A stretch of DNA of 37,167 nucleotides. Source: a virus. A program made the position numbers and the translations under genes. Shown here piece after piece: positions 1 to 37,167 of the stretch (the stretch's first letter is position 1; each line of letters begins with the position of its first letter). Under the pieces are notes generated by a model that was not told where the DNA came from, did not search any database, and worked only from the letters and a program-made list of their open reading frames with translations. The stretch is from the IMG/VR virus record IMGVR_UViG_3300038701_003633, positions 1-37,167 of that record; one strand, given 5' to 3'.

Positions 1-49
1 GGAAGGAAGCACGCGCCGCGGGGGGCCGGAAGGACCCAAAAAGACCCCC
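1..49. other. Left window end, GC-rich candidate cohesive-end region
   Basis: Non-coding. Holds a G+C-rich run at about 10-30 directly downstream of the stop of the minus-strand gene that ends at 50. If the two window ends are joined, this stretch plus 37084-37167 forms a gap of about 133 bp just upstream of terS, where lambda-type phages carry cos. That this is the packaging cut is inference; no overhang can be seen from the sequence alone. Confidence 0.35.
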
Positions 50-826
50 TCACCGCCTCCGGCTGGCGTACCGCATGGCTCGCGCGAGCTTTGGCGGGAA
101 GATCCGCCGCGATGTTCGCTGCGATGCCCCGAAGAAGTCGAACGTCCGGCGATAGGTCGGTGTGTCGATCTCGATCAGGACCGGCTTGATCGCCCCGGAC
201 CTGCGCCGCTCATAGACGCCCCGTCTCAACCGGCTGCTGCGCCGGGGCACGAAGTAGGTTGTCGCCCCGATCCGCGCGCCTCGAGCGGCCGAACGTGCCG
301 TCCGGTTTGCCGTGTAGCCACCTTCATCAAAGGCCTGAAGCTGAGAGAGTATCGCGACATACCGCCCGGCCGTCAGATTGCCATGCGCATTCAGCCTCAC
401 GCCCGGGGCAGGAGCGAAGAACTTGTTGCCCGCGAGAATTCCCTTTCGCTGCAGCGCCACCTCATGGCGCTTGTGCCGCCGCGTCCCGCCGAAGACAATG
501 GGGCGCAGATACTTGCCTGCCGCCACGCCCTTCCCGGCGAACTCCCTGAAGCCGATAGCCCCATGCAGATCGCGCCGATTGGCTTTCTTGTAGCGCTGCG
601 AATTCAGCGTGAAGCGCACCGGATTGCGGATGGCGCGCCGCATGTATTTCTTGTTTTCGTCGATGGTATCGAACAGCGTCCAGTTGATCGCCGTCATCAA
701 GGCCCACGGCAGTTGCTGCCGCTGGACTGTATTCATGCCCCGCTCGAACGCCCGGGCATTGGTACGCACGTCGAATTCCGGTACGAAGCCGTGGAGCGGA
801 ACGGCCGTCCGTCCAAAGCCGACCAT
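50..826 (-). CDS. Putative minor tail/virion morphogenesis protein (lambda gpZ-like)
   Basis: This 258-residue, very basic protein has no visible signal peptide or membrane segment. An N-terminal stretch around residues 40-85 (LPWALMTAINWTLFDT followed by many Lys/Arg) resembles the start of lambda minor tail protein Z and related head-tail joining proteins, in which a helix with small residues precedes a basic segment. The C-terminus ends in an Arg-rich tail. The start codon shares one base (TGATG) with the stop of the small Cys-rich gene upstream, indicating translational coupling. In the circular map it lies immediately upstream of terS, apart from the other structural genes, so its role could also be in early virion assembly or DNA binding. 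The family call is by resemblance only. Confidence 0.45.
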   Translation of the reverse strand: MVGFGRTAVPLHGFVPEFDVRTNARAFERGMNTVQRQQLPWALMTAINWTLFDTIDENKKYMRRAIRNPVRFTLNSQRYKKANRRDLHGAIGFREFAGKGVAAGKYLRPIVFGGTRRHKRHEVALQRKGILAGNKFFAPAPGVRLNAHGNLTAGRYVAILSQLQAFDEGGYTANRTARSAARGARIGATTYFVPRRSSRLRRGVYERRRSGAIKPVLIEIDTPTYRRTFDFFGASQRTSRRIFPPKLARAMRYASRRR

Positions 827-996
827 CAGGCTTTCGCCTTGGCGCCCCGCGAACGGTTCGGCTTCGCCGCCTCATGCTTGTCACAGACATCGCTTTCAAG
901 CGTCACCTTGTCATGCACGGCGCACCGGCCCGCCTTCTCGGCATTACCCTGGCGTTGAAAGGACCAGTGCCGGCAATTGAGGCAGGCGCGGCTCAT
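826..996 (-). CDS. Small Cys/His-rich protein (zinc-finger-like), paralogue of the next gene
   Basis: The 56-residue product begins MSRACLNCRHWSF and continues with AGRC and DVCDKH, giving four Cys in a C-x2-C ... C ... C-x2-H pattern that could bind one zinc ion; the tail is basic. It overlaps the upstream gene by ATGA and the downstream gene by one base (TGATG), so it is embedded in a coupled trio. The same pattern of Cys and of NC-x-HW occurs in the neighbour encoded at 993-1301, which suggests a tandem duplication. No function is recognised; nucleic-acid or protein binding through a zinc knuckle is an inference. Confidence 0.7.
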   Translation of the reverse strand: MSRACLNCRHWSFQRQGNAEKAGRCAVHDKVTLESDVCDKHEAAKPNRSRGAKAKA

Positions 997-1301
997 GACG
1001 CGCCCTTTCCGCTCTTGCCTTTGCCGCCCCGGGTGAAGACCTTCGACAGCAGGCCGGTCTTGGCCTCGGCGGGGGCGCTGTCGCCGCTGGCCGCATCGGC
1101 TTCCGAGTCGGCCTGCCCGGACGGCACGTGGCCGCCACAGACATCATTGGCGGCGGTCAGCGGCCATTGCGCACGGCCGGAGCGCTCATCGATCTCGACG
1201 ACCGCTTGCGGCGGCAAGGCCCGGCATTGCCCGGCCCGGTCGGCGCCCCGCCCGTCGCGGGGGTCGCGCCAGTGCACGCAGTTGCGGCAGGCATCAGCCA
1301 T
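993..1301 (-). CDS. Small Cys-rich protein (zinc-finger-like)
   Basis: This 102-residue protein opens with MADACRNCVHW and has AGQC about 15 residues later and NDVCGGH at about residue 53, again four Cys plus His, then a low-complexity Ala/Ser/Glu-rich and finally Lys/Gly-rich basic tail. The motif spacing matches the 56-residue neighbour except for an insertion of about 20 residues between the third and fourth Cys. It is the first gene after the terminator at 1335-1370, so it needs either read-through or its own promoter. Similar small Cys proteins occur in phages of Alphaproteobacteria; no function is known to me. Confidence 0.65.
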   Translation of the reverse strand: MADACRNCVHWRDPRDGRGADRAGQCRALPPQAVVEIDERSGRAQWPLTAANDVCGGHVPSGQADSEADAASGDSAPAEAKTGLLSKVFTRGGKGKSGKGAS

Positions 1302-1334
1302 GGCAAACTCCTGTCGGTTGGATCAAGGGTGAAA

Positions 1335-1370
1335 TGAAAAACCCGCCAACGGCGGTGCCGGGCGGGTTCT
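1335..1370 (-). terminator. Rho-independent terminator (leftward)
   Basis: An 8-bp stem AACCCGCC / GGCGGGTT (1340-1347 with 1361-1368) is followed, reading leftward, by GGGTTTTTCATTT. It stands 70-100 bp downstream of the stop codon at 1440 and would end, or attenuate, transcription from the replication genes before the small Cys genes. Confidence 0.7.
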
Positions 1371-1439
1371 CGAGGGCGCAACTCTGCGACCTGATGCATT
1401 TGATACGCTGCCGAGGCCCCCGGCGTCAACCCTGCGCCA

Positions 1440-2159
1440 TCAAATTCGAAAATGCCGCGCCAGATCCCATGCCCCCTGCAACAACAGCACACGCCGCGCG
1501 CCTTTCACGTAATCCCTTTTGTCCAATGGGAATTCCCGCGACAGGCTGAAGTCATCAATGGGCCGGTCCAGGATAACAACCCAGTCGACAATTCTCTGCA
1601 CGGCGGGGGCACAAAACGATTCTCTCGCGATGGAATAGGCCTTGGCGGCATCCGCGCCATGGATTAGCGCCTGCATCATGTCACCGGCCCCGCCGCCCTG
1701 CACCCGGGGCCGCTCCAGATCAACCGAGCCACAGCCGATCAGACGGGCCATGTGCAGATCATGAAACAGCGACAGGGCCGACAATTGCCTAGGCGATATC
1801 CATCCCGGATTGCGGCCCCGCCCCGCCGCCATCTCACCCAGCTGCGCGGTCGGCGCCAGGGCGCGCAACACGCGGCCATCGCGCACCATTCCCGTGGCCA
1901 GCGCCGTGCAGGCCTGGACAAAGTCGATACCGCTGGTCCGGGCATAATCATCGGCAATGGACCGCAGCGCGGACAGCCTTGCCTTGGCCGCCTCCCGTTC
2001 GGCGATCTGCTCCGGCGTGGGCTCGGACAGCCGCGCGATCCGGCGCGGCGGCACGGCATCATCGGCATAGCTGGCGGCGAGACGCGGCCCGTCAACTGGC
2101 GTCTCGGTGCGGGCGTCCAGCGCGGCCCGCGCTCTGGCCGAAGCCTTAAGCTGCGTCAT
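1440..2159 (-). CDS. Conserved phage protein of unknown function downstream of the replication initiator
   Basis: The 239-residue product overlaps the end of the replication initiator gene by 14 bases, so the two are co-translated. Residues about 50-110 are Ala/Arg-rich helices. The C-terminal half contains an all-helical region with DLERPRVQGGGAGDMM and ends in a helix LLLQGAWDLARHFRI. That C-terminal pattern recalls the DUF6456-type domain of some alphaproteobacterial regulators, but the resemblance is weak. Given its place behind an O-like initiator it could be a helicase loader or replication partner (lambda gpP position), though no AAA or loader motif is visible. Treat as unknown. Confidence 0.7.
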   Translation of the reverse strand: MTQLKASARARAALDARTETPVDGPRLAASYADDAVPPRRIARLSEPTPEQIAEREAAKARLSALRSIADDYARTSGIDFVQACTALATGMVRDGRVLRALAPTAQLGEMAAGRGRNPGWISPRQLSALSLFHDLHMARLIGCGSVDLERPRVQGGGAGDMMQALIHGADAAKAYSIARESFCAPAVQRIVDWVVILDRPIDDFSLSREFPLDKRDYVKGARRVLLLQGAWDLARHFRI

Positions 2160-3147
2160 TCAATCGCTCCTCGATTTCGGGTTTCAATTCCACGCTCCAC
2201 GGGTCGGCCTCCGGGCGGCTGATCCGCCTCTTGCCGATGGCCCTTTCCACCCCGTCCGGCGTCCAGCACCGCACGGTCAGGCCCAGATGCTCCATCGCCC
2301 CGGTCAGATACCGGCGCACCGCATCGCCGCCGTCGAACGTGGTCAGCGACAGCGTTCCGGTCGCCTCATCCCGGGTCACGGTGAAGCGCCCGATCAGGCC
2401 ACGCAGTGTGGCGGGTTTCTGATATCCGTTCAGCGCGGCGATCAGAACGGCCCGGTCGGCCGGCGGCAGGGCGTCCAGCTCCGGCCGGATCTCCGACAAG
2501 GTGACAGCTGGCGGTGGCGGTGGCGGCGGCGCAGGCGGAGCGGCCCGTTTCCGGCGCTTGCCGGTGGAGCGCGATGGCTTCGGCAAGGCTCCGTCCCGGT
2601 CAGCCTCTTTTGCCCCGTCTGGCGAACCGGCCGCCCGCCCGTTTCCATCGGAAGCGGGCGAGCCGGTTCGATCGCCTGCCTCTCCTGATGGATCGCTGTG
2701 GGGGGTAAGGGGGGATTCGTTAGAAGACTCGTTCTTGTTGTGACCGGAGTCGTCACAATCGATGTGATCACTGTCGTCACAACGCGATGTGACCGTGCGG
2801 TCACAATGAGCAGATGCAGCATTTTCGCTTTCAGATACGTCGCCATCGCTTTCCGGTGGCCGATCGACGTCCAGTTTCACCCGATAGGATGACGACGCCG
2901 CCGCGTGTTTTCCGGCGTGTTTTTCTACCCATCCAAGCTTCACCAGCCGCGCGATCGAGCGATTCACCGTTTCGCGCGCCGCGCCAGCCCGTTCGGCCAG
3001 CGTGTCCTGCTTCACCCGCGCCCAGCCTGAATCATTGGTAAAAGTGCCGAGCGCGCAAAGCACGCGTAGATCCATCGGCTTTAATGCGCCACTGGCCGCG
3101 TCGGCCAATGCCCCGGCCGGAATGACGGAAAGTCGCGGCCCGCTCAT
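2146..3147 (-). CDS. Phage replication initiation protein, winged-helix N-terminus (lambda O-like)
   Basis: This 333-residue protein has a winged helix-turn-helix at residues about 22-90 (FTNDSGWARVKQDTLAERAG, then ETVNRSIARLVKLGWVE), the arrangement of lambda O-type and other phage initiators. Residues 105-150 are hydrophilic with repeated Cys-Asp/His pairs (CDDSDHIDCDDSGH) and are encoded by the iteron-like repeats at 2738-2806. A Pro-rich linker of about ten prolines follows near residue 205. A helical C-terminal domain (about 215-333, DALPPADRAVLIAALNGY) would contact the helicase loader or DNA. The start has a purine-rich AGGAAAGGA upstream. The promoter region (3148-3215) is shared divergently with the toxin gene. 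Initiator function is inferred from the N-terminal domain and the embedded repeats. Confidence 0.7.
   Translation of the reverse strand: MSGPRLSVIPAGALADAASGALKPMDLRVLCALGTFTNDSGWARVKQDTLAERAGAARETVNRSIARLVKLGWVEKHAGKHAAASSSYRVKLDVDRPPESDGDVSESENAASAHCDRTVTSRCDDSDHIDCDDSGHNKNESSNESPLTPHSDPSGEAGDRTGSPASDGNGRAAGSPDGAKEADRDGALPKPSRSTGKRRKRAAPPAPPPPPPPAVTLSEIRPELDALPPADRAVLIAALNGYQKPATLRGLIGRFTVTRDEATGTLSLTTFDGGDAVRRYLTGAMEHLGLTVRCWTPDGVERAIGKRRISRPEADPWSVELKPEIEERLNDAA
2714..2806. repeat. Candidate replication origin: three iteron-like dyads plus GANTC cluster inside the initiator gene
   Basis: Three imperfect inverted repeats of the form TGTGAC-N6/7-GTCACA lie at 2739-2757, 2763-2781 and 2788-2805, spaced 24-25 bp. 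The second has TGTGAT as its left arm. Flanking them on the left are GANTC motifs at 2714-2718 and 2726-2730, with a third inside the first dyad (2747-2751). Placement of dyadic iterons in the middle of the initiator gene is the lambda ori arrangement. The flank 2713-2740 is somewhat less G+C-rich than its surroundings. Confidence 0.55.
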
Positions 3148-3215
3148 GACGCCATCCTTTCCTGTGGAAGAGCAGCGTCCGGCGGGGTTGCGGCGCGGCG
3201 GAAACGGGTAAATTG

Positions 3216-3229
3216 ATCGGCATGCCGAT
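3216..3229. promoter_or_regulatory. Perfect 14-bp palindrome on the toxin start codon
   Basis: ATCGGCATGCCGAT is a perfect palindrome whose centre is the ATG at 3222-3224. It lies in the divergent region between the initiator gene and the PemK/MazF-like gene. It could be an operator for both or form a start-occluding hairpin. The function is inferred. Confidence 0.45.
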
Positions 3230-3635
3230 TCTCTATCCCCTTCCGCCCGGCACGATTGTGCTCTGCGATTACAGCCGCGGCGGATTTCAACCGCCGGAAA
3301 TGGTCAAGCGCCGTCCCGCCCTGATCATCTCGCCGCGCCTGCCGCATCGCGACGGCCTGTGCAGCGTCGTTCCGCTGTCCACCACACCCCCGCCGAAAGC
3401 CGTGGAATATGTTGTGGAGATCAATCTGGACGAGGCCCCGCCAGAGCCGTTTCAGGACACGCAGCTCTGGGCAAAATGCGATATGGTGGCGACGGTCAGC
3501 TTTGCCCGCCTGGAAATGTTTCGCGGCCCGCGCCTGCCCGGCGGCCAGCGGAAATACATCAAACCGAAACTGCCGCCCGACGTGTTTCTGACCGTGCAAC
3601 AGGGCGTCCTCGCCGGTCTGGGATTGCCGCGTTAG
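3222..3635 (+). CDS. PemK/MazF-family toxin-like protein (orphan)
   Basis: This product of about 137 residues resembles PemK/MazF-type mRNA interferases: the beta-barrel start PPGTIVLCDYS, then KRRPALIISPRL and CSVVPLSTTP, followed by late strands and a C-terminal helix. Enzymes of this family cut single-stranded mRNA at short motifs. I chose ATG at 3222 (MPILYP); a TTG at 3213 would add three residues. It is the only sizeable plus-strand gene within the otherwise leftward block and has its own terminator. No antitoxin gene (AbrB or RHH type, normally just upstream) is visible; the upstream neighbour is the divergent initiator. It could be a stabilisation or anti-phage gene, or a family member used for regulation. 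Lower coupling to neighbours suggests independent acquisition. Confidence 0.75.
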   Translation: MPILYPLPPGTIVLCDYSRGGFQPPEMVKRRPALIISPRLPHRDGLCSVVPLSTTPPPKAVEYVVEINLDEAPPEPFQDTQLWAKCDMVATVSFARLEMFRGPRLPGGQRKYIKPKLPPDVFLTVQQGVLAGLGLPR

Positions 3636-3636
3636 C

Positions 3637-3758
3637 TTGCAATCCGCCGCTGCGGCGTATATATCAGGCGCGATTGCTCGTGCGGCAACGCATTGAGCCT
3701 CAAGACCCTGCAAAGGGCAGACCCCGCCAGGTGAACACAAACCGGGCGGGGTTTTCTT
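3637..3758 (+). ncRNA. Candidate small RNA behind the toxin gene
   Basis: Between convergent genes lie a promoter-like pair, TTGCAA (3637-3642) and TATATC (3660-3665) with a 17-bp spacer, then about 85 bp of structured sequence (CCCT-GCAA-AGGG hairpin near 3706-3717, TTGAG-C-CTCAA inverted repeat near 3693-3703), ending at the terminator at 3721-3758. The predicted transcript would start near 3672. It may simply be the 3' end of the toxin mRNA. Confidence 0.3.
3721..3758 (+). terminator. Rho-independent terminator of the toxin transcript
   Basis: Stem ACCCCGCC / GGCGGGGT (3721-3728 with 3745-3752), followed by TTTCTTTT on the plus strand. Reading leftward there is no T-run after the stem, so it is mainly a rightward terminator. 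Confidence 0.85.
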
Positions 3759-3772
3759 TTGTCCGAAGACCG

Positions 3773-4966
3773 TCACGCCGCCCTCCCCGCACCGCGATTC
3801 TGCAGGCGAAAACGCGGAATCCCGGCCTCGCTGTGAATGGGGCCCAGCACCCGGTCGATCGCCGCCGCCTTATGGCTCGCACAATAGGACCGGCCCTCGA
3901 CGGTCGGTGCGCAACAGAAGTGGAAATCCGCCTCGCCGGGCTGACCGACCGGCCAGCGGCATTGCCTCGGTTCCAGATCCAGCACCGGGTCGGACAGGGA
4001 GGGCACAGCCCGGCCCTCCGTCTTTTTCAGATACGCCGCGGTCAGCGCCTCCCCCAACTGAACATCCGGATCACTATCGGCCGGCACGGCGCGGCGCGCC
4101 GCCGCGCCATTGAACTCGCTCACCTTGCGCGTGCGGGGCACGTACCAGCCGTGACGGATCGCCTCCAGACGGCAGGCATCCGCCGACCGGCCGGGCAGCA
4201 AACTCCCCAGCTGGCGCATGGTCGGCCCGCGCGGACAGGCTGCCTTCAGTACGGCCAGCTCCTCCTCGCTCCAACAGTTGACGGGGGTAATCAAAGCCTG
4301 CCCCGTCAGCGCATCCCCGGTCAGGCCCGAGACCAGATCCGGATCGCGGGGCGGTCCGTCGGCCAGACGCTGGTCGTGATAGGGACAGGCCTTTTTCAAC
4401 CGGCTGACAATGGCGGACACGCCCAGTGCCCGCCATCCAGAGCACAGCAGGCGTTTCAGGCTGGCGCGGGCATTGGACCGGCTCACCGACCAGCCAAGCG
4501 CGATGTGAATATCCAGCACGTCGCGGTCATTGACCTCTGACAGGGCCAGCGCCACCGACCAGCGCGCCTCGGACATGGCGCGGCCCGTTGCGCCGGCAAC
4601 GCTCCGGCCCGGCAGGGTCAGGATATCGTCGCGCGACAGCACACAGGTCTCTGCCGCACAGGCGGCGGCGCACAGGCGTTGCGTATTGGAAAACAGCGCC
4701 GGATCGGAGGAGGAGTCAGACGCCGCAGATTTCCCGCTATCTGCGGCGCAGCGCACGCCACGGACCGCCTCACTGGAATCCGGCGCGCGTGCCGGCGTTG
4801 ACGCCGCACCGCGCTTCTCCGCCAGGCCCAGCTTCTGCGCCCTCACCCGGCAGCCCACCATATCGCGGCCCGGCAGGCCGTCCGCAATCCAGCGATAGGT
4901 CCGCCCCGCCGCGCGGCCCTCGCGCAGCACAGCATCTTCTTGTGCTGTCCATCGCTTCCGGGTCAT
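3773..4966 (-). CDS. GcrA-like regulator with two Myb-like HTHs and a DnaA-IV-like domain
   Basis: The 397-residue product starts at the ATG that overlaps the upstream stop by ATGA (MTRKRW); a start 33 bases upstream is possible. Domains in order: Myb/SANT-like HTH at residues 3-50 (RWTAQEDAVL ... WIADGLPGRD); a Ser/Ala-rich linker; a region at about 110-185 that resembles DnaA domain IV (ARWSVALALSEVNDRDVLDI); a second Myb-like HTH at 231-276 (CWSEEELAVLK ... LGSLLPGRSADA); and at 334-370 the Cys/His motif of GcrA C-termini (QCRWPVGQPGEADFHFC, then YCASH). Cellular GcrA binds sigma70 and activates promoters carrying CcrM-methylated GANTC sites. The extra DNA-binding domains make this much longer than usual GcrA (about 170-180 residues). 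A role in timing phage transcription or replication with the host cell cycle is inference. Confidence 0.75.
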   Translation of the reverse strand: MTRKRWTAQEDAVLREGRAAGRTYRWIADGLPGRDMVGCRVRAQKLGLAEKRGAASTPARAPDSSEAVRGVRCAADSGKSAASDSSSDPALFSNTQRLCAAACAAETCVLSRDDILTLPGRSVAGATGRAMSEARWSVALALSEVNDRDVLDIHIALGWSVSRSNARASLKRLLCSGWRALGVSAIVSRLKKACPYHDQRLADGPPRDPDLVSGLTGDALTGQALITPVNCWSEEELAVLKAACPRGPTMRQLGSLLPGRSADACRLEAIRHGWYVPRTRKVSEFNGAAARRAVPADSDPDVQLGEALTAAYLKKTEGRAVPSLSDPVLDLEPRQCRWPVGQPGEADFHFCCAPTVEGRSYCASHKAAAIDRVLGPIHSEAGIPRFRLQNRGAGRAA

Positions 4967-5679
4967 GCCGCCACCTTCATTGTCTTCGCCGTGCGGCACC
5001 GGCCCGATTCCGTCCCGGTAATCTGTGCCGTCCCACTCCCCCGTCCCAAACCACCCGATAGCGTATCCTTGTGGGTGGTTTGGGAGGGGGTGTGGGCAGG
5101 CTCTGGCGGCCCTGATAATTCACCCGGTGTCGCCACCGACCAGCCAAGGCGGAACGCCTTGCCAAGCGCCGCATCGCGGGTCCGGCCCGGCAGGCGGCTG
5201 GCGATAGCGGCGTAGCTTTCGCCGCGCGCCAGCCCGGCGCGTAACGTGTCCAGCTCGGCACGGGTCCAGGAATTCTCCAGCCGGGCCTGACGGGGCGTCG
5301 AGGGACGCACCGGCACGGGCGCCAGTCGAGTCGCGTCGCCGGGCGCTGCCGCCTGGATCGCCGCTACGGCCAGATCCCATTCGGCATCGTCGGGATAGCC
5401 CATATCCAGGCACCGCCCCATCATCTTGCGAGCCGCCACCACCGAGGGATAAAAGCCCAGCAGCGCCGCAATATCTGGCGCATCGCGGTCATTGATCTCG
5501 GCCAGGGACAGGCAGATCGCCCACCGGGCGCGCATCATGTAATGCCCCAGCCTGCCGGCCAAAACGCGGCCGCGCGCGGTCCGCACCATCGCCTCATCCA
5601 GATCAAAATGTGCCGCCACCGCCGCAAAGGCAGCATCGGCCTGACGTGGCGTGAACCAGATATGATCTGTCGCAGGCAT
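4963..5679 (-). CDS. DNA-binding protein: DnaA-domain-IV-like HTH plus Myb-like HTH
   Basis: In this 238-residue protein, residues about 20-92 follow the DnaA domain IV pattern (VAAHFDLDEAMV, an Arg-rich helix, ARWAICLSLAEINDRDAPDI, then LLGFYPSVVAARK), but the protein has no AAA+ ATPase. Residues 138-182 are a Myb/SANT-like HTH (SWTRAELDTLRAGLARGES ... RLPGRTRDAA) like those in the following GcrA-like gene, so the two genes share both domain types and probably arose by duplication and fusion. Residues about 195-220 are encoded by a palindromic repeat inserted near the 3' end. A strong Shine-Dalgarno (GGGAGG) precedes the start, and the stop overlaps the next ATG (ATGA). DnaA-box binding to help phage replication or transcription is inference. 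Confidence 0.7.
   Translation of the reverse strand: MPATDHIWFTPRQADAAFAAVAAHFDLDEAMVRTARGRVLAGRLGHYMMRARWAICLSLAEINDRDAPDIAALLGFYPSVVAARKMMGRCLDMGYPDDAEWDLAVAAIQAAAPGDATRLAPVPVRPSTPRQARLENSWTRAELDTLRAGLARGESYAAIASRLPGRTRDAALGKAFRLGWSVATPGELSGPPEPAHTPSQTTHKDTLSGGLGRGSGTAQITGTESGRCRTAKTMKVAA
5021..5096 (-). repeat. Palindromic interspersed element, copy 1 (inverted, diverged)
   Basis: On the minus strand this reads like copies 2 and 3: a CCCACxCCCCCTCCCAA arm, an ACCACCC/GGGTGGT inner arm, a complementary GGGAC-GGGGGAGTGGG arm and the common trailer GACGGCACAGAT. It lies inside the coding region of the DnaA-IV/Myb-like protein and is translated (PAHTPSQTTHKDTLSGG) without breaking the frame. 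Confidence 0.75.
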
Positions 5680-5864
5680 CAGGAACGCCCTCCCGTATCG
5701 AAGCCGCCGGTGAAATCGTCATCGTGGTCCAGCGGCTCGGGAAACTCCCGTCCCGCCCGAAACGGCGCGCGGTCAACGGGCCGCGCCCGGCGCGGATCAA
5801 AGCCGGGCAAATCGCCTTGCGTGAACTCGTCGCGCGGCACGGTGAACGTGTCATTCATGGCCAT
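5679..5864 (-). CDS. Small acidic hypothetical protein
   Basis: The start MAMNDTF is preceded by AAGGAG eight bases upstream, a clear Shine-Dalgarno, so I prefer it to longer in-frame starts that run into the repeat element. The product has 61 residues, is rich in Asp, Arg and Pro, and ends DDDFTGGFDTGG; no domain is recognised. Its stop shares one base with the start of the DnaA-IV/Myb-like gene (TGATG). Its 5' end overlaps the C-terminus of the preceding gene by 14 bases. Confidence 0.6.
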   Translation of the reverse strand: MAMNDTFTVPRDEFTQGDLPGFDPRRARPVDRAPFRAGREFPEPLDHDDDFTGGFDTGGRS

Positions 5865-6318
5865 TTGTTTCTCCTTCAGAGTCATCCCGGCCTTCCGGCC
5901 GGGCAGAGCGGTTCCGGCCCACTCCCCCTCCCAAGCCACCCACAAGCCCATGATGGCCGGGTGGTTGGGAGGGGGCGTGGGACGGCACAGATTTCGTTGT
6001 CGAGGAGCGCTTCAGCTCCTCCTGCTTTAGCCACACGACCCGCGCCAGCGCCCCGCAGGCCGAACGCGCGGCCTCCGGTGCTGTCGCGAGATCGTGAAAA
6101 GAAAACTTGCAATCGGGGTCGGCCCCGATCAGCGCATTGACCGGATCGATCGCCTCGCGCGCCGCCTCCAGGGCGACGCCGCCGAGCCCGCGCCGCTCGG
6201 ACACCAGCCAGATGCCCTCGATGCGGGCGGCATCGCCCTCGATAAACCGGACATCGGCCAGCAGAACGCAGTGGCCATAGACAAAGGACAGCGCGAATAT
6301 CTCGGCGGGGGCGGTCAT
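5851..6318 (-). CDS. Hypothetical protein extended by a palindromic repeat at its C-terminus
   Basis: This 155-residue protein has about 108 residues of ordinary protein (IFALSFVYGHCVLLADVRF at the start, a helical middle with ALEAAREAIDPVNALIG, then ARVVWLKQEELKRSSTT). It then runs through palindromic repeat copy 2 (VPSHAPSQPPGHHGLVGGLG) to a polar tail. The compositional break at about residue 109 coincides with the repeat border, so the ancestral protein probably ended near there. The start overlaps the upstream stop by ATGA. Function unknown. Confidence 0.65.
   Translation of the reverse strand: MTAPAEIFALSFVYGHCVLLADVRFIEGDAARIEGIWLVSERRGLGGVALEAAREAIDPVNALIGADPDCKFSFHDLATAPEAARSACGALARVVWLKQEELKRSSTTKSVPSHAPSQPPGHHGLVGGLGGGVGRNRSARPEGRDDSEGETNGHE
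5909..5995 (+). repeat. Palindromic interspersed element, copy 2
   Basis: This 87-bp copy differs from copy 3 at two positions only. Outer arms CCCAC/GTGGG (5918-5922 with 5977-5981) enclose CTCCC/GGGAG-rich and CCACCC/GGGTGG inner arms, giving a hairpin of about 24 paired bases with a short apex. The upstream neighbour is another hairpin, CCCGGCC-TTCC-GGCCGGG (5886-5903). The copy is translated as the tail of the gene at 5851-6318. Confidence 0.9.
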
Positions 6319-6575
6319 AGATTCCCCCCGAACAGATCTTTTCGCCGGACCTCCGGCGCGCGGGTCTCCGGATCTGGCAGTTTCAGATCCTTGCCCGCCC
6401 GGGCATTGAAGGCAGCCTCGCCCTGGGCGCGATGCGCCGCGCAGACGTGAATTTCGTCACACACCTTGCCGTGCAGATAGACATTGTAGCCAAGCGTGGG
6501 CCGCTCGCCGCAGCCCGCGACGTGGCACCAGCGGCGCTCCGTTCCCGGCGCAGGAGTGGCAAGGCGGCTATTCAT
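6315..6575 (-). CDS. Small hypothetical protein with Cys/His motif
   Basis: The start MNSRLATP is chosen because its ATG overlaps the stop of the membrane protein gene upstream (ATGA). The 86-residue product contains WCHVAGCGERPT, then VCDEIHVCAAH, so four Cys and two His could form a zinc site, followed by a charged tail. The stop overlaps the next ATG (ATGA). The motif resembles small phage zinc-finger proteins of unknown role. Confidence 0.65.
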   Translation of the reverse strand: MNSRLATPAPGTERRWCHVAGCGERPTLGYNVYLHGKVCDEIHVCAAHRAQGEAAFNARAGKDLKLPDPETRAPEVRRKDLFGGNL

Positions 6576-6820
6576 CCCCCGCCCCCGCTCAGATAATGCG
6601 AGACAGACGGGCCGGGCGCGGCGATAAAGGCTGACATCACCACAGCGGCAATGACCAGCCAGACAGAAGCGAAGAACAGGCCATGGCCATAGTTTCGCCA
6701 ACGCTTACGGACGTCCGATGCGTGGTGCAGATTGCGCGCCCGCGTCAGCCACAGCGCGCCCCACCCCGCCCAGGACAAGGCCAGCACCATCAGCAGGCAG
6801 AAGATCAAGATGTCTTTCAT
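6572..6820 (-). CDS. Small membrane protein, two transmembrane segments
   Basis: The 82-residue protein starts MKDILIFCLLMVLALSWAGW with one hydrophobic helix (about 3-25), a short basic loop with HHASDVRKRW, and a second helix (about 47-70, LFFASVWLVIAAVVMSAF), then a Gly-rich end. GGAGG stands ten bases upstream of the chosen ATG at 6820. It sits in the early leftward operon rather than in the lysis cassette, so superinfection exclusion or another membrane effect is as likely as a holin role. Confidence 0.7.
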   Translation of the reverse strand: MKDILIFCLLMVLALSWAGWGALWLTRARNLHHASDVRKRWRNYGHGLFFASVWLVIAAVVMSAFIAAPGPSVSHYLSGGGG

Positions 6821-6844
6821 GAAGACCTCCGGTCGCAAGAAAGA

Positions 6845-6931
6845 CGGTTCCGGCCCACTCCCCCTCCCAAGCCACCCACAAGCCTATGATGGCCGGGTGG
6901 TTGGGAGGGGGCGTGGGACGGAACAGATTTC
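6845..6931 (+). repeat. Palindromic interspersed element, copy 3
   Basis: This 87-bp copy differs from copy 2 at two positions (T for C near the apex, A for C in the trailer). It lies between genes, just upstream of the start of the membrane protein gene, so its hairpin would be in the untranslated part of the leftward mRNA. Confidence 0.9.
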
Positions 6932-6944
6932 AGATCAAAAGACG

Positions 6945-7208
6945 TCATTCCCGCCCTCCGAGCGCAAAGAAACTCTCGGCCAGCTGGACACGGTTCAGCG
7001 CCTTCAAATCAGCGCGGCTCTGGCGGTCCAGAATGAAGCCCCCCGCCCGGACAAAGACGGCCTGCTGGTGCAGAACCTTGTCCACGAGCGCGGCCTTGGG
7101 CTTCGACGCCATCAGCATCAGACGCGTCTGGCCATCGATGGAGCCGCGATAACCCATCTGGCCCCTCACCGTTTTCGGTTTTCGGCGCACGCCGTGCGTT
7201 GAAATCAT
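6945..7208 (-). CDS. Hypothetical protein
   Basis: The 87-residue product starts at an ATG overlapping the previous stop (ATGA); an internal Met at residue 18 (MGYRGSIDGQ) is an alternative start after a GAGGGG. It has mixed beta/helical character (TRLMLMASKPKAALVDKVL, then QQAVFVRAGGFILDR) with no cysteine and no membrane segment. No family recognised. Confidence 0.55.
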   Translation of the reverse strand: MISTHGVRRKPKTVRGQMGYRGSIDGQTRLMLMASKPKAALVDKVLHQQAVFVRAGGFILDRQSRADLKALNRVQLAESFFALGGRE

Positions 7209-7543
7209 GACGCGCCGCCATGCGTGGCGGCCCAGGCCATGCGCCGGGCGCGGTTCCGGCCGAAACCCGCCGCGATATAGCCATCACGAATTTCGCGGGT
7301 CTCGTGCTGCCGGGCGCGGCGCAACGCCGCCTTGCCGCCCGGCTTCTCCCGCATCCAGTCGCGAAAACGGATGGAAAGCTCCGAGCGCGAGTGCATGGCC
7401 GAACCTGCCATCCGCTTCGGCGTACGCCGCCGCTTGCGCTTGGCCGGCACCGGCTCGGCAATCACCGACGGATTACCCGCCGTCGCGAACGACATCATCG
7501 CGGCCGCAGCCAGCACGGCCGACATCGGATTGATCATGCGCAT
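7205..7543 (-). CDS. Hypothetical basic protein with hydrophobic N-terminus
   Basis: Residues 1-23 form a possible signal peptide or membrane anchor (MSAVLAAAAMMSFATAG), then a very basic stretch (AKRKRRRTPKRM) and helices rich in Arg. If the signal is cleaved near ATA-G the mature protein would be a small cationic periplasmic protein; equally it may be a cytoplasmic nucleic-acid binder. It begins one base after the upstream stop and overlaps the next gene by ATGA. Confidence 0.6.
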   Translation of the reverse strand: MRMINPMSAVLAAAAMMSFATAGNPSVIAEPVPAKRKRRRTPKRMAGSAMHSRSELSIRFRDWMREKPGGKAALRRARQHETREIRDGYIAAGFGRNRARRMAWAATHGGAS

Positions 7544-7544
7544 C

Positions 7545-8036
7545 TCAACTCTCCCCTTTCAGGTGTGAAAACTTGTCCAGCAGCCATTGCTCGGCGCTGT
7601 TCAGGGCGCGCACCGCCTCGCGGATCTCGGCGAGGAGGGCGGGCGCTTCGGTGTGGTCAATGCGGCCATCGGCCAGGGCGGTGGCGCCGGCCGCAATCAT
7701 CTCGGCGGCCTCGCGCATGGCGGTGTGGATCTCGCCCGTCCCCGGCAGGGTCTCGGGCAGCGGCACCAGCTGGTATCCGGCGGAGCGCGCCAGCTGCGCC
7801 GTGACCAGCGGAAAGGCGGCGTCCATCTCGGCGTCCACGATCACATCGATCGGCGCGAAACTGTCATGGCCGGGGCGTTGATAATTGCGCAGCGTCTCGG
7901 CGCAGCCGCGCGTCTCCGGCGCCAGCGCTTCCGGCCCGCCGACCGAACGCAGCAGGCGGCCGGTCGCGGACTTCAGACTGGAATAGACGTGGGCGGGCTG
8001 CATCCGCCGCGGGGGGCTCTGCGCTACACCGGCCAT
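7545..8036 (-). CDS. Putative CII-like phage regulatory protein
   Basis: The start at 8036 (MAGVAQ) has GGGAGG eight bases upstream; an upstream ATG at 8069 is possible. The product has about 163 residues. Its N-terminal part (SLKSATGRLLRSVGGPEALA, then ETLRNYQRPGHDSF) fits the helix-turn-helix start of phage CII-like/CP76-type regulators, followed by PIDVIVDAEMDA and a C-terminal helical region (ALADGRIDHTEAPALLAEI). It is the gene after cro in the leftward operon, the place where such regulators are common. The family call is by eye and moderate. Confidence 0.5.
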   Translation of the reverse strand: MAGVAQSPPRRMQPAHVYSSLKSATGRLLRSVGGPEALAPETRGCAETLRNYQRPGHDSFAPIDVIVDAEMDAAFPLVTAQLARSAGYQLVPLPETLPGTGEIHTAMREAAEMIAAGATALADGRIDHTEAPALLAEIREAVRALNSAEQWLLDKFSHLKGES

Positions 8037-8098
8037 CTTTGGGGCCTCCCGCGCTTCGCCAAATGACATGGCGCAGCGTGCGGGGCACGCTGATGGTT

Positions 8099-8284
8099 AT
8101 GAATACGACTGATATCGCCCGCCTGGCCCGCAAGCTGGGCCTCCCCGCCAACCCGGACCGCGACCATCAGGTCGCGATCTGGATGGCATCCGAGCCCCCC
8201 TCTCCGGCCCGCAGCGGTGTGGAGCGCTGCAGGCCGGGGGCCACGTCCGCCGCGCCGGGAGCGCGCAGCAGAGGCAAGACATGA
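8099..8284 (+). CDS. Possible small plus-strand gene in the leftward operon
   Basis: The 61-residue frame begins MNTTDIARLARKLGLPANP and keeps high G+C at third codon positions for its first half, with an amphipathic N-terminus. It fills a 260-bp gap between the cro-like and CII-like genes where no convincing minus-strand frame exists. There is no clear Shine-Dalgarno and the second half is low complexity. It may be a real small protein, an antisense artefact, or a decayed gene. Confidence 0.3.
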   Translation: MNTTDIARLARKLGLPANPDRDHQVAIWMASEPPSPARSGVERCRPGATSAAPGARSRGKT

Positions 8285-8295
8285 GCGGGCGGCGG

Positions 8296-8538
8296 TCATC
8301 GCTCGCCCTCCGTATCGGAGACCTGCGCACCCTGCTCCGGCGCACCGGGCGGATCGAGTTGATCCAGCGCGCTCACCATTCTTTCGAAATTGCTCAGCGC
8401 CTGCGGACACCAGTCCGGCTTTTCCATTCGCACGGCAGTGGAATAGGAAACGCCCGCGCGGCGCGCCAGACGTTTCAGATTGCCGCGCCGCTTGGCGGCG
8501 TAGGCCCTGATCCGGTCGAGATTCGAAGCAACATTCAT
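8296..8538 (-). CDS. Cro-like DNA-binding protein
   Basis: This 80-residue protein has a helix-turn-helix at about residues 20-45 (NLKRLARRAGVSYSTAVRME) and a Pro/Gln-rich tail, typical of short Cro/Cl repressors. It is transcribed leftward, divergent from the CI-like repressor, from a promoter overlapped by the dyad at 8547-8566. The start MNVASN lies right behind that operator with no obvious Shine-Dalgarno; a start 13 codons upstream would lie inside the operator. It would act as the lytic-side switch protein and first gene of the leftward operon. A GANTC site overlaps its fifth to seventh codons. Confidence 0.75.
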   Translation of the reverse strand: MNVASNLDRIRAYAAKRRGNLKRLARRAGVSYSTAVRMEKPDWCPQALSNFERMVSALDQLDPPGAPEQGAQVSDTEGER

Positions 8539-8546
8539 GTGCCGCA

Positions 8547-8614
8547 GAAAACCATATTTGGTTTTCTTTGCAAGCACAAAATACCAAAGCCCGCACTTCT
8601 CCGGTTTTTATAAG
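8547..8614. promoter_or_regulatory. Divergent cro/CI control region with operators (OL-like)
   Basis: GAAAACC-N6-GGTTTTC (8547-8566) is a 7-bp inverted repeat. A further half site, TTTGGTATTTT read leftward, is at 8578-8588. The leftward promoter reads TTGTGC, 17 bp, TATGGT, with the -10 inside the dyad. The rightward repressor gene has TATAAG at 8609-8614 only about ten bases before its ATG, suggesting a leaderless or nearly leaderless mRNA. The core TTTGGTTTT recurs at the rightward promoter near 10440 and 10470. Confidence 0.7.
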
Positions 8615-8624
8615 GGTTTAAGCT

Positions 8625-9329
8625 ATGTGCATGGCCGCCTCGATTCCGTCCCGCCGCGCAGGCACCCTGCGCCAATCGCTTGAAAAGCTCGGCATCCGGC
8701 CGAAGCAGGCGGCGGCATTAGCCGGCGTACCCTATTCGACGATTATGAATTTCCTGAATGGCAACTCGCAATCCATGCGCGGCGAGACCGAGGCGAAACT
8801 GGCGAGGGCCCTCGGACGATCCGTGTCCGAACTATTTGAGGACGAGCCTGCCATCGGCTCGCCACAATCCATGGCTGAAATGCCCGAGACGAAAATCGTG
8901 GGGACGGTTGAGGCAGGGGCGTGGAGAGAAGCGGTGTCTCTGGACGAGGATCTGGGTCTTATCAAATTCATCCCCCACCCGGCCTTCCGCGCCGACGTTC
9001 AGTTCGCCATGCGGATCTCCGGACCCAGCTGTAATCGTGTGGTCCAGGATGGCGGCCTAGCCATCGTCGTGCCCTACGACCAGATCCCCGGCGGCGTGGA
9101 CGCCCTGGCCATGCGCACAGACCCGCCCCTGGTCGTGTTCGAGCGGCAGCGAGGCAGCGCTTATGAATACACCATCAAGGCCCTGCACCGGAACGGCACC
9201 GGCTTCGAGCTCCACCCCGTTTCCGACCACAAGGACCATCAGGCCATCATCCCGCTCAACGAAAAGGGCGACACGGACGAGGTCCGCATCGCCTTTGTTG
9301 TGGTCCAGGTGATCAATTCGGTCTTCTAG
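8625..9329 (+). CDS. CI-like repressor with LexA/S24 peptidase domain
   Basis: The 234-residue product has an N-terminal HTH at about residues 24-50 (RPKQAAALAGVPYSTIMNFL) and a C-terminal S24 (LexA/CI) domain. The autocleavage site is probably Ala97-Gly98 (EAGAW). The catalytic Ser is probably Ser135 in ISGPSCNRVVQDGG, which replaces the usual GDSM by GPSC, and the Lys is Lys185 in YTIKALHRNG. Both catalytic residues are kept, so RecA-stimulated self-cleavage on DNA damage is expected. It would hold the prophage silent by binding the TTTGGTTTT operators on both sides (8547-8588 and 10438-10479). An alternative ATG lies two codons downstream. Its stop overlaps the convergent membrane protein gene by four bases. 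Confidence 0.85.
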   Translation: MCMAASIPSRRAGTLRQSLEKLGIRPKQAAALAGVPYSTIMNFLNGNSQSMRGETEAKLARALGRSVSELFEDEPAIGSPQSMAEMPETKIVGTVEAGAWREAVSLDEDLGLIKFIPHPAFRADVQFAMRISGPSCNRVVQDGGLAIVVPYDQIPGGVDALAMRTDPPLVVFERQRGSAYEYTIKALHRNGTGFELHPVSDHKDHQAIIPLNEKGDTDEVRIAFVVVQVINSVF

Positions 9330-9643
9330 CCCCGGCGGTGTATGGCGCTGACCAGAGCGGACTGCAGCTCGCCGATCGCAATCATGATCGCCCCGGTTAT
9401 CTGCGTGGCCCCGCCGGCAACGACCAGCATGTCTTTGATATTCAGAAGCCCTATATTGTAGGTACTTCCAATGCGGCTGGAATAGGTGCTGTAATTGCTG
9501 ACCGTTCCTTCCATCAGGAATCCGGCCAGGATCAGGCCGGCGCCAATCAGCAGAATGAGCCAGCCAACCATCTTGTATGCACCACCCGGAACCTCTTCCG
9601 GCACCGGCGTGGTCTGGTCAGGCGTCTGATTATCTTCCGTCAT
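9326..9643 (-). CDS. Membrane protein in the lysogeny region (probable moron)
   Basis: The start MTEDNQ has GAGGAGG nine bases upstream. The 105-residue protein has an acidic, Pro-rich N-terminus (about 20 residues), a helix MVGWLILLIGAGLILAGFLM, a Ser/Tyr-rich periplasmic loop (NYSTYSSRIGSTYN) and a second helix (MLVVAGGATQITGAIMIAI). It is convergent with the repressor and divergent from the VasI-like gene, so both cargo genes can be transcribed from 9644-9756 while the repressor is on. Superinfection exclusion or host modification are reasonable guesses; nothing in the sequence proves either. Confidence 0.65.
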   Translation of the reverse strand: MTEDNQTPDQTTPVPEEVPGGAYKMVGWLILLIGAGLILAGFLMEGTVSNYSTYSSRIGSTYNIGLLNIKDMLVVAGGATQITGAIMIAIGELQSALVSAIHRRG

Positions 9644-9756
9644 AGCAGGCCTCCTCTGGACCCTTTCTACCGCGACCACACCCTCCGGTTAAGTCTTTTC
9701 TTGCTCTCGCCCCGGGCGCGTGAAAAAATACTATCCGTCAACCGGGAGCGACCATC

Positions 9757-10350
9757 ATGAAAGGCTGTCTTTGGGCATTCGCAATTGTGTTCGTTATTGT
9801 GGCTATCGCCTTGATCTCCGCCGACTCCGGCAACTCGCCCTCGCGAAACTCCTCCGCCGCTCCTCGCCCGGTCTCACCGGCCGTCGCGGCACGGCGTGAT
9901 GCTGAGGCAGGCTTGCGCTGGACCTCCCGTCAAAGCACCAGCCGGATCGACGACAGTCCAAGCGTCTATCTCCAATTACGCGCTGTAGAGCTCGCCACAA
10001 ACGAATATGGCCGACGCGTCCAGCCTGTGTTGCATATCAGGTGCTATGAAAACACAACAACGCTTTATATCGATGTGCCGGACACGTTTCTTGACACCGA
10101 ATCCGTCCGTGTGACCTATCGTCTCGACGACCAGCCGGCGCGTCAGGCCGATTGGCGGGTTTCAACAGATTACGGCTCGATGGGGCTCTGGCGCGGCAAT
10201 CAGTCTATTCCGCTCATTCGGCAACTGGCAGGCGCAGACCTGCTAACCGTTCGCTTCACGCCTTACGGCAATGTGCCGTTCCAGACGACATTCATGGTCG
10301 AAGGGCTCGATGAAGAGCTGCCGCCCCTCAGGGAGGCCTGCAACTGGTAA
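9757..10350 (+). CDS. VasI/TagO-like envelope protein (T6SS-associated family), lysogenic cargo
   Basis: This 197-residue protein has a hydrophobic N-terminal anchor or signal (residues 4-22) and a soluble domain from about 50 on. SRIDDSPSVYLQL, PVLHIRCYENTTTLYI, VRVTYRLDDQPA, WRVSTD, TVRFTPYGNVPF and the closing LREACNW follow the pattern I know from the VasI/TagO family of type VI secretion-associated proteins, including two Cys likely to form a disulphide in the periplasm. Its G+C is lower than the surroundings (27 of 60 in 10021-10080). It has its own upstream region and a strong terminator, so it is an independent unit, typical of a moron expressed in the lysogen. No other T6SS gene is present. 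A role in envelope modification is inference. Confidence 0.6.
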   Translation: MKGCLWAFAIVFVIVAIALISADSGNSPSRNSSAAPRPVSPAVAARRDAEAGLRWTSRQSTSRIDDSPSVYLQLRAVELATNEYGRRVQPVLHIRCYENTTTLYIDVPDTFLDTESVRVTYRLDDQPARQADWRVSTDYGSMGLWRGNQSIPLIRQLAGADLLTVRFTPYGNVPFQTTFMVEGLDEELPPLREACNW

Positions 10351-10385
10351 CCCGCTTTTGTCACCTCCCTCTCCACACCTGAATC

Positions 10386-10410
10386 AGCCCCGCTCCGGCG
10401 GGGCTTTTTT
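10386..10410 (+). terminator. Strong Rho-independent terminator
   Basis: Perfect 8-bp stem AGCCCCGC / GCGGGGCT with a TCCG loop, followed by TTTTTT. It ends the VasI-like gene and insulates the rightward operon promoter from lysogenic transcription. Confidence 0.95.
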
Positions 10411-10437
10411 GTGCCCCACTGAATATCACTTGCTTCA

Positions 10438-10493
10438 TTTTTGGTTTTTTTATTGACGTAATACCGTTTTTGGTTTTTTGATGCTCCCGAATC
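10438..10493 (+). promoter_or_regulatory. Rightward early promoter flanked by two operator repeats (PR-like)
   Basis: The direct repeat TTTTTGGTTTTTT occurs at 10438-10450 and 10467-10479. Between and over them lies a promoter: TTGACG (10453-10458) and TTTGAT (10477-10482), spacer 18. The repeat core matches the dyad arm at the cro/CI region 1.9 kb away, so the same repressor should bind both. A GANTC site (10489-10493) lies at the expected transcription start. GGGAGA precedes the first ATG at 10513. Confidence 0.7.
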
Positions 10494-10512
10494 CAGCACG
10501 GGAGATACCGTC

Positions 10513-10926
10513 ATGACCGCCGAAATTGTCCACCTTGCAGATTACCGGCCCTGCCAGATCCACGCCATCCCGCTTTCCCCCGAACCGACACCACCGGCGG
10601 CGGCAGCGCGGCCTTCCCCTCCGCCGGAAACCGTCAACGCGGTCGCGGGCGGCGACGTTGATGGCTGGGGGCTGCCAGAGCATGCGGTCTTTGACCGCGC
10701 TACCGGCGCCGAGCCCCGCCTGCTGACGGTCGGCGACCGGGTGGTCTTTGATCGCGGCCGCAGCCAGATCACCGAGGGCGTGATTATCCATCTCAATCCG
10801 GAGCGCGCCATTGTCTCGGTCCGCATGACGGACGGCCGCGATCGCGGCCATGTCGTGGCGCGCGCCTGTCACGAGGTCCACCTGCTCGATACCGGCACCG
10901 CCACCCGCGTGAGGACGGGCTCATGA
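10513..10926 (+). CDS. Hypothetical protein, first gene of the rightward operon
   Basis: The 137-residue product has a Pro/Ala-rich region (residues 22-45) and a C-terminal beta-rich part with LLTVGDRVVFDRGRSQITEGVIIHL and ERAIVSVRM, reminiscent of a small SH3-like or KOW-like barrel; that is a structural guess. It overlaps the ParB-like gene by ATGA. Being first behind the repressor-controlled promoter, it is expressed earliest on the rightward side. Confidence 0.7.
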   Translation: MTAEIVHLADYRPCQIHAIPLSPEPTPPAAAARPSPPPETVNAVAGGDVDGWGLPEHAVFDRATGAEPRLLTVGDRVVFDRGRSQITEGVIIHLNPERAIVSVRMTDGRDRGHVVARACHEVHLLDTGTATRVRTGS

Positions 10927-12707
10927 ATATCTCACAGACCGAAACCCTGCTGCTGGCCGAGATCGGCCGGCGCGAGATCGAGGGCCTGCCCCTCGCCGTC
11001 ACGGAGATTGCCGAGGCGCTCGGCATCGGCCAGCCCTCCGCGTCGAAATTCGCCAAGCGCATGGCGGAAAAGGACGGCTGGATTACGCGCGCCCCACTCG
11101 CCCTCACCCCGGCAGGCAAGGCGGTGATGGCCACCGCCCCCGCCGTGCTGATCCCGCACGACCGCATCGCGCCCGGCGCCAATCCGCGCCACATGGATCT
11201 GCGCGAAGGCGGAGAGGACATCGCCGCCCTGCGCGATCTGGCCGAGAGCATCGCCGATAAGGGTCAGCTGCAGCCGATACTGGTGCGGCCTGTCGCCAAT
11301 GGCGGTTATGACATTGTCGGCGGCGAGCGCCGCTGGCGCGCCACGGCGCTGCTGATCACCGAAGGCCGCCTGCCCGAAGAGCACCCGGTGGCGGCCACGG
11401 TCCGGCCGCTCAGCGATGAAGACGCCATGGTAGCTGCGCTCGCCGAGAATATGGCGCGCCGCGACATGAATCCGATGGACGAGGCCGAGGGCCTGTTCAG
11501 CGTCTATGGACCCCGTGTGGATGCCGCGCCGGAGGGTGAACGCCGCAAGGCCCAGGCCGAGACTGTCGCACTTCTGGCGAAAGCCACCGGCCAGAGCGAT
11601 CGCTATATCCAGGCGCGGATCCGGCTGGCGCGGGATCTGCCGCAATCGGTCCGGACCATGGTGCGGCTCGGCGAGCTCGGCGTGACCTTCGCCAACGAGC
11701 TGGTCAGCTGGCCGCAAGTCGAACAGGAACAGGCGGCGGGCCGGATCGCGGCCCGGGCCCCCGGCTGGACCAGTGTGGAGGAGATCCGGGCGCAGCGTAA
11801 GGGCGCAGACGCGCCGCCTCCGACACCGGTTCCAGCCATGCCCCCGGAAGCGATCCGCGCGGCAGAGGCCGTGGCGCTGGCCGAAGCCTCCGGCAAGACC
11901 CGCGACCCCGCCATCCCCGCCATGGCCACAGAAATCCCGGAGTCAGAGCCGAACAGGCACGGCGTCTATGAGCCGACCGTCACCTACACGGTGGTCGAGA
12001 GCAAATCGCCGCGGGTCTCCGCCGCCATTCGCATGGCACGGTGTGAGGACGGTCTGATCCGCTTCAGCTTCGACATCCAGAACGCGACGCGCGGGCATTC
12101 CGGCCCGATCACCATCGGGCGCGACCTCGCCTTTCCCGGAATCCGCAACGCGCACTTCGCGGCGCTGCGCGCCTTGCGCGACAGATTCGCGAAGATCGAG
12201 GGCGGCTCCGATGCCGAAGCCAGAGGAGCCGAGCTGGCAATGGCCATGATCGGCCGCTTTGCCGCCGCCTGGGAGATTGATCTGGACGGCGGGGAAGACC
12301 TGGACGCCGGAGAATTCAGCGCACGCGGTGCGGTGATTGATGAAAACCCGGAGCCCGCTTCCGGACCAACCACCGACAAGGACACTGCCCGGGTGGTTGG
12401 GCCCGAGTGCGATTTTGTGGCGGGGGACGGCACAGACTGCCGTCCCGATTCCGGGACGGCCGCACCTTCCCCTTCAGGAGACACGTGGCCGAGCGACCCC
12501 GAGGCCGCCACCGTCACCGACCGGCAGGTCCTTCACGATATTGGCCGCGCCCTGTCGATGGGGGCGATCCGCATCGTCATCGAGGCCGACCCTCTGGCCC
12601 GCTCCACCGCGGCCGAGCTGATGGCGCGCATCGCCGCCACGCAAGACGACGGCGCGGTGCAGATCAAGACCGGCGGCCAGCGCGCCATCGTGAGCGGGAG
12701 GCGGTGA
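10923..12707 (+). CDS. ParB-like nuclease-domain protein with N-terminal winged helix
   Basis: This 594-residue protein begins with a MarR-like winged helix (residues about 5-60, LLAEIGRREIEG ... QPSASKFAKRMAEKDGW). It is followed by a ParB N-terminal (ParB/Srx) domain at about 75-185: a PNPR-like GANPRH, LAESIADKGQLQPILVRP, the diagnostic VGGERRWRA and ENMARRDMNPMDEAEG. A ParB-type HTH region follows (about 200-270). The C-terminal 300 residues hold linkers and a helical domain, and are crossed at about 481-505 by a diverged palindromic repeat. Unlike plasmid ParB there is no ParA partner in the window, so replication, regulation or a phage ParB-type nuclease role is more likely than partition. 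Start and stop overlap both neighbours. Confidence 0.8.
   Translation: MNISQTETLLLAEIGRREIEGLPLAVTEIAEALGIGQPSASKFAKRMAEKDGWITRAPLALTPAGKAVMATAPAVLIPHDRIAPGANPRHMDLREGGEDIAALRDLAESIADKGQLQPILVRPVANGGYDIVGGERRWRATALLITEGRLPEEHPVAATVRPLSDEDAMVAALAENMARRDMNPMDEAEGLFSVYGPRVDAAPEGERRKAQAETVALLAKATGQSDRYIQARIRLARDLPQSVRTMVRLGELGVTFANELVSWPQVEQEQAAGRIAARAPGWTSVEEIRAQRKGADAPPPTPVPAMPPEAIRAAEAVALAEASGKTRDPAIPAMATEIPESEPNRHGVYEPTVTYTVVESKSPRVSAAIRMARCEDGLIRFSFDIQNATRGHSGPITIGRDLAFPGIRNAHFAALRALRDRFAKIEGGSDAEARGAELAMAMIGRFAAAWEIDLDGGEDLDAGEFSARGAVIDENPEPASGPTTDKDTARVVGPECDFVAGDGTDCRPDSGTAAPSPSGDTWPSDPEAATVTDRQVLHDIGRALSMGAIRIVIEADPLARSTAAELMARIAATQDDGAVQIKTGGQRAIVSGRR
12365..12437 (+). repeat. Palindromic interspersed element, copy 4 (diverged remnant)
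   Basis: An inner hairpin CCAACCACC ... GGGTGGTTGG (12366-12374 with 12391-12400) and the trailer GGGGGACGGCACAGA match the other copies, while the outer arms are eroded. Translated here it gives PTTDKDTA, close to QTTHKDTL encoded by copy 1. It lies inside the ParB-like gene. Confidence 0.5.
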
Positions 12708-12910
12708 TGGCCACCCTCACCCCACATCGCCGCCGGACCCGAGGTGATGTGCGCTTCCGGATCCGCGCGAGCTGGAACCGGGCCGTGTTTCGCACCGCCC
12801 GGTGGGCGCTGCATCGCCTCACCGTGATCAGCCCGGCCGGCAAACGCTACGACCTTGACCACGTCCTGCACGAGCTGGACGCCCTCATCGACTTCTGGAG
12901 CCCCCGATGA
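12707..12910 (+). CDS. Small basic hypothetical protein
   Basis: The 67-residue product starts at an ATG sharing one base with the ParB-like stop (TGATG) and ends with an ATGA overlap. The N-terminal half is very basic (HRRRTRGDVRFRIRASWNR). The C-terminal half, RYDLDHVLHELDALIDFW, looks like an amphipathic helix. Nucleic-acid binding is possible from charge alone; no family recognised. Confidence 0.65.
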   Translation: MATLTPHRRRTRGDVRFRIRASWNRAVFRTARWALHRLTVISPAGKRYDLDHVLHELDALIDFWSPR

Positions 12911-13278
12911 CCATCGTCACGCCGGAACAAAAAGACGCGATGTGCGAGATGCGCGAGCGCGGCCTGTCAATCGAGACTATCGCCCGGGAGCTGGAATTGA
13001 AGGCGGCAACTGTGAACTGGCACTGCACGAAGCTGGCCGCAGATCCGCCCGCTGCAAAACCGCTGCCTGAAAAGATCGTCGGCCCCGTCACTATGAAGCG
13101 CGGCAATCACACGGTGCAGCGGTTCACGCCCGAGGACGACGCAAGAATTCTCGCATGGCGCGCCGAGGGCATACGCAACTGCGATATTGCCAGGAAGCTG
13201 GCGCGCCGGCCGCATTCGGTGGCCGGGCGATTGATCACGCTGGCCCGGCGCGAAGCGCACAACGAGGCCCGATCATGA
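12907..13278 (+). CDS. Small regulator with two HTH domains (GcrA/Myb-like)
   Basis: In this 123-residue protein, residues 4-45 form a helix-turn-helix (PEQKDAMCEMRERGLSIETI, then LELKAATVNWHC), and residues 73-115 form a second, Myb/SANT-like unit (RFTPEDDARILAWRAEGI, then IARKLARRPHSVAGRL). The second unit resembles the Myb-like HTHs in the two early-left proteins and the GcrA N-terminus, but the CRWP/Cys motif of GcrA is absent. It overlaps both neighbours by ATGA. It probably regulates transcription; the target is unknown. Confidence 0.65.
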   Translation: MTIVTPEQKDAMCEMRERGLSIETIARELELKAATVNWHCTKLAADPPAAKPLPEKIVGPVTMKRGNHTVQRFTPEDDARILAWRAEGIRNCDIARKLARRPHSVAGRLITLARREAHNEARS

Positions 13279-13673
13279 CCGGTCAGACCAACAAAGTATC
13301 CTTCATCGGCCAGCCGCAGCACGCCACGCTGATGCAGGCCGGAGCCCTGATCAAGCTGGCCTTCGGCCATCCGCCCTACCTTGTCGGCTCGGCCACACAC
13401 CGCGCGGACTGGCGCGACATTGATATTCGGCTGATCCTGCCGGATGCCGAGTTTGATGGCCTGTTCGGTAAAGGCGCGAATGATGTGCTCAGCGCGCGCC
13501 TGTCACTGATCAATGCCGGGATCACCCGGCAACTGTCCTCGATGACCGGCGGCCTGCCGATCGACTTCCAGATCCAGCGCATGACCGAGGCGAACCAGCG
13601 CTATGACGGGCCGCGCGAGCCGCTTGGCATGTTCCAGCGCAGCCTGGCCTATATCGGAGGATCGGCGGCATGA
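13275..13673 (+). CDS. Minimal nucleotidyltransferase-fold protein
   Basis: The 132-residue protein starts at the ATGA overlap. It carries the nucleotidyltransferase superfamily signature: VGS at 37-39, then DIDI at 48-51 eight residues later, and a third candidate carboxylate at Asp97 in LPIDFQI. This is the hG[GS] ... Dh[DE]h ... h[DE]h pattern in a domain about the size of MNT-type proteins. Such enzymes transfer nucleotides to RNA, proteins or small molecules. No HEPN partner is visible next to it. Its place in an accessory early operon would fit host takeover or counter-defence, but that is inference. Confidence 0.6.
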   Translation: MTGQTNKVSFIGQPQHATLMQAGALIKLAFGHPPYLVGSATHRADWRDIDIRLILPDAEFDGLFGKGANDVLSARLSLINAGITRQLSSMTGGLPIDFQIQRMTEANQRYDGPREPLGMFQRSLAYIGGSAA

Positions 13674-13978
13674 CTGATCGCGCTGATACCCCGCAGGACG
13701 GATGGCTTCTGATGAAGCGCGGGCTCTACTGGAGGCCGGGCGGGCATGGCTATACCGGCGTCAAGTCGCAGGCCGGGCGGTGGTCGCGCGCAAAGGCGGT
13801 GGAGATCTGCCGGAACGGCGACTCCACGCGGATCCACGAGAGCGAAGCGAAACCCTACGCCCCGTCCTGCTGTCACGACATCCGCAGCCGCGACATGGAG
13901 CGCATCCGGCTGGCCGAAAAGGCCCGGCAAGAATTGGCGGACCACATAGCCGAATGGATACTGGAGCAAGCGATATGA
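13670..13978 (+). CDS. Hypothetical phage protein
   Basis: The 102-residue product has GLYWRPGGHGYTGVKSQAG and a later PSCCHDIRSRDMERIRLAEK; the middle looks beta-rich and the end is one long helix (about 70-100). The double Cys and His near residue 67 could be a metal site but are not enough to claim one. ATGA overlaps on both sides place it firmly in the operon. Similar small proteins occur in other phages of Proteobacteria; function unknown. Confidence 0.7.
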   Translation: MTDRADTPQDGWLLMKRGLYWRPGGHGYTGVKSQAGRWSRAKAVEICRNGDSTRIHESEAKPYAPSCCHDIRSRDMERIRLAEKARQELADHIAEWILEQAI

Positions 13979-14346
13979 GCGATGTCCCGAAACGCATCCA
14001 GCTGAGCCGAAAGAAGGGATGGCGCCTACCCGCCAACGCGGTCAATGTCGCCCGCCCCACGATATTCGGAAACCCCTTCATTCATCCCGACGCAGCGCAG
14101 GCCGTCGAAGCCTATCGGCTGCACTGCTCGAAGCAGGGCACCAAATCCTTCAGCCTCGAGCCGGGCGGGCTTCAATTTGCGCCGCGAATTCATCAGCACT
14201 CCACGCATTGGGCGTGGTCTGAATGGCTGCACGAGGAGGGCCTGGACAAGATCAGAGGAAAGGACCTGGCCTGCTGGTGCCCGCTCGATGCGCCATGCCA
14301 CGCCGATGTTTTGCTGGAACTGGCTAACGGGGAGGACCCGGCATGA
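13975..14346 (+). CDS. DUF4326 family protein
   Basis: The 123-residue product follows the DUF4326 pattern closely: KRIQLSRKKGWRLPANAVNV, RPTIFGNPF in the N-terminal half, and KDLACWCPLDAPCHADVLLE at the C-terminus with three Cys and a His. The family is common in phages and in some bacterial genomes; its biochemical function is not known to me. The conserved RPT.fGNPF and CWCpl..pCHaDvLL motifs look like an active or metal site. It sits close to a DUF4031 gene here, as often in phages. The start is the ATGA overlap with the upstream gene. Confidence 0.85.
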   Translation: MSDVPKRIQLSRKKGWRLPANAVNVARPTIFGNPFIHPDAAQAVEAYRLHCSKQGTKSFSLEPGGLQFAPRIHQHSTHWAWSEWLHEEGLDKIRGKDLACWCPLDAPCHADVLLELANGEDPA

Positions 14347-14768
14347 AGTTTCTCGTGTTTTCAGATGGCCATCATCAAGCGGTTTTTGATGTGCTTAACC
14401 GCATCTTCCATTCGCTGGATTTAGAGCCGATGCCGCCCGCCATGTTGCAGCGCGTGGTTAGGATCGCGGCGTGGCCGCAGATGTGCGATCATCGCGGCCT
14501 GGTCAAAGGTGATTGGTGCATCTGGACCTTCCGGCGCATGCAATGGCGCAATTCGTGGGCCGTGCTGGATGGTGAAATGCGGATGGCCTGTGAACGCCAT
14601 GCGATCGATGCCGAGACTGTCCGCGATCTCGATTTGCTGGATGACTTCATTCTTTTGAAGGGCATTTGGGAGGTCGATGATTCCACCCAGGCCCATTTCC
14701 GCACCCTGTATGCGCTGGCGCTGAAAGCACACCGCAAGCGCGAATTAGCGGGAGGCGGTGGCGCATGA
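14343..14768 (+). CDS. Hypothetical protein
   Basis: This 141-residue protein begins MKFLVFSDGHHQAVFDVLNR, superficially like a metallophosphatase start (DGHH), but the downstream metal-binding motifs (GDxxD, GNH) are missing, so I do not call it one. A Trp-rich middle (GDWCIWTFRRMQWRNSW) and a helical end ending in a Gly run follow. It lies between the DUF4326 and DUF4031 genes with ATGA overlaps at both ends. Confidence 0.65.
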   Translation: MKFLVFSDGHHQAVFDVLNRIFHSLDLEPMPPAMLQRVVRIAAWPQMCDHRGLVKGDWCIWTFRRMQWRNSWAVLDGEMRMACERHAIDAETVRDLDLLDDFILLKGIWEVDDSTQAHFRTLYALALKAHRKRELAGGGGA

Positions 14769-15223
14769 TCTATATCGACAGCGCCACCCACCGGCTGGGC
14801 CGGATGAAGATGTCTCACATGACAGCCGACACGCTCGAGGAATTGCCGCGTTGCGCCGATGCGCTCGGCCTGCGGCGGGACTGGTTTCAGGGCCCGCCGA
14901 AACACCGGCACGCCCATTTCGATCTGTGCCAGGCCCGGCGCAAATGCCTGCTGGCCAGCGACCAGGACGTTGAAGTCGTCAACAGCCGCGAGCTGGCCAT
15001 CCGCGCGCAATATCTCGCGCTCGAGATCAAGGGCGGGCGGCAGGAAGACGTGGAAGCCGCGATCGAGCGCGGCGATACCGAGATCCGGTGGCCTCCGCGA
15101 GGCGTGTTCTGCTTTCACTGCGGCCAGACCTTCATGACGCCCCGAACCGCACAGGCGCATTTCGGCGAAGCGCCGGATGGCGGCTCGGCGTGCCTCACCG
15201 CAGCCATGGACTCGCGCTCATAA
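14765..15223 (+). CDS. DUF4031 family protein with C-terminal zinc-finger-like segment
   Basis: In this 152-residue protein, the first about 75 residues match DUF4031: MIYIDSATHRLGRMKMSHMT, ADTLEELPRCADALGLRRDW, HAHFDLCQARRKCLL. DUF4031 proteins are phage- and bacteria-encoded with no proven activity that I know. A helical linker with RQEDVEAAIERGD follows, then a C2H2-like finger at about 118-133 (FCFHCGQTF ... AQAHFG). The finger extension is unusual relative to the short family form and may bind nucleic acid or be a fused small zinc protein. Confidence 0.75.
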   Translation: MIYIDSATHRLGRMKMSHMTADTLEELPRCADALGLRRDWFQGPPKHRHAHFDLCQARRKCLLASDQDVEVVNSRELAIRAQYLALEIKGGRQEDVEAAIERGDTEIRWPPRGVFCFHCGQTFMTPRTAQAHFGEAPDGGSACLTAAMDSRS

Positions 15224-15393
15224 CCAGCCGCACCGCCTCCTCCCCGCCATCGCGCGCCACGCCTGTTCCGGCCGGAACGGACGGGACCGGCTTGCTGCCG
15301 GCCGAAGAACGCCTCATTGTGGCGCTCGCAGAATCGCTGGCGCGGCGCGACCATGAGGCCGCGCTGCAGCGGAACCGGAAGGGCAGGTCATGA
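15190..15393 (+). CDS. Small hypothetical protein, start uncertain
   Basis: The frame ends with the helix AEERLIVALAESLARRDHEA and its stop overlaps the next ATG (ATGA), which supports translation. There is no good ATG: a GTG at 15190, inside the end of the DUF4031 gene, gives 67 residues, and a TTG at 15292 gives about 33. The Pro/Ala/Thr-rich first half looks like a linker. No function recognised. Confidence 0.45.
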   Translation: MPHRSHGLALITSRTASSPPSRATPVPAGTDGTGLLPAEERLIVALAESLARRDHEAALQRNRKGRS

Positions 15394-15692
15394 CGGATAA
15401 CGGATTCTCTTTGTCGCCGACCATGCTGGCCGCCCAACGTCTTAAAGATTGGCCGGGCGCTGTCGGGAAATTCATTGTCATGGTCCAGAACCGCCGATCA
15501 CGGCTTGAGGATCGATTCCTCAGCCGGGAACTGGCCGGACCGCCCCGCCTGGTCGGAAACTTTCTGGTCTGGCCCGGCGTCTGGCGGGACGGGAAAGCCA
15601 ACCCTTACGCCACACAGATGGGCAATCTGATCCCGGCCGACCGGGATGAACAGTTATGGCCGCCATTGACCGCCGCCAGACCACAGCCATGA
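15390..15692 (+). CDS. Hypothetical protein upstream of the recombinase
   Basis: The 100-residue product contains KDWPGAVGKFIVMVQNRRSR and PRLVGNFLVWPGVWRDGKA, probably a compact alpha/beta fold, with no Cys motif or membrane segment. It overlaps the recombinase start by ATGA, so it is translated with it. Large serine integrases can use a recombination directionality factor encoded nearby; this gene or the two before it are candidates by position only. Confidence 0.6.
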   Translation: MTDNGFSLSPTMLAAQRLKDWPGAVGKFIVMVQNRRSRLEDRFLSRELAGPPRLVGNFLVWPGVWRDGKANPYATQMGNLIPADRDEQLWPPLTAARPQP

Positions 15693-17341
15693 CCACCGCC
15701 ATCTATGCCCGCTTTTCCTCGAGCCTGCAGACCGATGTCTCGATCGAGGACCAGATCCGCTCCGGGCAGGCTCTGGCGGCGCGCCACGCTCTGGGCCCGT
15801 GCGAGATCTACACCGACGCCGCCCTGTCCGGTGCGTCCATGGCCAACCGGCCGGGCCTGCTGGCCCTGCTGGCAGCGGTCGAGGCCGGGCGCATCACCAC
15901 CATCATCACCGAAGCGCTCGACCGTCTCTCCCGCGATCAGGCCGACACCGCCCTGATCTATCGCGCCTGCGCCACACGTGGCGCGCGAATCCTGACCGTC
16001 AGCGATGGCGAGATTGGCGATGACGCTGCCGGCATGATGCAGGTCGGGCTGCGCGGCGTGATGAACGCCATGTTCCTGAAGGACCTCGCCGTGAAAACCC
16101 ATCGCGGCCTCGCCGGCGTGGTGGCGTCCGGCCGACATGCCGGGCCGCCGCCCTATGGCTACCGGCTGCGCTGTGGCGGTGCGCCGGGCGAGCTCGAGAT
16201 CGACCCGGTCACATCGGCGGTTGTTGCCCGGATCTGGCAGGATTATGCCGATGGCCTGTCGCCGAAGCAGATTGCCCACGCCCTGAACGCCGAAGGCGTG
16301 AACGGCCCCAGGGGCGGTCCGTGGCGCAACTCCACCATTTTCGGCCAGCCCAGGCGCGGCAATGGCATCTTGCAGAACCCGCTCTATCGCGGCACCCGCG
16401 TCTGGAACCGCAACCGCAAGGTCAAGGATCCGGCGACCGGCAAGGCGCGCATGGTGGCCCGGCCGGAATCGGAATGGATCAGTGTCCCTGCCCCGGAGCT
16501 CGCTTTTATCGGTGGCGCCCTGGCCGAGGCCGTCACAGCCCGGCTGGCGGGCACGGCGATCAATCGCCAGCCTCAGACCGCAAGGCGGCCCAAACGGCCC
16601 CTGTCGGGCCTGATGACGTGCGGGGCGTGCGGCGGGAGTATGGTGCTGGAAGGCTCGGGAGACTATCGCTATTACGCCTGCAGTGCCCGGCGCGAGACCG
16701 GCCTGTGTGCGGACCGCACGCGGATCCGCGCCGATCAGGCAGAGCAACGTGTGCTGGCCGCGCTGAAGGCCCGGCTGATGTCACCGGCGGCGGTGCGGCT
16801 GGCCGTCGAGACCTACCGGCAGGCACGGGCACGGCTGGCCCGGCAGGAAGGCCAGAGCCGGGCGGCCCTGGAACGCCGGATCACGGACGGCCGTGCGGCA
16901 ATATCGCGCCTGGTCACGGCGATCGAGACCGGGTCGGCCCCGGCCAGCGTGATGGCAAGGCTGCAGAAACTGGAAAGCGATGTGGGGGATTGGGAGGCCG
17001 AGCGCGACGCGCTGGCGCCGCCGGTCGTGACCGAGTTGCATCCGCAGGCCGGGCGGCGCTATGCGCAGCAGATCGAAGCCCTGCAGGACGCCGTGACGGA
17101 TCCGGCGGTGATGACACCGGCGGAACGCGCGCGCGCCATCGAGGCCATACAGAGCCTGATCGTCAGGATCACTGCGGCCACAAACGAAAAGAGCGGCGAA
17201 GTCGCCCTCACCGTGGAAGGAGACCTCGCCGCCCTGATACACAAAACGGAAGCCCCCGATCGAGGACTTCCGTTAACAGTGGGTGCGGGAGCCCGCGCCC
17301 TTCATAAACGGAAACGCGCCGACGTCTGCTTTGCAGCGTGA
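15689..17341 (+). CDS. Large serine recombinase (phage integrase)
   Basis: This 550-residue protein has, in order: a resolvase-like catalytic domain (1-150: IYARFSSS with catalytic Ser10, SIEDQ, then EALDRLSRDQADTALIY and the helix-E region); a recombinase domain (about 150-300: GPPPYGYRLR, PKQIAHALNAEGV); a zinc ribbon at about 308-345 (TCGACGGSM ... YYACSARRETGLC); and a C-terminal coiled-coil stretch (about 355-470) typical of large serine integrases. It would integrate the phage between attP and attB with no host factor. I prefer the start MTTAIYARFS because it overlaps the upstream stop (ATGA); a start 11 codons earlier exists. The last about 40 residues (GLPLTVGAGARALHKRKR) look unlike a folded domain. 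A hairpin AACGGAAG/CTTCCGTT near 17246-17275 lies within this tail. Confidence 0.9.
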   Translation: MTTAIYARFSSSLQTDVSIEDQIRSGQALAARHALGPCEIYTDAALSGASMANRPGLLALLAAVEAGRITTIITEALDRLSRDQADTALIYRACATRGARILTVSDGEIGDDAAGMMQVGLRGVMNAMFLKDLAVKTHRGLAGVVASGRHAGPPPYGYRLRCGGAPGELEIDPVTSAVVARIWQDYADGLSPKQIAHALNAEGVNGPRGGPWRNSTIFGQPRRGNGILQNPLYRGTRVWNRNRKVKDPATGKARMVARPESEWISVPAPELAFIGGALAEAVTARLAGTAINRQPQTARRPKRPLSGLMTCGACGGSMVLEGSGDYRYYACSARRETGLCADRTRIRADQAEQRVLAALKARLMSPAAVRLAVETYRQARARLARQEGQSRAALERRITDGRAAISRLVTAIETGSAPASVMARLQKLESDVGDWEAERDALAPPVVTELHPQAGRRYAQQIEALQDAVTDPAVMTPAERARAIEAIQSLIVRITAATNEKSGEVALTVEGDLAALIHKTEAPDRGLPLTVGAGARALHKRKRADVCFAA

Positions 17342-17364
17342 CACCTTCGCGCTATCCTTCTGAC

Positions 17365-17484
17365 ATGTCTGGGAAACCACGCCCTGCCCGCTGGTCGGGC
17401 TGCGCCTTCGCCGTGGCGGCCGCCGTCATCGGATTCCTGTACCTTTCGATCGCCGCCCCGCTCGGCTGGCTTCCCTTCCGGTGA
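17365..17484 (+). CDS. Very small single-pass membrane protein
   Basis: The 39-residue frame MSGKPRPARWSGCAFAVAAA continues through one hydrophobic helix (about 12-33) to a short end. It starts 23 bases after the recombinase stop. No strong Shine-Dalgarno is visible, so it is a candidate only. Small membrane peptides of this type occur in phage accessory regions. Confidence 0.4.
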   Translation: MSGKPRPARWSGCAFAVAAAVIGFLYLSIAAPLGWLPFR

Positions 17485-17565
17485 TCAGCGCCTCCAATGC
17501 CGGGATGGACTTGGCCACCAAAGAGCGCACATTCTCCCCGCGCCAAGATTCAGCGGAGGAAAGAT

Positions 17566-17913
17566 ATGTCGCTCGAGCTACTCGACCAAAAGCAATACGA
17601 TAGATGCCAGAGATGCGAGACTTATCTTGGATCAATGTCCGCGATGCGAGCCATCCTCGATCAACGAGGCGCCTCGACCGACAATATCGGATTGAACGTC
17701 AGCCCGACAAGCGTGGAGTTCGTTAGCCCGGTTCGACTGCGGCAGTATGTCTATGAACGTGAGGAAAAATTAGCGGCGAAACGGCGGCGGGACGAAAACC
17801 GCCGACGGCAGATCGAGACCGCCGCTATTGTCATCACGACGGCCATAACGACTACCGCCGGCAATCTCTTTGTCCAGTGGCTTGCCGCAGGTTGTCGAGT
17901 CCTTGACGCATGA
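17566..17913 (+). CDS. Hypothetical protein with C-terminal membrane helix
   Basis: The start MSLELLDQ is preceded by GGAGGAAAG, a strong site. The product has 115 residues: an N-terminal soluble part with a C-x2-C pair (RCQRCETYLGS), a charged helical stretch (REEKLAAKRRRDENRRRQ), then a hydrophobic helix AAIVITTAITTTAGNLFVQW near the C-terminus. This tail-anchored layout would place the protein on the cytoplasmic face of the inner membrane. It overlaps the next gene by ATGA. No family recognised. Confidence 0.65.
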   Translation: MSLELLDQKQYDRCQRCETYLGSMSAMRAILDQRGASTDNIGLNVSPTSVEFVSPVRLRQYVYEREEKLAAKRRRDENRRRQIETAAIVITTAITTTAGNLFVQWLAAGCRVLDA

Positions 17914-18125
17914 AAATGCTTGCTCAGCGCCTGACCTGCCGGCGATGCGGGCATAGCGTAGACCGGCCGGTGCCGCCGGTGCCGGATGACTGGACCGCGA
18001 CACGCTCGGAATGGGAGGTCAGAGAGACCGCCCGGCTCCGGCGCGGCGCACGGTGCCAGCGATGCCCGGCACGGACCGAGATCGAAATCGAATGTCTGTG
18101 GGAAGCGCCGCGACGGCCGCGCTAA
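17910..18125 (+). CDS. Small zinc-ribbon-like protein
   Basis: The 71-residue protein contains TCRRCGHSV near residue 10 and RCQRCPARTE near residue 49, two C-x2-C knuckles that would form a zinc ribbon, with a Trp-containing acidic stretch between them. It is the last gene of the rightward operon and starts at an ATGA overlap. Nucleic-acid or protein binding is likely by family analogy; the precise role is unknown. Confidence 0.65.
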   Translation: MKMLAQRLTCRRCGHSVDRPVPPVPDDWTATRSEWEVRETARLRRGARCQRCPARTEIEIECLWEAPRRPR

Positions 18126-18197
18126 CGGATGAAACGACATTAAGTCGCGTTGGCATGCGACTACACATTAACCGGATAATTGATCGAATTTTTTGCG
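18126..18197. other. Gap between convergent rightward and late operons
   Basis: This is an A+T-rich 72-bp gap. It holds an inverted repeat AGTCGC ... GCGACT (18143-18148 with 18157-18162) without a following T-run and a TTTTTT run at about 18190. It may be a weak bidirectional terminator; no attachment site can be recognised. Confidence 0.3.
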
Positions 18198-18533
18198 TTA
18201 TTCCCGCCCCGCATTCACCGCCGCCGCCTCTACCTGCGCGGCGCGGATATCGCTCTGCAGCGACAGGACCTGCGCGGTGCAGGTATTCCAGCCGCCCGCA
18301 TAGATACCGGCAGCCAGCTGCCAGCCATCGCGGCCGTCTATGCCCTCGATCGTCCAGGGCGGGGGCGGAGCCGGTGGCGCTTCAAGGCCCTTGGCCGGTG
18401 TCTGGGGCGCGATCGCGATTGTCTCCCGCACGTAGACCGTCTCCGGCTCCGGCCGGAAAGAGGCGCAGCCAGCGCTCGCGATCGCTGTCATCGTCATAGC
18501 CACAGAAAGGCTGGTCAGGCGTGTCAGGCGCAT
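18198..18533 (-). CDS. Outer-membrane spanin lipoprotein (Rz1-like)
   Basis: The 111-residue protein begins with a lipoprotein signal: basic MRLTRL, hydrophobic core and lipobox ASAGC, so Cys23 would be lipidated. The mature part has a Pro-rich stretch (PQTPAKGLEAPPAPPPPW), the hallmark of o-spanins, and a short helical tail. Its gene overlaps the 3' end of the i-spanin gene by about 150 bases in another frame, the common Rz/Rz1 arrangement. With the i-spanin it would fuse inner and outer membranes in the last lysis step. It is longer than lambda Rz1 (60 residues). Confidence 0.75.
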   Translation of the reverse strand: MRLTRLTSLSVAMTMTAIASAGCASFRPEPETVYVRETIAIAPQTPAKGLEAPPAPPPPWTIEGIDGRDGWQLAAGIYAGGWNTCTAQVLSLQSDIRAAQVEAAAVNAGRE

Positions 18534-18846
18534 TGTTCAGATCCTCCAGGAAACCGGCGAGCGCGGCTTCGCCCTGCCCGGCCGCGTTCAGAAACTGCGT
18601 GAAATTTTCCATCGCCGCTGTCGACAGCGTTGTGATGGCTTCGGCATGGCGTTCGGCGGCGTCGGCCCGGCCGCCCTCGCGTTCCACAGCCGCTTCCTGA
18701 AAGGCGATGATGTCATCCTTCAGATCGCTGCGCAGCGCGGCCTCCCGCAGATGCTGGACGGTCATGCCGCCGCTGAAGGCCAGCCCTGTCACCAGAGCGG
18801 CGCCCAGCCCGGTCAGCCAGAGGTTTTTGGTCAGGAGGCCGATCAC
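18382..18846 (-). CDS. Inner-membrane spanin (Rz-like)
   Basis: The GTG start at 18846 overlaps the stop of the upstream membrane gene (GTGA), giving 154 residues. The N-terminus has one transmembrane helix (about 5-28, LWLTGLGAALVTGLAFSGGM), then a long alpha-helical periplasmic domain (HLREAALRSDLKDDIIAFQE and AAERHAEAITTLSTAAMENF). This is the anchor plus coiled coil of i-spanins. The C-terminal third overlaps the lipoprotein gene and is more disordered. It is the last inner-membrane component of the lysis cassette. Confidence 0.75.
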   Translation of the reverse strand: MIGLLTKNLWLTGLGAALVTGLAFSGGMTVQHLREAALRSDLKDDIIAFQEAAVEREGGRADAAERHAEAITTLSTAAMENFTQFLNAAGQGEAALAGFLEDLNNAPDTPDQPFCGYDDDSDRERWLRLFPAGAGDGLRAGDNRDRAPDTGQGP

Positions 18847-19004
18847 GCCACAAACGCCCAGATGATCGCGGCCAGGACCGCCACGCCGCCGGACACCATC
18901 ATGAGGGTCGGCCAGCGCGAGAACCACCATGCCGGGCGGCGCGACAGAATATAGCCGAAGACCAGCAGGACCAGGCCCAGCAGGAAAGTCGTAAAGGGGG
19001 TCAT
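18843..19004 (-). CDS. Small two-helix membrane protein of the lysis cassette
   Basis: The 53-residue frame has AGGAGG before the ATG. MTPFTTFLLGLVLLVFGYIL forms a first helix, then a basic/Trp-rich turn (SRRPAWWFSRWP), then a second helix VSGGVAVLAAIIWAFVA. It lies between endolysin and spanin genes with an overlap to the latter. Size and place fit a class II holin or antiholin, though the two larger membrane proteins at 19562-20368 are also candidates. Confidence 0.65.
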   Translation of the reverse strand: MTPFTTFLLGLVLLVFGYILSRRPAWWFSRWPTLMMVSGGVAVLAAIIWAFVA

Positions 19005-19029
19005 GCCCGCCTCCTGTTGTTGTTTGCAG

Positions 19030-19575
19030 TCAGAGTTGCGTGACGCCGGAGGGACGCCGGTTCACCTCGTCCAGACCCGACGCCAGCGTGTCCATCAGGC
19101 GGCGCGACCAGCCCAGCCCGAACGTGGTGAACGTGGAGAGCCGCCCATAGAAGCGCATCCGCCGCGCCGCATATTCAAGCAGCAGGGCGCGCGGATCGGC
19201 CCCGGCGACAGCGGCGCGGGTGACCGGCCCCACCTTGCCGTCATCGGCAATGTTCAGCGCCTGCTGCAGGAACATCACCGCCCGGCCCGGGCCGTGATTG
19301 ACCGTGGCGTCAAACACCATCAGCGACACACCGTCCGGCCAGTCATCACAGCTGGCCGCATTCCAGTAGCGCGCCTCATAGATTTGCGCGGCGGCCTCAC
19401 GGCTCAGCGTGCGGACATCCTCGATCGTCGCGCTGCGCGCCATCCAGTCGGTCAGCGTACCAATGGTGATGCCCATATTGGTGGCCCCGCCGGGATCCCC
19501 GGGATGGTTCACAAATCCGCCCTCATGGCGCAGGACGTGCGCCAGGGCCGCGTCGAAGGGTTTAGACTGCGTCAT
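19030..19575 (-). CDS. Endolysin, GH108-family muramidase
   Basis: The start MTQSKPF has GGGAGG upstream and overlaps the preceding gene by 14 bases; the product has 181 residues. The N-terminal catalytic domain (glycosyl hydrolase 108 type) shows RHEGGFVNHPGDPGGATNMG with probable catalytic Glu18 and the usual following Asp/Thr, then YWNAASCDDWPDGV. A C-terminal peptidoglycan-binding-3-like segment follows (FDATVNHGPGRAVMFLQQAL, DDGKVGPVTRAAV). There is no signal peptide, so it needs a holin for export. It cleaves the glycan backbone of peptidoglycan during lysis. Confidence 0.9.
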   Translation of the reverse strand: MTQSKPFDAALAHVLRHEGGFVNHPGDPGGATNMGITIGTLTDWMARSATIEDVRTLSREAAAQIYEARYWNAASCDDWPDGVSLMVFDATVNHGPGRAVMFLQQALNIADDGKVGPVTRAAVAGADPRALLLEYAARRMRFYGRLSTFTTFGLGWSRRLMDTLASGLDEVNRRPSGVTQL

Positions 19576-19939
19576 CACTGCCTCCCTCGCTATTGCCCCG
19601 CCCCGACATGGTGCGGCGCGCCTTCGAGAACTCCTCGATCGCCTCGGACAGGGTCTTGCCCTGCATCTTGGCCACCGTGACCGGGCCGGTGACGACACCG
19701 AGGAGAACCGCGATAATGTCGAGGCCCGCCGGCAGGCCGGACCAGCGTGCCGCCACGCCCAGCAGGATGCCGAAGATGAGCGCGGCCCCGCCATAGCTGA
19801 TGCGGCGCTGCAGGCCCGGAATGGCCAGCACGGCGCCGACCACGCCCATCAGGCTGATGACGGACAGATCTATGGCATCGACAAAGAGCTGGCGGAGATT
19901 GGCAAACAGGTCGGGGTGCGGAGGTGGAATCTCGGCCAT
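19562..19939 (-). CDS. Putative holin
   Basis: This 125-residue protein has an N-terminal cytoplasmic segment (about 20 residues) and probable membrane helices at about 24-43, 50-67 and 72-90 (VISLMGVVGAVLAIPGL, ISYGGAALIFGILLGVAARW, LDIIAVLLGVVTGPVTVAKM). A charged C-terminus with KTLSEAIEEFSKARR follows. It lies directly upstream of the endolysin gene with overlapping ends. Three helices plus a charged tail fit a class I holin; the family was not recognised by sequence. Confidence 0.65.
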   Translation of the reverse strand: MAEIPPPHPDLFANLRQLFVDAIDLSVISLMGVVGAVLAIPGLQRRISYGGAALIFGILLGVAARWSGLPAGLDIIAVLLGVVTGPVTVAKMQGKTLSEAIEEFSKARRTMSGRGNSEGGSDDAV

Positions 19940-20368
19940 TTACTCGCCCTTCTTCGTGGCTGGGAAAAGCAATGCGATGCCGCAATGCAGAATGATGAGG
20001 GCGGAGCCGGTAATGCCATGCGTCACGCCCTGCTGAAGACCCTGGGCATAACCCAGCTTGCGCCAGTCATAGCCGGTCAGGAAATCGAGGGTGGCCAGAG
20101 CTCCGAACAGGCATCCGACCGCAGTGCCGAACACACCGAGCGCGAGAAAGTCGCGAGCGTGCCAGCCCGCCGCCGAGCGCTGTCGGCCGAACAGCCAGCG
20201 CGTGGTGTCGAGTATCAGGCATAGCGGAAAGGCCGGCGTCTCATCGTGCCGCCTATAGGCGCAGCGCAGCGCTCTCGCGCCGGCCAGGGCCGCCATCAAA
20301 TAGGCCAGAAGCGCCCAGCCATGCGCGAACAGATTCGCCCAGCCGGTAGGCGTGACCGGTAGGTCCAT
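19940..20368 (-). CDS. Multi-pass membrane protein upstream of the holin
   Basis: The 142-residue protein has about three or four hydrophobic stretches: WALLAYLMAALAGARAL, FPLCLILDTTRWLF, LALGVFGTAVGCLFGALATL and TGSALIILHCGIALLF. It is encoded between the gpJ-like gene and the holin-like gene, nine bases downstream of neither terminator nor promoter, so it belongs to the late transcript. It could be a second holin or antiholin, or a membrane protein of unknown role. No family recognised. Confidence 0.6.
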   Translation of the reverse strand: MDLPVTPTGWANLFAHGWALLAYLMAALAGARALRCAYRRHDETPAFPLCLILDTTRWLFGRQRSAAGWHARDFLALGVFGTAVGCLFGALATLDFLTGYDWRKLGYAQGLQQGVTHGITGSALIILHCGIALLFPATKKGE

Positions 20369-20377
20369 GAATGTCTC

Positions 20378-23300
20378 CTATGGATTTTCGAGTTCGCCGA
20401 TGCCACCAATTTTTAAAAGGCAGTTCCCGGCACTGGCTGTGTCGATATAACCGGTGGCGCCGCTGTCGGCAGACATCCAGACAGACACATAGAGATGCGT
20501 CAGCGGAAAGCTCCAGAGATTGGAGATGATGTTGTAAAAGCGCTGTGTCGTAGTCGCAGAATAGTCTTGAATGAACTGCCAGTTCGTCAACGGCCCGCCC
20601 GGCAAAGGCGTACCACCGCCCGTCCCGTCATTGGTGGCCTGAAAAACACCGGACGACGGCGCCGTTTCCACAACAGCCAAGGCGCCGGATGCCAATGTGA
20701 TGGCATTGGCTTCTGTGCCGCTGGCATCATTGGCGATAATCTTCCAGTTGATTGTGCATTCGGCATCCGCCGCATGACTGCCCGTGCTGCGAAGCCGCAG
20801 CGCGGTCCCGGCCAGATTGATCAGGTGATTTTCATCCACATTGGCAAAACTGACGCGCAACAACTCGGTGAACGTACCACCAAAACTGCTCGCAATTGGC
20901 GTGTCGGCGGCGGCGTCCATTTTCTGTGTCGGGTAGATGATCTTTTCATAGGCAAGCGGATCCGCACCATCAAATTCGCTATTGCCGACCTGCGACGCCG
21001 CGGCCAGCGCTCCGGTCCCCGAGACATTTGCAAGCGGAATGGTCGGAATGCGCGCAAGAGCAAGAGTCCCGCTGCCGATAATCGACGCCGGCAGGCTGGG
21101 AATGTCGGCTGTCTGAATCGCAGAATTGGCGACCCGTGTGCCGCCCCCTGTGCCGATGCCGCCAATCTCGCCACTGCCATTGATGTTCACCCCCAATCGC
21201 CCGGACGCCGTCTCTATAGCATCGACCAGCGCGTCCCGCGCCTCCCGGGCGGCCTGTATATTCGCCACCCAGTCGGTTGCCGTGATCGTGGTATTCCCGC
21301 TCAACACATTCCAGGCGACCGGACTGGTCAGCGTTCCCAGATAGGTCGACAGGGTCGACATCGCCGAGGTGTAGGCCGTCGCCGTCACCGAATATAGCGA
21401 GGCGCGGGTGGTCAGCGCACCCTGCTCGGCGAGCAATGCCTCGATCGCGGGCACGATCAGCGTTTTCTCTGCCGGGGCCAGCAAGCCGTCACTGGCCATC
21501 GCGGCGATTTCGGCCGCAGGAACACCGCCGACACTGGTCGGCGTCAACGTGCCGGTACACTGAATGGACGAATCCGCGATGGCGGCTGGCGCCACGCGGC
21601 CGAGGCTCGACAGGACATAGGTCACACGATACCAGCCATCCGGCAGGGCCATGACATAGCCCTCTCCGGTGTCACCCGTGAACAGGCGGCTATCCTGTTC
21701 CGGAGGATCAACCGGATCCCCACCATCGCCATTCAGGCGCGTGATGGTCACCAGAACATTGATAGCGCGTGACACGGGCGTCCAGGTCATCTTGATGACG
21801 GGAAGCGCCACCACACCCGAGCTGACACCGCCGGATGTTACCGAAACGTCCGAAAGCGCCAAAGCAGGCAGATTCGGAGAGGCACGGGAGATCGAATAGA
21901 TATCGGTCTCATCTGTCGTTTCGTCCCAGTCACCGACACTGTCCGGGTGGCGGCGCAGCGCCACGACCAGCCGCTTGTCCGGTGTGATGGCGGGGCGGCT
22001 GTCAACGCGCCATGGGGTATCGGGCAAGCGCAGACGGCTAATGAACTCATCGTCCAGTTCGACACGGTCGCCACGCTCGAGCTGGCAATACGGAAACAGC
22101 GGCAAGGAAAAGGCCAGACGCTCCTCGGCCCGGGCCGCCTCCATTCGCCGTTTCAGAATTCTCTGGGCCTGGGTACCGGACGTCACCGCAATCAGCGTGA
22201 TGTCGGCATTGAATTCCTGGCCTTTATCCTCGGCCAGATAGGTCGCGTTCTCGCGCACCAGATTGTCATTGATTTCATAGAGCAAAGCCGGGTCTGAAAA
22301 CCCGCCTGTGATTCGGTTGATCTTGTCGCTCGGCTCGAGATCCGGCTCATAGTTCAAATCTTCACGGGCCATGTCCTGCCAGCGGATCTTGAATGGCACG
22401 ACCGCCCGCTCCACGCCCGGCAGAAAGCGGGCGGCCCGGCCGCCGCCATCATCCAGATCGCCATCCATGGCATCGAGAACGGGCTGCAAGTTCTGCCCGT
22501 GATTGCGGCCTTTGCGGCCGCACAGGAAACTGCCGCCACAGCGGTATCTTTTTTCCGTATCGCCAGCGTTCAGTGCGACCAATTCGTCGCATTCATTGGC
22601 GGCCGCGATCAGGTCCGAATCCGGCAGGCGGCTGCGCGCCCAGCCCATACCGCCGATCAGCTTTCCATTCAGAAAATAGCCCGCCTTGTATTGCGCAGCG
22701 ATCAGCGCGTTATTGTCGGTCCACGGCCAGCTGGCAGGATCATCCGGGTCGGAGCTGCCGTCACGCGGATCATGCGCAGGCGACCACTGGCATTCAAAGC
22801 GGAGTTGAGCCTCGCCGGACGGGAAAGCCTTGGGATCCGCTTTCATGCGGACAATCGCATAGGTCCGGCCACGCAGCCGGAAATTCGTTGTGATCGAGTC
22901 GTGCCGGGAGACCAGGTCAAGATCTGCGGTCTGATCCGGGTCACCGAGATATATCCGCACCCAGAGACAGTCGCCGCCATCCTCGTCCTGGTAATGGGAT
23001 GTGCAAGCCCGATACCCGGACGTAAGATCGCCGGCAAATGTCAGCGCTTCACCCTCATCGCCATATACGGCGACAACACTTTCGGACCTGAAATCATTCA
23101 GCAGAATGACGCGATCGAGGTATTCATTGTTATCGCCATAATAGAGCGGCGGCGTGACCGCCGATCCGGGGGTCGCAAACTGGCCGAACAGTATTTCGAT
23201 CGGGTGATCGGTCTGGAATCGGAGTGAGGTCGGCAGTGCCGTATCAGGAACGCTGCTCTGGCCTGTGTCCGGGCGGCTGCCGAAAACCTTGTTGATGCCG

Positions 23301-23419
23301 ATCTGTACCGCCGTCATGGCCACGGCACGGGCAATGGCGCCCCATATGGTCTGGGCGGCAAGCGCGCCCTTGACCGCGGTGAAAATGGCCGCACCAGCCG
23401 CCACGATAAATTGAGGCAT
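20378..23419 (-). CDS. Central tail tip/host specificity protein (gpJ-like)
   Basis: This protein of 1013 residues is the largest in the window. The N-terminal hydrophobic stretch (FIVAAGAAIFTAVKGALAAQ) and the region to about 500 (LRFQTDHPIEILFGQFATPG; SDKINRITGGFSDP) follow phage tail-tip proteins of the lambda J / GTA gp15 type that close the tail tube. Residues about 540-650 look like fibronectin-type beta domains. The C-terminal third is Gly/Ala/Ser/Thr-rich with repeats (VANSAIQTADIPSLPASIIG), typical of a fibre stalk and receptor-binding end. Cys-containing motifs (YRCGGSFLCGRKG) are present near 305. It comes last in the tail module and directly precedes the lysis genes, as in lambda. 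It contacts the host surface. Confidence 0.8.
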   Translation of the reverse strand: MPQFIVAAGAAIFTAVKGALAAQTIWGAIARAVAMTAVQIGINKVFGSRPDTGQSSVPDTALPTSLRFQTDHPIEILFGQFATPGSAVTPPLYYGDNNEYLDRVILLNDFRSESVVAVYGDEGEALTFAGDLTSGYRACTSHYQDEDGGDCLWVRIYLGDPDQTADLDLVSRHDSITTNFRLRGRTYAIVRMKADPKAFPSGEAQLRFECQWSPAHDPRDGSSDPDDPASWPWTDNNALIAAQYKAGYFLNGKLIGGMGWARSRLPDSDLIAAANECDELVALNAGDTEKRYRCGGSFLCGRKGRNHGQNLQPVLDAMDGDLDDGGGRAARFLPGVERAVVPFKIRWQDMAREDLNYEPDLEPSDKINRITGGFSDPALLYEINDNLVRENATYLAEDKGQEFNADITLIAVTSGTQAQRILKRRMEAARAEERLAFSLPLFPYCQLERGDRVELDDEFISRLRLPDTPWRVDSRPAITPDKRLVVALRRHPDSVGDWDETTDETDIYSISRASPNLPALALSDVSVTSGGVSSGVVALPVIKMTWTPVSRAINVLVTITRLNGDGGDPVDPPEQDSRLFTGDTGEGYVMALPDGWYRVTYVLSSLGRVAPAAIADSSIQCTGTLTPTSVGGVPAAEIAAMASDGLLAPAEKTLIVPAIEALLAEQGALTTRASLYSVTATAYTSAMSTLSTYLGTLTSPVAWNVLSGNTTITATDWVANIQAAREARDALVDAIETASGRLGVNINGSGEIGGIGTGGGTRVANSAIQTADIPSLPASIIGSGTLALARIPTIPLANVSGTGALAAASQVGNSEFDGADPLAYEKIIYPTQKMDAAADTPIASSFGGTFTELLRVSFANVDENHLINLAGTALRLRSTGSHAADAECTINWKIIANDASGTEANAITLASGALAVVETAPSSGVFQATNDGTGGGTPLPGGPLTNWQFIQDYSATTTQRFYNIISNLWSFPLTHLYVSVWMSADSGATGYIDTASAGNCLLKIGGIGELENP

Positions 23420-23803
23420 TCAGTTCACCCGGAATGCAGTAGCCGCCGCCAGTGACGGCAGGTCGGTCAGGACATCGTTGACAAAGGCCCGGGCGGTCTT
23501 GCCGAGGCAAACTGCAAGGGCGGGGCCCGCTGGCGTCTCAAAGGCCAGCCAGTCTCCACGCCCGGCACGGGCAACCGGTATCTCCGGAAACGGCACCGCC
23601 GCGAGAAGCCGGGCATGGCTCAATCGCTTCAACCGCCGCGCCGGCCAGTCGCGAAACGGTTCCGCCGGATCCGGCAGGCCCATCGCAACGGCACTGTCGG
23701 CAACCAGAAACCCGCAATTGAGCGCGCACCAGTCAAACCGGGCGCTGGCCGTGGCGCGCGCCCACTGATTCAGACGAGACTGCCAGTCGGCCGCCCGCGG
23801 CAT
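23420..23803 (-). CDS. Tail assembly protein, NlpC/P60-like (DUF6950-type), possibly inactive
   Basis: The start MPRAADW at 23803 shares one base with the upstream stop (TGATG); 127 residues. The motif FDWCALNCGFLVADSAVAMG corresponds to the Cys helix of NlpC/P60-like phage proteins, with NCGF in place of DCxx. The expected later His is not visible (PALAVCLGKTARAF). It occupies the position of the peptidase gene (gp14) in Rhodobacter GTA-like tail modules, before the gpJ/megatron gene. It probably helps tail tip assembly or cell-wall passage; loss of the His would argue for a structural role. Confidence 0.6.
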   Translation of the reverse strand: MPRAADWQSRLNQWARATASARFDWCALNCGFLVADSAVAMGLPDPAEPFRDWPARRLKRLSHARLLAAVPFPEIPVARAGRGDWLAFETPAGPALAVCLGKTARAFVNDVLTDLPSLAAATAFRVN

Positions 23804-24489
23804 CAGCGCTGAAACCGTGTTACGGAACCGCCGCCGCCCGTTCCGCCACCATTGGAAGCCCGGTTGGTTGTAGCGCCGCCCAGACCCCATTTCGACGACC
23901 GGTCATTGACGGCCAGCCCGATCAGGTCTCCGCCTTCATCATCGGCGTAAATGCCGCGAAAGTGCGCGGCCGACCGGGTGCCGGCATTCCGCAAATTGTA
24001 GTCCTGCCCCATTGTCTGGCAGTTCAACTGCAGAACGGCGCGGCCATCAGAACCGGAAATCGACAACGGGGCGGACACGATCCTGCCCGAGATCGCATCT
24101 AGCGTTGTTACAAACTGCCCTGGCGCCGAAGAGAAAATCGCGAATTGCAGATCGATCTCCGCATTCTCATAGTCTTCATCATAGAAACTCGACAGGAGCT
24201 CATCGGGCGACTCGCCCGCCTCGGCCTTGAGAAGAGCCGTTCCGTCAACCGTGATGGCAAACCGTTCAGCCGTCATCCCACCACCCGCTGGAACACCACT
24301 GAATGCGAATCCACGTGGATCGACAGAGTCGTAGATATAGGTGCCATCCGGCGTTGCCAGCTCCAGACCGTGCGCGGGCTCGTCGATATAGCGGGACACC
24401 GATTCCCCTATCGTCACCGTGGCCAGAAGGCGAATGGCACCGCCGCCTGCTTCAGCCAGATCCAGCGCAGCTTGATCAATCACCCGCAT
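23803..24489 (-). CDS. Tail tip/baseplate hub protein
   Basis: This 228-residue protein is beta-rich throughout: IRLLATVTIGESVSRYIDEP at the start, repeated strand patterns in the middle and a C-terminal RSAAHFRGIYADDEGGDLIG followed by a Gly/Ser-rich end. It has the place of the hub protein (DUF2163-type, GTA gp13) between the distal tail protein and the peptidase-like protein, but the Cys motif of that family (C-x5-C) is not seen. Its start overlaps the upstream small gene (TGATG). The role as adaptor between tail tube and gpJ-like tip is inferred from order. Confidence 0.6.
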   Translation of the reverse strand: MRVIDQAALDLAEAGGGAIRLLATVTIGESVSRYIDEPAHGLELATPDGTYIYDSVDPRGFAFSGVPAGGGMTAERFAITVDGTALLKAEAGESPDELLSSFYDEDYENAEIDLQFAIFSSAPGQFVTTLDAISGRIVSAPLSISGSDGRAVLQLNCQTMGQDYNLRNAGTRSAAHFRGIYADDEGGDLIGLAVNDRSSKWGLGGATTNRASNGGGTGGGGSVTRFQR

Positions 24490-24683
24490 CAGTCCGGCTC
24501 GGAAATGTCCGCAGCGGGGATCGCAACAATACCCAAATCGGGGTCAGCTGCAGCGCCATATATCAATTCACGAAAGTCTGAATTGAAGGGATCGGCTGGT
24601 ATTGTTACCCATTGATTGTTCTCATCTTTGGCTACAATGCCACTATGGGCTTCGTCGGCCCAACGCAGATCGGTTAGCTTCAT
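24489..24683 (-). CDS. Small hypothetical protein following the fibre gene
   Basis: This 64-residue acidic protein (TDLRWADEAHSGIVAKDENN, then DPDLGIVAIPAADI) is placed between the fibre-like gene and the hub gene. It starts two bases after the fibre stop and shares one base with the next start. Like the fibre gene it has lower G+C than its neighbours and seems part of the same inserted pair. It may be a fibre chaperone or an attachment domain; no family recognised. Confidence 0.6.
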   Translation of the reverse strand: MKLTDLRWADEAHSGIVAKDENNQWVTIPADPFNSDFRELIYGAAADPDLGIVAIPAADISEPD

Positions 24684-24685
24684 GA

Positions 24686-25624
24686 CTATAACTCCGCGGA
24701 GGCTGTGACAGCGCAGTCGGCAGCCGCGCTATGGCTCAATTCAAAGCCCTGACTGGTAATATTTGCCGCCGAACCAACGCCGACTGAAACTGTAGGCGCC
24801 GCGCGCATAGGAAGTAGCGAAATATGTCGTGAACCATTCTCGCTGCGGACAGTCTTGGCTTGATAGTACCTCTGACACATTGCCAATTCTGCAGCCTTTG
24901 GCCGCTTCTCGAACGCTGTTGCTTTTGGCACCGCCGCATCCGCGACCTCTAGCTGCATATCCGCAATATCCAGAACACCCGTTTGCAACGCCGAACCGAA
25001 ATTGGTGTATAAGAGCACCCACAAATGTGGATTTGTTCCTATTGTTTTTCCCGAAATACTAGGAAATACTGCGGTTTTCTCAAATTTTTGCCAGGTTGAC
25101 GTAATCGTTCCAGAGATATCCAGGATAACGCCAACCGCTGCTGACCCACCCGATCCGAAAACCTGCTGTATTCTGATCGCTGGCAGGGATGTTATCCCCC
25201 CGGTCGTCCGTGCCCAGAAGGACAGAACTGCCGTTTTTCCAGCAAGCTGTCTAACGTCTTCTATCTTGGTTGATAAGTATTCAAATGTTCCAGCAGTGTT
25301 AACGGTCAACCGTAAATAATATTCGCTTTCCGACCCGGCGATGGTGCCCGGAATAATGGGCTGCTGCGACACACTGATATCTGACGGCGAATTTCCTCCA
25401 ACAACAAAACGGTCTGCCGTTAATGTCGGTGATGTTATATTATTGAATGTCGTGCCTTTTTGCCAAATCGAGAAGTCGCCGTTTAGAATTTTGTTTTTGA
25501 ACCCTTGAAGCTGGCCCGCATTCGCTGCCGAAATAAGCCCATTGATAGCGGCTCCTCCGACGCGAGCAGAATCGCCAGTGCCGTCGTTTGCGGCCGCTCC
25601 CAATCCGATTAGATCAAAGCTCAT
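24686..25624 (-). CDS. Tail fibre/receptor-binding protein with low G+C
   Basis: The 312-residue product has an N-terminal attachment segment (DLIGLGAAANDGTGDSARVG). It is followed by the motif common in phage tail fibres NKILNGDFSIWQKGTTFNN at about 44-62, then a jelly-roll carbohydrate-binding-like domain (YYLRLTVNTAGTFEYLSTKI, AVLSFWARTTGG, WQKFEKTAVFPS), and a short C-terminal domain. Local G+C is far lower than elsewhere: 21 of 60 at 25021-25080 against 40 of 60 at 26461-26520. This suggests recent acquisition. It would bind surface sugar and set host range. Confidence 0.75.
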   Translation of the reverse strand: MSFDLIGLGAAANDGTGDSARVGGAAINGLISAANAGQLQGFKNKILNGDFSIWQKGTTFNNITSPTLTADRFVVGGNSPSDISVSQQPIIPGTIAGSESEYYLRLTVNTAGTFEYLSTKIEDVRQLAGKTAVLSFWARTTGGITSLPAIRIQQVFGSGGSAAVGVILDISGTITSTWQKFEKTAVFPSISGKTIGTNPHLWVLLYTNFGSALQTGVLDIADMQLEVADAAVPKATAFEKRPKAAELAMCQRYYQAKTVRSENGSRHISLLPMRAAPTVSVGVGSAANITSQGFELSHSAAADCAVTASAEL

Positions 25625-25627
25625 GGT

Positions 25628-26359
25628 TTACCTCTTTCTAAATATCTGCTCGGCCTCCAAACGGACCGTTGCATTGGAATCGTGATTAAGTGGAATCTCG
25701 ACGCTGTCCGGATCAATCCGCATCTCGCAAGCCGCGCGAAACACGATAAGCGGCAAAGGAAAAGATACGCCATTACGGCTTGGCAACGCACGCGGATATG
25801 GATCCACAGCAAGGCCGGAGATACTGCCGCCAGACGCTGTTCTGGTGTAAAGCACGACATGGCGCCGATGGTTAAGGCCATCAAACCAGGAAACCGGGTC
25901 GCCGGCTGTCAGCACCGTTGAGGCCGGCAAGCCCGTAACATCCACCGTTCCAGCGGTTTCGTTGATCGCCGTCAGCGACGGTGCCCCCCAGGGCTTTCCG
26001 GTTTCGTCAAAAGTCCATGCCGTGGTTGAGTCCCAGGTCAGTGTGGTTTCGTCGAAGGTCAGGGCCGGCGGATCCGCCACGCCAATGAAGGCGATGGGGG
26101 TCTCATGCCATTTATCCCAGGCCAGGAAAGTATTCTGGCCACCCCGAAGCTGGTGAAAGAAGGCCCGCCACGCCGCCAGTTCGGCAGCGGACAAGGGCGC
26201 CGTTTCCAGCTCGAAGCGCCAGACCGGCGTTGCCGCTTCCCAGGACTGCGATCCACCCTCCCGGGAAACAATCGCGGATTCTGTGCGCCGTAGCTGATAG
26301 CGCGAGCGGCGCGCCTTCAGGGCAGTCGGCAGGGACAGGGCGTCAAGAGGTCCATTCAT
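25628..26359 (-). CDS. Distal tail / tail assembly protein
   Basis: In this 243-residue protein, the N-terminal half carries LSAAELAAWRAFFHQLRGGQ and NTFLAWDKW, a motif I associate with distal tail proteins encoded after the tape measure in siphoviruses (LRG..ntFla.d). The rest is beta-rich with repeated DETTLTWDSTTAWTFDE segments and ends RLEAEQIFRKR. It follows the tape measure gene by six bases. It would attach the tail tube to the tip complex (GTA gp12/Dit position). Confidence 0.65.
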   Translation of the reverse strand: MNGPLDALSLPTALKARRSRYQLRRTESAIVSREGGSQSWEAATPVWRFELETAPLSAAELAAWRAFFHQLRGGQNTFLAWDKWHETPIAFIGVADPPALTFDETTLTWDSTTAWTFDETGKPWGAPSLTAINETAGTVDVTGLPASTVLTAGDPVSWFDGLNHRRHVVLYTRTASGGSISGLAVDPYPRALPSRNGVSFPLPLIVFRAACEMRIDPDSVEIPLNHDSNATVRLEAEQIFRKR

Positions 26360-26365
26360 GGCCGA

Positions 26366-28564
26366 TCAGATCTTCCGGTCTCGGGACAATTGCTGGATGA
26401 CGGCCGGAAGGCGCGCCTCGGATTCCGCCAGTATCTGGGGCCGCACGGCCGCGATCGCTGAATTGACCCGGGCCTCGACATCGGCCGGATCAGTCGCGCC
26501 GCGCGCATCCACTGCGATTGACCAGATCTGGCGAATCTGTGCCGCTGCCGGTGCCATCGCAGAACCTGTTGCACTTCCCAATGCCGAAGCCGCACCAGCG
26601 GACGGAATCGGCGAAAACCCGCCAAAGGCGCTCCCGTTGAAAATGCTGGCGGCCGACGCGCTGGAGAATCCGCTCATTACGCCGCCACCGCCGCCACCCG
26701 TCAGACCGCCGAGCACGCTGCCCAGGAAGGATCCGAGCAGCCCGCCGCTGCCACTCCCGCTCGCATTGCTACTGCCGGACAGCGCATTCGAGAACAGGTT
26801 GAAGACCTGGTCGGCGACGGCATCCAGTGCGCGTTCAAGACCGCGCGTCGTATATTCCCGCCACCATTCTGAAAGCGCGTCACCATTCCCGTCCAGCATG
26901 GCCAGAAAGCCGTCACGGAACGCGTCCCGGAAAACGCCGCGATACTCGCCCTGGCGGCGCGCCAGCTCGGATGCGTCAAGTTCACGCTCGACCATGATAC
27001 GGGCGTCGTCGCCGTCAATGCCCAGCTCCATGAGTTCGGCAATCTGCTGGCGCAAGGCCAGTTCACGCTCGAGCCGTCTGACGGTCGCGTCATCGCCGCG
27101 GAGCGCCGCAATGTCGCGCTGATGCTGCAGCTCGCGAACCGCCAGACGCTCCGACAGCTGCCGCCGCTCAATCTCTTTTTCGGCGAGGGATGACAGATCC
27201 TGTGCCGCATCGAGCGCGTCCTGGATACGCCGGGCCTCGGCCTCGGCTTCTGCGGCCGCGTAGCCGGCAGAGCGCAGCGCCGCGATCCGTTGCATCAGTG
27301 CCAGTTCCTGCTCAGCGCTGGCCTCCGCCGCCTTGTCGCCATTCGCCCGCGCCAGTTCGAGCGCGTTCTCCAGTTCCAGCCGTTCTCTGGCGGCGGCCAG
27401 GCGCGCAGCATATGCCCCGCCTGTCCCGCCGCCACCGCCATTGTCCTCTTCCCGAGATTCCTGCTCAGCTTGTTCATCGGCCAGATTGGCCATATGAACG
27501 CGAGCGGCAGCCATATCGCGGAGAAGATCGGCAATCCGGATGCGCGATTCTTCAGTGAATTGATTGGCGCGAAAGCCGGAATGCCGGTCAAAGCCTTCAA
27601 TCATCGACCAGATGCGACCGCCCTCTTGCCCCCCGAGAGCGGCGGTCAAACGCGTCTGGACACCGGGAACATTGGCCATCTCGCCGCCGGTCAACGGATC
27701 AAGATCATTCGCCAGTTCTTGCAGGGACAACGCCTGTTCTCGTTCGTCGCCGACATCCCGCAGAGACGAAAGAAACCGAGCCATGCCGGCAGCGGCTCCT
27801 ACAGCCCATTCGGCAACCTGACCCAACGCTTCTGCGAGCCGTTCGATACCTTCCGCGTTTTCCAGCACAGCTTGAGTGGCCTGAGCGCTCACTGTTTGAC
27901 GCATCTCGCGCATAACCCGCGCCGCTTCGGCGCCCTGGCGCACCAGCCCCTCTTCCATGATGATACCCGCTTCACGGGCCTCGGCCCCGTATTCGCGCAG
28001 ACCATCGCGACCCTCACGGAAGATGTTGACCAGAGCGGCGCCTTCACTGTCAAACGCCTTGAACGCGAGACGCAATTGTTCCTGTTCGCTTTCAGCCCCG
28101 GCGATCGCGTCGGCATAGTCCAGCAGAATGTCGTAGCTATCGCGCATACTGCCATCGGCATTGCGCATGGCGATATTGTTGTCGGCCAGAGCGGCCCGGA
28201 GTTCGCCGCCGCCCTGCGCAGCCTCGGCCAAGCGCCGCGAGAAACGCTGCATGGCCATATCCGTCTGCTCGAAAGCGACCCGGTTCTGCACACCGGCATA
28301 TCGCAATTCCTGCAGCTGCTCGACGGTCAGGCCGACGCGGTCACTTGCGGATTCCAGTGCTTCCGCCGTATCCAGCGCCTGCGCTGTAATCGCGCCGAGG
28401 CCTGCCACACCACTTACGCCGAGCAACGGCCCGAACGACCGCATGAATCCCATCACGGCCCGCGACGCGCCGGCCGCGCTCTGGCGGACACCGCGCCAGG
28501 CGGGGCCGCTCCGGTCCCGTGCAAAGATATTGAAACGGAAATCTTCCGGCAGCCCAAGGGCCAT
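26366..28564 (-). CDS. Tape measure protein
   Basis: This 732-residue protein starts FRFNIFARDRSGPAWRGVRQ, with a hydrophobic segment at about 40-65 and long Ala/Glu/Arg-rich helical stretches (about 365-530, coiled-coil type: ALAEASAEQ-like heptads, RRQLSERLAVRELQHQRDIA). A Gly/Ser-rich C-terminal part follows (SGSGSGGLLGSFLGSVLGGL). Length, helicity and position between the tail chaperones and the tip proteins identify it. By the usual rule of about 0.15 nm per residue it would set a tail of roughly 110 nm. Confidence 0.85.
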   Translation of the reverse strand: MALGLPEDFRFNIFARDRSGPAWRGVRQSAAGASRAVMGFMRSFGPLLGVSGVAGLGAITAQALDTAEALESASDRVGLTVEQLQELRYAGVQNRVAFEQTDMAMQRFSRRLAEAAQGGGELRAALADNNIAMRNADGSMRDSYDILLDYADAIAGAESEQEQLRLAFKAFDSEGAALVNIFREGRDGLREYGAEAREAGIIMEEGLVRQGAEAARVMREMRQTVSAQATQAVLENAEGIERLAEALGQVAEWAVGAAAGMARFLSSLRDVGDEREQALSLQELANDLDPLTGGEMANVPGVQTRLTAALGGQEGGRIWSMIEGFDRHSGFRANQFTEESRIRIADLLRDMAAARVHMANLADEQAEQESREEDNGGGGGTGGAYAARLAAARERLELENALELARANGDKAAEASAEQELALMQRIAALRSAGYAAAEAEAEARRIQDALDAAQDLSSLAEKEIERRQLSERLAVRELQHQRDIAALRGDDATVRRLERELALRQQIAELMELGIDGDDARIMVERELDASELARRQGEYRGVFRDAFRDGFLAMLDGNGDALSEWWREYTTRGLERALDAVADQVFNLFSNALSGSSNASGSGSGGLLGSFLGSVLGGLTGGGGGGVMSGFSSASAASIFNGSAFGGFSPIPSAGAASALGSATGSAMAPAAAQIRQIWSIAVDARGATDPADVEARVNSAIAAVRPQILAESEARLPAVIQQLSRDRKI

Positions 28565-28583
28565 GGCGCGATCCTGTCAGATA

Positions 28584-28738
28584 TTAGCCACGGCTGGCGG
28601 CGCGCTTCTCCTCGAGCGCCACCCACAGGCTGATTTCATTGAGCGTCATGGTGGCATCAAGCTCTTCCAGCGTTCGCCCGAAGCGCTCTGCCAACATCAT
28701 TCGGAAGACGAGGTCGGGGTCGTCTTCAATTTTTTTTT
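28584..28738 (-). CDS. Tail assembly chaperone T-frame, expressed by -1 frameshift
   Basis: This open frame has no good start of its own but encodes a typical tail chaperone T segment: DPDLVFRMMLAERFGRTLEE, then LNEISLWVALEEKRAASRG and TAA. It begins at the A10 run in the preceding gene, in the -1 frame. A ribosome slipping one base back there would make a fusion ending in this segment. The same G/G-T logic is known from lambda and many siphoviruses. It lies directly before the tape measure gene. Confidence 0.75.
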
Positions 28739-29098
28739 TGCGGCTTCGTAGCCCAGCTCGGCATTGATCCGGGCGGCGAGGCTTTCCACCATTTCGCCGC
28801 GGACCTGTTTTCTCAGCGTCCGGAGATCCTCGACTGTGAACAGCGGGTCGCCATTCTCGTCCAGTGCATGCCGCTGAACGATATGAACCGCCTGCTCGAA
28901 TGGATCATCGCTGGCCTTGGCAAGCAGGGCCGAACGGTCCGCAGTTGTTAGCGGGCGGGCATAGACCACCGGTACCGGCAGCCCCTCCTTGCCAAAATCA
29001 GGGACTTCTATCCGTATCAGCTTGTCGCGGTAGCGGTCCCGGGCACAGGCGAGGAATTCCGCGCCGAGCGCCTGGGCCGCTGTCTGTTCTGCCGCCAT
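28697..29098 (-). CDS. Tail assembly chaperone G-like
   Basis: The 133-residue zero-frame product is charged and helical: AAQALGAEFLACARDRYRDK, VVYARPLTTADRSALLAKAS, DLRTLRKQVRGEMVESLAAR, with an end KKKLKTTPTSSSE. It lies between the major tail protein and tape measure genes and contains the slippery A-run twelve codons before its stop. It binds the tape measure protein during tail assembly by family analogy. Confidence 0.75.
   Translation of the reverse strand: MAAEQTAAQALGAEFLACARDRYRDKLIRIEVPDFGKEGLPVPVVYARPLTTADRSALLAKASDDPFEQAVHIVQRHALDENGDPLFTVEDLRTLRKQVRGEMVESLAARINAELGYEAAKKKLKTTPTSSSE
28730..28739 (-). other. Slippery A10 sequence for programmed -1 frameshift
   Basis: Ten A in a row on the coding strand (codons GCA AAA AAA AAA TTG in frame 0) in an otherwise G+C-rich gene. 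A -1 slip gives AAA ATT GAA and joins the T frame. Transcriptional slippage on the A-run is an alternative mechanism. Confidence 0.75.
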
Positions 29099-29100
29099 GT

Positions 29101-29493
29101 CTAGCTTTCTGTCGCCCAGGCCAAAGCACCATTGCCCTGGAAGTCAAACGTCCGCTGGACCACACCTTCCAGCGGCGATGACACGCCAACCCGGGTGACG
29201 GTCGCCGTACCAGAGGCCTTCCTGTCGCCCGTGGTGGCACCGGACGGGTAAAGCACCAGCGAGACTGATGCGCCAACCGTCAGGGCCTCCTGGCCATTCG
29301 TATCCGACGGATCCCAATGCGCCGTGGCCGAGCCCGACCAGCTGTTGCGGCCCACAAGATGCGAGTCCCAGTCATCGCCCTTGGCGCTATCGTCGACTAC
29401 GGCGGCGTTTTCGTCGAGATTGAAGTCGACAATTTCGGCGGCCGAATTGGAACCGATCTTGACGACGCCTTCCTTACCATGATGCGTTGCCAT
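29101..29493 (-). CDS. Major tail protein
   Basis: This 130-residue beta-rich protein has KEGVVKIGSNSAAEIVDFNL, a middle with DSHLVGRNSWSGSATAHWDP, and VTRVGVSSPLEGVVQRTFDF, the strand pattern of siphovirus tail tube subunits. Size and place (between tail terminator and chaperones) support it. It polymerises around the tape measure protein into the tail tube. Confidence 0.75.
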   Translation of the reverse strand: MATHHGKEGVVKIGSNSAAEIVDFNLDENAAVVDDSAKGDDWDSHLVGRNSWSGSATAHWDPSDTNGQEALTVGASVSLVLYPSGATTGDRKASGTATVTRVGVSSPLEGVVQRTFDFQGNGALAWATES

Positions 29494-29520
29494 GCCTTTA
29501 CTCCTTGCTGGCAGTTGTAA

Positions 29521-30069
29521 TCAGGGGAGCGGGGACGCCGGAGCGCCTTCCCGCGTGTGGTACTCGGCCAGAAAGACCAGCCTGTGCTGCCCGGTCGTCT
29601 TGCGCCCGGACGCGTCATAATTCTCTGAAAGGGCGCGCGGCTGGATATCCTTGATCAGACCCGGGCCCCAGGCCCCGCTATCATCCTGATCAAAGGTCCA
29701 GCTAATCGCATCAAAACTTGTGTCGGTCGCGTCGAAACCGACTGCGGTGACATTGGCGCGCGGAGCATGAAACCAGAGCGCCTGCTCGACCTCTGCCATC
29801 ATCCGGTCAATGATATCCTCGACCGCCTCGGAAGCCTCTTCGCCAGCATCCGCAACCAGATCGACATTGACTTCGACATACCGGCGCTGGCGGCCATCCT
29901 TGGACAGCCGCTCGATGCTTTCTTCGCCGAGCGTCAGGTTCAACGCTGGAAGCGAGCTGGGCGGCAACGGGTCTTTCCGGTTTTCGAACACATTCGCCCC
30001 GGTCGTTGTCAGACCGGTCACCTGGTCGCGAACGCGGGCGCGAACGAGCTGGCGGACATGCTCTGCCAT
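29521..30069 (-). CDS. Tail terminator (minor tail protein U-like)
   Basis: The 182-residue product contains LVRARVRDQVTGLTTTGANV, PPSSLPALNLTLGEESIERL, RRYVEVNVDLVADAGEEASE and a C-terminal RLVFLAEYHTREG, the pattern of lambda gpU-like tail terminators that cap the tail tube before joining the head. It follows the head-tail joining gene by four bases and precedes the major tail protein gene. The function is assigned by similarity in order and fold pattern. Confidence 0.7.
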   Translation of the reverse strand: MAEHVRQLVRARVRDQVTGLTTTGANVFENRKDPLPPSSLPALNLTLGEESIERLSKDGRQRRYVEVNVDLVADAGEEASEAVEDIIDRMMAEVEQALWFHAPRANVTAVGFDATDTSFDAISWTFDQDDSGAWGPGLIKDIQPRALSENYDASGRKTTGQHRLVFLAEYHTREGAPASPLP

Positions 30070-30073
30070 GATC

Positions 30074-30382
30074 TTACGCCTCCCGCAGTATCAGGGCGGT
30101 CATGCCCATACCGTCCGGCTGAACCGTGACCACCTTGTAATCTGTTCCGTCAACATTGACGGCATCGCCCTGCGCTGCCGATGGCACGTCCGAAGACGGC
30201 AATGAAACAGCCGGCGACGCGCTTTCCACGCGCACTTCGCCGCCTTCAACCGGCGCGTAGTAGTCCTGCGTGAACACGCCGCTCAGTGTCTCGGCGTCGC
30301 CGCCCGCAGGCGTATAGGTGATGGCCTCGCCAAGCGCCGACTGAAAGGCACGCGGCAGGCCGCGGAATACACGGCCTGCCAT
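30074..30382 (-). CDS. Head-tail joining protein (gpFII/ATP-binding sugar transporter-like)
   Basis: The 102-residue product includes RAFQSALGEAITYTPAGGDA, VFTQDYYAPVEGGEVRVESA and GDAVNVDGTDYKVVTVQPDG, a beta-barrel protein matching phage head-tail stoppers of the lambda FII type. It follows the capsid cement gene by three bases and precedes the tail terminator, the standard head-tail order. Confidence 0.7.
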   Translation of the reverse strand: MAGRVFRGLPRAFQSALGEAITYTPAGGDAETLSGVFTQDYYAPVEGGEVRVESASPAVSLPSSDVPSAAQGDAVNVDGTDYKVVTVQPDGMGMTALILREA

Positions 30383-30385
30383 GGT

Positions 30386-30733
30386 TTAGGAGCCTGCGGC
30401 TTCCGGGAATTGACCCGAAAGATAGACATCGACGGTCGCGGACGGATTGGCCGCTGCCGAAACGGCGTGGCCATAGAAGAAGTTGCTGGCCGCGGTCTTG
30501 TTGAAAGCCGCCTCGGCCACATCCCAATACAGGGAATCGCCGATGGAGATGGCGAGGGCCGAGGTTTTCGGCAAGGTGAAAACACCGCTGGTCTGGATGA
30601 CCACATCGGCGCCACTGGCCGCATCGGCCAGTGCTACGCCGCCGATCATACCGACCTTGACGAAATCACCGGCCGACACCGCTGCCGGTGCCGTCACGGT
30701 AAGGCGGTCGCCCGCCTGAACATGGTTTTGCAT
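30386..30733 (-). CDS. Capsid cement/decoration protein (DUF2190-type)
   Basis: The 115-residue product is small, Ala/Gly-rich and beta-structured: DRLTVTAPAAVSAGDFVKVG, GVALADAASGADVVIQTSGV, IGDSLYWDVAEAAFNKTAA. This is the pattern of DUF2190 capsid cement proteins that bind the shell from outside. It lies directly downstream of the capsid fusion gene, separated by two hairpins, and a G+C-rich Shine-Dalgarno-like stretch (CCAAGGACTGACA) precedes the start. Confidence 0.75.
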   Translation of the reverse strand: MQNHVQAGDRLTVTAPAAVSAGDFVKVGMIGGVALADAASGADVVIQTSGVFTLPKTSALAISIGDSLYWDVAEAAFNKTAASNFFYGHAVSAAANPSATVDVYLSGQFPEAAGS

Positions 30734-30776
30734 TTGTCAGTCCTTGGTTGGAGAAATCCGCCTCGGCGGGAAAGGT

Positions 30777-30824
30777 GTGCCGGGGCTAACGCCCCGGCAC
30801 ATCAGAAAGGCCTGGGTTCAGGCC
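30777..30824 (-). terminator. Two tandem hairpins between capsid and cement genes
   Basis: GTGCCGGGGC-TAAC-GCCCCGGCAC (30777-30800) is a perfect 10-bp stem. GGCCTG-GGTT-CAGGCC (30809-30824) is a 6-bp stem. Read leftward, each is followed by only three T in a row, so partial termination or mRNA processing is likely rather than a full stop. Confidence 0.5.
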
Positions 30825-30833
30825 GGGGGTGGA

Positions 30834-32900
30834 CTAGGAGCCCGGGTTTTTCACCATGCCACGGTGGTCAATGGCCTTGGCGGCGAAGTCATTGCGGGCC
30901 TTGATGGCAACGCCGTCCGTCTCGAACGACTGCTTCATCTCGGTCTGCACGCCGGCTTCGCCTTCCAGGCGAGCCACTTCGATCGTGTCGATCCGGTTCG
31001 GATCTGCGAACAGATACCAGTCATCCGCCGAGCCACCCGACAGCGAGGCCAGGCGCGGCTCGATGATCGGATCCATCGAATTGGCGTAGACGTTCTGGTT
31101 CGCCGGATCCGTGACGATGGAGGTCTGGCGCGTATACTGGAGCGCGACAGTCTCGAGCTCGGCCGGTGCCGCGAGATAGCGCGGTTCCAGATTGAGCAGG
31201 GTCGCATTATCGAGCGCTGTCTGCTTGCGCATCAGGGCACGAGCCGCGCCGAGATTTGCAACGCTGATCGCGCCGGCGGTCGCCAGATTGCCGTGATCGG
31301 CATGGAACAGTGCCGTTCCATCCGCGAGCGCGGCGTTGGCCGTGATGATGCCCCAGACGATATCACTTTCGAGATTGGCGGCCGATGCACCAAAGCCCGA
31401 CAGAATGCGCGCGAATGCATTCAGGTCATCATTGATGATCATCTGGCGCGTCATCCGCACAACCCGGCCATAGGTGACCAGAGCGTATTGTTCGCGGCTT
31501 TCACCGAACGTGCCGGTCTTGTATTCCGCGCCCTCCGGAATCTCGACCAGAGCCGGGGCGTTGCCCAGCTGGGTGACGCTGACCGTCTTGAAGTCCGGCT
31601 GGGTGGTCTCGTTGACGATAGGCAGGAAGGTGCGCGGGGCCGCCTCATACGCCATCCGCAGACGCTTGTTTGCGACATTGGCCAGGATATACGGGAAATC
31701 GCTGGTCGACTGGTCCGAGCGCACCATCGCGCCGGCCAGTTCCATCCGGCCCATGCCCCGTGTGGACACGCCGCGCGCTTCCTGCAGGGTACGGCCGATC
31801 TCGAGAAGCGACATGCCGCGATATTCACGGCCCGCGTCGGAGAGCTCCTCGCGCGCCGGGGCCATCCGGTGAAGCATTGCGTTCTCAACAGCGCTCCGGC
31901 GGGTATCGACTTCATCGCGGACAATGCGGGCCTGGCCGCGCGTTTCCGTTTCAGAACCGTTGGCGTCATCGCGATCTGCCATCAGGTCGATGAAGCGCGC
32001 GCGGGCCTGATCTACCGACAGGCCATCCTTAACTGCCTGATCGATATCATCGGAGGCAATGCGCAACTTCGCACCGGCAGAACGGATGTCTTCCGCGCGC
32101 TGGCGTTCACCGGCAATGGCGCGGCGTTCCACCGCCCCGTTGTCAGGGTTGCCGGACGTCTGTTCGCTGGAATTCAACGCACCGCGTGCGTTCAATTCCG
32201 CCGAGTTGCCCGCATCTGTGTTTTCAGCGGCGGCGGTGTTGCGGGCCTGATCGCCCGCCTGGGTGCCGGTATTTTTCGGCATGTCAGTCTCCTTGTCAGA
32301 GGAATGGGCGTCGGCCCGGGTCAGAACGCAGGTCGAGCTTCTCTCCTGGGCGCGGAAGCCTGCTTCTCCATCCGCGCCGACCGGGACCACAGAGATCTCG
32401 ATCGGTTCCCAGTCAATTGCCCGGTGAACGGGCAGATCCGATTGCTCCTCATCCACCTCGTAGCGGTGAACCAGATAGCCAACAGAGACGTTTCGAAGGA
32501 TGCCGTCCTTGACATCATTCCAGACCTTCTCGGCCTCTTCACGCTTTGAAAAACGGACCAGGGCGCGGCCTTCATCACCGTCGATCCAGGCGCGTTCGAC
32601 AACACCCAGCACGTCTTCGGTGGTCCAGCGCATGTGCGTATTCAGAAAGGGGGCACCATTGTTCAGGCGGTCCATCCGGATCGCCTGCTCCGATACTTCC
32701 AGTTCTTCGTAGAACTCGCGTACGCCGCAATCTGTCCAGACGCGACGTTTCACCCGTGCGCCTCTGGTAAAGACCAGTTCGACGGTCCGCGCCTCTTCAT
32801 TGACGCTGTCAGCCCGCACGGCAGCGCGCAGATCCAGCTCCGGTATGTTCACAGTCACAGAATCGTGCCGCTGCGACGCAGCGTTCGCACTATCAGGCAT
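30834..32900 (-). CDS. Fused prohead protease (S78) and major capsid protein
   Basis: In this 688-residue protein, residues about 15-190 are an HK97-type prohead protease: FYEELEVSEQAI, then His89 in NTHM, Ser139 in RNVSVGY, and Glu168 in EIS, the expected catalytic triad. Residues about 190-380 form a charged helical linker and scaffold-like delta domain (AERQRAEDIRSAGAKLRIAS). From about 390 comes the HK97-fold major capsid protein (Mu gpT-like: YILANVANKRLRMAYE, EGAEYKTGTFGESREQYALV, ALFHADHGNL). In many phages the protease, scaffold and capsid are separate; the fused form is known from other proteobacterial phages. Internal cleavage would release the capsid protein during prohead maturation. 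Confidence 0.85.
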   Translation of the reverse strand: MPDSANAASQRHDSVTVNIPELDLRAAVRADSVNEEARTVELVFTRGARVKRRVWTDCGVREFYEELEVSEQAIRMDRLNNGAPFLNTHMRWTTEDVLGVVERAWIDGDEGRALVRFSKREEAEKVWNDVKDGILRNVSVGYLVHRYEVDEEQSDLPVHRAIDWEPIEISVVPVGADGEAGFRAQERSSTCVLTRADAHSSDKETDMPKNTGTQAGDQARNTAAAENTDAGNSAELNARGALNSSEQTSGNPDNGAVERRAIAGERQRAEDIRSAGAKLRIASDDIDQAVKDGLSVDQARARFIDLMADRDDANGSETETRGQARIVRDEVDTRRSAVENAMLHRMAPAREELSDAGREYRGMSLLEIGRTLQEARGVSTRGMGRMELAGAMVRSDQSTSDFPYILANVANKRLRMAYEAAPRTFLPIVNETTQPDFKTVSVTQLGNAPALVEIPEGAEYKTGTFGESREQYALVTYGRVVRMTRQMIINDDLNAFARILSGFGASAANLESDIVWGIITANAALADGTALFHADHGNLATAGAISVANLGAARALMRKQTALDNATLLNLEPRYLAAPAELETVALQYTRQTSIVTDPANQNVYANSMDPIIEPRLASLSGGSADDWYLFADPNRIDTIEVARLEGEAGVQTEMKQSFETDGVAIKARNDFAAKAIDHRGMVKNPGS

Positions 32901-32917
32901 GGGAATTCTCCAATTTT

Positions 32918-34438
32918 TTACTGGTCTTGCCGATCAGTGTCCGGCGTTTCCCCGTCCAGCAGACGCGGATCACTGAATTGACCGACACCGGCGCGCGTGA
33001 CCTTGCGCGGGTCGCTATCGAGGATCAGCTCACGATCGTCGATTTCGTCGGACCACTTCTTCAAATCTGCCAGAACACGGTCCGGATCTCCGGCCGCGCG
33101 GCGGATCACTTCCTGCATGGTCACTTTACCCATGCGGACCTCGATCAGGTCCGCGAGGGCTTCCTTCTGCCGGTCGACAGATTCGAACGCCGGGAAGGTC
33201 CAGCGCACTCTTGATACCGGACTTCTGATCCGGCCGGCCGCAAAGGCCGAGTCGATAAACCACCGCCAGACCGGCTGACACCAGCAGGGCACAAGCGTAT
33301 GCCGCTGAAAGCGCCGGACTGTCGCCTGGAACTGGATATTGCCCGCCTTGAACGAGGAATAGTTTACCTGGCTCACATCTCCGGTCAGGACGATGTAGGG
33401 CATCTCCAGCCCGATCGCGATCTTGTGCAGGCGCTGACGGACAAAGCCCTCATAGCCGGCCGATGGCTGCGGCGTTGCCGTCTTCACGTCTTCACCCGGT
33501 TGCAGATATTCAATCATGCCCGGCTCGAGCGTTTCGATCCGGTAGCCGTCATCATCTGTCGTTTCGGCCCCTAGAAGGCGCGGATCTTCACCGTCCTGAG
33601 ACGTGACGAAAACCGCCAAACAGGCCTCGATCTTTTTCCGGACCAGTTCCGCCTGATCATAATCCCCGAGGTCGCGAATATCGAGCATGACCGGGGCCAG
33701 CCAGGGCACGCCGAGAAGCTGACCGGGACGGGTCTTGCGATAGACATGTGCAATCTGGTCCGCCGGTATGCGGACGCTTTGCGTTCGCAGGCCGCGCAGA
33801 ACCGGCGATGTCTCACCCGGATGATCGGGCATTACATGATAGGCTTGCCGGCGGTTCAGAGCATCCAGCTCAATGCCGGATATGACCCGATTGCCGCCCT
33901 GCGACTGTTTGATTGTGTCGAGGTGGTCCGGCTCCATGAGCTGCAGCTGCAATGGAATGGCAAAACCGTCACTTGACCGGCGGCGGCGGCGGCGCGTCAG
34001 GACATCGCCGGACTCGACAATGGTGCCACAAGCCAGCGCCTGCAGGGCATAGAAGTCACCGCCGTCCTCGGCGTCACACGATTGCGCAAATTCCTCCCAG
34101 GCTTCGGCGATCTGCCGATCGAGCTTGTCAACGCCGGTGTCCGGAGTCGGGACGATGCCGGATCCGACAGCGTTATCGACCCAGGCTTCCTTGCCTCGCT
34201 TGGCGAACGGATCGTTGCGAATGAGATCCCGCGATCTGTCGCGAAGCGTTTGAACCTGCGGCAGGGCAGCGGCATTGGCGGATGTACCCGGCGCGCGCCA
34301 GTTGGCACCGCGGCGGCCACGCGTCGCGCCGTCGAAATTCCTTTGACCGGACATGTATTCCATGGCCAGCCGGTTCGCCGCCCGGCGGCGGCCGATATCT
34401 GGCGACACATAGCTAATCACGCGATCCAGCAGGTTCAT
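32918..34438 (-). CDS. Portal protein (lambda gpB-like)
   Basis: This 506-residue product starts MNLLDRVISYVSPDIGRRRA, typical of lambda-type portals. Further portal features are NDPFAKRGKEAWVDNAVGSG, GVPWLAPVMLDIRDLGDYDQ, AELVRKKIEACLAVFVT and, later, VPCWCQPVWRWFIDSAFAAG. An Arg run (LTRRRRRRSSDG) lies near residue 150. It forms the dodecameric ring at the head vertex through which DNA passes. The start overlaps the gpW stop by ATGA; the capsid fusion gene begins 17 bases downstream. Confidence 0.9.
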   Translation of the reverse strand: MNLLDRVISYVSPDIGRRRAANRLAMEYMSGQRNFDGATRGRRGANWRAPGTSANAAALPQVQTLRDRSRDLIRNDPFAKRGKEAWVDNAVGSGIVPTPDTGVDKLDRQIAEAWEEFAQSCDAEDGGDFYALQALACGTIVESGDVLTRRRRRRSSDGFAIPLQLQLMEPDHLDTIKQSQGGNRVISGIELDALNRRQAYHVMPDHPGETSPVLRGLRTQSVRIPADQIAHVYRKTRPGQLLGVPWLAPVMLDIRDLGDYDQAELVRKKIEACLAVFVTSQDGEDPRLLGAETTDDDGYRIETLEPGMIEYLQPGEDVKTATPQPSAGYEGFVRQRLHKIAIGLEMPYIVLTGDVSQVNYSSFKAGNIQFQATVRRFQRHTLVPCWCQPVWRWFIDSAFAAGRIRSPVSRVRWTFPAFESVDRQKEALADLIEVRMGKVTMQEVIRRAAGDPDRVLADLKKWSDEIDDRELILDSDPRKVTRAGVGQFSDPRLLDGETPDTDRQDQ

Positions 34439-34638
34439 TCTGTCCCCCGCTTGAAGGCGGCCCGCGATGTGCGTGTTGTCTTGGTGACGCCAAGCGCATT
34501 GCGGATCATTTGCCGGGCGCGCAGCATCTCGTTCAAATCCCGGTATTCAACGGACTGGCCATTATAGCTGACCCGCCGCGCACCCGTGGCGATGGCATCG
34601 TTCAATGCATCAAGGTCGGCTTGCGTAAAATCAGCCAT
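34435..34638 (-). CDS. Head-tail joining protein gpW-like
   Basis: The start MADFTQ at 34638 shares one base with the terminase stop (TGATG), so I prefer it over one nine bases upstream; 67 residues, the family length. TQADLDALNDAIATGARRVS, YNGQSVEYRDLNEML and a basic tail match the gpW fold. It sits between large terminase and portal genes exactly as in lambda. It completes the connector before tail joining. Confidence 0.85.
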   Translation of the reverse strand: MADFTQADLDALNDAIATGARRVSYNGQSVEYRDLNEMLRARQMIRNALGVTKTTRTSRAAFKRGTE

Positions 34639-36581
34639 CAGATCCACTTCTCCCGGCCTGTTATTCGATTGACCCTGCGGGCGGTGCGCTTTCCGGGACG
34701 CTGCACTGGCTGTGGCGGTGCCGGCGCCGGATCCAAGCTTTGCGGCCCGAAGGATTCGCCGTCCTCAATTCCGGCCTCGAACGGAGGCAGCTCGACATTC
34801 AGACTCTTGAACGCCGCATAGGCATAGACACGGCAGTCAAGCGCCTCATTCCGCTTCCCGGGTGGACATATCCACTTGATGACCGGACGGCCATTAACCG
34901 TGGTCTGCACCCGGCGTTCCGCCGTCAGTTGCGCAAAGTATTGTTCGTCATAGTCATTCGGGAACCGGCAATAGCCCGGGCCGGGTTCTCCAAAACGCAA
35001 CCGGCCATAGACCGTATCCTTGGCGGTATCGACGCCGACCATGAAGACCGTATTGTTCCCCTTGGCCTTGCTGGCGCGCTTCGGCCACACCATGTGGGCC
35101 CCGCCCCGGCCCCGAATAGCGCGAACACCCGAACGCCAATGGCGGTTGGCAAAGCGATAGACGCTGTCGCCATGGTGGCCGCCCGCATCGATACAGGCCG
35201 CCGAGACGCGAAGCTGCCGATTATCCCGCAGCTGATAGAGCTGGAAAAGCATCCGCTCGAGCTGATCCCAGACATCCATGCCGGCTGGATCTCCGTGGAT
35301 GACTTCGTACCGGACGCCAAGCGATTGCTCCCCTGCCGCCCAGCCCACGATCTCCAGCTCCAGCCGATCATCCTGGACATCGATACCGGCCGTCAGGACG
35401 AGCGCGGATGAAGGGATATCCTGCCAGCTGTAATTCTCTCGCCGGTCGGCCAGCTCGTGCTGGTTTACCCGGGCCGCACTCTCTTCCCAGCTTTCGCCCA
35501 GCACCGTGTTGACGAAGACCTGCAGCTTTTCGGGACGGTCCTTGGCCTCCAGGAAATCCCGCGCGCCGCGCGCCAGCTCGAAGAAAGGCGAATAAAGCGC
35601 ATTGATGTGAAAGCCCGCTATGCCGTCAAACGGCCGGGACGCGCGCCAGTTGTTGTTGTCGGCGGCCAGTTTCACTGCATTCCATCGTTCGACATCATCC
35701 CAGAGCGCGCCGCAGTGCTCGCATGTGTACAGTGCGCTTTCCGGGATGTGATCGCCGTCTTCGGTTTTCTCCCAGGTCACTTGCGGCCATTTGAGCGTCT
35801 GCTCCTCACCGCAATGCGGACAAGGGACAAACAGATAACGCTGATCGCTCGCCGCGAACTCGGCTTCAACCGGTGACAGACCTTTGATCGTCGGGGTCGA
35901 GCCGACCAGCATCTTGCGATTCCAGTAGGTCTCCTGGCGCTTTTGAGCGAGCGATATCGGATCGCCTTCCATGCCCGATGACACCGGATACCGGTCAATC
36001 TCGTCGCACAGCACAATACGGATCGGCGTCGACGCCAGAGCCGAAGGCGCATTCGCCCCGACAATCGTGACGTGCCCTCCCGGAAACTCTTTCACCAGCA
36101 ACGTGTTGCCGCTGTCGCGGGCACGCGCTGGCTGAACCAGGCGGCTCAGCTCGGGCGTATCGCGCACCATCGGGGCCAAACGGTTCTTCGAGAACTTGCT
36201 GGCGGTTTCCAGCGTGGGCTGCATCAGCAAGACCGGGCCGGGGTCCTGATGCATGTAATAGCCGAGCGCGTTCAGAATGATTTCAGTCCAGCCAATCTGA
36301 CTGGACTTCATGACGACGATGCGCCGGATCGCCGGATCCGAGATCGCGTCCATGATCGCGCGCTGATAGGGCGCGCGGTCGGTATCCCAACGGCCCGGCT
36401 CGGCACTGGCCTCGGGACTGAGACGGCGGTACCGGTCAGCCCACTGCGACACCGTTAGCCGCGCCGGCGGCCTTGCCACCTTTAGCGACCGGCGCAGAGC
36501 CCTTGCCGTTCGGGCCGACAGACTGACCGGCAGCTTCAGCCTCTCCATCGTATCCGAAGAGGTCACCGTCGAACGTGTCAT
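34638..36581 (-). CDS. Terminase large subunit (GpA family)
   Basis: This product of 647 residues begins with a variable arm and then LTVSQWADRYRRLSPEASAE, GRWDTDRAPYQRAIMDAI, matching lambda gpA. The ATPase has Walker A-like VMKSSQIGWTEIIL and Walker B RIVLCDEIDRYP. A zinc finger is formed by CPHCGEE and TCEHCGALW. The nuclease half includes LTAGIDVQDDRLELEIVGWA and ends PPFEAGIEDGE. It cuts and pumps DNA into the prohead. The ORF start overlaps terS by 146 bases; an internal ATG at 36548 or a GTG at 36479 are alternatives, and the lambda homologue has about 38 residues before the EWAD motif, favouring 36548. Confidence 0.9.
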   Translation of the reverse strand: MTRSTVTSSDTMERLKLPVSLSARTARALRRSLKVARPPARLTVSQWADRYRRLSPEASAEPGRWDTDRAPYQRAIMDAISDPAIRRIVVMKSSQIGWTEIILNALGYYMHQDPGPVLLMQPTLETASKFSKNRLAPMVRDTPELSRLVQPARARDSGNTLLVKEFPGGHVTIVGANAPSALASTPIRIVLCDEIDRYPVSSGMEGDPISLAQKRQETYWNRKMLVGSTPTIKGLSPVEAEFAASDQRYLFVPCPHCGEEQTLKWPQVTWEKTEDGDHIPESALYTCEHCGALWDDVERWNAVKLAADNNNWRASRPFDGIAGFHINALYSPFFELARGARDFLEAKDRPEKLQVFVNTVLGESWEESAARVNQHELADRRENYSWQDIPSSALVLTAGIDVQDDRLELEIVGWAAGEQSLGVRYEVIHGDPAGMDVWDQLERMLFQLYQLRDNRQLRVSAACIDAGGHHGDSVYRFANRHWRSGVRAIRGRGGAHMVWPKRASKAKGNNTVFMVGVDTAKDTVYGRLRFGEPGPGYCRFPNDYDEQYFAQLTAERRVQTTVNGRPVIKWICPPGKRNEALDCRVYAYAAFKSLNVELPPFEAGIEDGESFGPQSLDPAPAPPQPVQRPGKRTARRVNRITGREKWI

Positions 36582-37083
36582 CTGATTCCCTGACCTCTAC
36601 CGGCTCTGCCTCCGAGAGCTCGGTCAGCGCATTGTCCAGCTCCGCGCTCACGATCGCTTGACGCTCGACGGTCGTCTTCACGGCCGATAGCCGCGGTGCA
36701 ATTTTTGACGGGATGGCGCGGATGCGCCGCTTGAACAGCGCGACAACCGCTTCCCATCCGGCGATCACTTCCTCTGCCGGCAAGGCCCGGCCTTCGGCCA
36801 GGTCAGCATCCAGCTTCGCCTTGCGCAGCTTGTGCCGGTTGATCTCGTTGTTCAGATCTGCGGTCGGCGAATGTTGCGCAGCCTGGGACAGAAGCTCTCG
36901 CTCGTGCTCGATCCGCCAGTCAAAACAGACCGCAGAGTTGAACTTGTACGGTTTTCCGCGACCGCCTTTCTCGGCGACCGGCATCCCCTTTCCGACCCAG
37001 GCGTCAATAGTCGGCGCCGTCACGCCCCAGAACAGGCAGAGCTCGGACTTGGAAACCAGCTTTCCATTACTCGCTCGAGGCAT
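36436..37083 (-). CDS. Terminase small subunit (Nu1-like)
   Basis: In this 215-residue protein, an N-terminal HTH (residues about 8-45: LVSKSELCLFWGVTAPTIDA, WVGKGMPVAEKGG) binds cos DNA. A helical middle (about 70-160: LNNEINRHKLRKAKLDADLA, PSKIAPRLSAVKTTVERQ) forms the oligomer, and a Gly/Ala-rich acidic tail would contact the large subunit. It is the first gene of the late operon; a TATAAC -10-like box is about 20 bases upstream. The start MPRASNGK directly follows a GGGATAGCAG leader. It resembles lambda gpNu1 in layout. Confidence 0.85.
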   Translation of the reverse strand: MPRASNGKLVSKSELCLFWGVTAPTIDAWVGKGMPVAEKGGRGKPYKFNSAVCFDWRIEHERELLSQAAQHSPTADLNNEINRHKLRKAKLDADLAEGRALPAEEVIAGWEAVVALFKRRIRAIPSKIAPRLSAVKTTVERQAIVSAELDNALTELSEAEPVEVRESDDTFDGDLFGYDGEAEAAGQSVGPNGKGSAPVAKGGKAAGAANGVAVG

Positions 37084-37167
37084 CTGCTATCCCGTTCTGG
37101 TTATAAAGATTCCGCACTCCGCATTTTGTCTGTCGCTAGCGCGATATCGGGCCTCCTTTCCCTATTC
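37084..37167. promoter_or_regulatory. Region upstream of terS with promoter-like box, GANTC site and palindromes
   Basis: Read leftward, TATAAC (37105 to 37100) is preceded by GAATC (GANTC, 37112 to 37108) and lacks a good -35. Two abutting 8-bp palindromes, CGCTAGCG (37134-37141) and CGATATCG (37142-37149), follow toward the window end. Together they may be the late promoter and part of cos; the function is inferred. Confidence 0.4.

Follow-up and report, generated by a model that had tools for sequence, protein, structure and literature searches.

A GcrA-family protein and its paralog in a phage early operon

The window analyzed here is the whole 37,167-base IMG/VR virus record IMGVR_UViG_3300038701_003633, which comes without an attached host genome. 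By its PHROG and Pfam matches, the window is a temperate tailed phage (Table 1). Synteny with a relative, IMGVR_UViG_3300022687_000016 (L026), puts the two ends of the record (positions 1 and 37167) side by side with a 133-base gap, which makes it probable that the record is a complete or near-complete genome in permuted form. Because of the GcrA protein and of terminase relatives in Roseobacter and Paracoccus phages, we infer an alphaproteobacterial host. Scanning the window against Rfam and for tRNA genes returned nothing.

Two genes, P0002 followed by P0001, sit in the leftward early operon. They are joined by an ATGA overlap, which suggests that their translation is coupled. P0001 encodes 397 aa from its ATG, and an alternative GTG start at 4999 would give 408 aa. 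P0001 matches the Pfam family GcrA (PF07750) with 55.7 bits (E 9.7e-15, cut-off 26.9) over residues 232-369, corresponding to its second HTH and C-terminus, and Myb (PF00249) with E 6.6e-5 over residues 3-45. Against the NCBIfam equivalog for cellular GcrA, NF050816, it scores 37.9 bits, under the cut-off of 280. P0002 matches PF07750 with 24.3 bits, just below the cut-off of 26.9, and Myb with 15.6 bits, in both cases through its HTH region only. The nearest solved structures by sequence alone are those of Caulobacter crescentus GcrA. P0001 and P0002 are paralogous, with 33% identity over 192 aa (E 6e-17) spanning the middle unit and second HTH, so the repeated pair of unit plus HTH is real.

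Table 1. Features of the window that bear on the P0002-P0001 locus and on the nature of the phage.
Feature	Position	Strand	Basis or comment
P0001, 397-aa GcrA-family protein: Myb1, DnaA-IV-like unit, Myb2, GcrA SID	3773..4966	-	Pfam, AlphaFold2 model, fold matches
GcrA sigma-interacting domain (SID) of P0001 (residues 327-373), CRWPVGQP..FHFC..YC..H	3848..3988	-	Fold match to 5yix
Myb2 of P0001 (residues 230-274), recognition helix SADACRLEAIRHG	4145..4279	-	VIA-align Z 6.7, rmsd 1.3 to 5yiv
DnaA-domain-IV-like unit of P0001 (residues 85-195)	4382..4714	-	VIA-align Z 7.2 to 1l8q, 6.9 to 3pvp, 6.4 to 1j1v
Myb1 of P0001 (residues 1-48), recognition helix DMVGCRVRAQKLG	4823..4966	-	VIA-align Z 7.0, rmsd 1.2 to GcrA DBD 5yiu
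P0002, 238-aa neighbor: DnaA-IV-like unit, Myb/GcrA-DBD-like HTH, repeat-encoded tail	4963..5679	-	Paralogy to P0001; GcrA DBD phmmer E 0.0023
Palindromic repeat copy C, 89 bases	5017..5105		P0002/P0001 junction; encodes most of the P0002 tail
DnaA-domain-IV-like unit of P0002	5329..5673	-	Modeled alone, Foldseek, VIA-align
Replication initiator-like gene	2146-3147	-	Next same-strand gene after P0001
CII-like gene	7545-8069	-	PHROG/Pfam
CI-like repressor	8625-9329	+	PHROG/Pfam
ParB-like partition protein	10923-12707	+	PHROG/Pfam
Large serine integrase	15656-17341	+	PHROG/Pfam
Terminase, portal, head, tape-measure and tail genes	20378-37083	-	PHROG/Pfam
Gap upstream of terminase small subunit, GANTC at 37108; candidate late-operon control region	37084..37167, continues 1-49	-	Shared 9-mer, weak

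P0001 retains the GcrA sigma-interacting domain within a larger assembly

For structure prediction, we used alignments of the window proteins and of proteins from retrieved loci only. The AlphaFold2 model of full-length P0001 has a mean pLDDT of 72.7, is low chiefly in the linkers and C-terminal tail, and contains four confident modules. Both Myb-like HTHs superpose on the GcrA DBD, as represented by 5yiu and by 5yiv, the latter being the DBD bound to methylated DNA. The SID matches chain B of 5yix, the sigma-bound SID, with a Foldseek probability of 1.00 and 40% identity (VIA-align Z 5.9, rmsd 1.5). The SID residues that are nearly invariant in the GcrA family, C-W-P-G-P-F-C-YC-H-A, are all present in P0001.

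Thus, the phage pair shares with C. crescentus GcrA (PF07750; 5yiu, 5yiv, 5yix, 7ye1) both the SID with all its family-invariant residues and the Myb/GcrA-type HTH fold. The overall layout differs. The canonical protein of about 173 aa has one N-terminal DBD, a linker and a SID (173 aa in C. crescentus; PMC7403470), whereas P0001 has four modules in 397 aa and a SID-less paralog, giving the pair three HTHs with altered recognition helices and two DnaA-IV-like units.

A unit resembling DnaA domain IV in both proteins

When the P0002 unit was modeled alone from a three-sequence alignment, it formed six helices (pLDDT 83.8, pTM 0.80). Its top three PDB matches in Foldseek are all DnaA domain IV (1j1v, probability 0.95; 3pvp, 0.94 and 0.90), with E-values of 0.25-0.62. 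In VIA-align, it matches 1l8q with Z 7.4 (rmsd 3.2, 101 residues aligned), 8btg with 6.2, and 3pvp and 1j1v with 6.1 each, and the first unrelated fold follows at 3.8. Of these, 1j1v and 3pvp are domain IV of E. coli and M. tuberculosis DnaA, respectively, 8btg is the bacterial origin-opening complex, and 1l8q is a DnaA initiator. In a viral structure library, the top entries for this unit are proteins named 'DnaA C-terminal'. DnaA domain IV is the top fold match in two independent models, that of the P0002 unit alone and that of full P0001 (Z 6.1-7.2 in the latter), with Z values of 6.1-7.4 overall.

Sequence profiles give a different picture. The Pfam profile for DnaA domain IV, PF08299 (Bac_DnaA_C), has no match anywhere in the window, and profile-profile alignment (hhalign) of both units with DnaA domain IV found nothing. 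Against a DnaA-IV HMM, the P0002 unit scores 6.5 bits, above each of 500 shuffles (best 6.0), and the P0001 unit scores no better than its shuffles. Because the Pfam, profile-profile and P0001 shuffle tests miss the unit, its assignment rests on structure. Since the Z values lie below 8 and the Foldseek E-values above 0.2, we read it as a predicted fold resemblance of moderate strength, short of proving common descent. The phage units share the six-helix order and fold of DnaA domain IV and of the phage 'DnaA C-terminal' proteins, and differ from DnaA domain IV in having no Pfam match and no GGRDHTTV motif, in a longer loop preceding helix 3, and in being embedded in a GcrA protein.

The original prediction, made from the DNA letters and their translations, had described a 397-residue protein carrying the GcrA C-terminal motif, two Myb-like HTHs and a DnaA-IV-like domain, next to a gene repeating the last two without the GcrA motif, and had proposed structure prediction as a check for GcrA or DnaA-IV similarity. 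Both similarities were found, and this list of parts was right, with the DnaA-IV-like domain standing as a fold resemblance.

GcrA recognition-helix residues are lost from P0001 and largely kept in P0002

We next consider what these modules might read. The base readers of DnaA lie in GGRDHTTV (H434, T435 and T436 in the E. coli 1j1v complex). By alignment, the motif GGRDH(T/S)TV is missing from both units, which have GFYPSVVAAR (P0002) and GWSVSRSNAR (P0001) at the equivalent helix start, and the window contains no perfect DnaA box. We therefore rejected DnaA-box reading, and the earlier proposal that the protein could read DnaA boxes and GANTC methylation together has support in part only.

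For the GcrA recognition helix, we used conservation as a stand-in for DNA contacts. Across 104 aligned GcrA-type DBDs from retrieved loci, R33 (83%), N34 (88%), G38 (88%), K39 (81%) and R42 (98%) are conserved. The consensus helix (T/S)RNAVIGKxHRLG is lost in both P0001 HTHs (Table 1), so P0001 would be unlikely to read host methyl-GANTC promoters by itself. The P0002 HTH keeps R33, G38, K39 and R42 (TRDAALGKAFRLG). The proposal of methylation reading is thus unsupported for the 397-aa protein itself and may hold in part for its neighbor. The recognition helix of P0001 Myb1 resembles one in the L026 counterpart P0012 (ASCRVQAQKLG), and the common pattern CRVxAQKLG in two phages suggests a selected DNA target.

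A fused counterpart occurs in a syntenic phage

GcrA homologs are common in phages: we confirmed 159 IMG/VR stretches encoding them, and they also occur among phage records in the phiCbK group and others. A layout similar to that of P0001/P0002 was found in one other sampled phage only, L026, which surfaced solely through a GcrA SID alignment and again through a three-row alignment containing L026 itself. Scans with the single proteins and with the paralog alignment found no direct relatives in IMG/VR or in a set of genomes from 84,980 species. A genome scan with the P0001/P0012 alignment returned four loci encoding short GcrA-like or SID-only proteins, and BLAST matches to phage and plasmid records were limited to the SID and HTH parts. 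Among the matches listed in 385 alphaproteobacterial genomes, none has this architecture, all being single HTHs or a SID with or without an adjoining part, in agreement with the original remark that the layout was not recognized from cellular GcrA. An AraC-like partial match (L171) was judged to be due to chance.

The L026 ortholog, P0012, is a single 552-aa protein colinear with P0002 and P0001 joined. Its N-terminal unit and HTH resemble P0002 (E 2e-8), and four more Myb repeats follow (five in total), the second Myb resembling P0001 Myb1 (34% over 124 aa, E 6e-11). The SID is 48% identical to that of P0001. From its alignment with P0002, the N-terminal unit would also be DnaA-IV-like. The two phages are syntenic, with 64% identity in the head protein, 66% in the portal, 45% in the terminase, 61% in the pre-terminase gene and about 30% in CI and CII. 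In both, the regulator occupies the same early-operon position, preceded by the CII-like gene and followed by the replication and terminase genes. P0012 thus shares with the window pair its genomic position, a P0002-like N-terminus, a Myb1-like second Myb and the SID, and differs in being one fused five-Myb protein with canonical DnaA-IV domains encoded separately, downstream. The latter lie in an ORF at about 5632-6516 (+) of L026, a few hundred bases after P0012, encoding a tandem DnaA-domain-IV protein (GGFSHASI, GGRDHSTV) that scores above the Bac_DnaA_C cut-off. In four more distant prophages with the pre-terminase gene, the DNA examined (short in two cases) holds no GcrA, Myb or DnaA-IV-like gene, and the regulator is therefore not essential to this type of late operon.

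To our knowledge, phage copies of GcrA have been described so far only as short look-alikes. Brevundimonas phage Bajun has a 235-aa GcrA homolog with two tandem HTHs ahead of the SID, and phiCbK-like phages were reported in 2012 to encode a GcrA with a SID (PMC3556154). These homologs are much shorter than the window pair, and no DnaA-IV-like unit was seen in them. Their phages have genomes above 200 kb, whereas the window is a temperate phage with CI/CII and an integrase. We conclude that the P0001/P0002 architecture, as modeled, is likely new within the phage GcrA family.

A palindromic repeat lies at the gene junction

The repeat at 5017-5105 is an inverted, diverged copy of 5909-5995 and 6845-6931. 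The three palindromic copies, of 87-89 bases and in both orientations, all lie in the early operon, with predicted hairpins of about -55 to -64 kcal/mol. No match to the repeat was found in plasmids, phage records or the syntenic relative. We rejected a role as intrinsic terminators, since no T-run follows the repeats on the coding strand; the element looks like a small mobile repeat. The P0001 frame is open upstream across the repeat at the junction, and 89 bases leave a remainder of 2 when divided by 3, which would put P0002 and P0001 in separate frames. Given these features and the single fused, repeat-free protein of the relative, insertion of the repeat likely split one gene into two coupled genes, with the element borders uncertain by a base or two.

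GANTC sites and the pre-terminase gap

GANTC is scarce in both phages, with 80 sites against about 166 expected in the window and 53 against about 168 in L026, which would fit phage DNA evolving in CcrM hosts. Intergenic DNA, 9.4% of the sequence, holds 7 of the 80 sites and is thus not enriched for them overall. The gaps before the terminase genes of the window and L026 share a 9-mer containing GANTC, CGGAATCTT. Among 20,000 random window pairs, only 13 had a 9-mer of this kind in common, in a comparison made post hoc over some 18 gaps. The distance of GANTC from the gene differs between the two terminase gaps. In view of this difference and of the post hoc nature of the test, we treat the shared 9-mer as a lead only.

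Within the same gap, GGGTCCTTCCGGCC at window positions 24-37 (-) is identical in the relative (L235/L236, record position 16698), lying between the pre-terminase gene and the terminase small subunit, and a similar motif occurs at L009:9321; GGGTCCTTCCGGCC is a candidate cos site.

A likely sigma70 cofactor, probably aimed at phage promoters

In alphaproteobacteria, the well-studied activator GcrA connects sigma70 with DNA methylation. In P0001 the SID is kept and the DNA-reading end is rebuilt, which is most simply explained by a phage cofactor of sigma70 that would act at other sequences; such a cofactor role is likely. On balance we lean toward a specific form of this model, in which P0001 and P0002 would together act as a GcrA-type sigma-70 cofactor whose modules bring RNA polymerase to phage-chosen promoters, likeliest those of the phage late operon. 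The C-terminal SID of P0001 would attach to the housekeeping sigma factor of the host at its region 2, and the three Myb/GcrA-type HTHs and two DnaA-IV-like units across both proteins would place RNA polymerase at the chosen promoters. Rather than DnaA boxes, the target would most likely be phage DNA, above all the late operon, whose first genes, those of the terminase, lie just downstream; the P0002 HTH could at most still sense GANTC-type sites. The computations gave the modules, their folds, the conserved SID and the conserved early-operon position; from these we infer that the proteins bind sigma and DNA, select promoters and act together.

Genes conserved in position between CII-like and replication or terminase genes are usually the phage's own regulators. 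GcrA binds sigma region 2 through its SID, reads methylated promoters through its DBD and stimulates the formation of open complexes (PMC7403470). Expression of an entire prophage operon of Brevundimonas subvibrioides, with genes for terminase, portal and prohead, requires GcrA (PMC7987155), and GcrA-type control of phage late genes therefore occurs. In view of that structural operon and of the position of the regulator just before the late genes here, the late genes of the phage are its likeliest target, and the architecture probably aims host RNA polymerase at the phage's own genes.

Control over host cell-cycle transcription, as originally predicted, may be possible; to judge by position and synteny, the late genes of the phage itself are at least as good a candidate target. 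A takeover factor acting mainly on host cell-cycle promoters and pushing the host to a replication-ready state has been proposed for GcrA of phiCbK-like phages (PMC3556154), and the conserved SID of P0001, the four recognition residues kept in the P0002 HTH and the scarcity of GANTC in both phages, as in CcrM hosts, are consistent with this. We nevertheless regard it as unlikely here: the loss of GcrA recognition residues affects both HTHs of the protein that bears the SID, and the module content differs between two related phages, unlike that of a protein tracking a fixed host target.

A replication factor is rather improbable. Its DnaA-IV-like and Myb units would bind the phage origin while the SID makes a transcription bubble or is a relic, in line with the DnaA-IV fold of the units, with a replication initiator-like gene as the next on the same strand and with the canonical tandem DnaA-IV protein beside the regulator in L026. 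However, a relic would not need the GcrA-invariant residues that P0001 keeps in full, neither an AAA+ nor a helicase-loading part is present, and both the DnaA-box readers and the box itself are absent. Very unlikely, in our estimate, is an anti-activator that occupies sigma2 and titrates host GcrA, its DNA-binding modules holding P0001 off GANTC promoters. Such a protein would keep its SID and lose the helices that read methyl-GANTC, as P0001 has done, but titration would not need extra DNA-binding modules, and the recognition helix found alike in two phages argues for a DNA target of its own.

Beyond the cofactor model, we consider a fuller version doubtful, in which phages would swap Myb and DnaA-IV-like modules before a fixed SID to make a modular sigma70 adaptor, and the SID-less partner may sense GANTC methylation so that late genes become active when the cell cycle or the methylation reaches a defined state. 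If true, the cofactor model would show phages re-aiming a host cell-cycle regulator by keeping its SID and rebuilding its DNA-reading end from Myb and DnaA-IV-like modules. The pair would then offer a natural test of whether activation requires more than tethering by the SID, and a DnaA-type DNA-binding fold would be placed in a transcription factor other than DnaA.

Other features of the phage genome

Between P0001 and the replication gene, on the opposite strand, lies a PemK/MazF-like toxin gene (3213-3635, +; PF02452, E 2.6e-11), and no antitoxin gene was recognized adjoining it. The large serine integrase and the ParB-like partition protein coexist in this one phage. Near the repressor, the gene at 9757-10350 (+) matches the VasI family (PF11319, E 1.4e-15), a type VI secretion accessory and odd cargo for a temperate phage.
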